46,080 nt of DNA. Origin: Fundidesulfovibrio soli (GTDB taxonomy: Bacteria > Desulfobacterota > Desulfovibrionia > Desulfovibrionales > Desulfovibrionaceae). Below the pieces are notes generated by a model. That model was not told the DNA's origin, ran no database searches, and saw nothing but the letters and a program-made list of their open reading frames with translations. Positions 1 to 46,080 of the stretch are shown here, piece after piece; the first letter of the stretch is position 1, and every line of letters begins with the position of its first letter. The stretch spans positions 62,903 to 108,982 of the forward strand of contig NZ_JAKZKW010000012.1 of NCBI RefSeq assembly GCF_022808695.1, written 5' to 3'. A program made the translations under genes and the position numbers.

Positions 1-16
1 GGGGGGGCCCCGCGGG

Positions 17-112
17 CCCCCCCCCCCCCCCCCCCGCCGGAGGCATCTTCAAACCCGGCAGGCGCAGGAGGAGAAGAAGCCTCCGGCGGCCAAAGGGAGT
101 TCCTCCCTTTGG
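17..112. repeat. GC-rich palindromic intergenic element with poly-C tract
   Basis: The window opens with a run of 19 C (17-35). It is followed by an inverted repeat GCCGGAGGC (36-44) / GCCTCCGGC (79-87) and a 10-bp stem CCAAAGGGAG (90-99) / CTCCCTTTGG (103-112) with a TTC loop. The pattern resembles the GC-rich palindromic intergenic repeats common in Desulfovibrio-type genomes. It lies just past the 3' end of modC and may act as its terminator. The poly-C run could be a contig-end or sequencing artefact. Confidence 0.5.
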
Positions 113-161
113 AATCCCTTCCCGCTTCGCGTTGGTCGTGAGGGTCTGTGGGGGGGCGAGG

Positions 162-908
162 CTAGCCGGCGTCCCGGGCTTCCAGCAGGGCGATGACCTC
201 GGGCAGGCGGCGCTTGCGCTCCTCCTCGTCGCCAAGCTCCAACTGCTCCACCACCTGCCCCTGGTGGTAGACCACCAGCGTCTTGGCGAAGGCGGCCACG
301 TCGTCGGGGTCGTGGGTGATGAGCAGAGCCGGGATGCCGAAGCGCTCCAGCGTGTCCGCCAGCTCGCGGCGCATGCGAACGCGCAGCAGCGGGTCCAGGG
401 CGGAGAAGGGTTCGTCCAGCAGCAGGGCCTGGGGCCTGGCCATCATGGCTCTGGCCAGTGCGGCGCGCTGGCGCTGCCCGCCGGAGAGCCGGACGGGGCG
501 TTCGTCCGCCAGGTGGCCGATGCCGAAGTTCTCCAGCATGTCGCGCACGCCCTGCCTGCTGGCGGCGTCCAGCCTGCCGGGCCAGCCGGGGTTCAGGGCG
601 AAGCCCACGTTCTCGGCCACGGTCATGTGCGGGAAGAGGGCGTAATCCTGAAAGAGGTAGCCCAGGCCGCGCTCGCGGGGGGCGAGGTCCACCCCGGCGC
701 GGCTGTCGAAGAGCGTGCGCCCGCCAAGCTGGATGCGCCCGCCGGTGGGGCGCATCAACCCGGCGATGGCCTGCAGGGTGAGCGTCTTGCCCGAGCCGGA
801 AGGGCCGAAGAGCACCACGGCGTTGGCCTCCGACTCGAAACAGGCCCGCAGGTGGAAGCTGCGGCCCTTGGCCCGCACCACGGCCTCCATGTCCACGCGG
901 ACGTTCAT
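162..908 (-). CDS. modC: Molybdate ABC transporter ATP-binding protein ModC (short form)
   Basis: This is the cytoplasmic ATPase that energises molybdate or tungstate import. The 248-residue protein carries a complete ABC core: Walker A GPSGSGKT near residue 35, a Q-loop in LFQDYALFPHM, the signature LSGGQRQRAALARAM, Walker B ALLLDEPFSALD and the switch His in LLITHD. The C-terminal TOBE/Mop molybdate-binding domain of longer ModC proteins is absent, because the protein ends about 30 residues after the H-loop. Its start overlaps the modB stop by 4 bp, so the two are translationally coupled. ModC is favoured over other importer ATPases because the adjacent permease is ModB-like; a tungstate or sulfate role is possible. 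Confidence 0.85.
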   Translation of the reverse strand: MNVRVDMEAVVRAKGRSFHLRACFESEANAVVLFGPSGSGKTLTLQAIAGLMRPTGGRIQLGGRTLFDSRAGVDLAPRERGLGYLFQDYALFPHMTVAENVGFALNPGWPGRLDAASRQGVRDMLENFGIGHLADERPVRLSGGQRQRAALARAMMARPQALLLDEPFSALDPLLRVRMRRELADTLERFGIPALLITHDPDDVAAFAKTLVVYHQGQVVEQLELGDEEERKRRLPEVIALLEARDAG

Positions 909-1573
909 CGGGCGGGCCTGAGCAGCATTCCCGAAAACATGAGGATGGAGAGGCTGGCAGCCGAGACCACGCCCACCAGGATGGCGGCCTGCTCGTCGCG
1001 TCCGGCCATCACGGCGTCGTACACGGCCAGGGAGAGGGTCTGCGTCTTGCCGGGGATGTTGCCCGCGATCATGAGGGTGGCCCCGAACTCGCCCATGGCG
1101 CGGGCGAAGGCCAGCATGGCCCCGGCCAGGATGCCCCGCCAGGCCAGAGGCAGCACCACGCGCCCGAACAGAGAGAGCCGCGTGGCTCCCAGCGTGCGCG
1201 CGGCGTTGACCAGGTTGGGGTCCACGGAGTCGAAGGCGGCCCGGGCCGTGGTGAACACCAGGGGGAAGGCCACCACGCAGGAGGCCACCACCGCGCCCTG
1301 CCAGGTGAACAGTAGGGTGACGCCGAACACGTCGATGAGCAGCCTGCCCAGAATCCCCTGCCTGCCGAAGAGCACCAGCATGTAATAGCCCAGCACCGTG
1401 GGCGGCAGCACCATGGGCAGGGTGGCCAGGGCGTCGGCCAGGGGCCGGGCCGGGAAGCGCTCGCGCCCCACCAGGTAGGCCGCAGGCACCCCCAGCGCGA
1501 GGGCCCCCAAGGTGGCCAGCACGGCCACCTTGAGGGTCAGAAGGAGGGGAGTGAACACAAGGCTTGCGGTCAT
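905..1573 (-). CDS. modB: Molybdate ABC transporter permease ModB
   Basis: This is a membrane permease of the ModB/CysU type, 222 residues with about five or six hydrophobic helices. The EAA-loop region reads AARTLGATRLSLFGRVVLPLAW, the contact site for the ATPase; MGEFGATLMIAGNIPGKTQTL follows and is typical of ModB. The start at 1573 is chosen because translation from there gives a family-length protein beginning MTASLVFTPL, and because this ATG overlaps the stop of the tiny upstream gene (ATGA). The frame stays open to 2092, but the extra residues are not ModB-like. No periplasmic binding protein ModA is seen in the window, so it is either encoded elsewhere or lies beyond modC. Confidence 0.87.
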   Translation of the reverse strand: MTASLVFTPLLLTLKVAVLATLGALALGVPAAYLVGRERFPARPLADALATLPMVLPPTVLGYYMLVLFGRQGILGRLLIDVFGVTLLFTWQGAVVASCVVAFPLVFTTARAAFDSVDPNLVNAARTLGATRLSLFGRVVLPLAWRGILAGAMLAFARAMGEFGATLMIAGNIPGKTQTLSLAVYDAVMAGRDEQAAILVGVVSAASLSILMFSGMLLRPAR

Positions 1574-1725
1574 CTGTGGCGGGTTCGTCCGGGCCTGTGC
1601 GCGTGGACCGGGTCGAGTGAGAGTTCGGAGCACCACATGGAATGATGCTTGCCGGGGAGAAGTTCGAACAGCCAATGCAGGGCCACTGCGGCCGTGAGGG
1701 TTCCGATGAGAAGCCAGTCGATCAT
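1570..1725 (-). CDS. Small membrane protein coupled to modB
   Basis: This is a 51-residue open frame starting MIDWLLIGTLTAAVALHW, with one hydrophobic N-terminal helix and a basic tail (HRPGRTRHR). An ideal ribosome site AAGGAGG lies 7 bases before its ATG, and its stop overlaps the modB start (ATGA). These are good signs that it is translated and that ribosomes pass from it into modB. I do not recognise a family. It may be a small transporter subunit like those of other importers, or only a coupling leader for modB. It sits where modA would often be found. Confidence 0.5.
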   Translation of the reverse strand: MIDWLLIGTLTAAVALHWLFELLPGKHHSMWCSELSLDPVHAHRPGRTRHR

Positions 1726-1809
1726 GGCGCGTACCTCCTTGTGGAGATGTGGACCGTTGCCGGTCTCGCGGGGAAGGTAGCAACCGTCGTGCCAGTCGGT
1801 CCTTGGTCG

Positions 1810-1828
1810 TAACATGGCGGAAATGTTG
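1810..1828. promoter_or_regulatory. Inverted repeat upstream of the mod genes
   Basis: The half-sites AACAT (1811-1815) and ATGTT (1823-1827) are separated by 7 bases in the only intergenic space upstream of the small gene and modB. Its position fits a ModE-type or related dimeric regulator site. The sequence is not a close match to the classical ModE box, so this is a weak proposal. Confidence 0.25.
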
Positions 1829-1911
1829 GACTGCAAAGTGGAGGGGTGTGTCATGGGGCTTACAAAAATGTACGGAATGGCGGCGTTGCGACAATTGTGT
1901 AGGGTCAAGTT

Positions 1912-3219
1912 TCAGCCCAGGGCCTTGAGCACCACCAATGTCATATCGTCGTTGGGGGGCCGCTTGCCCCTGAATTCGGCCACCGAGGCCAGCACGGCGT
2001 CCAGGATGGCGCGCGCGCCAAGGCTCCCGCTTTGGGCCACGGTCTGACGCAGCCTCTCCTTGCCGTACATCTCGTCTTTTTCGCTGCGGCACTCCCAGAT
2101 GCCGTCTGTGGCCAGCACCAGCACCTCCCCGGGGGCCATGCCGGCGCGGGAGGCCGCCTCGTAGCGCCAGCCCGGGGCCACGCCCAGGGGCACGCCCCGG
2201 GCGTTCAGCTCCTCGAAGCTCTGGTCCGCCGGATTGTAGAGCAGGGCCGGGTCGTGCCCGGCCTTGGCGTAGCTGAGCGCTCCGCCCACCTCCGCCCCGG
2301 CGGGCTCCACGGCCAGCCAGAACAGGGTCATGAAGCGGCCGGAGTCGCCCGTGTCGCGGCAGAGCAGGTCGTTGACGTCAGCCAGCATGGCCGCCAGGCC
2401 GCCTGCTCTGCGTTCGGCACGGCCCTTGATGAAGGCCCGGGCGCTGGCCATGAGCAGGGCCGCGCCGATGCCGTGGCCCGTCACGTCGCCCACGGCCAGG
2501 GAGAAGCCCTTGGACCCCGGGTCGGGGTGGGGCAGGTAGTCGTAGTAGTCGCCGCCGGTGGAGTCGCAGGAGATGGACGCCCCGGCCAGGTCGAAGCCCG
2601 GGGTGGGCGGTGGCTCGTGGGGCATGAGGTCGTTGTGGACGCTGGCCGCGATGGCCATGTCGAACTCCAGGCGCTGCTTCTCCAGCAGGTGGCGGTGCAG
2701 CCGGGCGTTTTCGATGGCGATGGCGGCCTGTGCCGCGATGAGCTGGAAGACCTCCTGGTCGTCCGTGTCGAAGGGCTGGCCGTCGATCCTGTTGATGAGC
2801 GCGGCCACGCCGATGACGCGCTCCTTCACCGCCAGGGGCACGGCCAGGATGGAGCGGGTGTGGTAGCCTGTGCGGCGGTCCACCTCGGGGTTGAAGCGCG
2901 CGTCGGCGTAGGCGTCGGGCACCAGGGCGGGCACGCCGTTCACCTGCACCCACCCGGCCACGCCCTGGCCGCGCTTGAGCACGTGCCCCCGGGGCAGCTT
3001 GTCCGCCACGGGGCCCTGGGCCACGGTGAAAACCAGGTCGCCTGTGTCGGCGTCGGTGAGCAGCAGGCTGCAGGTCTCGGCGTGCAAGGCCTGGCGCGAG
3101 GTGGTCATGATGCGCTCCAGCACCTCGTCCACGTCCAGGGAGGAGGTGATGAGCGCGCAGAGCTCGAAGCAACGCTTCAGGTTGTCCGCGTGGCAAGCTG
3201 GCGTATCCGGTGGGGCCAT
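1912..3219 (-). CDS. GAF-domain SpoIIE/PP2C-type serine phosphatase (RsbU-like)
   Basis: This is a cytoplasmic regulator of 435 residues. Residues about 20-175 form a GAF sensor domain (SLLLTDADTGDLVF, then RSILAVPLAVKERVIGVAALIN). After a short helical linker, residues about 205-433 form a SpoIIE-type PP2C phosphatase with the metal-binding motifs TGGDYYDY (D224) and VGDVTGHGIGAALLM (D245), and a late MTLVVLKAL. Such enzymes dephosphorylate anti-anti-sigma factors in partner-switching cascades. No partner STAS protein or anti-sigma kinase is adjacent, so the target is unknown. The gene stands alone between mod and the RCC1 gene. Confidence 0.85.
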   Translation of the reverse strand: MAPPDTPACHADNLKRCFELCALITSSLDVDEVLERIMTTSRQALHAETCSLLLTDADTGDLVFTVAQGPVADKLPRGHVLKRGQGVAGWVQVNGVPALVPDAYADARFNPEVDRRTGYHTRSILAVPLAVKERVIGVAALINRIDGQPFDTDDQEVFQLIAAQAAIAIENARLHRHLLEKQRLEFDMAIAASVHNDLMPHEPPPTPGFDLAGASISCDSTGGDYYDYLPHPDPGSKGFSLAVGDVTGHGIGAALLMASARAFIKGRAERRAGGLAAMLADVNDLLCRDTGDSGRFMTLFWLAVEPAGAEVGGALSYAKAGHDPALLYNPADQSFEELNARGVPLGVAPGWRYEAASRAGMAPGEVLVLATDGIWECRSEKDEMYGKERLRQTVAQSGSLGARAILDAVLASVAEFRGKRPPNDDMTLVVLKALG

Positions 3220-3305
3220 GCTGGTTACATGCCCGCAAAGCCGCAGGGTGTCCAGAATGCGGCGAAAGGATCACGCATCATGACTGGGTGCGTGACGCAC
3301 GCGCC

Positions 3306-4520
3306 TCAGTTGCCCAGGAGCAGCAGCGCCGCAGCCGTGGAACCGGGCGCGGGCAGACGCAGCGTCGGCAGGCTGCGCACGGGCGACGGGCTCGACGTGC
3401 TGGTGCCGTCGCCGAAGCAGCCGTGGCTGTTCGTGCCCCAGGCCCATACGCCTCCCTTTTCGTCCACGGCCAGTGAGTGGCCCACGCCGGCCGTCAGGGT
3501 GACAAATCCGGATTTGCCCGGGGGCGACTGCACCGGCTCCAGCCGAGTGCTGGAGTCCCCCGTGCCCAGCTGGCCGCCGCTGTTGCCGCCCCAGGCCCAG
3601 GGCACGCCCCCGGCCGTCAGGGCCATGGAATGGTAGTAGCCCGTGGCCACGGCCTGGACCGTTGGCAAGCCGTTCACCCTGATGGGCGAATACCGTGGCG
3701 AGGTGTCGCCGGTGCCAAGTTGCCCGTTGTCGTTCAGACCCCATGCCCACACCGCGCCCTGATTGTCCAGGGCCAGGCAGTGCGAGCCGGTGGTGCTGAT
3801 GGCCACGATGCCCGACAGGCTGGGAATCTGGATCGGGGACCAGCGGTCGTCCGTGTCACCCAGGCCCAGCACTCCCGACCAGCCGTTGCCCCAGGCCCAG
3901 ACCGTGCCGTCGCTCTTGAGCGCCAGGGAGAAGCCTATCCCGGCCTCGACGGCCTGCACGCCCGTGAAATCCGGAATCTGGGCGGGGGTGCTGCGGCTCT
4001 CCGTGGTGCTGAGGCCCAGCTGTCCGTTGCCGTTGGCCCCGCTGACCCAGACCGTGCCATTTTTGGCCAGGGCCAAGGTGTGCGTGTACATGGAAACAGC
4101 CTTGATGCCGGAGAACCCGGTGAGCACGGGCGAGAAATGGCTGCCGGTCTCGCCGGTGCCGAGCTGTCCGCTGCCGTTGAGGCCCCAGCCCAGGACCGAG
4201 CCGCTGGAGGTCACGGCCATGGAGGCGCTGTAACCGGCCGCGACGGCGACGACGCCGGAAACGCCCGTGAGTTTGTACGGGACGAGCTGATCCGGGTTTA
4301 CGCCTCTGCCGATCTGCCCGAAGTTGTTCCAACCCCAGGTCCAGGCGGCGCCGGTGGCGTCGCAGGCCAGGGTAAAAGCGTTCTCCGCTGCGATGAAACG
4401 TTTGAAGGCCGAAGCTGGGGGAGCGCTGAACGCATTGGAAGAGCTGCAGAGCCAGAACAGTAGGCCGAGAATTGCGGAAAAGTGGATTGTAAGGCCAGGA
4501 GTGATGCCGGTGGGTTGCAT
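3306..4520 (-). CDS. Secreted RCC1-repeat beta-propeller protein
   Basis: The ATG at 4520 is preceded by GGAGGG at 5 bases and opens a Sec signal peptide (hydrophobic stretch FSAILGLLFWLC, cleavage probably after NAFSA). The rest contains seven RCC1-type repeats with the theme WAWGxNxxGQLGTG: WTWGWNNFGQIG, GWGLNGSGQLG, VSGANGNGQLG, WAWGNGWSGVLG, WAWGLNDNGQLG, WAWGGNSGGQLG and WAWGTNSHGCFG. Seven repeats make one complete seven-bladed propeller. The tail LPAPGSTAAALLLLGN looks like the start of a C-terminal sorting or anchor helix that stops early. Bacterial secreted RCC1 proteins mostly have unknown roles (surface binding or adhesion). Length is 404 residues. Confidence 0.8.
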   Translation of the reverse strand: MQPTGITPGLTIHFSAILGLLFWLCSSSNAFSAPPASAFKRFIAAENAFTLACDATGAAWTWGWNNFGQIGRGVNPDQLVPYKLTGVSGVVAVAAGYSASMAVTSSGSVLGWGLNGSGQLGTGETGSHFSPVLTGFSGIKAVSMYTHTLALAKNGTVWVSGANGNGQLGLSTTESRSTPAQIPDFTGVQAVEAGIGFSLALKSDGTVWAWGNGWSGVLGLGDTDDRWSPIQIPSLSGIVAISTTGSHCLALDNQGAVWAWGLNDNGQLGTGDTSPRYSPIRVNGLPTVQAVATGYYHSMALTAGGVPWAWGGNSGGQLGTGDSSTRLEPVQSPPGKSGFVTLTAGVGHSLAVDEKGGVWAWGTNSHGCFGDGTSTSSPSPVRSLPTLRLPAPGSTAAALLLLGN

Positions 4521-4737
4521 GAGTCCCTCCAGACAAGCCGATGCAATGAGCGGATCCTGCCTGAAGAGGCACTCCTGACCAACACCGTGGTCCTCTTTGT
4601 GCATATCGTGATGGTCAAGTCAACAGTGCCCCCGTCCAGCCCCATTCTGCCCGGCGCTGCACTGCGAAGACATGCTGAGCCGGAACGTTCACGAAGCATG
4701 GGGAGAGGGCTGGGCGGAGTGGACCGGCCCGGGCCGT

Positions 4738-7035
4738 TCAGCGCCGCCGGATCCAGCCCGTGGCCCTGTGCAGCGCGCCTAGCAGTTCTTCGGTGGTGAA
4801 CGGTTTGGAAATGTAGTCGTTCATGCCCGCGGCCAGAAAGCGCTCCCGGTCGCCCTGGAGCGCATAGGCGGTGACGGCGACGATGTAGACGTCCCGGTCG
4901 CCCGCGTGGCCGGAGCGGATGAGCCGCGTGGCCTGTTCCCCGTCCAGTTCGGGCATGAGCGCGTCCATGAGCACGAGGTCGAAGCTCGCCTCCCGCAGGG
5001 CTTCGATGGCTTGTTGCCCGTTCTCCACGGCCACGACCTCATGGCCCCAGAGCTGCAGGGTCTTCTTCGCGTAGAGGCGGCTTATGGGGTCGTCCTCGGC
5101 CAGGAGCAGCCTCAGGCCGGGCTTGGGAACCCGGGCCTGCGCAGGCTCGGGGCCCCCTGCGGCCGCGGCGTCCTCGATCCTGTCCAGCTCGACCAGGAAG
5201 GAGAACGCGCTGCCCTTGCCCAGCTCGCTCTCGACCCATATGGCGCCGCCCATCATCTCCACGAGGCCCTTGGAGATGGCCAGCCCGAGCCCGGTGCCCC
5301 CGTATTTGACGTGACCCGGGGAGGCGGCCTGCTCGAAATTTTCGAAGATGGAGCAGAGGCAGTCCCGCGGGATGCCGATCCCGTCGTCCCGGACGGTGAA
5401 CAGCAGGCCGGACTTGTGCGGGTTCCTGGTCGTGCCGGGGCCGACGGTAACGGCCACGCGGCCGCGCTCGGTGAACTTCACGGCGTTGCCCGCCACGTTG
5501 GTCAGGATCTGCCGGAGCCGCCCGCTGTCACCCAGTTGCCGATCAGGCACGGCGGGATCGACGGCGTACGTGAACTCCAACCCTTTTCCCCGCGCTGCGA
5601 TTTCCAGGGGCTTGAGCGTGAAGGCGATCAGTTCGCGCAGGCTGAAAGGACGGCACTCGAGGATGAGCTTCCCGGCCTCGATCCTCGAAATGTCGAGGAT
5701 GTCATTGATGATTTCCAGCAGGGACCGGCCCGAACGCTGCACCAGGTTCAGGTACTCCCGCACGTCATCGGACAGGTCCTGTTTCAGGGCCAGTTGGGTC
5801 ATGCCGAGAATGCCGTTCATGGGCGTGCGTATCTCGTGGCTCATGTTGGCCAGGAAGGCGCTCTTGGCCCGGTTGGCGGCGTTGGCGGCCTCCAGGGCGG
5901 CCCTGATTTCCCGCGTCTGTTCCTGGACCCGCTGCTCCAGGGTCTCGTTCAATCGCTTCAGCTCCTCCTCGGCAACTTTGCGCTTGGAGATGTCGTTGAA
6001 GAGCACGGCCACCTGCCCCCTTTGGGGGGAGAAGGCCGAAATCCTGAAGTGCTGGTCAAGCGGGGCGAAATAGGTCTCGAAGTAGATGGGTTCCCCGGTT
6101 TCGGCCACCCGGGCGTAGATGTCGAGGTACGGAGGCTCCCCCGCGCCGTACAGTGTCGTGGCCGAAGCCCCCATTGCCTCCTCGCGGGTGATGCCGAGGA
6201 TCTTCTCGTACTTGGGGTTGACGTCGATGATGGAGTAGTCGCAGGGGCGGCCTGAATCGTCGTACACTATCTCGTGCAGGCACAATCCTTCCTCCAGCGA
6301 CTCGTACAGGGCACGCAGCTTGCGCTCGTTGTCCAGCAGGGCCAGTTCGGCGTTTCTCCGGGCGGCGCGGGCGCGCAGGGAGTCGATGCCGTAGGCCAGG
6401 GTGCCGGCCAGCTCCACCAGCAGGCCGAATTCGTCATGCTCGAAGGCGTCGGGCTCGTCCGAATACACGGTGAGCACGCCGAGCAGCCCGTCCTTGAGCA
6501 GCAGAGGCAGCGCGATGGAGGAGGCGTACCCGCGCCGGGCGGCCTCGGCCCTCCAGGGGAGAAGATTGGGGTCCTCCTGGATGTTCTGGCAGACCACCGG
6601 GGCGCCCGTGCGCGCGGCCGTGCCGGTGGGGCCCCGCCCGAACGCGTTGTCGCCCCAGGATATCCTGGCGTTCTCCAGGTAGCCGTCCTCGTAGCCGACC
6701 TGGGCGATGGGAACCACGCTTCGCCCTTGATCGTTGAGTGGCGCGCCGACCCAGGCCATCCTGTATCCCGCGGCCTCGACCATGAAGCGGCAGATATCGC
6801 GCAGCAGCAGTGTTTCGTCCGAGGCCTTGACGATCAGGCGGGAACAGGCGCTGTAGGCGCGGACGGCCCTGTTGGAACGCCGCAGGAGCGCATCGAGCCG
6901 GTCTCTCTCGGCGGCAAGGAGCCCGGCCGGATCAGGGCGGGCTGTCCCGGCGGGGCTCGTTTTAGGCGCTTCAAGCCCCTGGTCCGCTGCCTGGCGCGAG
7001 GTGCGGGGAGTGCGGCTGTCGTCCTGTTCGCTCAT
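4738..7035 (-). CDS. Hybrid sensor histidine kinase (GAF-PAS-HisKA-HATPase-REC)
   Basis: This 765-residue protein has no transmembrane segment, so it is a soluble sensor. In order it has a GAF-like domain (about 70-215), a PAS domain (about 240-350), a coiled coil (350-390), HisKA with the H-box [15 protein letters not shown] (H400), HATPase with an N-box around N513-N517, G1 DDGIGIP (550-556) and G2 GGTGLGLA (579-586), and a C-terminal receiver with acidic pair D648/D649, phospho-acceptor D691 in [10 protein letters not shown]722 and K744. It should autophosphorylate and pass phosphate to its own receiver. A separate phosphotransfer protein would be needed, and none is adjacent. The signal is unknown. 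Confidence 0.9.
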
Positions 7036-7229
7036 GCGGCCTCTTGTACGGGTTCTTCAAGGTGACCGGGTTGTCAAGGTACCGGGATGTATCTGGAACG
7101 ACCCTAACTGGTTATTTTGTATTAGTCATCGGCGAATACAGGGCTTTGGGGCGCTGGATAAGGGCTGGTGCGGGGTTGTCCGGGCCGGCGCCCGACCGAA
7201 TCGATCACTGCGAGGCCGGTACGAGGGGC

Positions 7230-7259
7230 GCAATGGCCGGGGCAGCCCCCGGCCATTGC
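7230..7259. terminator. Hairpin after the terminase-portal operon
   Basis: A 13-bp perfect stem GCAATGGCCGGGG (7230-7242) / CCCCGGCCATTGC (7247-7259) lies 20 bp past the last stop of the minus-strand phage operon. There is no clear U-tract, so it may be a weak or factor-assisted terminator. Confidence 0.5.
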
Positions 7260-7279
7260 CTGAACACACCGTGCCCGCC

Positions 7280-7564
7280 TTACAGCACCCTCCCTCGTTC
7301 CGCGTTCACGTCCGAGCCCAGCCGCTCCCGGGCCTGCTCCCCGGCGGCGGCCAGGCTGTGCAGCCCGGCCAGGAATTCCTCCAGCGCGGCCAGCCCGGCC
7401 TTGAGCCGGGTGAAACCCGGAGCGTCGCCGGGTTCCAGGGCCAGGATGGCCTCCCGCCGGGCTGCTAGCTGCGCTTCCAGCAGAGCGCGCACGGCGTCGC
7501 ATTCCAGCAGGCGGGCCACCTCTTCGCCTTGCAGGGCCTGGCGTTCCAGTTCCTCCCGGTTCAC
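7280..7564 (-). CDS. Small coiled-coil protein downstream of portal
   Basis: This is a 94-residue helical protein starting at GTG (VNREELERQA), with the GTG overlapping the portal stop as GTGA. It is rich in Ala, Glu, Leu and Arg with a heptad look (EEVARLLECDAVRALLEAQL). I do not recognise it. Overlap with the portal gene marks it as a member of the terminase-portal operon. Small helical proteins next to portals can be scaffold-like or accessory head proteins, but nothing in the sequence proves that here. Confidence 0.7.
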   Translation of the reverse strand: MNREELERQALQGEEVARLLECDAVRALLEAQLAARREAILALEPGDAPGFTRLKAGLAALEEFLAGLHSLAAAGEQARERLGSDVNAERGRVL

Positions 7565-9630
7565 TGCGGGCCTCCCTGGGGGCCGGGGATCATGCCGGGA
7601 GGCAGGGGAGCGCCGGGAGGCGTCAGGACGGGGCTGGAAAAGGAGCCGGGTCTTGGCCCGGGGCCGCCGCCGGGTATGGGGGCGGGCCTGGGCATGGGGT
7701 CGACTCCCGGGCCAGAAACGGGGCCGGGAACAGGACCGGCTCCGAGGTGTGCCCCGGGATCGCGGCCGCCCTTGCCCAAGGCCCTGGCCATGACCTGGTT
7801 GTCGCGCAGCAGGCCGTCCGCCCTGCGCTTGAGGCCCTCCACCTGGTCCATGGAGGCTTCGTCGCGCAGGTACTCCGACACGTCGATGTCCAGGTATTCG
7901 TATTTGGCCTTGATGGCCTTGATCAGCCCCTTGGCGTCGCACACGCCCAACTGCAGCCCGGCCTTGAGCATCATCTGCACCAGCTCGTCCATGAGCCGGG
8001 CGCTGTCCTGGCGCTCCTGCGGGCCCACGCCCACGTCGATGGCCACGGCGTACTCCCCGGCCAGGTCCCCGGGCTCGATGAACACGTCCGCGCCAACCAC
8101 ACGCCGGTCGTCCTCGGGCGGGTAGAGGCGGATCACGTCCAGCACGCGCGCCAGGATGCGCCGGAAGGCCCGTGCGATGCGCCTGGCGTAGAGCTTCTGG
8201 CGCTGCATCCCGGCGGTGAGGCGCAGCTGCATGCCCAGGGCGGTGTGGTTCAGGGAGTTGTTGTCCAGGCCCTGCATGTCCGCGCTGACGCCGGACTCCT
8301 TGGCCACCTCCCCCAAGGTGAGCTGGAAGGCGTCCAGGATGAACTTGTCCGTGGGCGAGGGGGCCAGCTCCTGCACGGTGCCCAGGGAGGGCACCAGGGA
8401 GACGTCGCCAGGCCCCATGCCGGAGAGGATCTTGCGGGCGCGCGCGTCCGTGGTCAGGAAGCCCCGGTAGGTGCTCATGGCGGCCTGGTCCTGGATGTTG
8501 CGCAGCAGGTTGGAGAGCACCCGCTGGCGGTGGTCCAGCACGGCGGCCACGGGGCGGCCCAGCAGCTTGTGCGGCTCCTTGTAGACGTAGCCCAGCTCGA
8601 AGGGCGGACCGCCGTAGGGGTTCTCCACGGGGCCGCGCAGGATCACGTCCTCGCAGACGGTGACGATGCAGGGCTTGAGCAGCCCGGTCTCGTCCACGGG
8701 CAGACGCAGGTAGCACTCCCAGACGAACACCTCGGGCGTTCCCGGGCGCGTCGGTCCGTCAGGGCCGCCCTGGGCCGCCACGCCGTCCGCCTCGTGCAGC
8801 GCGGCGTATTCCCCGGATGTCTCGGCCATGCCGCGGCGCTGGTCCGCCCTGGCGCGCAGGGCCTCGGCGCTGCCCTTGCGGTAGACCCCGGCCAGCTCCT
8901 GGCGGCGGATGGAGTCCAGGTCGCGCTTGACCACGTGGGCCACGAAGGGGTTCTTGGCCAGGTCGGCGTAGCCGGGCAGCATGTACAGCTCGCGCGGGGG
9001 CACCACCTCCAGGTGGAAGCCCTGGTAGAGGCTCTTGCGGCGCACGGCCTTGGCCCCGCGCAGCCCGGGCCGCTCCGCCCCGCTGGCCGGGTCGCGCAGG
9101 GTGACGGACTTGCCGCCCCGGATGTCCACGATGCTCGTGTCTTCGGCGGCCAGGGCTTCCAGCTCCTCCACGCCCATCTCGGGCAGCAGCTCGGTGGTCA
9201 GGTCGTAGTCGTCGCGCTGGGTGACCTTCATCACGCCGTAGTGGTTCACCAGGCAGTCGTGGATGAAGTCCTCGATGAGCTGCTCCCCTTCCAGGGGGCC
9301 GAAGAGCTTGTGGCGCACGTAGCGGCGCAGGCGGTCGGCCCGGTCGCGGGCCTGTTTGGCCTCCTCGGGGTTGTCGCCGCGCACCACGGGGTTGAAGGTG
9401 AAGAACTCGCCGGTGAACACGTCCACAAGGCCGGGCTTCATCCACTCCACCACCGAGAAGATGGTGGGATGCACGGTCTGGGACCAGCCAGGGCGCTCGT
9501 TGCCGTATGGTTCGGCGCGGTACCAGCGGTAGTGCTTCTCGCGCTCGGCCGAGAGCTCGGCCTGGTAGGCGCGGGCCGCGTCCATGTCGGGCTGGATCAG
9601 GGCCAGCAGGTCGTTGTCGGTCATGGGCAT
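7561..9630 (-). CDS. Phage portal protein (long, podovirus-like)
   Basis: This is the dodecameric head vertex protein through which DNA is packaged. At 689 residues it is close in size to P22-type portals. Features include an N-terminal helical region (WMKPGLVDVFTGEFFTFNP), a middle region with VVPPRELYMLPGY and ELGYVYKEPHKLLGRPVA, a long helix after LDNNSLNHTALGMQLR, and a Pro/Gly-rich disordered tail of about 60 residues. The start at 9630 is supported by AAGGAG 5 bases upstream. It lies 9 bp after the terminase stop, so both are in one operon. No capsid, protease or tail gene is adjacent, which is odd for a working prophage. Confidence 0.85.
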   Translation of the reverse strand: MPMTDNDLLALIQPDMDAARAYQAELSAEREKHYRWYRAEPYGNERPGWSQTVHPTIFSVVEWMKPGLVDVFTGEFFTFNPVVRGDNPEEAKQARDRADRLRRYVRHKLFGPLEGEQLIEDFIHDCLVNHYGVMKVTQRDDYDLTTELLPEMGVEELEALAAEDTSIVDIRGGKSVTLRDPASGAERPGLRGAKAVRRKSLYQGFHLEVVPPRELYMLPGYADLAKNPFVAHVVKRDLDSIRRQELAGVYRKGSAEALRARADQRRGMAETSGEYAALHEADGVAAQGGPDGPTRPGTPEVFVWECYLRLPVDETGLLKPCIVTVCEDVILRGPVENPYGGPPFELGYVYKEPHKLLGRPVAAVLDHRQRVLSNLLRNIQDQAAMSTYRGFLTTDARARKILSGMGPGDVSLVPSLGTVQELAPSPTDKFILDAFQLTLGEVAKESGVSADMQGLDNNSLNHTALGMQLRLTAGMQRQKLYARRIARAFRRILARVLDVIRLYPPEDDRRVVGADVFIEPGDLAGEYAVAIDVGVGPQERQDSARLMDELVQMMLKAGLQLGVCDAKGLIKAIKAKYEYLDIDVSEYLRDEASMDQVEGLKRRADGLLRDNQVMARALGKGGRDPGAHLGAGPVPGPVSGPGVDPMPRPAPIPGGGPGPRPGSFSSPVLTPPGAPLPPGMIPGPQGGPQ

Positions 9631-9639
9631 GGGGTCTCC

Positions 9640-10950
9640 TTAAAGAAAACGGGAAGGCTCAATGCCTTCCGCGTGGTTGCAGGTTTCCTCCGCCGCCTGG
9701 AACCGGTCGGCGTGGGCCATGGTCAGCACGAAGGCGTCGGCAAGGTTGGGGGAGGGCACGCCGCGTCGCTTGAGCTCGTCCTTGCCCTCCACCTTGATCC
9801 TGCCGCTGGGCAGGTAGGCGTAGCGCGGGGCCGAAAGCTCGGCGGCCAGCTTGTGGGCCAGGGGAACGGTGTCGTCGATGGCGGCCGTGCGGCTGGCGAA
9901 GAACTCGCGGGCCTTCCACCACAGCTCGTCGCGGCGGCGGTTGAAGCGCTCCGAGGAGGCCGCGGCCTCGGCCACGTTCACTGCCACGGCGGGCAGGCCC
10001 CAGCCGGAGAGGATGTGCGCCGCGCCCGCGCCCCAGCCCACGCTGTCCACGTAGAGGGCCTCGGGGCGCATCAGCTCGAAGCACTCGCGGGCGCGCCCGG
10101 CCACGGCCAGGGAGTCGTCCAGCCGGAACTCCTCCACATGCAGCACCTTGCCGCCCTGGCGCACCACGATGGCCGAGGGGTCGCCGCCGAGCGACAGGCC
10201 CACGTCCAGGCCCATGACCAGCCCGCTGTGCCGGTAGCCCACGTTGCGGCCCACGGCGTCCAGCACGCAGGCCAGGGGGATGAGGCAGTCCTCCCCGGTG
10301 ACATCGAAGTCGCACTCGTACTCCTGGCGGAACTGGGCCTGGCTCATCTGCGAGCGGGCGGACTCCAACTCCTCGCCGGGGATCAGGCCCGTGGCGCTGG
10401 CCGGGAAGCGGGCCGCGTACCAGGCCGGGTCGCGCAGGGCGTTCTGGTAGAGCTGGTGGAAGTGGTTGTGGCCGCGCGGGGTGCCGATGAACACGGCGAA
10501 GCCGCGCCTGTCCGAGAGGGCGGGCCGGATGACCATGGAGTAGGCCTCGGGCCGGAAATCGGCGTATTCGTCCAGGACCGCGCCGTCGAGGTAGATGCCG
10601 CGCAGGCTGTCGGGCTGGTCCGCGCCGTAGAAGCTGATGCGCGCGCCGTTCTCGAAATCCACACAGAGGCCGGTCTCGTTGGCCTTGGCCCCGGGCACGG
10701 CCAGGGCGTAGCGTTTGAGGTAGTCCCAGGCCACGCGCTTGGCCTGCACCAGGGTGGGGGCCACATAGGCCAGGCGCTGGGCGGGCTGGCCGTCGCGATG
10801 CGCGGCGTCGATGAGCGCGTTGACGCAGAGCACGGTCTTGCCGAAGCGCCGGTGGCAAACCAGCACGGAGAAGCGCTTGAGCCCGGCGTGGATCTCGCGC
10901 TGGAAGCGGAGCGGCGCGTAGCCCGTGTGCACGGTGATGTCGGTTTCCAT
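9640..10950 (-). CDS. Phage terminase large subunit
   Basis: This is the packaging motor and nuclease, 436 residues. The ATPase domain has a Walker A variant CHRRFGKT (residues 32-39), Walker B AVLDEYADF (D127, E128) and a coupling motif near FIGTPRG. The C-terminal RNase H-like nuclease domain starts at VMGLDVGLSLGGDPS, with ALYVDSVGWG and a late NLADAFVLTMAH supplying the other acidic residues. All key residues look intact. There is no clear Shine-Dalgarno before the ATG; instead the ATG is the conserved one at the end of the hairpin leader (see 10987-11008). No small terminase gene is next to it. Portal follows after 9 bp. Confidence 0.88.
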   Translation of the reverse strand: METDITVHTGYAPLRFQREIHAGLKRFSVLVCHRRFGKTVLCVNALIDAAHRDGQPAQRLAYVAPTLVQAKRVAWDYLKRYALAVPGAKANETGLCVDFENGARISFYGADQPDSLRGIYLDGAVLDEYADFRPEAYSMVIRPALSDRRGFAVFIGTPRGHNHFHQLYQNALRDPAWYAARFPASATGLIPGEELESARSQMSQAQFRQEYECDFDVTGEDCLIPLACVLDAVGRNVGYRHSGLVMGLDVGLSLGGDPSAIVVRQGGKVLHVEEFRLDDSLAVAGRARECFELMRPEALYVDSVGWGAGAAHILSGWGLPAVAVNVAEAAASSERFNRRRDELWWKAREFFASRTAAIDDTVPLAHKLAAELSAPRYAYLPSGRIKVEGKDELKRRGVPSPNLADAFVLTMAHADRFQAAEETCNHAEGIEPSRFL

Positions 10951-10986
10951 GAACCGGGCAGTGTACTCAGGAAAGCTCCGCCGTCA

Positions 10987-11008
10987 CCCCACATAGGGCT
11001 ATGTGGGG
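10987..11008 (-). promoter_or_regulatory. Conserved hairpin H1 in the terminase leader
   Basis: A perfect 10-bp stem CCCCACATAG / CTATGTGGGG with a GG loop lies 37 bp before the terminase ATG. On the plus strand it is followed by AGAAAGTTGA. On the minus strand it is followed by TGACGGCGG and a conserved TTTCCTGAGTACACT tract leading to the ATG. Four related copies occur in the window (H2-H5), always on the 5' side of minus-strand phage-type genes or their remnants. It could be an operator palindrome or an RNA structure. Confidence 0.75.
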
Positions 11009-11102
11009 AGAAAGTTGAAAATTGTCGGAGGATGGGGAGCGGGGCGAGTGATGAGGGACGGCGCGAATTGACGCGTAGTCTTATATTTGCTAGCACGTTT
11101 GC

Positions 11103-11219
11103 ATGGGTAAGAAATTCGAAGCCCTGCCGCTGGTTCTGAAAATCCTCGTGGATGTCGGTTCCATGCTCACGGGCGGCGTAGCGGCTACGGTTCTGTTTTA
11201 TTGGCTGTTCTTCAAATGA
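11103..11219 (+). CDS. Tiny single-helix membrane protein, copy 1 (38 aa)
   Basis: The frame encodes MGKKFEALPLVLKILVDVGS followed by a hydrophobic helix and ends LFYWLFFK. A second copy at 12605-12721 differs mainly by conservative changes in the helix (Met to Ile, Val to Ala, Val to Leu, Lys to Arg). This suggests selection on the peptide. The N-terminus is basic and amphipathic, with one transmembrane helix. It is divergent from the terminase gene across hairpin H1. I do not recognise a family; holin-like or immunity-like roles are both possible. Confidence 0.6.
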   Translation: MGKKFEALPLVLKILVDVGSMLTGGVAATVLFYWLFFK

Positions 11220-11243
11220 AACGTCTGGGCAGGAAGTAGCGCG

Positions 11244-11390
11244 ATGGAAAATGCATCACACCCTCATAATAAGGTTTTAAGGACTCTCTGGAGTTGGTTC
11301 GCATGGTTTCTTTTGATTTGGGCTTTTTGGGGGGTATCTTTACTTTCTCATCTTTCTAACTGTGTTTGCCGGGAGACATCATGGTTTTAA
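11244..11390 (+). CDS. Tiny Trp-rich membrane protein (48 aa)
   Basis: A 48-residue frame starts MENASHPHNKVLRTLWSWFA, with a hydrophobic Trp/Leu helix and a cysteine-containing tail. AGGAAG lies about 8 bases upstream. The equivalent slot of the next cassette (12720-12872) holds a related reading frame with PHPHDEALKRLWSMF, which supports this being a genuine family. No known family is recognised. It overlaps the start of the next small gene by 10 bp. Confidence 0.45.
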   Translation: MENASHPHNKVLRTLWSWFAWFLLIWAFWGVSLLSHLSNCVCRETSWF

Positions 11391-11563
11391 AGGTGGTGTA
11401 TAGAAAGATTGCTTCATGGTTTTTGGGCGATTTTCTGGTAATTAATTGTGAGGCACAACCGTCGATTATAATGCGTTTTTTTAATAATGCATTTAAATCT
11501 TTTGTTTTGTTTTGCATCGTCTATTCCGGAGCTCTTTTCCGGTGTAATTGGTACTGCTATTGA
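11381..11563 (+). CDS. Small membrane protein (60 aa)
   Basis: The start MVLKVVYRKIASW is preceded by GGGAG at 5 bases. The protein has an amphipathic first half and a hydrophobic C-terminal helix (FKSFVLFCIVYSGALF). The gene is AT-rich compared with its surroundings, which suggests foreign origin. The corresponding position of the next cassette is taken by the 62-residue protein at 12869-13057, with similar length and layout. Function is unknown. Confidence 0.45.
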   Translation: MVLKVVYRKIASWFLGDFLVINCEAQPSIIMRFFNNAFKSFVLFCIVYSGALFRCNWYCY

Positions 11564-11580
11564 TTGTTCAATGTTCAAAC

Positions 11581-11606
11581 AGGCGCGGCCGATTTCGACC
11601 GCGCCT
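11581..11606. terminator. Hairpin between convergent genes of cassette 1
   Basis: An 8-bp stem AGGCGCGG (11581-11588) / CCGCGCCT (11599-11606) sits between the last tiny plus-strand gene and the stop (11612) of the convergent variable gene. A hairpin occupies the same place in cassette 2 (13931-13950). Confidence 0.55.
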
Positions 11607-11611
11607 GGGCA

Positions 11612-12394
11612 TTACAGGTCTATGTGCGGCTGTAGGTTCTTGAGATTTGCCCCAAGTTTTGGGGTAAGATAACCGGCGAGGGCACCCGCAGCTGCAGCGA
11701 GACCCAGCCCACCCGTCCCGATAGCCGCGCCGAAGGGTACTAACGGCGTTAGGTAATCTTCGGCCTCGCGCAATCCGCGAATTTCAACAATGTCCTTTTT
11801 CTGCTCCCAGTAGTCGTGTATTGGCGGAGTGTGCTCCAGTTCAGGACCCGCATTGGGCGTATCCGGCGTATTGTGCCACTCCTCCCGCCTTCTCAAGTAC
11901 TCCTGCCGGTCGTAGTCCCCGCCAGCCTGTTCGATCCGTTTGGCATCCAGCGCGGCTGCGGCGTCGGGGTGCAGTTGCATCTGGCCGCCAGGGATTTCGT
12001 CGTTTCGCAGAAACGTGTTGCCCCCGGCTTTGTAGTAGTTTTGGCCTGCGTGTGAGAACTCGTTCTGGCCCTCCAGACTGCTCAAGGCCTTATCGTACCT
12101 TTTGAAGGTCGGGTCGCCCGCGCGCTCACCCGTGGATTGCCTCAGGCTGCCAAGTGTCGCCCAGGATGGCGATCCGGGTTCCTCGGCCTGCTGCTCCATC
12201 TTCCTCAAATGCGCCACCGCGAGATCGCCATAGGTCAGGGTCTTCGGCATCCTGTCCAGGGCCTCCTCCATCGTCAAAGCCGGTTGCGGTTCGGGTTGAG
12301 CGGGCTGCTGCACCCCGCCCTGGTTCGAGGCGGGGGGCGGGTCCATCTGGAACGGGTTCACGTTGGGCTGGTAGTCGTTGATGTCGTCGATCAT
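11612..12394 (-). CDS. Conserved-head/variable-tail protein 1 (260 aa)
   Basis: Residues 1-52 (MIDDINDYQPNVNPFQMDPP, then a Pro/Gln-rich stretch and MEEALDRMPKT) match the protein at 13956-14714 at all but two positions. Everything after residue 52 is unrelated to it. Here the variable part is polar and charged (residues about 53-210) and ends in a glycine-rich hydrophobic segment (FGAAIGTGGLGLAAAAGALA) with a short polar tail. The start has AAGGAG at 7 bases. No known family is recognised. A shared head with swapped tails is the pattern of polymorphic toxins or cargo proteins; phage ejection proteins are another possibility. It faces tiny membrane-protein genes. Confidence 0.7.
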   Translation of the reverse strand: MIDDINDYQPNVNPFQMDPPPASNQGGVQQPAQPEPQPALTMEEALDRMPKTLTYGDLAVAHLRKMEQQAEEPGSPSWATLGSLRQSTGERAGDPTFKRYDKALSSLEGQNEFSHAGQNYYKAGGNTFLRNDEIPGGQMQLHPDAAAALDAKRIEQAGGDYDRQEYLRRREEWHNTPDTPNAGPELEHTPPIHDYWEQKKDIVEIRGLREAEDYLTPLVPFGAAIGTGGLGLAAAAGALAGYLTPKLGANLKNLQPHIDL

Positions 12395-12527
12395 GCTGCG
12401 TCTCCTTGAGTGGTTGTTTCGCGCCTGGCCGACGTTACTGCCGGGCGCTCATGAACCGGGCAGTGTACTCAGGAAAGCGCCGCCGTCACCCCACATGGGG
12501 CTATGTGGGGAGAAAGTTGAAAATTGT
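12239..12527. repeat. 289-bp direct repeat, copy A
   Basis: This block is repeated at 14559-14847 with no gaps (offset 2320) and six mismatches that I counted (12354, 12390, 12435, 12437, 12465, 12497). It spans the first 52 codons of the variable-tail gene, its ribosome site, the leader and the hairpin. Identity stops abruptly at codon 52 on one side and in the sequence beyond AGAAAGTTGAAAATTGT on the other. Confidence 0.95.
12489..12510 (-). promoter_or_regulatory. Conserved hairpin H2
   Basis: The stem CCCCACATGG / CTATGTGGGG has one G.T (G.U in RNA) pair where H1 has A-T. It lies 95 bp before the start of variable-tail gene 1 and keeps the flanking AGAAAGTTGA and TGACGGCGG boxes. The wobble pair allows an RNA-level function as well as a DNA palindrome. 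Confidence 0.75.
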
Positions 12528-12604
12528 CGGAGGATGGGGAGCGGGGCGAGTGATGAGGGACGGCGCGGATTGACGCGTAGTCTTATATTTGCTAGCACGT
12601 TTAC

Positions 12605-12721
12605 ATGGGTAAGAAATTCGAAGACCTGCCGCTGGTTCTGAAAATCCTCGTGGATGTCGGCTCCATACTGACGGGCACCGCGGCGGCGACGCTTCTGTTC
12701 TATTGGTTGTTCTTCAGGTAA
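12605..12721 (+). CDS. Tiny single-helix membrane protein, copy 2 (38 aa)
   Basis: Paralogue of 11103-11219: MGKKFEDLPLVLKILVDVGS, then a hydrophobic helix ending LFYWLFFR. Length is identical and the changes between copies are mostly conservative. It is divergent from variable-tail gene 1 across hairpin H2. Function is unknown. Confidence 0.6.
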   Translation: MGKKFEDLPLVLKILVDVGSILTGTAAATLLFYWLFFR

Positions 12722-12872
12722 GATTGCAAGGTGGGAGTACCCTAAGGATATCGAACCTCATCCGCATGACGAAGCGCTCAAACGGCTCTGGTCAATGTTT
12801 GCAGGTCTCATGATAGCCTGGGGCACGGCAGGCATCATTGTGGTGTCGTTATTGGGCTGGAGCTGCAAATGA
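12720..12872 (+). pseudogene. Probable degraded relative of the 48-aa membrane protein
   Basis: A frame reading EPHPHDEALKRLWSMFAGLM, then a hydrophobic helix to a stop at 12870-12872, matches the layout of the 48-residue protein of cassette 1 (SHPHNKVLRTLWSW). No ATG, GTG or TTG opens it after the upstream in-frame stop, except an internal ATG at 12795 that would give only 25 residues without a ribosome site. It is either broken or translated by coupling. Confidence 0.35.
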
Positions 12873-13057
12873 TGGGCCGTCTACGTCAGCGTGTTTGCAA
12901 TGCGCGGAATATTATTGCACAACGGATAATTATTGATACGCATTTAGTGCGATTTGCAGAGTCGATCTGGAAGCGATATCTCATCAATTCAGCACTGTCA
13001 TTTTTAGTTACGGTGTTTGCGCATTCATTCGTGATAATCACATGCAAGTATTTTTAA
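12869..13057 (+). CDS. Small membrane protein (62 aa)
   Basis: The protein starts MMGRLRQRVCNARNIIAQRI. It has a basic N-terminal half and a hydrophobic C-terminal helix (INSALSFLVTVFAHSFVII). The ATG overlaps the preceding stop (ATGA), as expected in a compact operon. It fills the same slot as the 60-residue protein of cassette 1 and shares its size and layout but little sequence. It is AT-rich. No known family is recognised. Confidence 0.5.
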   Translation: MMGRLRQRVCNARNIIAQRIIIDTHLVRFAESIWKRYLINSALSFLVTVFAHSFVIITCKYF

Positions 13058-13270
13058 AATGCGGCGACAAGTTGGTCAGCTTGCCGCCGCGCTGTCGTGG
13101 TTAATTGTCCAAATAGTACAACCGGATCTGGCCGTCGGGAATTCAGGCGTATCGCCCGGATTGCTGCCTCCATGGAGGGCGAGTGCCGCGCACAATGAAA
13201 TTCATTTCACATACATGATGATTGATGTCTAGCGGTTGCCGAACTAGGTTGCGGAAAAGGAGCAGCAGGC

Positions 13271-13366
13271 ATGAAAAAGGTTCTGTTCGAGCTGAGCAAG
13301 GTGGTGCTGGGGCTGCTTTTGGCATGCCTCACGATAGTGATGTTCAAGCTTGTTTCGAGGATGTGA
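13271..13366 (+). CDS. Tiny membrane protein a (31 aa)
   Basis: The frame MKKVLFELSKVVLGLLLACL continues to a short basic end. AAGGAG lies about 9 bases upstream. It is a single hydrophobic helix with lysines at the front. It opens a three-gene micro-operon (a, b, c) that is repeated in damaged form at about 13685-13926. Function is unknown. Confidence 0.45.
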   Translation: MKKVLFELSKVVLGLLLACLTIVMFKLVSRM

Positions 13367-13368
13367 CC

Positions 13369-13488
13369 ATGGGGGACTATTTTACCTCGCGCCTGGCGAC
13401 TGATGAAGGTGCGAAGGATTATGCCGACGGAGTGACAGCGGCTTGGTTCGGTTATGCCATGCTGTATTGCATATGGAGGTTGATATGA
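13369..13488 (+). CDS. Tiny protein b (39 aa)
   Basis: The frame MGDYFTSRLATDEGAKDYAD ends in an aromatic hydrophobic segment (WFGYAMLYCIWRLI). It starts 2 bp after gene a. Its copy b' at 13730-13855 shares M-x-DYF-x-x-RLATD and AK, so the frame is supported by duplication with protein-level conservation. Confidence 0.5.
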   Translation: MGDYFTSRLATDEGAKDYADGVTAAWFGYAMLYCIWRLI

Positions 13489-13565
13489 AGCTGAACGACT
13501 ATTGGAAAGCAGTATTGTCACATTGCTGGACTTTTTTGCTTTTTTATTGTGGTGTCCACTGGTAG
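13485..13565 (+). CDS. Tiny protein c (26 aa)
   Basis: The frame MKLNDYWKAVLSHCWTFLLF ends GVHW. Its ATG overlaps the b stop (ATGA). The copy c' (13852-13926) keeps the same overlap, an N-terminal MK, a Tyr at position 4 or 6, and a hydrophobic Trp/Leu/Tyr core. It is probably a membrane peptide. Confidence 0.4.
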   Translation: MKLNDYWKAVLSHCWTFLLFYCGVHW

Positions 13566-13684
13566 ATTGTTACTGTATTGTGTTGAAAGGGGGAGCGGCT
13601 TGATCGCAGCGTCTGTCGCATTCGGTGCGGAAGTTGGTTGCCTTATATACTGTGCAGTTGATGTGTATGCGGCGGGATTCTGGC

Positions 13685-13729
13685 CAGCCTCACGATAGCG
13701 CTGTTCAAACATGTTTCGAGGATGAGACC
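13685..13729 (+). pseudogene. Remnant of tiny gene a (a')
   Basis: The DNA around CAGCCTCACGATAGCGCTGT and the following TTTCGAGGATG matches the 3' half of gene a. The start codon is missing because a stop lies upstream in frame, and the terminal TGA has become AGA. It marks a tandem duplication of the a-b-c module, after which the first gene decayed. Confidence 0.5.
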
Positions 13730-13855
13730 ATGTGGGACTATTTTGCGTTACGACTGGCGACAGATGCGAGTGCCAAAAGGTATTTCGCTTTTGTTATGGT
13801 GTATAATTTCATGTGGATCGGGCTGTATTGTGTGGCCATGTGGGCGTGTAAATGA
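13730..13855 (+). CDS. Tiny protein b' (41 aa)
   Basis: The frame MWDYFALRLATDASAKRYFA is followed by a hydrophobic Met/Val/Tyr/Trp segment ending WACK. It is a diverged copy of protein b. The first third is conserved and the rest is more hydrophobic, with one likely membrane helix. Confidence 0.5.
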   Translation: MWDYFALRLATDASAKRYFAFVMVYNFMWIGLYCVAMWACK

Positions 13856-13926
13856 AAGAATATTTTCGTGATGTGGTTTTGTTTGCGTGGCTCTACCTCA
13901 CCCTGTACTGGGGTTTCCCGCTATAA
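13852..13926 (+). CDS. Tiny protein c' (24 aa)
   Basis: The frame MKEYFRDVVLFAWLYLTLYW ends GFPL. Its ATG overlaps the b' stop. It is a very short hydrophobic peptide directly before the terminator hairpin. It is supported only by its similarity in place and pattern to c. Confidence 0.4.
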   Translation: MKEYFRDVVLFAWLYLTLYWGFPL

Positions 13927-13930
13927 ACAA

Positions 13931-13957
13931 AGGGCGGCTTTCGCCGCCCTGTCTTTT
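13931..13957. terminator. Terminator between convergent genes of cassette 2
   Basis: The 8-bp stem AGGGCGGC / GCCGCCCT with a TTTC loop is followed by GTCTTTT on the plus strand. It ends the tiny-gene operon and overlaps the stop end (13956) of the convergent variable-tail gene 2, as in cassette 1. Confidence 0.75.
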
Positions 13958-14714
13958 AAGGGTAGTCGTGGGGTTCATTCTCGATGAACACGTGCGGCCC
14001 TTGCTGGGGTATAGGGTGGTGATAGCTCTCGTCGAGATACTTTCGAGTATTTTCGTAGCCATTTGCTCCACCCCAGAGAGCGCCTGCAACGGCTCCACCC
14101 AACGCGCCAATTTCACTTCCCGCAGGATGTACCTCAGCGCCTAGCCGTTGTCCCCCGGCCATCCAGCTAAGGGCCGTCGATGCCGCCCCCACGGGCAACC
14201 CTGCCACCCCCGCCACCACATCGGTTTCCCCCGGAGTCAGCTTCCGGGTCGGAAGCTGGTCTACGAAGTGATAGTACGTCCCGTCTTTCTCCTCCGATCT
14301 GATGATGTTGTACGGCTGTGAGGATTCGATGGGTTGCCCCTCGAATTGGATGGGCCGTCCGTAGGTTCCCTCACCAGTCCGGTAAGTTGGGAACGTTGGT
14401 TTCGGGAGGTAGTCGAAGGCGTTGTAGGATGGCTCGTCGCCCGTGTTCAAACCTCCGATGCCTTTGCCGCCGTCAAGCCCACCGCTTTCAGGCGAACCCT
14501 CAACTGATTGAGGATCGACTCTGGGCATGAATTTCTTGGCGAGGTCGATCCAGGTGATGGTCTTCGGCATCCTGTCCAGGGCCTCCTCCATCGTCAAAGC
14601 CGGTTGCGGTTCGGGTTGAGCGGGCTGCTGCACCCCGCCCTGGTTCGAGGCGGGGGGCGGGTCCATCTGGAACGTGTTCACGTTGGGCTGGTAGTCGTTG
14701 ATGTCGTCGCTCAT
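13956..14714 (-). CDS. Conserved-head/variable-tail protein 2 (252 aa)
   Basis: The first 52 residues match protein 1 except for Ser2 and Thr14. After that the sequence is unrelated: a polar region with ITWIDLAKKFMPRVD and PTRKLTPGETDVV, then a glycine/alanine-rich hydrophobic stretch (VVAGVAGLPVGAASTALSWM and IGALGGAVAGALWGG) and a polar His-rich tail. Both proteins thus end in a glycine-zipper-like membrane segment despite unrelated sequence. AAGGAG lies 7 bases before the ATG. It faces its own set of tiny membrane-protein genes. No family is recognised; a membrane-active cargo or toxin with a shared loading domain is my inference. Confidence 0.7.
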   Translation of the reverse strand: MSDDINDYQPNVNTFQMDPPPASNQGGVQQPAQPEPQPALTMEEALDRMPKTITWIDLAKKFMPRVDPQSVEGSPESGGLDGGKGIGGLNTGDEPSYNAFDYLPKPTFPTYRTGEGTYGRPIQFEGQPIESSQPYNIIRSEEKDGTYYHFVDQLPTRKLTPGETDVVAGVAGLPVGAASTALSWMAGGQRLGAEVHPAGSEIGALGGAVAGALWGGANGYENTRKYLDESYHHPIPQQGPHVFIENEPHDYP

Positions 14715-14847
14715 GCTGCGTCTCCTTGAGTGGTTGTTTCGCGCCTGGCCGACGCTGCTGCCGGGCGCTCATGAACCGGGCAGTTTACTCAGGAAAGCGC
14801 CGCCGTCACCCCACATAGGGCTATGTGGGGAGAAAGTTGAAAATTGT
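14559..14847. repeat. 289-bp direct repeat, copy B
   Basis: This is the partner of 12239-12527 (six mismatches counted, no gaps). Unlike copy A, its distal side does not continue into a 38-residue membrane protein gene, so the tandem array ends here. The leader peptide frame that stops after MSARQ in copy A is open here and runs into the variable gene in another frame. Confidence 0.95.
14809..14830 (-). promoter_or_regulatory. Conserved hairpin H3
   Basis: Identical to H1 (CCCCACATAG, GG, CTATGTGGGG) with both flanking boxes, 95 bp before variable-tail gene 2. Confidence 0.75.
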
Positions 14848-14937
14848 TCGGGGAAGGGGGAAGAGGCGGAGGCAGCCGCTCGCACCTTGGGACGCTGTAT
14901 CGTCGGGTCTATGCTGATATTCAGGATGGGCGGCTTG

Positions 14938-14959
14938 GCGGAGGCCGGGTGGCCTCCGC
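14938..14959. terminator. GC-rich hairpin
   Basis: A perfect 9-bp stem GCGGAGGCC / GGCCTCCGC with a GGGT loop lies 84 bp past the stop of the 151-residue gene. There is no U-tract. It could be a terminator or an intergenic palindrome. I see nothing else in 14848-15042. Confidence 0.4.
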
Positions 14960-15042
14960 CGTGAAACGCTCGCCCCGGAAGGGGCTGAAGGGGATATTCT
15001 ATCGCCGGATCACCCGGCGGGGCCCGCTACGGGCGGGCAGGG

Positions 15043-15498
15043 CTAGCGCGGGAACTGGGCGCTGCACTCGTAGAGGTCGTTGTTGCAGTTGGCCACGCAG
15101 GCCGCCCGCTGGTACGGGTCCCGGATGGTGTTGCAGTAGTTGGCGCAGCGGTTCCACTGGGCGTTGCACTGCTGGCGGGCGCGCCTGGAGAAGGATTCGT
15201 AGCTCTCGCCGGGGTAGGGTGCGATGGCGCCGCCGAAATAGCGCTGGGTGCGCCAGTGCCACTGGTCGTCGTACCAGTGGCGGGCGGCGCGCTCACGCTC
15301 GCGTTCAAGCCTGCGCTCTTCCCGGCGCATCTCTTTCTCTTCGCGTCTGCGTTCCCGCTCGTACCTGTCCTGATCCTTGTAGTAATCCTTTCCGTTCCGG
15401 TAGTAATCATCGTCGCCATAGGCGCTTACGCTCACGGGCTGGGTCAGGAACGCCAACGCCAGCAGCGGGGCGAAAAGCAGCATGAGAAGAATTTTCAT
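15043..15498 (-). CDS. Secreted charged, cysteine-containing protein
   Basis: The protein is 151 residues. The start has AGGAG about 8 bases upstream and opens a clear Sec signal peptide (MKILLMLLFAPLLALAFL, cleavage near VSA). Residues about 28-70 are an acidic/basic Asp/Tyr/Lys then Arg/Glu-rich helix (YERERRREEKEMRREERRLE). The C-terminal third has six cysteines in CNAQWNRCANYC and CVANCNNDLYEC, which probably form disulfides in the periplasm. No known family is recognised. Hairpin H4 lies about 285 bp upstream on the same strand, but no gene fills the gap. Confidence 0.75.
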   Translation of the reverse strand: MKILLMLLFAPLLALAFLTQPVSVSAYGDDDYYRNGKDYYKDQDRYERERRREEKEMRREERRLERERERAARHWYDDQWHWRTQRYFGGAIAPYPGESYESFSRRARQQCNAQWNRCANYCNTIRDPYQRAACVANCNNDLYECSAQFPR

Positions 15499-15781
15499 GA
15501 ATCGTACTCCTGTGCGAATGCTTCGCCCATCCTTTCACACGGATGCAAGCGGAGGTCAACGCGGCGGGCCTGGTATCGGATGGCCTGGCATCCTTTGGAA
15601 GAGCGGCAGGGAAGGGCCGGGTTTATCGGCTGGGCTCCCGTATACCGCACCGTTTTGTCTGCCTGTGCGAGGGAGGATTGCCAGACTGAATATTCCGTCC
15701 AGACGCAGTTTTCAGGGATCCTGACTCGCTGCAGTCCTCCAAGGCATCGTCGGTAGCGCACTCACGAACGCGCCGCCGTCA

Positions 15782-15803
15782 CCCCACAGCGGGCTCTGTG
15801 GGG
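15782..15803 (-). promoter_or_regulatory. Diverged conserved hairpin H4
   Basis: CCCCACAGCG / CTCTGTGGGG keeps the fold with a compensatory change (a T-A pair in H1 becomes G-C) and one mismatch. AGAAAGTTG and TGACGGCGGCGC flank it as in H2, and TGAGTGCGCT matches the leader. No intact minus-strand gene follows at the expected distance. The 15499-15781 gap holds only a weak 88-codon frame, so a cassette has probably been lost here. Confidence 0.65.
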
Positions 15804-15863
15804 AGAAAGTTGCCGATTTCTTCTGGACGGTTGGAGAGATGCGGGATGGGAGGAGAGAAAATC

Positions 15864-15891
15864 GGGGCCGCGTCCGGCAGGACGCGGCCCC
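15864..15891 (-). terminator. Terminator of the lactate permease gene
   Basis: A perfect 12-bp stem GGGGCCGCGTCC / GGACGCGGCCCC with a 4-base loop is followed on the minus strand by GATTTTCTC. A second short stem (CCCGCTCA/TGAGCGGG, around 15914) lies between it and the stop codon. Confidence 0.8.
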
Positions 15892-15962
15892 AATGAGGGT
15901 TCAGGCTGGGAGCCCGCTCATTGAGCGGGGCCACTCAGCCAGCGATTGTCGTTTACAGGCTG

Positions 15963-18410
15963 CTAGCCCTTGAGGAACAGGCTGCCCAGGTAGACGAACA
16001 CGCCCAGGAACGCCACGTACACCATGCAGTACTTGAGCGTCTGGTTCAGTATCCTGCCCTCCGAGCCCACCAGCCCGGTGGCGGCGGTGGCCACGGCGAT
16101 GCTCTGGGGCGAGATCATCTTGCCGCCCGTGGCGCCCGCCGTGTTGGCGGCGGCCAGCCAGTAGGGGTCCACACCGGTCTTGGAGGCCACTTCCACCTGG
16201 AGCTTGCCGAAGAGCACGTTGGCCGAGGTGTCGCTGCCGGTAACGAAGGTGCCCAGCGCCCCGATCATGGGGGAGATGAACGCGAAATACGGTCCCGTCA
16301 CCTTCACCAGCACCACCGCGATGGCCGAGATCATGCCGCTGTAGGCCATCACCTTGGACATGGACACGATGCACAGCACCGTGAAGGCCGACTTGGAGAG
16401 CTTCTTCACGGTCATGAAGAACACCGAGACGATCTCGCCCATCCTCGCACCCTGGATCAGCCCGGCGATCACCGTGGCGATGATGATCAGCGTGCCCGGG
16501 GTGGCGATCCACTTGAACACGAAGGGCGCCGCGCCCTTGCCCTGGTAGATGGTCACGGAGGTCTTGATGGAGGCCAGGGCCTTGTACACCGGCTCCACCA
16601 CGGGGCTGCTGCCCACGATGAAGGCCAGCACCAGGATGTAGGGCAGCCAGGCCAGGAAGCCCTGCTTGAAGGTGATGGAGGGCCCGGCCTGTCCGTCGTG
16701 CTCCTCCTTGTAGAATTTCTTGGCGATGAAGATGGTGACGGCCATGCTGCATACGCTGCCCGCCAGGGCCGGGAGCTCCGCGCCCAGGAACCTGGCCGCG
16801 AGCAATTCGGGGATGGCGAAGGCCGCGCCCGAAGCCAGGGAGATGCCGACCACGCCCTTCAAGCCCTTGAGGCTCCGGGTGGTGAGCACCACCAGCAGCA
16901 TGGGGATGACGATGATGAACAGGGTGAGCTGCAGGGCGATCTGGTAGCTCAGGATGTTCACGTCCAAGTTGGTGAGCTGGGCCAGGGTCAGCACCGGGAT
17001 GCCGATGGCCCCAAAGGCGGTGGGCACGGTGTTGGCGGTCAGGCAGATGAGCGCCGCGAACAGGGGGTCGCAGCCCAGGGCCGCCAGGATGGAGGCCGGG
17101 ATGGCCACCGCCGTGCCGTAGCCCGCCACGGCCTCCAGGAAGCCGCCGAAGCCCCAGGCCAGGATGAGCACCTGGATGCGGCGGTCCGTGGTGATGTTGG
17201 CCAGCATGGTCTTGATGGTGTCCATGCTCTTGGTGTGCAGGGCCATGTTGTAGGTGAAGATGGCCGCCACGATGACCAGCACGATGGGCCACAGGCCCAG
17301 CGCCGCGCCCTCCAGCGTGGCCGTGAGCGCCCAGAGCGCGGGCATGTTGAAGGCGGCCAGGGCCAGGGCCACGGTGATGCCCAGGGAGAGCAGGGTGGCC
17401 ACGTGGGCGGGCATCTTGAGCACGCCGAGCGAAATCATCAGCCAGATGATGGGGATGATGGCCAGGCCGAACAGGCCGTACATCTTGGCGGCAGAGTGGC
17501 GGAACTCGCCGCAGCCGATCCAGAGGTCGTCATCGACCCGCACCACGTAGGAGGACTTCTCGTAGCCGTCCCACTTGTAGTCCACCCAGCCGCCGCCCTT
17601 GCTCACGGTGGCGATCATCTCCCTGATGAAGGGCTTGCCGTCGGGGTCCTTCATGTCCAGGAGTTCCTTGCCGACGAGCTCGTGGTGGGTGGCCAGGGAC
17701 TTGTTCACCCCGTTGAAGTCGTAGGCGAAGATGTAGAGCCCGCGGTCCACGAAGGCGCCGTTGGGCTTGTTGAATTCGGCCAGGGCCTTCTCCTTGCCCA
17801 CGGCCTTGATGTAGGCCAGGGCCTTCTCCACCAGGGTCACGGCTTCGTTTTTGTACTCGCCGCAGCCGATCCAGAGGGTGTCGTCGGCCTTGACCACGTA
17901 GGAGGTCTTCTCGTGGCCCTCCCAGATGTAGTCGTACCAGCCGCCGCCCTTGCGCACGAGGCCGATCATACCCTTGATGAACTCGCGGCCCTCGGCGTCC
18001 TTGGCGTCGATGAGGTTGGTGCCCACCAGGGCGGGGTTGGTGGCCAGGGCCTTGTTCACGCCGTAGAAGTCGTAGGCGAACACGTAGAGGCCGTCCTTCA
18101 CGAACTCACCGTCGGGGCTGTTGAAGGCGGCCAGGGCCTTATCCCTGCCGTTGGCCTTGAGGTAGGCCAGGGCTTTGTCCACCAGGGCCACGCAGTTGCC
18201 GCCCTTGTCGGGCAGGGCGGAGGGGTCGCCGGGGGCAGGTTCGTCGGCGGCGATGGCTGGGGCGGCCAGGCCAAGGGAAACGGCCACGACCAGGGCGGCG
18301 GCCAGGGCGAACCAGGCGCGCGCGCCCGCAACGGGCCGGTGTTTGCGGATTGTGCGGGAAGGCTCCCTGCGGAGCGCGGAAAGGCCAAAGGCGAATGACT
18401 TCAAACTCAC
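15963..18410 (-). CDS. L-lactate permease with two N-terminal Cache-like sensor repeats
   Basis: This 815-residue inner-membrane protein takes up lactate, the preferred donor of many sulfate reducers. It starts at GTG with GAAGGG upstream. It has a basic N-terminus, a hydrophobic segment (about 32-55), then two tandem copies of a periplasmic module, residues about 71-186 and 187-302. Both carry ALAYxKAxGxxKALAxFN, GLYxFAYDFxGVNK, a KGGGWxDYxW segment and end LWIGCGE; this is the single-Cache (sCache_2) pattern. Residues 310-815 form a complete LctP permease with many helices (FGGFLEAVAGYGTAVAIPAS; GTFVTGSDTSANVLFGKLQ). Usual LctP proteins are about 550 residues. The fusion suggests ligand sensing built into transport; the gene is monocistronic. 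Confidence 0.9.
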   Translation of the reverse strand: MSLKSFAFGLSALRREPSRTIRKHRPVAGARAWFALAAALVVAVSLGLAAPAIAADEPAPGDPSALPDKGGNCVALVDKALAYLKANGRDKALAAFNSPDGEFVKDGLYVFAYDFYGVNKALATNPALVGTNLIDAKDAEGREFIKGMIGLVRKGGGWYDYIWEGHEKTSYVVKADDTLWIGCGEYKNEAVTLVEKALAYIKAVGKEKALAEFNKPNGAFVDRGLYIFAYDFNGVNKSLATHHELVGKELLDMKDPDGKPFIREMIATVSKGGGWVDYKWDGYEKSSYVVRVDDDLWIGCGEFRHSAAKMYGLFGLAIIPIIWLMISLGVLKMPAHVATLLSLGITVALALAAFNMPALWALTATLEGAALGLWPIVLVIVAAIFTYNMALHTKSMDTIKTMLANITTDRRIQVLILAWGFGGFLEAVAGYGTAVAIPASILAALGCDPLFAALICLTANTVPTAFGAIGIPVLTLAQLTNLDVNILSYQIALQLTLFIIVIPMLLVVLTTRSLKGLKGVVGISLASGAAFAIPELLAARFLGAELPALAGSVCSMAVTIFIAKKFYKEEHDGQAGPSITFKQGFLAWLPYILVLAFIVGSSPVVEPVYKALASIKTSVTIYQGKGAAPFVFKWIATPGTLIIIATVIAGLIQGARMGEIVSVFFMTVKKLSKSAFTVLCIVSMSKVMAYSGMISAIAVVLVKVTGPYFAFISPMIGALGTFVTGSDTSANVLFGKLQVEVASKTGVDPYWLAAANTAGATGGKMISPQSIAVATAATGLVGSEGRILNQTLKYCMVYVAFLGVFVYLGSLFLKG

Positions 18411-19024
18411 AACGTTTCCCTTCTCTAGTATGATTTATGCCGCATGCGCGGCCCCGCGCCCGTGGAAGACCCACGGAGAGCGCGGCGCGAGGCCGGGGCT
18501 GCGGCACGGTGACAAGGAAGTTCGTGCCTGTGTCAGGGCATGTCGGGGGAGGGACCAGAGGTTTTGGAGCCCGTGGGGCGCTCCCGGCATGTCGTCGCCG
18601 GCCGGCGGGCGCAGTCCGCGGGAGCGGACGGGCGCGACGCCTGGGCCGGTGGCCCGGCTGGATAGCAACCCATGTGCCAGCGAAGGCTTTTTCAGATATT
18701 ATGCGTGATTTCGATGTGATGCGTGCTGATGTCAGGCGCGAGGGAGGGACGTCCGGGACGGCTGGTACGAAAAACAAGACGTATCGTATCCATGAGCGGA
18801 GGCTCACCTTCGCCGAAGTGCTCGATTTGGCAAAATTGTTATTGTGCTGCTCGGCTGGAACCGATGCGGTCCGATTATCTGGAAAACGGACGCAGGGGGG
18901 CGCTGGTGCCGGCCGCTCCTGCCGGAAGTGCTGCTTGGAAAGGGTGGCGATTCCCCCGTTTTTGGGTGGACACGGGTCGCCCGCTCACCGTATCAGGATG
19001 AAAATAGTAAGCCAGGAGAAGTAA
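18411..19024. other. Long intergenic region with no supported gene
   Basis: This is a 614-bp gap between divergent transcription units (lactate permease to the left, a small secreted protein to the right). It is GC-rich at 18430-18680 and less so after. Open frames exist on both strands, but none has a convincing start, ribosome site or recognisable product. The left edge contains a possible minus-strand -10 (CATACT) for the permease. The long 5' space may hold regulatory sites; I cannot identify them. Confidence 0.4.
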
Positions 19025-19372
19025 ATGGGCTCCAGTTTCCAAAAGGTTAAGGCGTTCGTGTTTCCCCTTGTGATGGCCGTGTCAGTTTGTTCGGCCTCGC
19101 TCGCGTTCGCGGGCGATTATTCCTTCAAGGTTCACAACCGCACCTCGGTCGCCATCAAGCAGGTGCTCGTGAAGGAGTCGGGGGGGAAGTGGGGGGCCTT
19201 CGACATCGGCTCCGGCATAGGGCCCGGCAAGAAGGCGACGCTCGTTTGGGCGGCGCACACCAACAGCCAGGACTGCGACCAGTGGATCAAGGTGGTGTAC
19301 GCCGACGGTTCCGAGTCGCAATCGACGAAATTCGACTTCTGCGAGGACGACCTGGTCCTTGAGTTCGATTAA
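19025..19372 (+). CDS. Small secreted protein, probable beta-sandwich
   Basis: The protein is 115 residues, with AGGAGAAG 3 bases before ATG. A signal peptide (VKAFVFPLVMAVSVCSASLAFA) is followed by about 85 residues of alternating polar and hydrophobic residues (DYSFKVHNRTSVAIKQVLVK) and an acidic end FDFCEDDLVLEFD. Two cysteines in the mature part may form a disulfide. No enzyme motif is seen and no family is named with confidence. It is followed by a strong terminator and is probably monocistronic. Confidence 0.7.
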   Translation: MGSSFQKVKAFVFPLVMAVSVCSASLAFAGDYSFKVHNRTSVAIKQVLVKESGGKWGAFDIGSGIGPGKKATLVWAAHTNSQDCDQWIKVVYADGSESQSTKFDFCEDDLVLEFD

Positions 19373-19426
19373 GCCGGCATCCGCCGCGGCCTAGCGGCTG
19401 AGGGCGGTCGCGCCCCGGCAACACGG

Positions 19427-19459
19427 CCGGCCCCGGACAGGCGTCCGGGGCCGGTTTTT
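19427..19459 (+). terminator. Rho-independent terminator
   Basis: The 12-bp stem CCGGCCCCGGAC / GTCCGGGGCCGG with loop AGGC is followed by TTTTT. It ends the secreted-protein gene and lies just before the stop of the convergent phage adaptor gene. Confidence 0.88.
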
Positions 19460-19463
19460 CGTT

Positions 19464-20075
19464 CTACACCAGCCAGCCGCGCCGCTGCACGGTCACGGGC
19501 GAGATGGCGGAGTAGGTGTTCAGCAGGTTGTTCTCCAGGTCGGCCAGGAGCTGGGTGTCCGCGCCGATGTCCATCTCGTCGATGTTCTTCAGGCGCAGGG
19601 CCGCGTACTCGCTGACCAGGTCGTCGAGCTTGCCGCCGAAGGGCGTGGGGGAGTCCATGTCCAGGGTGGCGGTGTCGAAGAGCGGCCAGTAGATCAGCAC
19701 CAGCGGGATCGAGCCCGTGGGCGCGCCGCCCACCAGGAGCGTCTCGCCCCGGATGAGCCAGGTGGAGCACTCGGCGGGCGTGCCCTGCTGCTGCCAGGAG
19801 TCGTCGCTCTGCTTGGTCAGGCGGGTGGCGGTGTCCTCGCGGTAGAGGCCGTAGTCGGCCATGAAGTCCGCCGGGAGGGGGTAGTCGTCGCGCCCGGGCT
19901 CCGTGGTGAAGCGGTACAGGCAGCGCCCCAGCTCGATGTCGTTGCGGTAGAGCACATGCGAGAGCCTGCGGTAGGCCTTGCCCACCACGCGCAGGAGCTG
20001 CGCGTCGCTCCAGCGGGTTTTGAGCTCGTCGCCCAGTTCAAGCCGTGTGTTGTCGATCAGGTCTGCGATGGTCAT
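19464..20075 (-). CDS. Phage adaptor / head-tail connector-like protein
   Basis: The protein is 203 residues, starting MTIADLIDNTRLELGDELKT, with GGGAGAATCA directly before the ATG. Phage adaptor proteins that extend the portal vertex share this layout: an N-terminal helical region (RWSDAQLLRVVGKAYRRLSHV), a central DYPLPADFM segment where bases of such adaptors often have a Pro-Leu-Pro motif, a beta region around WLIRGETLLVGG and C-terminal helices. It stands alone, about 8.5 kb from the terminase-portal operon and on the same strand, preceded by a diverged copy of the same hairpin (H5). That is why I treat it as part of a dispersed phage-derived set. The family call is by pattern and is moderate. 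Confidence 0.7.
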   Translation of the reverse strand: MTIADLIDNTRLELGDELKTRWSDAQLLRVVGKAYRRLSHVLYRNDIELGRCLYRFTTEPGRDDYPLPADFMADYGLYREDTATRLTKQSDDSWQQQGTPAECSTWLIRGETLLVGGAPTGSIPLVLIYWPLFDTATLDMDSPTPFGGKLDDLVSEYAALRLKNIDEMDIGADTQLLADLENNLLNTYSAISPVTVQRRGWLV

Positions 20076-20128
20076 TGATTCTCCCTGCCAGGGAACCCCC
20101 ACCATACCCGATTTCGTGATTCTCGCAG

Positions 20129-20148
20129 CCCACATGGGGCTATATGGG
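20129..20148 (-). promoter_or_regulatory. Diverged conserved hairpin H5
   Basis: CCCACATGG / CTATATGGG keeps the central GGGG and most pairs of H2, with one mismatch, and AAAAAAGTGA replaces AGAAAGTTGA. It lies 53 bp upstream of the adaptor gene start. The outer TGACGGCGG box is not conserved. Confidence 0.5.
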
Positions 20149-20249
20149 AAAAAAGTGAGCGTCAGGATGATTTTTCCTCCGTCCCCTTTGACGGGGGGCG
20201 GCTGAGGTACTAAACAGTAATTCCCAATACCTTTGATGGAGATTGACAA

Positions 20250-21035
20250 ATGAACGTGGCGATACTCATCGATGGAAGCTTTTTCTGGATGAAGCATTTG
20301 GAGGCCCGCCTGGGCCAACCGCCCAGCGCGGAATCGGTCAAGATGGCTTGCGACCTCATCATGCAGGACAAAGAGTTCGAGTCGGACAGGTTTTTCAGGG
20401 CATACTACTATGATTCGCCGCCCTACGGCGGCAAGGCGGTGCACCCCATCTCCCAGAGGGAGATCGAGTTCAGCGCCACCGAACAGTATCGCATCAAGAA
20501 CGACTACCTCGACCAGCTCTGGCGCATGCCGCGCATGGCCCTGCGCCTCGGCTCGCTCGCCATGCAGGGCTGGAAGCTCAACAAGAAGAACATGCGCGTG
20601 ATCATGGAGTCCCTGAGCCACAACCGCCCGCTTCAGCCCCAGGACGTGTCCATCAACCTGGTGCAGAAGGAGGTGGACATGCTCATGGGCCTGGACATCG
20701 CCTGGATAGCGGCCAGCCGAATGGTGGAGAAGATCGTGCTGCTCACCGGCGACGCGGACATGATCCCGGCCATGAATTTCGCCCGCGAGCACGGCCTCTT
20801 GGTGTTCGTGGCCAAGTTCGGCTACTACCTCTCGGACAAGCTGCGCGACAACTCCGACGGCGTGGTGGAGTTCAACCTGCCCGCGCCGGAGCGGCCCTAC
20901 GCCCCCAGCGCCAGGATCGTCTCCATGCCCGCTCCGGCGGCCCCCGAACAGCCCGCTCCCGTGGAGGGCGCCGAGGGCCTGGGCGAGGAGCTCACCGAGG
21001 ACACGCCGGAGATGCCCGGCGACCCCATCTACTAG
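20250..21035 (+). CDS. NYN-domain (LabA/DUF88-like) endoribonuclease
   Basis: The 261-residue protein has a PIN-like NYN fold: first acidic strand MNVAILIDGSFF, second acidic site QKEVDMLMGLDIAW, third LLTGDADMIPAMNFA, followed by GLLVFVAKFG. These supply the Asp cluster that binds metal. Residues after about 215 form a disordered Pro/Glu-rich tail. The family includes RNases of unknown targets. GGAG lies upstream of the start. A hairpin and 104 bp separate it from the radical SAM gene, so it may be a separate unit. Confidence 0.82.
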   Translation: MNVAILIDGSFFWMKHLEARLGQPPSAESVKMACDLIMQDKEFESDRFFRAYYYDSPPYGGKAVHPISQREIEFSATEQYRIKNDYLDQLWRMPRMALRLGSLAMQGWKLNKKNMRVIMESLSHNRPLQPQDVSINLVQKEVDMLMGLDIAWIAASRMVEKIVLLTGDADMIPAMNFAREHGLLVFVAKFGYYLSDKLRDNSDGVVEFNLPAPERPYAPSARIVSMPAPAAPEQPAPVEGAEGLGEELTEDTPEMPGDPIY

Positions 21036-21049
21036 CAGGCCCGCACGGG

Positions 21050-21082
21050 CCGGGGAGCGCCGGGGACGCCGGGGCTCCCCGG
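21050..21082 (+). terminator. GC-rich hairpin after the NYN gene
   Basis: The stem CCGGGGAGC / GCTCCCCGG (9 bp) lies 14 bp past the NYN stop, followed by TCTTGCCTT. It may be a weak terminator that separates the NYN gene from the heptose operon. Confidence 0.5.
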
Positions 21083-21139
21083 TCTTGCCTTGAGGGGCAA
21101 AAGATGCTTCTATCCCCCTCCCGCCAGGAGGGATCTTCC

Positions 21140-22258
21140 ATGCCGAGCCAATCCGCCATAGACAACAAGGCGTTAAACGACCTCGAACTCGCCCAGGAGC
21201 GCACGATACTGGCCTCCAAGCCGCAGCGCCTCGTCTTCGAGACCACCAACCGCTGCAACCTGCGCTGCGCCATGTGTGGCCAGTCCCACCGGGACTTCGT
21301 GGGCCGCGACCTGCAGCCCGAGGTCTTCGACAATACCGAGCCCTACTGGGACACCGTGCACGACGCCTCGCTGTTCGGCTGGGGCGAGCCCCTGATGAAC
21401 AAGCACCTGGGCAGCTACTTCGACAAGCTGGCCCAGCGCGGGCCGGACATCTTCGTGCTCACCAACGCCATGCTCCTCAAGCAGGAGATGATCGACCGCT
21501 TCCTGGCGGGCGGCCTGGCCTACCTGAACTTCTCCGTGGACGGGGCCAAGGCCGCCACCTACAACCGCATCCGCCGCGGCGCGGACTTCGACACCGTCAT
21601 CGCCAACATCGCCAAGGTGGTGGCCAGCAAGCGCAAGCTCGGCGTGAAGCACCCCTACCTGCGCATGGTCTTCGTGGGCATGCGCTCCAACGTGGAGGAG
21701 TTCCCCGATTTCGTCGATCTGGCCGCCAATCTGGGCATGGACGAGGCCAAGATGGTGCACATGATCGCCTACGGCCAGGAGATGGTCGACGAGATCCTCT
21801 TCGACCATAAGGAGCTCACCAACTCCGTGCTGGACGAGGCCGAGCGCCGCGCCAAGGCCCACGGCATCAAGCTGACCATCCCCGACCGCTTCGACCTCTC
21901 CGGCAAGCCCGTGCTGGAGACCATGGACTCCCTGCACAAGAAGTGCCCCCGCCCCTGGGAGGAGATCTTCGTGCAGTCCGACGGCAAGGTGCGGCTGTGC
22001 ATGCTCTCCAAGGACATCATGGGCGACCTCAACACCGAATCAGTCGAGGACATCTGGAACAACGAGAAGTTCCAGCGGGTGCGGGCCACCATCAACACCC
22101 CCGACGCCATGTCCACCTGCGCCAAGTGCCCCCAGTACAAGGAGATGAACGTCAACGACCGCGCCGCGTTCATCCAGGTGGAGACCACCCTGCCCGGCAC
22201 CCGGCCGCCCCAGCCCGACGCCGGCATGGCGGAGGGCCACCCGGAGATCCGGGCGTGA
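21140..22258 (+). CDS. Radical SAM/SPASM-type protein
   Basis: The protein is 372 residues; the ATG has AGGAGG at 8 bases. The radical SAM cluster motif is CNLRCAMC (C-x3-C-x2-C) near residue 38, followed by a GWGEPLMNKHLG segment and a C-terminal Cys-rich region (CPRPWEEIFVQSDGKVRLCM and CAKCPQY) typical of SPASM or twitch auxiliary cluster domains. The stop overlaps the next gene's GTG by 4 bp, so it is tightly coupled to sugar-nucleotide genes. A role in modifying a heptose-derived sugar or its carrier is inferred from this context only; the substrate cannot be read from the sequence. Confidence 0.85.
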   Translation: MPSQSAIDNKALNDLELAQERTILASKPQRLVFETTNRCNLRCAMCGQSHRDFVGRDLQPEVFDNTEPYWDTVHDASLFGWGEPLMNKHLGSYFDKLAQRGPDIFVLTNAMLLKQEMIDRFLAGGLAYLNFSVDGAKAATYNRIRRGADFDTVIANIAKVVASKRKLGVKHPYLRMVFVGMRSNVEEFPDFVDLAANLGMDEAKMVHMIAYGQEMVDEILFDHKELTNSVLDEAERRAKAHGIKLTIPDRFDLSGKPVLETMDSLHKKCPRPWEEIFVQSDGKVRLCMLSKDIMGDLNTESVEDIWNNEKFQRVRATINTPDAMSTCAKCPQYKEMNVNDRAAFIQVETTLPGTRPPQPDAGMAEGHPEIRA

Positions 22259-23658
22259 AGACCGCGGTCGTCCTGAGTGCGGGCCTGGGCACCAGGCTGC
22301 GGCCCCTGACCGACACCTGCCCCAAGCCCATGGTCCCGGTGGCGGGGGTGCCCCTGCTGGAGCGCACCGTGCGCCACCTGGCCGCCCACGGCTTCACGCG
22401 GGTCTGCGTGAACCTGCACCACCTCTCCCACGTGGTGCGCGAGGCCTTCGGCGACGGCGCGGCCCTGGGCGTGCAGATGGTCTACAGCGAAGAGCCCGAG
22501 CTGCTGGGCACCGCCGGTGCCTTGAACGCCTTCCGCGCCCACCTGCGCGACCCGTTCCTGGTCTGGTACGGGGACGTGCTCTCCGATTTCGACATCACCG
22601 CCATGAAGGCCTTCCACCAGCGCTCGCGCGGCATGGCCACCGTGGGCCTCTACCGGGTGGACAACCCCACCCAGTGCGGCCTTGTGGACATGGACGCCAC
22701 CGGGCGCATCAGCCGCTTCGTGGAGAAGCCCCCCGTGGCCTTCACGGACCTGGCCAACGCCGGGGTGTACATCTGCGAGCCGGAAGTGCTGGGCTTCGTC
22801 CCCGCCTCCGGGTTCAGCGACTTCGGTCACGACGTGTTCCCGGCCATGCTTGCTGCCGGAGCGCCCCTGTACGGCTTCGCCATCGAGGCCCCGCTCATCG
22901 ACATCGGCTCCCCCGAGAAGCTGGCCCGGGCCAACGCCCTGCTGGCCCACGCGCCCGACCCCGCGCCCGTCTGCCTGGCCCTGCAGGAGTTCGACAGCGA
23001 GGCCTTCCGGCAGGACTACTACCGTGTGGTCCGGCAGGACTATCCCGCCCTGGCCCGCCAGCTGGCCCGCCTGCGTGAAGGCGGGAAACCCTTCCTGGCC
23101 GACGCCAAGCTGCCCTCCTCCGACATCGAGGGCGCCAAGGCGCTCATGCGCCTCGGGTTCATCAAGGTCTGCGCGCAGGTGACCTTCTCGCGCGACCTGA
23201 CCGGCGTGGCCGCCGTGGCCTCGGGCGAGCCCATGGGCGCTGCGGAGCTGCCCGACGACGAACTGGACGCCCACGCCGCCAACTTTCCTTTCAGCCGCTT
23301 CGGGCTGGACCCCCATGTCACCTTCGAGGAGCGCGTGCGCCATCAGCGCAAGTGGATCGCCAACACCATGCGCTCCGCCGAGGTGCTCAAATTCATGGAA
23401 TCCGGCGGCTTCGTCAGCTTCCGCAGGCGCGGCGAGGCCGTGGCCATCGACCTGGTCTCAGTGCTGCCCAAGGCCAGGGGGCGCGGCTCCCTGCTGCTGG
23501 GCCGCCTGGCGGGCTGGGCAGCGGGTCAGGGCTTCAAGCGCATCGACGTGACCACCGAGGCCGAGAACCTGACCGCCTGCCTGTTCTACGAGAAGAACGG
23601 CTACCGCCTGGCCGGGGCCGCCACGGTTTTCCACATGCGAAGAGGTGTAGAAGAATGA
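22255..23658 (+). CDS. Sugar nucleotidyltransferase fused to GNAT acetyltransferase
   Basis: Start GTG (overlapping the radical SAM stop, GTGA), 467 residues. Residues 1 to about 230 are a sugar-phosphate nucleotidyltransferase: LSAGLGTRLRPLTDTCPKPM contains the G-x-G-T-R and Lys-Pro signature, then a WYGDVLSDFD metal site. HddC, which makes GDP-D-glycero-alpha-D-manno-heptose, is the likely relative given the neighbours. The last third (about 300-465) is a GNAT fold with KARGRGSLLLGRLAGWA as acetyl-CoA loop and LFYEKNGYRLAG near the end. Such domains N-acetylate amino sugars. The fusion implies that an amino-heptose-like product may be made. It overlaps the next gene by 4 bp. Confidence 0.8.
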   Translation: MKTAVVLSAGLGTRLRPLTDTCPKPMVPVAGVPLLERTVRHLAAHGFTRVCVNLHHLSHVVREAFGDGAALGVQMVYSEEPELLGTAGALNAFRAHLRDPFLVWYGDVLSDFDITAMKAFHQRSRGMATVGLYRVDNPTQCGLVDMDATGRISRFVEKPPVAFTDLANAGVYICEPEVLGFVPASGFSDFGHDVFPAMLAAGAPLYGFAIEAPLIDIGSPEKLARANALLAHAPDPAPVCLALQEFDSEAFRQDYYRVVRQDYPALARQLARLREGGKPFLADAKLPSSDIEGAKALMRLGFIKVCAQVTFSRDLTGVAAVASGEPMGAAELPDDELDAHAANFPFSRFGLDPHVTFEERVRHQRKWIANTMRSAEVLKFMESGGFVSFRRRGEAVAIDLVSVLPKARGRGSLLLGRLAGWAAGQGFKRIDVTTEAENLTACLFYEKNGYRLAGAATVFHMRRGVEE

Positions 23659-25238
23659 TCATCGCCAAGTCTCCGGTGCGCCTGAGCTTCGGAGGCGGTG
23701 GCACGGACCTGCCCGCCTATTACGAGGCCCACGGCGGGGCCGTGCTCTCCGTGACCATCGACAAGTATTTCTATTCCGTGCTGGAGGAGATCCCCGGCCC
23801 GGGCGTGGAGATTTCCTCCTCCGACTACCAGCTGCACCAGCGCATCGCCGACCTGGACAAGGCCAACCTCAAGGACGCCCTGCGCATCCCCAAGGCGGTG
23901 CTGCGCCACTTCGGTATCAAGGGCGGGGTGATGCTCTCGCTCAAGTCCGACATCCCGCCGGGCTCGGGCCTGGGCCTCTCGGGCGCGGTGGCCACCAGCC
24001 TGGTGCGCTGCGTGGGAGCCTACGCCGGGCAGGAGCTGGACAAGGCCAAGGTGGGCGAGCTGGCCACGCACATCGAGCTCACCGTGCTGGGCCGCCCCAT
24101 CGGCATGCAGGACCAGTACGCCTCGGCCCACGGCGGCCTGAACTTCCTGACTTTCGACACCTCCGGCACCCGCGTGGAGCCCATCGAAGTCAGCCGCTCC
24201 CGCCAGCAGGAGCTGCGCCGCCACCTGATGCTCTTCCACACCGGCTCCTCGCGCGACTCGGCCCGCATCCTGGAGGGGCAGCGCCAGGCCACCCAGGAGC
24301 GCGACCAGTCCGTGCTGGAGGCCCTGCACCAGGTCAAGCGCACGGCCTACCGCATGCGCGAGATCCTGGAGGGCGGCGACATCCGCGAGATCGGCACGCT
24401 GCTGCACGAGTCCTGGCAGCACAAGAAGCGTTTCGCCAAGTCCGTCTCCAACCCGGACATCGACCTCTACTACGACACGGCCATGCGCAACGGGGCCCTG
24501 GGCGGCAAGATCACCGGCGCGGGCGGCGGCGGCTTCCTGCTGGTGTTCTGCGAGCCCGGGAACCAGCCCGCCGTCAGCGAGGAGTTGACCGCCCTTGGCC
24601 TGCAGGAGCTGGCCTTCGACTTCGAGTACGGCGGCTCCCAGATCACCCTGGACCAGGCCGGGCGCTTCAAGTCCACCATCACGCCGGAGGGCTACCTCCT
24701 GGGCATGCGCGCCGTGGTCAACCGGCTGGACAAGGCCCAGATCGGGCGCATGGCCGACACCCTGCACGCGGCCTACATGGCGGACAAGCAGATCTTCATC
24801 ATGGGCAACGGCGGTTCGGCGGCCACGGCCTCGCACTTCTGCTCCGACCTGGCCAAGACCGTGGCCGTGAACGGGCGGCGCGGCTTCCGGGCCATCCCCC
24901 TCACGGACAACATCCCCCTGATGACGGCCTGGGGCAACGACGTGGGCTTCGAGGACATCTTCTCCGGCCAGCTGCGCAACCTGCTCAACGAGGGCGACGT
25001 TGTCATCGGCATCTCGGGCGGCGGCATGAGCCCCAACGTGATCAAGGCCATGGAGCTGGCCCGCGAGCGGGGCGCGCACACCATCGGCCTCACGGGCTTC
25101 TCGGGCGGCAAACTCAAGGACGTGGCCGAGGAGTGCTTCATCGTGCCCTCGGGCAACTACCAGTTCATCGAGGACGTGCACATGATGCTGGTGCACCTGC
25201 TCACCAGCCTGATCCGCGAACAGCTGGCCGAGGTCTAG
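23655..25238 (+). CDS. Heptose-7-phosphate kinase (GHMP) fused to phosphoheptose isomerase (SIS)
   Basis: The protein is 527 residues; the ATG overlaps the previous stop (ATGA). Residues 1-335 are a GHMP kinase: APVR-like start SPVRLSFGGGGTDLPAYY, phosphate loop PPGSGLGLSGAVATSLV and C-terminal GGKITGAGGGGFLLVF, all typical of HddA. Residues about 345-527 are a SIS domain of the GmhA type (MGNGGSAATASHFCSDLAKT; GISGGGMSPNVIKAM). GmhA converts sedoheptulose-7-phosphate to heptose-7-phosphate, and HddA phosphorylates C1. The fusion thus joins consecutive steps; the GmhB phosphatase is not in the window. The order isomerase-kinase is reversed in the polypeptide. Confidence 0.9.
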   Translation: MIIAKSPVRLSFGGGGTDLPAYYEAHGGAVLSVTIDKYFYSVLEEIPGPGVEISSSDYQLHQRIADLDKANLKDALRIPKAVLRHFGIKGGVMLSLKSDIPPGSGLGLSGAVATSLVRCVGAYAGQELDKAKVGELATHIELTVLGRPIGMQDQYASAHGGLNFLTFDTSGTRVEPIEVSRSRQQELRRHLMLFHTGSSRDSARILEGQRQATQERDQSVLEALHQVKRTAYRMREILEGGDIREIGTLLHESWQHKKRFAKSVSNPDIDLYYDTAMRNGALGGKITGAGGGGFLLVFCEPGNQPAVSEELTALGLQELAFDFEYGGSQITLDQAGRFKSTITPEGYLLGMRAVVNRLDKAQIGRMADTLHAAYMADKQIFIMGNGGSAATASHFCSDLAKTVAVNGRRGFRAIPLTDNIPLMTAWGNDVGFEDIFSGQLRNLLNEGDVVIGISGGGMSPNVIKAMELARERGAHTIGLTGFSGGKLKDVAEECFIVPSGNYQFIEDVHMMLVHLLTSLIREQLAEV

Positions 25239-25310
25239 GCCCGCGTGGACGGCCCGGGGGAAAGGCCATGAACCTTGCGCGAAGCCGCATGAATCCGGGG
25301 CGCTGAAGGC

Positions 25311-26321
25311 ATGGCCGCCACGGCCGGCGAACCGCCCGTCTACCCCTGGTCCGGCCAGGAGGATTGCTTCGACTCCGCCGGAAGGGCGGTCCCATGCGCG
25401 GGCACGGGGCAGGACGGCGCGTTCAGGCCGGGCCGCCCCTGGCCCGCGCCGCGCTTCGAGAGCGTGGGGGGCTCCCTCGCCGCCCGGGATCATCTCGCCC
25501 AGAGCGAGATTGCCCAGAGCCAGACTGGGCTGGACAGGCTCGTGCTCGACCGGCTCACCGGGCTGACCTGGCCCCGCGACGCCTCGGCCGCGCCATGGCC
25601 CATGACCCTTGAGGAGGCCCGGGCCTGGGTCGCGGAGCGCAACGCGCAGTCCTGGCTGGGCCACGCCGACTGGCGGCTGCCCGCGCGGCGCGAGCTGCTG
25701 GCCCTGGTCAGCCTGGCCCACGCCCGCCCGGCCCTGCCGCGGGGGCATCCCTTCGTGAACATCTTCCAGCACTGGCATTGGACCTCCACCCCGGCAGCCA
25801 GCGCGCCGGGGCACTTCTGGCGCGTACACCTTGAGGGCGGGCGCATGTTCCCCGGTCCCGGGGATGCACGGCATATGGTCCTGCCCGTGCGAGGGATGAG
25901 CTGGCTCCCGCCCGAGACGCCGGGGCTGGCCGCGCTGGCGGGGCGCCCCTGGCCCGAGCCGCGCTTCGAGCAGGCGGAGGAGGGCGTTCTGGACCACCTG
26001 ACCGGGTTGGCCTGGCTGGGCGCGGAGCAGCCGCAGAGAGGGGAAGCCACCTGGGCCGAGGCCCTGGAGTCCGCCGGAAACACCCCAGGCTGGCGGTTGC
26101 CCACGATCTGGGAGCTGGAGAGCCTTGTGGACGCCTCACGGGCCTGGCCCGCGCTCGCGCCGGGGCACCCGTTCGGCCAGGAGCTGGACGGCGTGTGGTC
26201 CTCCACCTCCAGTGGCTATGATCCGGCTTGGGCCTGGGTGCTCTACTTCGGCAAGGGCGCGGTGGGGGTGGGGCATAAACCCGGGCGACATTTCAAATTT
26301 TTGTTGACGAGAGAACGTTGA
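25311..26321 (+). CDS. DUF1566 (Lcl C-terminal domain) repeat protein
   Basis: The 336-residue protein has two DUF1566-like units. The first has LDRLTGLTWPRDA, HADWRLPARRELLAL and HWTSTPAA; the second has LDHLTGLAWLGAE, GWRLPTIWELESLV and VWSSTSSGYDPAWAWVLYF. The D-x-x-T-G-L-x-W and WRLP-x-x-x-E-L motifs are the family hallmarks. Function is unknown; the fold is shared with some surface proteins. There is no signal peptide at the chosen start, and the ribosome site is weak (GAAGGC), so a different start is possible. It is the last gene before the tRNA pair. Confidence 0.8.
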   Translation: MAATAGEPPVYPWSGQEDCFDSAGRAVPCAGTGQDGAFRPGRPWPAPRFESVGGSLAARDHLAQSEIAQSQTGLDRLVLDRLTGLTWPRDASAAPWPMTLEEARAWVAERNAQSWLGHADWRLPARRELLALVSLAHARPALPRGHPFVNIFQHWHWTSTPAASAPGHFWRVHLEGGRMFPGPGDARHMVLPVRGMSWLPPETPGLAALAGRPWPEPRFEQAEEGVLDHLTGLAWLGAEQPQRGEATWAEALESAGNTPGWRLPTIWELESLVDASRAWPALAPGHPFGQELDGVWSSTSSGYDPAWAWVLYFGKGAVGVGHKPGRHFKFLLTRER

Positions 26322-26340
26322 AGACGTAGAGGACTTTTCC

Positions 26341-26369
26341 TTGACAGCGCGAGGCCGTGCGGATAAACG
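26341..26369 (+). promoter_or_regulatory. Sigma-70 promoter of the tRNA operon
   Basis: TTGACA (26341-26346), a 17-bp spacer and TAAACG (26364-26369) lie 20 bp before the mature tRNA-Lys. Confidence 0.82.
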
Positions 26370-26389
26370 GTGTCTCCGCTTGGGCGGAC

Positions 26390-26465
26390 GGGCCGTTAAC
26401 TCAGTCGGTAGAGTACCTGCCTTTTAAGCAGAGAGCCGCAGGTTCGAATCCTGCACGGCCCACCA
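26390..26465 (+). tRNA. tRNA-Lys (anticodon TTT)
   Basis: The acceptor stem GGGCCGT / ACGGCCC closes with encoded CCA. The D-arm, the anticodon loop CTTTTAA (anticodon 26423-26425) and the T-arm GCAGG-TTCGAAT-CCTGC are complete. The top anticodon-stem pair is a C-A mismatch. Confidence 0.96.
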
Positions 26466-26471
26466 TATCGC

Positions 26472-26547
26472 GTCCCCATCGTCTAGTGGCCTAGGACGGC
26501 GGCCTCTCACGCCGCTAACAGGGGTTCAAATCCCCTTGGGGACGCCA
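26472..26547 (+). tRNA. tRNA-Glu (anticodon CTC)
   Basis: The acceptor stem GTCCCCA / TGGGGAC has G as discriminator and encoded CCA. The anticodon stem GCGGC/GCCGC encloses loop CTCTCAC (anticodon 26506-26508). The segment from the anticodon stem to CCA is repeated at 41599-41645 and is the integration site of the island. Confidence 0.96.
26501..26547 (+). repeat. attL: 47-bp 3' end of tRNA-Glu
   Basis: The 47 bases from GGCCTCTCAC to GACGCCA are identical to 41599-41645. The left copy keeps the tRNA functional. Identity ends at both edges in unrelated sequence. Confidence 0.93.
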
Positions 26548-26557
26548 CGGAAAAACA

Positions 26558-26595
26558 GGGACTTACGGAAGAACAACCGTAAGTCCCTATTCTTT
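26558..26595 (+). terminator. Terminator after tRNA-Glu
   Basis: An 11-bp perfect stem GGGACTTACGG / CCGTAAGTCCC is followed by TATTCTTTT. A similar stem with TTACG/CGTAA follows the attR copy (41654-41687). Confidence 0.88.
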
Positions 26596-26615
26596 TACCC
26601 CACGCTATACCCCAC
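26596..26615. other. Probable integrase arm-type sites, left end
   Basis: Two TACCCCAC octamers (26596-26603, 26608-26615) have 12-bp spacing. The same pair with the same spacing lies at 41462-41481. Matching short direct repeats inside both ends are the usual layout of tyrosine-integrase arm sites. Confidence 0.6.
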
Positions 26616-26687
26616 AAGCCTGATCGAAATTGGCGGTAAACGCGGGTTGTGGATTAGCCCCCATTTAGACCGGACACCCTGTCCAAC

Positions 26688-27079
26688 CTACCGGGACCAC
26701 CTCAACTTGCCAATCCCAGACGATATCCGGACGCGGTTGTTGTACACGGCACGTCGGGCCTCATGATCGCCATGCCAGGAGTTCAGACCCTTGCGTTTGG
26801 GTTCGGCGATCCTGGCCCGCCACGGCCCTTCGTCCAGGTCTTTGAGGATTTCACGCGAGAAGTAGCCCTTGTCCGTGACCAAGTCCGCCGGGTCATCCGG
26901 GCACGGCGGCGCGGGAGTGACTCGGCCCAGGCTTTCCAGGGCTGATTCCAACGTCTTCGAGAGCGTCGAAGTGTCGCCGTTGTCCGCTTCGTGGACTTCG
27001 ACCGCCACGACCGCTCCGGTGTCCAGGTCCACCGCATGCTCCGGTTTGTACGCTAGGTGCGTCCGACCATCCTTCATCA
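26688..27079 (-). pseudogene. Transposase fragment (DDE type, IS1182/IS5-like)
   Basis: The frame reads KDGRTHLAYKPEHAVDLDTG, then VVAVEVHEADNGDTSTL and LVTDKGYFSREILKDL, as in the middle part of DDE transposases of the IS1182-like group. The N-terminal half is missing and the frame begins right at the edge of the ISL3-type element (27080). The C-terminal end degenerates after ARRAVYNNR. It is a remnant of an older IS cut by the later element or by deletion. Confidence 0.75.
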
Positions 27080-28411
27080 GGTCCTTCCGGGTTTCCTGTG
27101 GGTAGCCCCTGTCACGAGCTGACCGGGTAGAGGTCCAAACCGCCGCAGAAGAAGTAGATGGCGGTCTTGAAAGGATCCCGGTTCCTGTAGCCGCAGGCCT
27201 TGCGCTTGATTGATGGCCATGATCTTGCTGTTTAGCCCTTCAGCCACGCCGTTTGTGATCCGGTGGCGACAGAAGGTCAGAATGTTCTCCAGTTGTCTCT
27301 GGATTAGGCCGCCCACCTTTTGCATCGGGGCCAAGCCTGACTTGTTTACCCATGTCAGCCATCGTTTCACAAACCGCCTGGCCCAGCCGGTGCTCAGGTA
27401 CTTCCAGACGTCATTCAGGCTTTCCTTCATGGCCCAGGCCTTGGCCACCTTGAGGTTCGCCGCTTTCAAGGCCTCAAGGGCTGGCCGGTGCTTGTCCGGC
27501 AGATTCGCCTTCCGGTAGAGCCAGAGGTATTTCGTGCCCTTGAGCCGGTGGTCATCCTGCCCCGTGAGTTCGCGGTGCTCCTGTTTGCGTACCCGATCCA
27601 CCGCCTCACCCACGTGCTTTATGACGTGGAATCGGTCGTGGACGATCTTCCCAGCCGCACCCGGCACATGCTTGAGCGTGGCCTTGAAATAGGGCTCCCA
27701 CATGTCCATGGCCACAGCCTTGATCCGCTCCAGCTGATCCTTGGTGAACTGAAGGTAGTATCCCTCAAGGCTCTCGGTTTTACGCTCGTCGGCCACATAC
27801 TCCACACGTGCTGCCGATCAAATCGCAAACCACGGTCACGTAGTCGTGCCCCTTGCGGAATGCCTTCTCGTCAACGCCAAGATACCGCGAGGGGTTCGAT
27901 TGTTTGCGTTCCCGGCCTCTGCGCACCGCCCTCTCCATGACGCCCCAGGCTTCGTCCCAGGTAATGCGCAGGATGCGCCGGGCTCCCGTGACGGTGGCGC
28001 ACTCGGTCAACATGTCGATGACCAACCGTTCCATAAGCAAGGTGAAGCGGCCTTTGCTCTCAGCCCATGGCACTTTGACCTGCACCACGCCGTGCTCAGG
28101 GCAGTCCCCTCGCGGAATCCGTGCGCTCAGGAACGTCATGAACTGGCACGTGTCCAGATGACGCCATGTCCGAGGCTCGGCATGATCCCGGCAAGTCAGA
28201 TCCCGTCCGCAAATCGGGCACGCCCACCGGACTCCAGGGCTGTGCTCAACTCGGATGTCCACCCGGCCTTCGACCGTGTCCAGTTCAACAGCCTTGACAA
28301 ACCATGGCTCGGCCAAGCCGAGAATCCGCGAATACAGGTCCGTGCCCTTCATGGGTGCCCTCCGGGGAGCACCTTAGCCGGTCAGTTATCCACGGAAAAG
28401 CCTGAAGGAGC
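27080..28411 (-). mobile_element. ISL3-family insertion sequence (degenerate)
   Basis: The ends form imperfect inverted repeats: reading inward, GGTCCTTCCGGGTTTCCTGT (from 27080) against GCTCCTTCAGGCTTTTCCGT (from 28411), with about 20 of 26 bases matching. They enclose a broken transposase gene. No 8-bp target duplication is visible (CTTCATCA versus ATACTTTC), so the flanks have rearranged since insertion. Confidence 0.72.
27111..28352 (-). pseudogene. ISL3-family transposase, frameshifted
   Basis: The N-terminal part (28352 to about 27800) has the zinc-binding CPICGRDLTC and RTWRHLDTCQ segments and RYLGVDEKAFRKGHDYVTVV, the start of the DDE domain. The frame breaks at about 27800 (VVCDL then out of frame), resumes as EYVADERKTESLEGYYLQFT and HDRFHVIKHVGEAVDRVRK, and breaks again near 27215, where a 4-bp ATCA duplication shifts the frame out of the usual ending. 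That ending (KACGYRNRDPFKTAIYFFCG) is readable in another frame, with a stop at 27111. At least two frameshifts make it inactive. Confidence 0.88.
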
Positions 28412-28529
28412 ATACTTTCTGAAGGGTTAGATCTCCAAAGTACGCGAAGGCCATACACGGAACATCGTAATCTGGTGCGCACCCCGGCGACATGAATTCC
28501 ACGGCGCGGATGCGCACCGGCGCAGCCCG

Positions 28530-30053
28530 TTACGGCAGCGGCACGATTCTTCCCGGCGGGTCGACCGGAGCCCGGGGAGATTCGGACTCCGCCACCGCCA
28601 CCCATCCCCCGCCCAGCGACTTGAAGAGGTTGACCTGGGACCGGAAGATGTTCCCATCAACATTGGCGAGCGTGAGTTGGGCGTTGAACAGGCTTCTTTC
28701 GGCGTCCAACACCTCGATGTAGCTCGCATACCCTTCGTCGTAACGCATAAGGGAGAGTTTCGCGGCGTTCGCCAGGGCGTCCACCTGTTGCGCAAGGGCC
28801 ACGCGTTGCTCCTGGGATTTGACGTGGTCCACCAGGGCGTCGTCCACATCGCGGAATGCGCCCTGCACGGTCTGGAAGTAGGCGTACATTGCCTGCTGCT
28901 GGACTGCCTCGCTGGCTTTCACGGTGCCCTTGATGCGGCCGAAATTGAGCAGGGGCATCGTGATCGAGCCTGCTAGCCGAGCGAACCCCGTGCCCGGGGT
29001 GAAGAGGTCACTCAGTTCGGGGCTTGTCGCGCCAAGCAATCCGGTGAGGGAGATCGTGGGGAAGTAGAGCGATTTCGCAACGCCGATCTGGGCGTTGGCC
29101 GCTATGAGCTTCTGCTCTGCAAGGCGGATGTCGGGGCGCCGTTCAAGAAGCTCCGACGGCAGCCCCTGCGGGATATCCGGATGGCGCAGGGCGTCGAGTC
29201 CGCGGTCCCGCAGTATCTTGCCGGGATTTCTGCCGATGAGGATGCTGAGGGCGTTTTCCGTCTGTGCGATCGCCTTTTCGATCTCAGGTATGCGCGCCAG
29301 GGTCTCGCGGTATTCCGCGTCGCTCTGGCTGACCACAACCTCGGACACGAACCCGTGTTTGAGGCGCAACCGGAAGATATCGAGGGACTTCTTACGGCTG
29401 GCCGCGGTTTTGTTGGCGATATCGAGTTGCTTGTCGAGGACGAGGATGTCCAGGTAAGTCCTGACCACGGACCCAACCAGGGTGAGGATCACGGCCCTGC
29501 GGGCCTCTTCGGTGCCCAGCAGTTCGGCCCTCGCGGCCTCGGCCTGCCGGCGTACGCGTCCCCAGAAGTCTATCTCCCAGCTTCCGTTCAGCACGGCCGT
29601 GTAACTGGTCGATGCCGTGGTCGCCCCCGGCAGCTGTGTCTTGGCCGGGGTGAATCCCCCGCTCGTGTTCGGGAAGAAGTCACCCCGGACGGTGACGTAG
29701 CGGCCCACGAATTCCTCGATCCTGGCGGATGCTATCAGCAGGTCCTTGTTTTCCCGCAGCGCAGTGCCGATCAGGTCTTCAAGAACGGGGTCGCCGAACT
29801 GCTTCCACCACGCGGTGTTCGCCACTTCGTCGTTGCCCTTGAGCTCGTATCGGAATTGATCTGGAGATGTGACGTGGGGGCGCTTGTAATCCGGGCCCAC
29901 CGAACAGCCGGTCATGGTGATCAGCAGGAAGACCGCCATTGCGCACATGGACGCCAGGACACTGCTGGCGCTGTCCGGAGAACCCCCAGGGCGGAAACAA
30001 CGGGCCCCTGTTTGCATGAAGCATGGACGCCCGCTGGGCAGAACACTAGGCAT
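28530..30053 (-). CDS. Outer-membrane efflux channel lipoprotein (OprM/NodT family)
   Basis: The ATG at 30053 overlaps the pump stop by 8 bp and has AAGGAG at 8 bases, giving 507 residues. An N-terminal hydrophobic stretch ends in a lipobox LLITMTGC followed by SVGPDYKRP, the classic OprM/NodT beginning. Two TolC-like repeats of coiled helices and strands follow (NTAWWKQFGDPVLEDLI; SYTAVLNGSWEIDFWG; GLPSELLERRPDIRLAEQKL). It forms the exit duct of the tripartite pump and is the last gene of the operon. No clear terminator is seen after it. Confidence 0.92.
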   Translation of the reverse strand: MPSVLPSGRPCFMQTGARCFRPGGSPDSASSVLASMCAMAVFLLITMTGCSVGPDYKRPHVTSPDQFRYELKGNDEVANTAWWKQFGDPVLEDLIGTALRENKDLLIASARIEEFVGRYVTVRGDFFPNTSGGFTPAKTQLPGATTASTSYTAVLNGSWEIDFWGRVRRQAEAARAELLGTEEARRAVILTLVGSVVRTYLDILVLDKQLDIANKTAASRKKSLDIFRLRLKHGFVSEVVVSQSDAEYRETLARIPEIEKAIAQTENALSILIGRNPGKILRDRGLDALRHPDIPQGLPSELLERRPDIRLAEQKLIAANAQIGVAKSLYFPTISLTGLLGATSPELSDLFTPGTGFARLAGSITMPLLNFGRIKGTVKASEAVQQQAMYAYFQTVQGAFRDVDDALVDHVKSQEQRVALAQQVDALANAAKLSLMRYDEGYASYIEVLDAERSLFNAQLTLANVDGNIFRSQVNLFKSLGGGWVAVAESESPRAPVDPPGRIVPLP

Positions 30054-33000
30054 GTTTGTTCTCCTTGTCCTCATGCGTTGCGCCTGAAGCATCATCTGGA
30101 GGGACGTTCGCGGCATCGTGCTTGCCTTTGTGGCTCATCTTCTCCACGAGGTAGAAGGTGACCGGAATCAGGAAGATGGCGATCACGGTCGCGGCCAGCA
30201 TGCCGCCGATCACGCCCGTGCCCATCACCTTGCGGGAGACGGCTCCCGACCCTGTGGCCAGGGCCAGCGGCACGCAGCCCAGGATGAAGGCAAAGCTGGT
30301 CATCAGGATCGGCCGGAGGCGCAGCTTGGCCCCCTCCAGTGCAGCCTCGACCAGCCCCTTGCCCTTTTCGTATTCGACCTTGGCGAACTCGACGATCAGG
30401 ATCGCGTTCTTCGCCGCCAGCCCGATGAGCATGATCAGGCCGATCTCCGCGTAGATGTTGAACTCCAGTGATCGTACGAAGATGCCGGCAAAAGCGCCGA
30501 AGATGGCCACCGGCGTACCCAGCAGCACGCTGAAGGGCAGGCTCCAGCTCTCGTACTGCGCGGCCAGGATGAGAAAGACGAAGAGCAGCGACAGCGCGAA
30601 GACCACGCTCACCGGCACGCCCTCCTGGGCCTTCTTCTCTTGGTAGGACATGCCCATGTAGTCGTAGCCCATCTCGCGCGGCATGGTTTGCCGGAACACC
30701 TCCTCGAGCGCCTTCATGGCCTGTGTGGAACTGTATCCCGGCTTTGGCGTGGCGTTGATTTGGGCTGAGCGGTACAGGTTGTAGCGCATGGTGAACTCGG
30801 GGCCCATGCGGTTTTCAATGCGGGTCAGGGTCGAAAGCGGGACGGGTTGCCCGGCGGCGTTGCGGACGTAGAACTGCCCCAGCTGGTCCGCCTCTGTCCT
30901 GAACTCCCCCTCGGCCTGGAGGTAGACCTGCCACTGTCGGCCGAATCTGTTGAAGTAGTTGATGAAATAGCCGCCCATGAACGCCTGGAGCGTGGAGTAG
31001 ACCTGGGCCAGGTCCACGCCTTGCTTCAGAACTTTGTCCCGGTCGACGTCGACGAAGACCTGGGGGACAGTGGGCAGGAATGTGGTCGATATGCGCCCGA
31101 TTTCCGGCCGCTTTGCCGCTTCGGCGAGGAATTTCTGCACGTTTTCCCAGAGGAAGGGGATGTCCTTGCCGGCGCGGTCCTCCAGGATGAAGGTCACGCC
31201 GCCGGAGGTGCCGATGCCCGGTATCGCAGGGGGCGAAAAGGCGAAGGCCGTGCCCTGGGGCAGTTGGCGCAGCCGCTGGTTCAGGTTGGCCATGATGGCC
31301 GTGTACTGTTCCTCTGGTTTCTTGCGCTCGTGCCAGGGCTTGAGCGTGACGAAGAAGAAGCCACTGTATGTGTTGGTGATGCCGGAAAGCATGCTGTAGC
31401 CCGCGACCGTGGTGCAGAACTCCACGCCGGGGGAGGACATGATGATGCTCTCGATGTCCTTGCAGGCCAGGCTGGTGCGTTGCAGCGACGCCGCGTCAGG
31501 GAGTTGCACGCCCGCGTAGAAGTAACCCTGGTCCTCCTCTGGGAGGAAGCCGCCCGGAACGATCTTGGCGAGCATGCCCGTTCCGAGGGTCATGGCCACC
31601 AATAGGGCGATGCTGATGAGCGCCTTGCGGATGAACCAGCCGCACAGGTTGACGTACCCGTTGGTGGCTTTGCCGAAGAGGTTGTTGAACCCGCGGTAGA
31701 ACGCGCCAAGGGGCCCGCGCGCCTCCTTCTTCTTCCGCAGGATCAGCACGGAGAGCGCGGGGCTCAGCGTGAGCGCGGTGAAGGCGGAGATCAGAACCGA
31801 AATGGCTATGGTGATGGCGAATTGCTGATAAAGGCGGCCCGTGATGCCCGGGATGAAGATCGTTGGGAGAAACACCGCCGAAAGAACCAGGGCGATGGCG
31901 ACAACCGGGCCGGAGACTTCCTCCATGGCCTTCAGCGTCGCCTCCTTGGGGGACAGCCCGTGTTCGAGGTGGTGTTCGACGGCCTCGACGACAACGATGG
32001 CGTCGTCCACCACCAGGCCGATGGCTAGCACCAGGCCCATGAGCGCGATGGTGTTAATGGAAAAGCCGATGACCGGGAAAAAGGCGAACGTGCCGATCAG
32101 CGACACCGGCACGGCCAGAGCCGGAATGAGGGTCGCCCGCCAGCCCTGGAGGAATATGAACACGACGATGATCACCAGCACCAGGGCTTCGCCCAGGGTG
32201 TGCAGGATCTCCTTGATGCCTTCGCGCACGGACTGCGTCGTGTCGAGGGACACGACATAGTCCAGATCCTGGGGGAAGGACGTGCGTTTCACCTCTTCCA
32301 TGAGTTTCTTCACACCGTCCACGGCCGCGATGGCGTTTGACCCCGGGAGTTGGTATAGGGCGAGGACCGCGGAGGGCTTGCCGTTCAGGCGGCCGGTCAT
32401 TGAGTACGTCTGCGAGTCGAGCTCGATCCGGGCGACATCGCTCAGGCGGACAATAGAACCGTCGGGATTCGCCCGCACCACGATGTCCGCGAACTCATCC
32501 GGGGTCTCGAGCCGCCCCTGCGCGCGGATGGCGTAGGTGTATTCCTGCCCGGGCGGGGCCGGCTCGGCGCCGATCTGTCCGGCGGGGTTGACGGTGTTCT
32601 GCTTCTTCACCGCGTTCACGATTTCCGGGACCGTGATGCCCAGTTTGGCGAGGATGTCCGGCCGCACCCAGAGGCGCATGGCGTACTGGCCCGCCCCGAA
32701 GACGGTGACGCTGGCGATACCGGGCACACGTGTGAGCTGGTCGTTAAGGTTGATGTAGGCGTAGTTGGCCAGGAAGGTGGCGTCGTGGGTCTCGTTCGGT
32801 GAGACGAGGGACACCAGCATCAGCGGCGAGGAGGTGGATTTCTTCACGGTGACGCCGTAGTCCCGCACGTCCGATGGCAGTTTGGAATCGCTCTGGCTCT
32901 TGCGCATTTGCGCCAGGACCTGGTCAATGTTCGGGTCCGTGCTGACGTCGAAATTCACGTACAGCTTCAGCTCGCCGTTGTTGGCGTTGAGCGAATACAT

Positions 33001-33231
33001 GTAGTTCATGTTGTCCACGCCGCTCATCTCCTGTTCGATCGGCGTGGCAACGGACTGCTCGACGGTTTGCGAGTCAGCCCCGACATACGTGGTGTTAATG
33101 AAAATTTCCGGCGGTACGATGTTCGGATACTGTGCGATCGGAAGTCCAAGTATCGCGACAGTGCCGATGATCACGATGAACACCGAAATAACGATGGCGA
33201 CTATCGGCCTGTTAATGAAGAATTTTGCCAT
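30046..33231 (-). CDS. RND multidrug efflux pump (AcrB/MexB, HAE1 type)
   Basis: This 1061-residue inner-membrane proton antiporter begins MAKFFINRPIVAIVISVFIV, as do AcrB-like pumps. It has 12 expected helices in two halves, large periplasmic loops, and the proton-relay region GLVLAIGLVVDDAIVVVEAV with the Asp-Asp pair in helix 4; a late EIGLIMLIGLAAKNAILIVE corresponds to helix 10. It is full length and open throughout. The 74-bp gap to the upstream adaptor gene and the 8-bp overlap with the outer-membrane gene mark a single operon. Substrates cannot be inferred; no regulator is adjacent. Confidence 0.95.
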   Translation of the reverse strand: MAKFFINRPIVAIVISVFIVIIGTVAILGLPIAQYPNIVPPEIFINTTYVGADSQTVEQSVATPIEQEMSGVDNMNYMYSLNANNGELKLYVNFDVSTDPNIDQVLAQMRKSQSDSKLPSDVRDYGVTVKKSTSSPLMLVSLVSPNETHDATFLANYAYINLNDQLTRVPGIASVTVFGAGQYAMRLWVRPDILAKLGITVPEIVNAVKKQNTVNPAGQIGAEPAPPGQEYTYAIRAQGRLETPDEFADIVVRANPDGSIVRLSDVARIELDSQTYSMTGRLNGKPSAVLALYQLPGSNAIAAVDGVKKLMEEVKRTSFPQDLDYVVSLDTTQSVREGIKEILHTLGEALVLVIIVVFIFLQGWRATLIPALAVPVSLIGTFAFFPVIGFSINTIALMGLVLAIGLVVDDAIVVVEAVEHHLEHGLSPKEATLKAMEEVSGPVVAIALVLSAVFLPTIFIPGITGRLYQQFAITIAISVLISAFTALTLSPALSVLILRKKKEARGPLGAFYRGFNNLFGKATNGYVNLCGWFIRKALISIALLVAMTLGTGMLAKIVPGGFLPEEDQGYFYAGVQLPDAASLQRTSLACKDIESIIMSSPGVEFCTTVAGYSMLSGITNTYSGFFFVTLKPWHERKKPEEQYTAIMANLNQRLRQLPQGTAFAFSPPAIPGIGTSGGVTFILEDRAGKDIPFLWENVQKFLAEAAKRPEIGRISTTFLPTVPQVFVDVDRDKVLKQGVDLAQVYSTLQAFMGGYFINYFNRFGRQWQVYLQAEGEFRTEADQLGQFYVRNAAGQPVPLSTLTRIENRMGPEFTMRYNLYRSAQINATPKPGYSSTQAMKALEEVFRQTMPREMGYDYMGMSYQEKKAQEGVPVSVVFALSLLFVFLILAAQYESWSLPFSVLLGTPVAIFGAFAGIFVRSLEFNIYAEIGLIMLIGLAAKNAILIVEFAKVEYEKGKGLVEAALEGAKLRLRPILMTSFAFILGCVPLALATGSGAVSRKVMGTGVIGGMLAATVIAIFLIPVTFYLVEKMSHKGKHDAANVPPDDASGATHEDKENKHA

Positions 33232-33305
33232 GAGCAGCCTACCCTCTTCCTTGCGGCAGCAAGAATGCAGTTCGAAGAATCGTGATCAATACACGCCGGG
33301 CACGG

Positions 33306-34424
33306 CTACTTCTTGACTTTCGGGTTGACCACTATCCCGTCGCGAATCTTGGTCAAGCCTTCGGAGACCACAAGATCGCCAGGCTTGAGCCCCTGCAGCA
33401 CCATCCACATCTGGTCGACACGTTCTCCCACTTTCACCTGTTTGATGTGGACGACGTTGTTCTGGTCAACCACGGCGACCTGGTATTTGCCCTGAAGTTC
33501 GCTGACGGCGCGCTGAGGCACAAGCAGGGCGCCTGACTGGGTCTGGGTGAGCGCGCGGACCTTGGCGAACTGTCCGGGGCGCAGGAAGTTGTCCGGATTA
33601 GGGAACAAGGCGGCCACCTTCAAAGTACCCGTGCTGGGGTCCACATGGCGATCGGCGAAAGAAACTCGCCCCTTCTCCTTCCATGTGGTCCCGTCGGCCA
33701 GGATCAACTCTAGAGGAATCTGAGGCGGGGCGACCTGTGTCGATCCCTTTTTCTGGGCCGCGCCGAGGTATTCGGCCTCGCTGATGGAAATGTACGCCTT
33801 GATGGGGTTCACCGTGGAGACTGTGGTCAGGACGCTGTTCTGCTGCGTGCCCACGAGGTCGCCGATCTGAACCTGGGAGATGCCCGCGATGCCGTCGATG
33901 GGCGAGGCAATCTTGCAGAAATCAAGGTCCAGTTGGGCCCGCTGGAGGGATGCCTTGGCGGCCAGCACCTGCGCTTCCGCAGCCTGCACCGCGCCTGTCG
34001 CGTCGTCCTTGTCCTTCTGGCTGAGGGCTTTGGCTGCGGCGAGCGGCAGGATCCTTTTCAGCGTTGCCTGGTGGGTTCTGAGCACAGCTTCGTATTTGGC
34101 CAGAACGGCCTTGGCCTCGCTCACAGTGGCCTCGAAGGGGCGCGGGTCGATTTCGAAGAGCGTGGTGCCCTTGGCGACGAAATCCCCTTCCTTGTAGTTC
34201 TGCTTGACCAGATAGCCCTGGACCTGGGCGCGAATGGACGCGTTTATCAGGCCGTCCAGCGAGGCCACCCATTCGCCGTAAATGGGGACGTCTTTCTGGG
34301 TGACTGCCACCACCTCGACGTCTGGAGGGGGCGGGGCATCGGAGGGCTTGGTCGTTTGTGAGTGGACGACAGCGCTGTTGAACAACAAAAAGACTGCAAC
34401 GAACGGCAACAATAGATGTCTCAC
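33306..34424 (-). CDS. Periplasmic efflux adaptor (AcrA/MexA family MFP)
   Basis: This subunit links the RND pump to the outer-membrane channel. I choose the GTG at 34424 because AGGAG lies 6 bases upstream and the product then begins with a clean signal peptide (VRHLLLPFVAVFLLF); an ATG at 34445 in the same frame is the alternative. The mature part has a lipoyl/barrel-sandwich half (INASIRAQVQGYLVKQNYKE), a helical hairpin (about 95-165), the second lipoyl half (ASPIDGIAGISQVQIGDLVG) and beta-barrel and membrane-proximal parts (VDPSTGTLKVAALFPNPDNF). About 372 residues, normal for the family. It is the first gene of the efflux operon. Confidence 0.92.
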   Translation of the reverse strand: MRHLLLPFVAVFLLFNSAVVHSQTTKPSDAPPPPDVEVVAVTQKDVPIYGEWVASLDGLINASIRAQVQGYLVKQNYKEGDFVAKGTTLFEIDPRPFEATVSEAKAVLAKYEAVLRTHQATLKRILPLAAAKALSQKDKDDATGAVQAAEAQVLAAKASLQRAQLDLDFCKIASPIDGIAGISQVQIGDLVGTQQNSVLTTVSTVNPIKAYISISEAEYLGAAQKKGSTQVAPPQIPLELILADGTTWKEKGRVSFADRHVDPSTGTLKVAALFPNPDNFLRPGQFAKVRALTQTQSGALLVPQRAVSELQGKYQVAVVDQNNVVHIKQVKVGERVDQMWMVLQGLKPGDLVVSEGLTKIRDGIVVNPKVKK

Positions 34425-34525
34425 GATGTTTCTCCTGCTGAACATGCTGCGTGCCAGTCACTCAATAGATTCCGAACAATAAATGCCTTCGACGCACGTG
34501 TATCCGACAGACGCCACGGCCAATG

Positions 34526-35359
34526 CTATTCCTGTGCGTGGTGTGCGCTTCTTATCTGTTCAGGCGTAACACCCAGGATCGTCACACAGTGGTGCTCGAA
34601 CAGACGTTCGAAAGAAGGCGAGATCAGTCGCGCCCGGATCAGTTCGTCCTCATGCGCTAAAGATTGCTCAAGATCTTTCAGGTTGCATTTGTACAGCTTC
34701 CGCAAAGATAGGATGTAAGGACGGTTTTCTGTAAACTCCTGCGTCGTCAGGAATGATAGTTCCTGCTCGACGTCATCCTGCTTGATGATTTTATCAATCA
34801 ATCCAAGAGACAGTGCCTCCTCAGCAGAAAACTGCCGCCAGCCGAGAATCTCTATGGCCTTCATTTCGCCTAGTATTTTCGGAAGATAATAGCCGCTGCC
34901 CTTGGTGATCACTCCCAGGGCGGCGTTCGGATTCTCGAACATGGTCCGCTCCATGGCGATGCGGTAGTCAAAGGAAAGACTTATATTTAGGCTAAGCAAG
35001 GAGTTGAGGCCGCTGGCGATGTGAACCGTCGGGATTTTCAGCGTGGACAAGAAAGTTATGAAGTTGTTTATTGCATTGAAATAACGCTCAGCCCTTTTGT
35101 TTGCGGTAGTCATGGGCAAGGCAAGGGCCATTGACTTCCAAGAAGCCGAAAAAGTGCTGTCGTTGGCGTGCGAATAGTAAATCAGCGCATGAATGTTTCT
35201 GTTTGTGGATATGGATTTCAGATGCTCATACAGCTTGAACAGAGCATCTGTGTCGCTGGTGACTTCAAAGACGTGTTTCGTCTGTTTGATATGCAGAACA
35301 CCTTCTGCAATGTGCCAATCGAACAATGGTGACTGCATGTTCTGGGCGCTGTGGTCCAT
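34526..35359 (-). CDS. Atypical crotonase-superfamily (enoyl-CoA hydratase/isomerase-like) protein
   Basis: From the ATG at 35359 the product is 277 residues. The crotonase fold is shown by HALIYYSHANDSTFSASWKS, KIPTVHIASGLNSLLSLNIS, LSFDYRIAMERTMFENPNAA, then GYYLPKILGEMKAIEILGWR and AEEALSLGLIDKII. The usual oxyanion-hole glycines (G-x-x-x-G-G-G) are replaced by GLNSLLS, and the usual acidic catalytic positions are not obvious, so catalysis may be altered or lost. The gene is richer in AT than the efflux operon, about 100 bp upstream of it and on the same strand. A diffusible-factor synthase-like or acyl-binding role is speculative. Confidence 0.72.
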   Translation of the reverse strand: MDHSAQNMQSPLFDWHIAEGVLHIKQTKHVFEVTSDTDALFKLYEHLKSISTNRNIHALIYYSHANDSTFSASWKSMALALPMTTANKRAERYFNAINNFITFLSTLKIPTVHIASGLNSLLSLNISLSFDYRIAMERTMFENPNAALGVITKGSGYYLPKILGEMKAIEILGWRQFSAEEALSLGLIDKIIKQDDVEQELSFLTTQEFTENRPYILSLRKLYKCNLKDLEQSLAHEDELIRARLISPSFERLFEHHCVTILGVTPEQIRSAHHAQE

Positions 35360-35423
35360 TGTGGTCTCGCAATGCGCAGGGTTTCTAGGCGAACAGCCTT
35401 TGCCCGTTGTCGATGTTGCGTTA

Positions 35424-35452
35424 GTTCTATTTGAAGCTTTATAACAGGTCAA
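35424..35452 (-). promoter_or_regulatory. Candidate sigma-70 promoter of the crotonase-like gene
   Basis: On the minus strand TTGACC (35452-35447), a 17-bp spacer and TAGAAC (35429-35424) lie 65 bp upstream of the proposed ATG. It may also serve the efflux operon by read-through. Confidence 0.5.
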
Positions 35453-35662
35453 GCCCGTTGGCCCGTTTTGTTACAAATACCGGCATGTGCTGCCTTTCGT
35501 TGCGGATGGCACAAATGAAGTGCCTGTAGGCAAAAAGCAGCGCCGCAAAAGGCTTCGGTCCGCCTTACAGCTGTCTGCCGACGCTGTTGCACCAAGAGGG
35601 TCGGAATGCGCATCTGGATGAAAAGTGAAATGTCCACAGGCATGAGAAGTAGTGGGGCCAGT

Positions 35663-36259
35663 TCAACCTACTGACGGGGGCCGTGGCCACCTCCGCGCCC
35701 AACCCAACCCCTTCATCCCGATCCCAATCGCGGTCATCTGAAACCTCCCCATCTCGCCCATCAGACGGTCATAAGTCCTCCACCACATGTGCGGTGGCTT
35801 CTCGATAGTGATCTCACCGGGTTCTGCGCCCAACCGGCCGCGCAACTTATTGGCCCTGCGGAACATGCGGTCCTGGAGCGTCTCGCACTGGGAGGCGTAG
35901 GCAAGGTCCTGGCACTTGCGGCATAGGAATCGCTGATTTCCGTACAGGACATAACAGCGCCTGCCGCAGCGCGGGCACCGGAACCACGGGCGCTTGCCGC
36001 CGAAGCGGCATGGGGTCCACTCCGTTGGGATAGTTTGGGTGACGTCCTCCCAGTCACCACCACGAACACGCACCCGGAAAGATAGGCGGAGAGAATCCGC
36101 GCTCACGAAGAGCGTCATGCTGCCGCCATCTCTCCAGGAGAGGCTGCCCGAGTAACCAGAGCGCAATGCACCTAGCTTCTGGATGCGGAGTATATCCAAG
36201 CGCACAAAGTCTCGGGTCTTCCCCTTCCACCCAGATCTTCCCGAACCGAAACCGCCCAT
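35663..36259 (-). CDS. Zinc-ribbon protein of integrative elements
   Basis: The 198-residue protein begins MGGFGSGRSGWKGKTRDFVR, a beginning I associate with hypothetical proteins carried on proteobacterial islands. A double-cysteine ribbon CPRCGRRC ... FLCRKCQDLAY binds zinc. The middle has a beta-rich SLSWRDGGSMTLFVSADSLR. The C-terminus is basic. Its function is unknown; nucleic-acid binding is a reasonable inference. The same strand as the primase and its position in the island suggest that it belongs to the element backbone. Confidence 0.72.
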   Translation of the reverse strand: MGGFGSGRSGWKGKTRDFVRLDILRIQKLGALRSGYSGSLSWRDGGSMTLFVSADSLRLSFRVRVRGGDWEDVTQTIPTEWTPCRFGGKRPWFRCPRCGRRCYVLYGNQRFLCRKCQDLAYASQCETLQDRMFRRANKLRGRLGAEPGEITIEKPPHMWWRTYDRLMGEMGRFQMTAIGIGMKGLGWARRWPRPPSVG

Positions 36260-36439
36260 ACGTTTACCTCTCTGGTAATGCGAAATTTCTTGGGAACGTT
36301 GTTCTATTCGTTGATAGGATCCGAGATGGCCCGCTGGGCTGCGTTGGAAATCGTACGATGTTGAAATTCAATTAACTCGATAGAGCGATATCAGCGACGT
36401 TCCTTCTCGCGTCCGCATATGTTAAGTCGTTCTCAGTCT

Positions 36440-36544
36440 AGTGGGTTCGTAGGGTTTCAGTGGATTCTCTGCAGCCCATCCCTAAGAAATTATTTTCCTA
36501 GGGGGGGACTATACGGAATCCACTGAAACGCACTAAACCCACTG
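36440..36544. repeat. Long inverted repeat beside the primase gene
   Basis: The arms AGTGGGTT, then GGGTTTCAGTGGATTC (36440-36467), pair with GAATCCACTGAAAC and AAACCCACT (36516-36544) around a 48-bp AT-rich spacer with a run of seven G. It lies 3 bp past the primase stop. It may be the terminator, or the replication origin of the island as in elements whose primase gene adjoins the origin. I see nothing else in 36260-36547. Confidence 0.6.
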
Positions 36545-36547
36545 GTC

Positions 36548-39304
36548 TCAAAGTTCACTGCTCTTTACGTACCAGCGGGAGTTACCATCGCGGACGGTAC
36601 CGCGCTCGAAGCAAAGGCCATCAACGATGCGCCCAACGCGCTTCTTGATCCAGTGCCCGAGTCGGCGGGCGTTGACGCTGCGTCCGTCACCCGCGATCTC
36701 ATCCAAGACACCCCTGAGCAGTTCACGCATCGCCTGGGCGTCGGCCTGCGATTCACCATCTTCACCGACAGGGGTGAACCCATGAACTACGTGCTCGATG
36801 GCGTCCTTCACTGCTATGTGCGCGTCGCCGAAGCGAGATCGCCATGCGTGGAGCAGGGCGCGGAGTTTCGCCGTATCCGAGTCCTGGGCGTAGTTGACGT
36901 TGACGCCATCGGCGGGGTCGGCCAGTTCGAATGGGGCGAGCCCTTCGTGGGACACCCAGCACACGCACTGGCGCACCAGGTCATTCCACGCCTCGAAGCT
37001 GCCCATGGACCCCTTACCGTTCTTGGGAGCGCCTGCTTCGATGAATCCGCGCAAGACCGTGAGCAGTGCGGCCCGGTACTCCCGCCACTGCTCGCGCATG
37101 AGCGCCACGGGGTCGAATGGGAATGTGAGGGCATCCGGCCGCTCGACTCCGTGGTCCATGGTGATTTTGAGGACGCGGCGTGAGAGGTCACCAACAAGTT
37201 GGATGTTGTTGCCGGTCATCAGGATCAGCACCCTGGACGGAACCGTTACCCTCTCAGATATGCCCAGCACTCGGTCCTGATAGCCGCTGGAACTCGTCAG
37301 GAGGGCGCAGAGGTCAGCAGACTCCACAGGGCCATCCATGTTGTCCAGAAGTAAGCTCTGCGGCAAGGAGAGCAGATGCGCCATGATAGTCTTGCGCTGT
37401 TCTTCCTTCTGCCCAGGCCACGGGGACACATGAGGCAGGCTGCCGCCGAACATCCCGATGGCTTGAGCAGCTTTGGTTTTTCCGGTCCCCGCCGTGGGTG
37501 CGTCGAAAGCAAATCCCGGCGCAGTGGGCAGCATCGGGCGCTGTATAGCCGTCATCATGGCCGCCAGCGCAACGGCGCGGTCCAACGACGTCTTAAATGG
37601 GAAATGGGCGAACGGCTCCCACGCTGTCGCCAAGGCTGCCCGGACCTGGTCCTTGCCAGGGAGCGGAGGGACGTGCCCGCGCGTCACCGTCTCGTCGCTG
37701 AAATGCAGTAGCTCGGTCGCTCTGTCCCAACCCGGGACGGAGAGAAGCGAACCGTCTTCACGCAGGAGGGGGGCTTTGATTATTCCGCTCAAGCGTTTCA
37801 CGCTCCACCCGCCCTGGCTGTCGATGATCCTGCCTGGGAGATCTCGCGGACAGTCTTTCGGTACCCAGGCCTTCTGACTCATGGAGTAGCGTTCGAACCT
37901 GATGCGATCCTCCAAACGGAGCGCCAGCCAAGGAGCCGTGATGTGTTTCACAGCCCCGCCATTCTTGCCCACCACGCGCGCCAGCCGCCCGGCCACCTCA
38001 AACACGTCGCCGTCGCGAGCAAGCACCGTGTCGGCTGTCTGGAAAAGCAACGGCCCGTCGCCTTCCCGAAATTGCAAGACGACCTTTTGGGGCAGTAGTT
38101 CGAACCACTGCCCACCATGCGCATGGCTCCAGATGTGCGGCCGTCCGCCGGAATGCAAGTTGATGAAGCCGATTCGGTTGTCGTTGCCGTAGTCCGGCTC
38201 TAGAGGGTCCCGGCAGCGTTGGGCGTGGTAGCGGTCGGGCTCGCGAAGAAGGTCGCCAACGGTGACGCGCTCCCCGCTTTCCAAGGACAACTCGAAGTAG
38301 CTTGGCAGTTTCTGCTCCTCCACAGCCCGCCGGAATGCCTTAAGAGAAGCCTCCTCGGCCTCAGCGTCGAGTTTGTCACCCCGCTCGCGCAGACGCTCCT
38401 TGTATTCCTCCAGGCGCTCGGCGGCCCATTTCCCCCTGGCCGACCGCGCTTCCTCGGCCACTTCCTCGCGGGCGGCAGCCACGAGTGCCTTGAGCTCGAC
38501 CTGCTCGGCAGACGTCAGGTCTGGGATGGCCTCCACAGTGTTGAGCGGTGTGGCTTCGTTGTTGAAAACCTCCGGGTCTGGGCGATCCTGCGCAAGCGGA
38601 GGGACGCAGCGCGCCCCGGCGGCGAAGTCCAAGCGCTCGGGCTGGAACACGGCGGCATCGATAATCGTACGATTTAGAATTAGCCCCGACTTGGACACAA
38701 TACAGTACCCGCAACCGGCCAGCCACAGACGGTCGAACAGCGCCTTGCCTGCGCGCGGGATGTCCCTGGCGTCCGCGACGAGGATGTAGGCGCGCAATCC
38801 ACCTTCGGCGCGGAGCCAACCGTCATCGACCTCGGTGTTGGAAATCCAAGAACTGGCGCTATCCGTCATTACCGTGGGAGCACTCGCAAGGGGCGGGCAT
38901 ACCTCGATTAGAGCATGGCGCAGGGCTTCTCGGGTTAGCGCTGACTGGCCGGGACGAGGATCGTAATCGTTCATCAGAATCCCCGGTCCTACAGGCCAGT
39001 CGAAATAATCGCGGGATCGGGCGATCTTGCCTTCCTGAGCGGCGTCCTTGGTGACGAGCTGGACCTGCTCATTTGGGGCTAGGCCGCGTGGCACGCCGTA
39101 ACAGAGCGCTTGATTGGTTTTGAGGCTCGAGAGGAACTTGGCGAAGTTCGCCATGCTCGAGATTCGCAAATGCTGGGCGCGGCCCTCGACAAGCTGCCCG
39201 CCAGGTTTCTTGACGAGATTGCCTTCGGCGTCGAGCAGGAAGGACTTGCTCAGGCAGCCAGGGATCACAGCCGAGATACCGGTGATGGAGAAGGGGGCGC
39301 TCAT
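36548..39304 (-). CDS. Island replication protein (primase-helicase-like)
   Basis: The 918-residue protein has an N-terminal part with an archaeo-eukaryotic-primase-like look (ILMNDYDPRP, an acidic DYD motif, near residue 110) and a charged coiled coil (about 270-330). A C-terminal P-loop ATPase has Walker A APTAGTGKTKAAQAIG near residue 605, Walker B QSLLLDNMDG and a sensor-like LILMTGNN. The layout fits replication proteins of satellite or plasmid-like integrative elements. GC content is slightly below that of the core genes. It is transcribed toward the inverted repeat at 36440-36544. Confidence 0.72.
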   Translation of the reverse strand: MSAPFSITGISAVIPGCLSKSFLLDAEGNLVKKPGGQLVEGRAQHLRISSMANFAKFLSSLKTNQALCYGVPRGLAPNEQVQLVTKDAAQEGKIARSRDYFDWPVGPGILMNDYDPRPGQSALTREALRHALIEVCPPLASAPTVMTDSASSWISNTEVDDGWLRAEGGLRAYILVADARDIPRAGKALFDRLWLAGCGYCIVSKSGLILNRTIIDAAVFQPERLDFAAGARCVPPLAQDRPDPEVFNNEATPLNTVEAIPDLTSAEQVELKALVAAAREEVAEEARSARGKWAAERLEEYKERLRERGDKLDAEAEEASLKAFRRAVEEQKLPSYFELSLESGERVTVGDLLREPDRYHAQRCRDPLEPDYGNDNRIGFINLHSGGRPHIWSHAHGGQWFELLPQKVVLQFREGDGPLLFQTADTVLARDGDVFEVAGRLARVVGKNGGAVKHITAPWLALRLEDRIRFERYSMSQKAWVPKDCPRDLPGRIIDSQGGWSVKRLSGIIKAPLLREDGSLLSVPGWDRATELLHFSDETVTRGHVPPLPGKDQVRAALATAWEPFAHFPFKTSLDRAVALAAMMTAIQRPMLPTAPGFAFDAPTAGTGKTKAAQAIGMFGGSLPHVSPWPGQKEEQRKTIMAHLLSLPQSLLLDNMDGPVESADLCALLTSSSGYQDRVLGISERVTVPSRVLILMTGNNIQLVGDLSRRVLKITMDHGVERPDALTFPFDPVALMREQWREYRAALLTVLRGFIEAGAPKNGKGSMGSFEAWNDLVRQCVCWVSHEGLAPFELADPADGVNVNYAQDSDTAKLRALLHAWRSRFGDAHIAVKDAIEHVVHGFTPVGEDGESQADAQAMRELLRGVLDEIAGDGRSVNARRLGHWIKKRVGRIVDGLCFERGTVRDGNSRWYVKSSEL

Positions 39305-39430
39305 AAGTACCCCCAGCTATTGACTGACCATAACCCGGTGGGTATCTGAATCTTGTCGGAATTCATGTTTTCGCCCCCGTCCTGGCCGCGAACCTGGGCG
39401 GGGCGCTTTCGTTGTTCAGCATACGCCCCC

Positions 39431-39619
39431 CTACGCCGCCTGGGGATCGATGCGGTTCTCGGCGATGAAGCGCTCGAGGTCGGCCAGCCTATAGCGGACG
39501 GACCGGCCGATTTTGACGAACGGGGGCGGCTGACACTTGAGGCGACGGGCTTGGAGGGTGCGCACGCTGATGCCCAGGAACTGGGCTGCTTGGCGCTCGT
39601 CGAGGATGTGTGGATTCAT
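39431..39619 (-). CDS. AlpA/excisionase-type helix-turn-helix protein
   Basis: The 62-residue protein has ILDERQAAQFLGISVRTLQA (a MerR/AlpA-type winged helix-turn-helix), followed by FVKIGRSVRYRLADLERFIA, the typical wing. Such proteins act as recombination directionality factors or activators of integrase. GGAGAG lies upstream of the ATG. It sits between the integrase side and the primase, as expected for an excisionase. Confidence 0.88.
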   Translation of the reverse strand: MNPHILDERQAAQFLGISVRTLQARRLKCQPPPFVKIGRSVRYRLADLERFIAENRIDPQAA

Positions 39620-39710
39620 GGCTTCTCTCCTTGTTTGTCCAGCTGCGATTCAGTGCAGTCGGGGAGTCAGCCATGGTAGAGCGCATTTTTTGAGTTACTG
39701 CATGGTAGCC

Positions 39711-40190
39711 TTAATCGCGATAATGTTTACCACGTGGTTTGCGCTTGCGCGGGTAGACCCATGTCGATAATCGGTTGACTGTGCGCTCAATCTCTTCCTC
39801 CGAAGGGTCCTTGTCTTCTATCATCTCCAGGGCAAGTATTCGAAGTGCTTCATCAGCTGTCTTCCCTTGTTCTACAAGCGCATCAAAGTCTGCCCTCGTA
39901 AAGCTGTGTCGCGTTTCATTTAATGTTCCATGTATTGTATTTACTGGCTTGCCCCTGCGGCGTTTTCCTTCAAGAAGGTCTGCGGCATACTCCAGGATTT
40001 CGCACGGTATGTTTACCTCAACCAGGTTACGCAGGCTCTTCGCAATAAGTCGCGGAGACACATTTTTACCTGAACTGATCAGGTCCGCCACGCAATCTAA
40101 AGTATACTCTTGCAGCCCGACATCTTCTGCAGCTTCCCATTGCTGCTCTTCAGTGAGAGAGCCCCAGTCGATCTTTCGACGCGTCGCCAT
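39711..40190 (-). CDS. Hypothetical island protein (159 aa)
   Basis: This is a soluble, helical and charged protein starting MATRRKIDWGSLTEEQQWEA and ending in a basic KRKPRGKHYRD tail. It contains LISSGKNVSPRLIAKSLRNL and HSFTRADFDALVEQGKTADE. It is AT-richer than its neighbours. I do not recognise a family. The basic tail and its place between excisionase and integrase suggest a DNA-binding or replication-accessory role, but this is only inference. Confidence 0.7.
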   Translation of the reverse strand: MATRRKIDWGSLTEEQQWEAAEDVGLQEYTLDCVADLISSGKNVSPRLIAKSLRNLVEVNIPCEILEYAADLLEGKRRRGKPVNTIHGTLNETRHSFTRADFDALVEQGKTADEALRILALEMIEDKDPSEEEIERTVNRLSTWVYPRKRKPRGKHYRD

Positions 40191-40223
40191 TTACCACCTC
40201 AGATGGTGCTCGCTAGCACTGCG

Positions 40224-41378
40224 CTACGCTGATTCCGATTTTTGCGAGCCAATACTCCCCAAGATATCCCCAGCCACCTCGGAAGCCCGTTTCAGAGCGT
40301 CATCACGCAAGTGGCTATACCTCTTTGTCATCGTGGCGGACTTGTGAGTCAAGAGTTTCTGCAGCGTCAGCATGTCCACCTGCCCGGATGACGCCAGCGT
40401 GGAGGCGAACACGTGGCGCAGGCCATGGAGCGGGCGGAAACTGGCGGGCAGCCCGGCCCTTTTCTTGATGATGTTGCTGGCGATCTGGATGGTGGTGCGC
40501 TGCTTGCCGTTCTTGCCGGGGAAGACGTATGGCGTGTCCGGAATCCGTGGATGACCGTCGAGTACTCGCCTGGCCATCTCGTTCAGCGGTATCTTCTGGT
40601 CCTTGCCGCCCTTGGGGCTGCGGATGAAGATGAACCCCCGCAGAAAATCGACATCGTCCCAGCGCAGTTTGAATAGCTCGCCTCGCCTCATGCCCGTGTA
40701 TAGCGCCAACCTCATGAAGTTGGCCGCCTGGGCATTGGGTTCGGCCTCGATGGCGGCGATAAGGCGAGCCAACTCATCGGGATCGAGGTCCTCGGTGACC
40801 TCGTTATTGACATGCGGCAGGCTGATATTCAGCCGTTTGGGGTCGGGGGCATCGCAGAGCCCCTTGGCCACACCGAAGTGGATTATTCGCTTCAGCAACG
40901 CCATGACGTGCTTAACCGTTTGCGGAGTCTTGGTCTTCAGGAGCCGTATGCGCAGGCGGTCTACATCCATGGTCAGAATCTCCGTCGGGATGCGCGCTCC
41001 GAACGCGGGCGCGAGATACTTGTTGAAGCGGGAGCTGTCTGTGCTCAGACCGTGAGTAGCAGTCCGATGGCTCCGGTACTCCTCCCAGAGGCGGGAGAGC
41101 GTCCACCGATTTTGAGCCGCGAGGCGCTCGGCCTCTTCGGCTTCACGGCGAGCCTGATTTGACGGTGCCCTCCCTTCAATACGCTCCGCCCTGATCCTCG
41201 AAGCTTTGGCAGGGGTCATGGCGTCCTGGTGCTGTCGCCCAGCCTTCTCCTCGATAAGACGTCCATCTCGGCGATACCTGATGACGAAGATCTTCTCGGC
41301 GCGGCCGTCCGTGATGGATTTCCCCTTGTAGTAGTAGACGCCCGGGTAGTCGGTCTTGAAGCGCTCTTGGGCTGGCAT
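40224..41378 (-). CDS. Tyrosine integrase of the island
   Basis: The 384-residue protein starts at 41378 (MPAQERFKTDYPGVYYYKGK), preceded by AAAAGG. It has an N-terminal arm-binding domain with aromatic strands (VYYYKGKSITDGRAEKIFVI), a core-binding SAM-like domain, and a catalytic domain with all active residues: Arg in LYTGMRRGELFKLRW, His-x-x-Arg in LHGLRHVFAS, His in LLTHKSATMT and Tyr in KRYSHL. It reads inward from attR. It should catalyse recombination between the 47-bp repeats in tRNA-Glu. Confidence 0.95.
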   Translation of the reverse strand: MPAQERFKTDYPGVYYYKGKSITDGRAEKIFVIRYRRDGRLIEEKAGRQHQDAMTPAKASRIRAERIEGRAPSNQARREAEEAERLAAQNRWTLSRLWEEYRSHRTATHGLSTDSSRFNKYLAPAFGARIPTEILTMDVDRLRIRLLKTKTPQTVKHVMALLKRIIHFGVAKGLCDAPDPKRLNISLPHVNNEVTEDLDPDELARLIAAIEAEPNAQAANFMRLALYTGMRRGELFKLRWDDVDFLRGFIFIRSPKGGKDQKIPLNEMARRVLDGHPRIPDTPYVFPGKNGKQRTTIQIASNIIKKRAGLPASFRPLHGLRHVFASTLASSGQVDMLTLQKLLTHKSATMTKRYSHLRDDALKRASEVAGDILGSIGSQKSESA

Positions 41379-41392
41379 GGAAACACCTTTTG

Positions 41393-41481
41393 GTGGGGTA
41401 TGGCCTGCACCCCACCTCACCCTAGTTTTTTCATGTGCGGACAACGATCTCCGTGACTCAGTACCCCACGCTATACCCCAC
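41393..41481. other. Probable integrase arm-type sites, right end
   Basis: Two TACCCCAC octamers (41462-41469, 41474-41481) have 12-bp spacing identical to the left end, plus an inverted pair GTGGGGTA (41393-41400) / ACCCCAC (41409-41415) directly before the integrase start. The latter could also let the integrase repress its own promoter. Confidence 0.6.
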
Positions 41482-41598
41482 ACTCGCGATCAAAATAGAT
41501 AGTTTCTGGTCGTAGTCAAGCGCAAAGGTTTCTCGGAGAAAGCCACGCTATTAGTATATTAGAGAAGAAGAAGGTAGTCAGCAGCAAATTATGTTGAT

Positions 41599-41645
41599 GG
41601 CCTCTCACGCCGCTAACAGGGGTTCAAATCCCCTTGGGGACGCCA
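41599..41645 (+). repeat. attR: 47-bp copy of the tRNA-Glu 3' end
   Basis: Exact copy of 26501-26547. The 5' half of the tRNA is absent here, so this copy is not a functional tRNA gene. Confidence 0.93.
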
Positions 41646-41653
41646 AGAAATTC

Positions 41654-41687
41654 AGCGGTTTACGCGACAAGCGTAAGCCGCTTTTTC
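41654..41687 (+). terminator. Terminator after attR
   Basis: The 11-bp stem AGCGGTTTACG / CGTAAGCCGCT (one G.T pair) is followed by TTTTTCTTTT. It was probably the original terminator of the tRNA operon before integration. In 41688-41940 I see no gene. Confidence 0.88.
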
Positions 41688-41962
41688 TTTTGTCCACACG
41701 AAGTCCACATCCCTCCCCCTGGCAGTCGTTCAAATCGTCCGGCGTCTTGTGCGAAGAGATGGCCTCTAACTTTCGGGTGGAAGACAATCTCAGTGGCCTT
41801 CTCCTTCAGTTTCTCATTCCGCCGATAACGACGCGCTGTTCATCCATTCTCACCAACTTGCAGGGGGGCATCATGGAAGGGGGGTTCCTGGTATCATTAT
41901 GTCGTGATATAGGTTGGTACGGCATTCATTTTATTTTGTAATTATTGACGGGGAGGGTATTC

Positions 41963-43447
41963 ATGGGCGGCCAGCCTGAACGTCTGAAAGGGAACGGCGC
42001 ACTGTGCTTCGAACGCAAGGCAGTCCTTTGGGGTTTCTTCATGGGGGTGATATGCTTCGCTCTCGCCAGTGCGATCTTGTTTTATTTCATGTTCAGGAAC
42101 CCCGACATTCTGATCGCGAAAATAGCTGGTTTGCATTCTGGCACGGTCGCAGCAGCGGAGAGCGGGCCGCTTAGGGAGTTGCGACAGGAGCAAAGCAGGC
42201 GGGGGCTTGAAAAAGCGAAGAAATACCTCGAGAAGGATGACCTAGCCAATGCCGGGCTATTTTTCAGCAATGCCTTGGCCAATTCCTCTCAAAAGATTGA
42301 AATTATCTCCGGGTACACGGATGCCGTGGTCAGGTGGCAAGAACGCCAACGAGCAGATGGTGGCTCGAAAAACGCCGGAGCCTTCCTTATCACGGACATG
42401 ATCACCCTCCTGAACATGCAGGTTGTTTACGTTACCCCCCCTGAAATGCCCGCCTTAATGGAAGCCATGACCAAGTTGGAGCAGCTGGAGCAGGTACCCA
42501 GGGCGTCAGGCGAAAGTCCTCCCTCACTGCCAATCGATGAGGCCTTGGTGGCTAAGATCGACGCTCTTCTGCAGACAACCGTTCCGACCGCTCCCGACAC
42601 ACTTGAGCAGCAGGAGAGGGAGTTGGGAGATTTGATTGCGGGTCTTGGGACTTTCAACAACACCGGACATGTGGCGGACCTGCTCTCCCGGCTAGAGGAG
42701 AAACGTCAGAATATCCGGAAACTCTCGGAAACCTATTCTGTCTGCAACCGCGCCAAGGATTTCCTTAAGAAGGCAGAACAAGGAGAGCCTGGTTCGGATT
42801 TCACGGCATATTACGTTTCCGCTGCCGAATCGATTCTACGTCAAATTATTCCGTTGCAGGACGACCTTACTGGATTCGACCAGTCGGTTTCTGTCCAGCT
42901 GTCCGCAGAGCTCGACCGGGTTTCCAAAGTGATCATCAGGAAGAAGTCTGAGAAAGAATTCGACAAAGTGGATGCCTTGTACCAGAAGGTGAAGAAATTT
43001 GAGAGTATATCCGCGTCTTACAAGTGCCAGGAAGCCATAGACGCATTAACCGGATTCTTGAATGAAGCACAGCCGACCCTAGTGGCAATTGCGGACCCGG
43101 ATGTGGGCAGGCGGGCCAGAGAATTCATCACCCAAAACGGGGCTCTGTTAAAAAATTGGGGGGGTGAGCAGCAAAACCGGTATGATAGGTGGGCATTAAA
43201 GGAAATATCTGACCTTTACGGGGAAACAAAGCAGTACATCGGGAAGATAAGCTCAGACAACGATAGGATCAACTCGGCGCTGCGAAGATACATTGACGAC
43301 ATCGACACGCGTCTCCTTTCTCCGACGGTCAGTCGCGCCTACAGCGAGGTTTACGAACTGTTTGTCCGGGAGCTAAAAGACGAGCAAAAGATAGAGCTTG
43401 CGAAGCACTTCGCGGTGTCATCCAAAAAGAGCTTGATGAATTTCTGA
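41963..43447 (+). CDS. Membrane-anchored coiled-coil protein of a three-gene set
   Basis: The protein is 494 residues; the ATG is preceded by GGGGAGGG at 5 bases. A short cytoplasmic N-terminus is followed by one transmembrane helix (about 20-45, GFFMGVICFALASAILFYFM), then about 445 residues outside the membrane that are largely helical and charged (LRELRQEQSRRGLEKAKKYL; AELDRVSKVIIRKKSEKEFD), with possible TPR-like parts near residues 70-110. No enzymatic motif is seen. The next gene starts 10 bp after its stop. No known family is recognised. It probably acts as a periplasmic scaffold or sensor for the partner protein. Confidence 0.72.
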   Translation: MGGQPERLKGNGALCFERKAVLWGFFMGVICFALASAILFYFMFRNPDILIAKIAGLHSGTVAAAESGPLRELRQEQSRRGLEKAKKYLEKDDLANAGLFFSNALANSSQKIEIISGYTDAVVRWQERQRADGGSKNAGAFLITDMITLLNMQVVYVTPPEMPALMEAMTKLEQLEQVPRASGESPPSLPIDEALVAKIDALLQTTVPTAPDTLEQQERELGDLIAGLGTFNNTGHVADLLSRLEEKRQNIRKLSETYSVCNRAKDFLKKAEQGEPGSDFTAYYVSAAESILRQIIPLQDDLTGFDQSVSVQLSAELDRVSKVIIRKKSEKEFDKVDALYQKVKKFESISASYKCQEAIDALTGFLNEAQPTLVAIADPDVGRRAREFITQNGALLKNWGGEQQNRYDRWALKEISDLYGETKQYIGKISSDNDRINSALRRYIDDIDTRLLSPTVSRAYSEVYELFVRELKDEQKIELAKHFAVSSKKSLMNF

Positions 43448-43456
43448 GGGGGCCGG

Positions 43457-45067
43457 GTGCGCGATATAGTCATATTCGTCTTGGTCTCGCTTGTACTTGT
43501 AGGTCCGGCTGACCTCTGGGCTGCCGACCGCCACGCGGCGGCGATATCCCTCTCGGTTGGCACCGGGCTCGTGGTGCCCGCCACTATGGATTCAGTCATG
43601 CTCGAGTCCCATGCCCTCTCCAGCAGGCGCTACACACATCTCAAGGGCGAAGTCGGCGAGAGGGTAATGGATGCTCTCGTGGGGAAGGACTGGAAAAATA
43701 TTGAGCCAAACATTGGCACCCAGGACAGAAGGGGCATCGACGGCTTGTACATGCGCTTCAAAAAAGGGAAGCCTAGCTCGCTCATGGTCGCGGAGGCCAA
43801 ATACAACACCAGTCCGCTTGGGATAACCAGCGACGGCCTCCAGATGAGCCGGGAATGGATATCGTCCAGGCTCGAGGCAATATCGAAGCGGTATTCCCAT
43901 ATGGCCGCAGACATCGCTGCAGGGGAGTATGTAGCCTCCCCGTCCCCTCCCCCGACATATGAGCCCACCGTTGGAGAGGTCGAGATGCCCGACGGACGTA
44001 AAGTGACAGTATGGAGGGACAGGCAGTCAGGGAAGTGGATGGTTTATCCACCTGAGAATGTTGACAACACGCTTCTAGCGCGGCAGATGAACAGGGTAGC
44101 TATCTATCTTCAGGGCGCTGCCGACGGCAAGATCGACTACAGGACTAGGATTGACCGGGTGCGGTTTACAGGAAACAAGCTCCTGGTCGACGTACTCGAT
44201 CCGGAGACGTCCACTGTCCGGACCATCGATGTGGACAATCTCCCTGCTGCAGATCAGCGGCGGATTAAGAACGCCATAATTGACACTATCGCAGAGGACC
44301 TCCATAAGAACGACCCGTCCGTGCGAACCCCTTCGCAGGCTCAGCAGAAGGCCAGGGTGCTCTATGAGCAGGCGGAGAAAACATGTGGACTTGAAGATTT
44401 TCTGAACCGATACCACCCCGTGGCTAAGTGGTCGCCTCTGCTGGGCGTCAAGACCGCCGCGCTGGGCGGGATCTTCGGCGGCGTTCTCGCCGGGGGCCTC
44501 GACAGCATTTTCCAGCTCATTCAAAACGGCCAAGTCAATTTGCGCAGGGCAGGCACCTTCACGGCCTTGGGAGCCCTAAGCGAGTTCTCCGGCGTTTGGG
44601 CCGGATCACAATTCGCGTACGGGCTGGAGTCGCTTGCAGCCCAGAGGGTCGGAGTAGGTGTGTCGTCTTTAGGGCTGCGTCCGGTATCCGGCTTTATCGG
44701 CGGAGCAGCAGGCGGAGCGGTCACTGCGACGCTATTCTCGTTCGGCTCTTACTGGCTTGGGTATTCGGACCTTACAACCGCCCAGAGAAACACGGTGGCT
44801 GGGGTCGCGGGGTCCGTCGTGGGGGCCGCTGCCAGCACAGCCATTTCCTCACTGTCGGGGGCCGCTGCGGCGAACGCCGGTCTAATGGGAGGAGGAGCGT
44901 TGGCGGCGGGCGGTCTGGGAGGTACGATAATAATTTCAGGAGGAGTCGCAATAATCGTTATTGCGACAGCTGCCGGTGTTATGTATATATATCATATTTC
45001 AGACAAAACTACGGAAATGAAAAAAGTGGGGGCGGTCGTCAACGCGATATATAGGAGCGCGAAGTAG
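43457..45067 (+). CDS. Secreted protein with PD-(D/E)xK-like domain and glycine-rich membrane helices
   Basis: It starts at GTG (MRDIVIFVLVSLVLVGPADL), 536 residues, with a Sec signal ending near WAA. Residues about 60-150 resemble a restriction-endonuclease-like nuclease: GERVMDAL, NIEPNIGTQDRRGIDGLY (D95) and LMVAEAKYNTSPLG (E113-x-K115). A middle beta-rich part follows (about 165-270). Residues about 335-510 form several hydrophobic glycine/alanine-rich segments (GVKTAALGGIFGGVLAGGL; GFIGGAAGGAVTATLF; GTIIISGGVAIIVIATAAGV), likely membrane-inserted. With a signal peptide the nuclease domain would face the periplasm. I do not recognise the full architecture. It is coupled to the upstream coiled-coil gene. 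Confidence 0.7.
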   Translation: MRDIVIFVLVSLVLVGPADLWAADRHAAAISLSVGTGLVVPATMDSVMLESHALSSRRYTHLKGEVGERVMDALVGKDWKNIEPNIGTQDRRGIDGLYMRFKKGKPSSLMVAEAKYNTSPLGITSDGLQMSREWISSRLEAISKRYSHMAADIAAGEYVASPSPPPTYEPTVGEVEMPDGRKVTVWRDRQSGKWMVYPPENVDNTLLARQMNRVAIYLQGAADGKIDYRTRIDRVRFTGNKLLVDVLDPETSTVRTIDVDNLPAADQRRIKNAIIDTIAEDLHKNDPSVRTPSQAQQKARVLYEQAEKTCGLEDFLNRYHPVAKWSPLLGVKTAALGGIFGGVLAGGLDSIFQLIQNGQVNLRRAGTFTALGALSEFSGVWAGSQFAYGLESLAAQRVGVGVSSLGLRPVSGFIGGAAGGAVTATLFSFGSYWLGYSDLTTAQRNTVAGVAGSVVGAAASTAISSLSGAAAANAGLMGGGALAAGGLGGTIIISGGVAIIVIATAAGVMYIYHISDKTTEMKKVGAVVNAIYRSAK

Positions 45068-45127
45068 GGTTGGCAGGTCGCGGCAAGTCACAAGTATCCC
45101 CACCATCACCAGGGAGGGCGTTTAATT

Positions 45128-45451
45128 ATGGCCAAAGAGAAAAACAAGGGGGATGGACAATCCCCAGGGGAGACGATTCTGAAGATCGTTAACCCCAGCA
45201 CCGGTACCCCTACACATTTCGCTTACTCAGCTAAATCGCTGGCAATCTCTCATGATGGAGAAGTGATTGGTCAGACGATACCACTCGCTCGCGTCGAAGA
45301 TGTTGCAAAAAGAATAGGTGTTCATCGCATGGCAATTCCAATCCATATGATAGAACACGACTTGCCAGTGTATTCGATCGGATCGGATGACTTCATCAAC
45401 ATGGAAGACCTTAAATTTTTGATCGAAGAGATTGGCTTCTCATTTTGGTAG
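45128..45451 (+). CDS. Small soluble protein of the three-gene set
   Basis: The 107-residue protein starts MAKEKNKGDGQSPGETILKI, with GGGAGG about 10 bases upstream, 60 bp after the nuclease-like gene. It has no signal peptide or membrane helix, is mixed alpha/beta and ends in an acidic helix (INMEDLKFLIEEIGFSFW). It is AT-richer than the core. No family is recognised. Its place as last small cytoplasmic member would suit a regulator or an immunity-like partner, but this is inference. Confidence 0.6.
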   Translation: MAKEKNKGDGQSPGETILKIVNPSTGTPTHFAYSAKSLAISHDGEVIGQTIPLARVEDVAKRIGVHRMAIPIHMIEHDLPVYSIGSDDFINMEDLKFLIEEIGFSFW

Positions 45452-45491
45452 GTAGGCGAAGAATGCTTTGATGGTTGTATTTCTTGAAAGG

Positions 45492-45956
45492 CTACATGTT
45501 TTCTTTCCCCGTCCTGGCTGAAATGCGGGAGATCTTTCCTGGACCGCGTTGACCCATGACTGCCTCCATGGCCTCCTGGGTCTGCTTCAGGCCCAGGCTC
45601 TGGAGGTAGCGGGTGGTTGTCTGCGGCGACTTGTGCCGAAGCACAGCCTGGACCACGGCCACCGGCTGCCCTTCGCGGTACAGGAGGCTCGCCGTCAGGT
45701 GGCGGATGGCGTGGAAGCCGAACGTTTTCACCTCAGCCTTCTCGCACAGGCGCTCCATGAAATGCTGGCGATTGGTGAACGGCTCACCCAGGTAATCCTT
45801 ACAGAAAGCATATTCCTCTATGTTCACGAAGACATGATCTGACTTGATGGGCCGGTGTTCCCACCACGCCAGGAGAACCTTCTTGAGGCGTAGCACCATG
45901 GGCACTGGGTCGGCCTCCAGGTCGCCCCCGGCGCGTTTTCTGGTCCAGAGGGTTGA
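45492..45956 (-). pseudogene. Truncated tyrosine recombinase
   Basis: The C-terminal catalytic part is present: LWTRKRAGGDLEADPVP, LRLKKVLLAWWEHRP, FGFHAIRHLTASLLYREG (His-x-x-Arg), VLRHKSPQTTTRYLQSLG (His and Tyr) and a short tail. The N-terminal domains and the first catalytic Arg are missing, because the frame runs into the edge of an IS3-type element near 45970. It is probably the remnant of the integrase of a second island that carried the three-gene set. Confidence 0.82.
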
Positions 45957-45972
45957 GGTGGATGCGGAAAAT

Positions 45973-46080
45973 TGGACAGTTCGCTAAGCTGGAGTCCTCA
46001 AGCGAGGAGGACGGTCTACGATGTCCAAGCGAAGGAAGTTTTCTGCGGAGTTCAAAGCCAAGGTGGCCCTGGAGGCTTTG
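45973..46080 (+). mobile_element. IS3-type insertion sequence, left end (runs off window)
   Basis: A terminal-repeat-like TGGACAGTTCGCTAAGCTGG at 45973 is followed 48 bp later by an IS3 OrfA start. The element interrupts the tyrosine recombinase gene. Confidence 0.7.
46021..46080 (+). CDS. IS3-family transposase OrfA (partial)
   Basis: The ATG has GGAGGA at 8 bases; the first 20 codons read MSKRRKFSAEFKAKVALEAL, the typical beginning of IS3-group OrfA helix-turn-helix proteins. The rest lies beyond the window. Confidence 0.9.
   Translation, partial: MSKRRKFSAEFKAKVALEAL

What the first reader, a model, noticed from the sequence alone, without database searches (positions are those of the whole stretch)
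10948..20149. One hairpin leader shared by dispersed phage-derived genes: a multi-locus particle regulon
Five copies of a 20-22-base hairpin (H1 10987, H2 12489, H3 14809, H4 15782, H5 20129) all have the same orientation. They precede the terminase-portal operon, both variable-tail genes, a vacant site and an isolated phage adaptor gene. H1-H4 also share AGAAAGTTG on one side and TGACGGCGG plus a TGAGT-x-C-x-CT tract on the other. The stem carries a wobble change (H2) and a compensatory pair change (H4). Packaging and connector genes are present, but no capsid, integrase or lysis genes are nearby. Gene transfer agents are known to have scattered loci under host control, and Desulfovibrio has long been reported to release one (Dd1). 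My inference is that this is a domesticated phage-like particle whose pieces are tied together by the hairpin leader.
Basis: partly seen in the sequence, partly recalled or inferred. Interest (0 to 1): 0.86.

Follow-up and report, generated by a model that had tools for sequence, protein, structure and literature searches.

The report
Scattered phage-particle genes sharing one promoter
A group of sulfate-reducing bacteria appears to have taken over a short-tailed phage, scattered its building-block genes over the chromosome and tied them, together with a changing set of possibly antibacterial proteins, to one shared DNA switch, so that the cell could make a virus-like particle of its own.

Summary
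The palindrome CCCAYATAG-SS-CTATRTGGG lies 22 nt before a TAnnnT -10 box, where a -35 would be: a DNA operator. The window's genome (Fundidesulfovibrio by its closest named relative) has 18 sites on ten contigs. Behind sites outside the window lie an SU10-type major capsid gene with a scaffold-position gene, a nozzle-position gene, and tail collar/fibre genes; the window has TerL-portal and an SU10 adaptor. Four further species have the same promoter-gene pairs; nozzle, fibre and adaptor loci keep their chromosomal place. A seventh genome lacks palindrome, capsid and nozzle, and two loci look empty there. One relative carries a homologous contiguous prophage with integrase. Core genes are under purifying selection; TerL keeps its catalytic residues. 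Other sites drive variable proteins with shared N-termini and differing C-termini (M23, SLT, weak CHAP, glycine-rich), some followed by paralogous secreted proteins, resembling polymorphic toxins with immunity. Best reading: a domesticated podovirus-like particle, GTA-like, probably with protein cargo. Particles, DNA content, cargo loading and regulator are untested.

The parts
10987..11008 (-). H1 palindromic operator of the TerL-portal promoter; -10 hexamer TACACT at 10960-10965
9640..10950 (-). terminase large subunit, ATPase and nuclease residues kept in 5 of 5 species aligned
   Evidence: phrog_2 9.2e-42; alignment; motif names recalled
7561..9630 (-). portal protein, SU10 type
   Evidence: SU10_portal 1.7e-76, phrog_1216 7.7e-49
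7280..7564 (-). 94-aa protein after portal; free podophages have a small gene at the same place
   Evidence: conserved in G001, G002, G005 and on L138; phage gene order
12489..12510 (-). H2 palindromic operator before variable gene A
11612..12394 (-). variable cargo-type protein A, N-terminus shared with B, glycine-rich hydrophobic C-terminal part
   Evidence: no Pfam family
14809..14830 (-). H3 palindromic operator before variable gene B
13956..14714 (-). variable cargo-type protein B, same N-terminus as A, unrelated C-terminal part
   Evidence: no Pfam family
15782..15803 (-). H4, decayed vacant copy (degenerate -10, no recognisable particle gene behind it)
20129..20148 (-). H5 palindromic operator before the adaptor gene
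19464..20075 (-). head-tail adaptor, SU10 type
   Evidence: SU10_adaptor 9.8e-14; phrog_399 1.5e-6
11103..11219 (+). 38-codon small membrane-type ORF tail-to-tail with variable gene A; possible immunity gene (weak, by position only)
   Evidence: read
12605..12721 (+). second copy of the small membrane-type ORF, on the side of variable gene B (weak, by position only)
   Evidence: read; lies in the duplicate

Best explanation
A podovirus-like (SU10-type) phage has been domesticated in this genus. Its structural genes now sit in separate loci: TerL-portal-small ORF; adaptor; scaffold-MCP-small ORF; nozzle-position gene plus 373 aa; collar/fibre operon. Each locus starts with the same promoter: a T-rich CAACTTTYT tract, a 20-22 bp palindrome centred near -44, no -35 box, and a TAnnnT -10 box. 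An unidentified, probably dimeric activator binding the palindrome is inferred to switch the loci on together. The same promoter drives a variable set of cargo-type genes; several follow short genes related to the scaffold-position gene. Their products share N-termini but mostly differ at the C-terminus (M23 peptidase, SLT transglycosylase, weak CHAP, glycine-rich membrane-type), and some are followed by paralogous secreted proteins or lipoproteins. Inferred working: the particle assembles, TerL fills it with DNA as in a gene transfer agent, cargo is loaded through N-termini or scaffold-like partners and delivered into or onto neighbouring cells. Shown: shared promoter, dispersal, orthologous promoter-gene pairs, selection on core genes, joint absence in G004 as far as searched. 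Inferred: particle formation, DNA packaging, cargo loading, toxicity and immunity, the activator.
For: 18 sites on 10 contigs with control 0 and 1. Palindrome in 6 of 7 genus genomes and 0 of 72 outside it. TAnnnT at offset 22 in 58 of 76 sites against 0.31% at random; 52 of 76 against 9 of 76 on the other side when oriented by the upstream tract. TerL, SU10 portal, SU10 adaptor, SU10 MCP and tail genes behind the sites. Same promoter-gene pairs in G001, G002, G003, G005. Nozzle, fibre and adaptor loci in the same host neighbourhood in all four. dN/dS 0.02-0.21 for MCP, adaptor, TerL, portal between G000 and G001. TerL catalytic residues invariant in 5 of 5. G004 lacks palindrome, MCP and nozzle and looks empty at two loci. 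Contiguous homologous prophage in G003 and contiguous order in free podophages. M23 and SLT domains in cargo-type genes; shared N-termini with differing C-termini; secreted paralogues after M23 cargo in two species, 1.3e-16.
Against: No experiment. Regulator not found. No dedicated holin-endolysin set recognised. Nozzle identity rests on position: no PHROG or Pfam match in G000, no convincing solved structure, and its prophage homologue matches families called amidase (5.1e-7) and virion structural protein (3.5e-4). Scaffold shows no similarity to an annotated phage scaffold, only 4e-6 to 7e-7 to the prophage gene. MCP locus is not in the same place everywhere: same in G001 and G005, beside the genes that flank the CHAP locus of G000 in G003, unresolved in G002. 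G003's domesticated portal is split and its MCP comes in pieces at contig ends, one with a stop. Several cargo genes in G000 are vacant, truncated or frame-broken (C15, C32, C4b). Cargo N-terminus E-values are for 24 hand-picked sequences. CHAP is below its cut-off. Immunity rests on position.
Confidence: 0.7

Rival explanations
1. Plain gene transfer agent: the particle exists to move host DNA, and the variable genes are lysis, wall-penetration or entry factors of the particle, not delivered toxins.
For: TerL with intact catalytic residues; multi-locus endogenous genes as in RcGTA and podovirus-like FpGTA in two operons; M23, SLT and CHAP are also common in phage lysis or entry (recalled).
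Against: Cargo genes turn over between close species while core genes hardly change; N-termini shared with differing C-termini; paralogous secreted partners.
Confidence: 0.4
2. DNA-free protein carrier: the capsid now carries only cargo proteins, and TerL is kept for another reason.
For: Large cargo-type repertoire; scaffold-like partner genes.
Against: TerL kept under purifying selection with intact residues.
Confidence: 0.12
3. Remains of a prophage whose pieces were scattered by recombination between repeats and are decaying.
For: Vacant or truncated copies (H4, C15, C32) and repeated cassette fragments; split portal in G003.
Against: Low dN/dS, orthologous loci, promoter spacing kept, joint absence in G004.
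Confidence: 0.05
4. RNA leader hairpin or regulatory RNA element.
For: The palindrome can fold; H2 carries a wobble and H4 one compensated pair.
Against: The -10 box lies downstream of the palindrome at fixed spacing; no Rfam family at the sites at gathering thresholds; dyad symmetry is equally expected of a dimer's DNA site; H4 is decayed.
Confidence: 0.03

Closest known systems
RcGTA and other gene transfer agents (PMC9662315, passages seen)
   Same: Caudovirus-type structural genes fixed in the host genome over several loci (RcGTA: five), TerL and MCP retained
   Different: Other phage lineage (SU10-type podovirus), one palindromic promoter shared by all loci, linked variable cargo-type genes; particle and DNA transfer not shown here
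FpGTA of Faecalibacterium (PMC12946183, section 9 read, other passages seen)
   Same: Podovirus-like set (TerS, TerL, portal, scaffold, MCP) in a host genome, split over two operons
   Different: Two operons with holin and endolysin there; here five structural loci plus many cargo loci, another phylum, no such lysis pair recognised
SU10-type and related podophages (ctXG6705 MW202481, Venkman MT375522)
   Same: Homologous TerL, portal and MCP; order TerL-portal-small ORF-scaffold-MCP
   Different: Contiguous in phages; split into separately promoted loci here, no integrase or replication gene seen at the loci
MuF polymorphic toxins of temperate phages (PMC5576092, passages seen)
   Same: Toxin-type variable C-termini tied to virion genes, with small neighbour genes as putative immunity
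   Different: MuF proteins lie within prophages and use a head domain; here short N-termini and scaffold-like partners in a dispersed domesticated set; MuF itself was not searched for
Dd1 of Desulfovibrio desulfuricans (named in PMC11841831 and PMC11409702, passages seen)
   Same: GTA reported from a related genus
   Different: No link tested: the 1987 paper is not held and I did not identify its genes

Membership tests
Gene transfer agent (criteria listed in PMC9662315, passages) | Particle genes homologous to caudoviricete structural genes | tested here: met
   TerL, SU10 portal, adaptor, MCP, tail genes
Gene transfer agent (criteria listed in PMC9662315, passages) | Genes fixed in the host genome, often over several loci | tested here: met
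   18 sites on 10 contigs; same pairs in four other species
Gene transfer agent (criteria listed in PMC9662315, passages) | Mostly vertical inheritance, co-diversification with the host | tested here: inconclusive
   Nozzle, fibre and adaptor loci at orthologous places but the MCP locus is not in all; no gene tree was made; G004 lacks the system
Gene transfer agent (criteria listed in PMC9662315, passages) | Caudovirus-like particles | not testable with these tools
   needs microscopy
Gene transfer agent (criteria listed in PMC9662315, passages) | Random host DNA packaged and delivered to other cells | not testable with these tools
   TerL residues intact is only permissive
Polymorphic toxin system | Shared N-terminal region with exchangeable C-terminal domains | tested here: met
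   on 24 hand-picked proteins
Polymorphic toxin system | C-terminal domains of toxin or hydrolase type | tested here: inconclusive
   M23 1.6e-19 twice, SLT 4.4e-8 and 1.3e-4; CHAP below cut-off; most others without family
Polymorphic toxin system | Cognate immunity gene next to the toxin gene | tested here: inconclusive
   homologous secreted proteins after M23 cargo in two species, lipoprotein paralogues; function untested
Mor/C-type phage late activation | Activator of family PF08765 in every genome that has the sites | tested here: not met
   G005 none, G000 only one match at 0.08 below cut-off; likeness of site position is recalled
Regulatory RNA leader | Hairpin lies within the transcript | tested here: not met
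   -10 box downstream of the palindrome at fixed offset

The most novel reading that the evidence does not exclude
A host-owned virus capsid used as carrier of a polymorphic toxin repertoire: toxin proteins are loaded through scaffold-like partners and shared N-terminal tags, each with its own immunity gene, and cargo and particle genes at more than a dozen chromosomal sites fire from one operator. This would be a capsid-based counterpart of tail-based weapons such as tailocins, eCIS and T6SS.
Probability: 0.38. Interest if true: 0.94.

Novelty: new variant of a known kind. Interest (0 to 1): 0.86.

Why it matters
It gives a sulfate-reducer genus a genetically defined candidate for a GTA-like particle, and an unusually clear case of a phage broken into separately promoted loci that are held together by one cis element over several species. 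The coupling of capsid genes with wall-degrading and membrane-type variable proteins makes the question whether a capsid can deliver toxins between bacteria directly testable. The operator is a ready bait for the master regulator.

Tried and rejected
Leader hairpin or RNA switch: rejected by the -10 position; Rfam gave only two tRNAs in the window. Mor-type activator: G005 has no match and G000 one at 0.08 below cut-off. ECF sigma gene beside the fibre locus as regulator: it is also in G004, which lacks the system. Nozzle identity by solved structures: only weak matches, best 0.0037 to an outer-membrane assembly lipoprotein; no similarity to a tail fibre protein of MW202481. Scaffold homology to the annotated scaffold of MW202481: none. 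The prophage's 709-aa protein in G000: none, without positive control; the 833-aa one was not searched. Identity with Dd1: not tested, paper not held. Literature, listings only: 0 papers with Fundidesulfovibrio and phage; 7 papers with gene transfer agent and polymorphic toxin, none about such a particle by title and start of abstract; 0 for a six-term dispersed-regulon search; 4 with Desulfovibrio, gene transfer agent and Dd1; 4. Subscription papers and preprints are not held, so novelty rests on these searches only.
Full report
Observation. The five palindromes are at the coordinates given. H1-H3 belong to segmental duplicates (300 bp at 96%, 267 bp at 94%), so they count for less than they seem. 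The window is the end of contig C12 of a 4.0-Mb genome in 41 contigs. The genus name comes from the closest MCP match, Fundidesulfovibrio agrisoli SG106, 100% identical (its contig length fits G001:C3). The window's own species is named by no call.

Genome-wide. With up to 3 mismatches the 20-base core occurs at 18 places on 10 contigs: C3, C4 (3), C5, C9, C10 (3), C12 (5), C15, C21, C23, C32; the reversed-pattern control gives 0 forward and 1 reverse. Of 79 genomes (7 of the genus, 72 of other genera of the family and order) it occurs in 6, all in the genus (G000-G003, G005, G006); controls 0. G004, same genus, 99% complete, has none.

What the element is. I aligned 76 sites from five genomes (G000 18, G005 17, G001 16, G003 13, G002 12; only sites in fetched stretches). 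Order: T-rich CAACTTTYTY, then CCCAYATAG-SS-CTATRTGGG, then gTGaaa, some ten free bases, CCTG-NN-TAnnnT. TAnnnT sits at offset 22 in 58 of 76 sites against 0.31% at random positions; orientation in that count was chosen by the -10 score. Oriented by the pyrimidine tract instead it is 52 of 76, against 9 of 76 on the other side. The centre dinucleotide is CC in G000 and G001 (16 of 18 and 16 of 16), CG in G002 (12 of 12), 12 of 13 in G003 and 12 of 17 in G005, while the arms stay. This is what a dimer site in place of a -35 box would look like. A transcript would start downstream of it, so it is not a leader hairpin. I recognised no HTH gene directly behind a site, though not every downstream ORF was searched against families.

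Genes behind it. Window: TerL (phrog_2 9.2e-42), portal (SU10_portal 1.7e-76), adaptor (SU10_adaptor 9.8e-14). C4: MCP (SU10_MCP 2.1e-74; solved chains 9ny2 9.7e-37 and 7z45 9e-15, the latter SU10 by recall) after a 307-aa scaffold-position gene. C10: a 499-aa nozzle-position gene and a 373-aa gene, neither with a family match; and an operon with Phage_tail_APC (4.3e-16), a tail protein (phrog_5939 5.1e-51), and a first gene whose G003 orthologue has a Collar domain (3.7e-17). By hand reading, 72 of 76 sites (G000 16 of 18, G001 16 of 16, G005 16 of 17, G003 13 of 13, G002 11 of 12) lead to a structural, scaffold-like or cargo-type gene. This includes remnants (for example L088, and L029, where the site abuts a truncated gene) and a few judged by looks (L077:4961, L106). 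H4, C15, L079:4938 and L117:3075 lead to nothing recognised. I saw none that leads directly to an unrelated host gene.

Unity. The same promoter-gene pairs recur in G001, G002, G003 and G005. Host flanks: every G000 region has its counterpart in G001. The nozzle, fibre and adaptor loci have theirs in G002, G003 and G005 too. The MCP locus has its counterpart in G005 only of these three: in G003 the MCP end lies beside the genes that flank the CHAP locus of G000, and in G002 contig ends leave it open. TerL and adaptor are neighbours in G002 and G003 and farther apart in G000, G001 and G005. MCP was found in G000-G003 and G005, and not in G006 (66% complete), which has nozzle, adaptor and the TerL start. 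G004 has no MCP, nozzle or palindrome. There the host genes flanking the fibre operon match about 0.13 kb apart, and the genes matching window 20250-21035 and 1912-3219 lie about 0.26 kb apart; in the window some 17 kb lie between these two, host-type genes included. TerL and adaptor were not searched over the whole of G004. dN/dS, G000 against G001: MCP 0.02, adaptor 0.11, TerL 0.15, portal 0.21, scaffold 0.54; against more distant orthologues 0.2 to 0.65 (simple Nei-Gojobori; script ended before the nozzle). TerL keeps CHRRFGKT, LDEYAD, D249, D302 and D405 in 5 of 5 sequences (motif naming recalled).

Origin. G003 has on C1 a low-GC run (0.33-0.47 per kb) with TerL, portal, scaffold, MCP, 106 aa, adaptor, nozzle-type, 362 aa, 833 aa, 709 aa, collar and fibre genes in this order, 22-46% identical to the dispersed set, and an integrase (phrog_1 5.9e-57). 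No palindrome was found there (up to 3 mismatches in L110; exact in L137). Free podophages have TerL-portal-small ORF-scaffold-MCP in one run. The dispersed set is thus most simply a broken-up phage of this kind. In G003 the domesticated portal gene is in two parts, one at the edge of low-GC sequence on C8, one beside the integrase on C1, so the prophage seems to sit inside it; this is inferred across a contig gap, and no shared core of 13 bases or more was found.

Variable genes. Cargo-type proteins share N-termini in groups (an MSER-DDP group and an AESY-FNGG group) while most C-termini differ; C9var and L086, C4a and L108b, and the two SLT, two M23 and three metallopeptidase-like proteins are related over the C-terminal part as well (24 hand-picked proteins). 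Recognised domains: M23 (1.6e-19 in G005 and in G002), SLT (4.4e-8 in G001, 1.3e-4 in G005), CHAP (0.0028, below cut-off). A metallopeptidase-like family (HELHH in G005, lost in G000; my reading; no Pfam match) is followed by one to four lipoprotein-like paralogues. M23 cargo in two species is followed by homologous secreted-type proteins (1.3e-16). Short genes related to the scaffold-position gene precede several cargos; C3's is 39% identical to it, the others 21-29%, a weak link. MCP-end and p14051 fragments recur next to cargo genes downstream of MCP, as if cargo were swapped by recombination. Between G000 and G001 the core is nearly unchanged while cargo differs: varA and varB are absent from the G001 locus, and the C15 and C21 sites differ.

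Judgement. Shared promoter and domestication about 0.93; particle made about 0.75; DNA inside about 0.6; cargo are delivered toxins about 0.4. The nearest kinds are gene transfer agents (RcGTA in five loci; FpGTA, podovirus-like, two operons) and phage-borne MuF toxins. It meets the genomic GTA criteria that I could test, apart from an inconclusive one on vertical inheritance; the experimental ones are open.

Noticed in passing
L139 (G003:C8:199000-216741) near 3.5 kb; L138 (G003:C1:19001-38000) 675-2275: A low-GC relative of the ancestral phage, with integrase, appears to be integrated in the portal gene of the domesticated locus of G003.
   Followed up: partly
L020 14051-15974 (C4); L087 1955-5838; L118 6890-8895: Repeated fragments of the MCP end and p14051 next to variable genes, like a cassette array for cargo exchange.
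   Followed up: partly
L125 and L151 (G004:C19), L150 (G004:C8): G004 lacks the system; its host flanks lie 0.13 and 0.26 kb apart at two loci.
   Followed up: partly
window 20250-21035: Conserved gene divergent from the adaptor gene, present in all 7 genus genomes; NYN-type by recall, no family search made.
   Followed up: partly
L023 15792-19499: ECF sigma factor gene with further genes lies upstream of the fibre operon in G000, G001, G002, G003 and G005; its neighbourhood is also in G004, so probably host.
   Followed up: yes
window 40224-41483 and 26390-26544: Integrase gene (1.6e-28), two tRNA genes, a transposase piece at 26688 and an RND-type efflux cluster at 28530-34445: a separate accessory region by looks.
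   Followed up: no
L085 5027 and 7409 (G005:C4): Two tandem palindrome-led genes of SLT type; only the second was searched against Pfam.
   Followed up: partly
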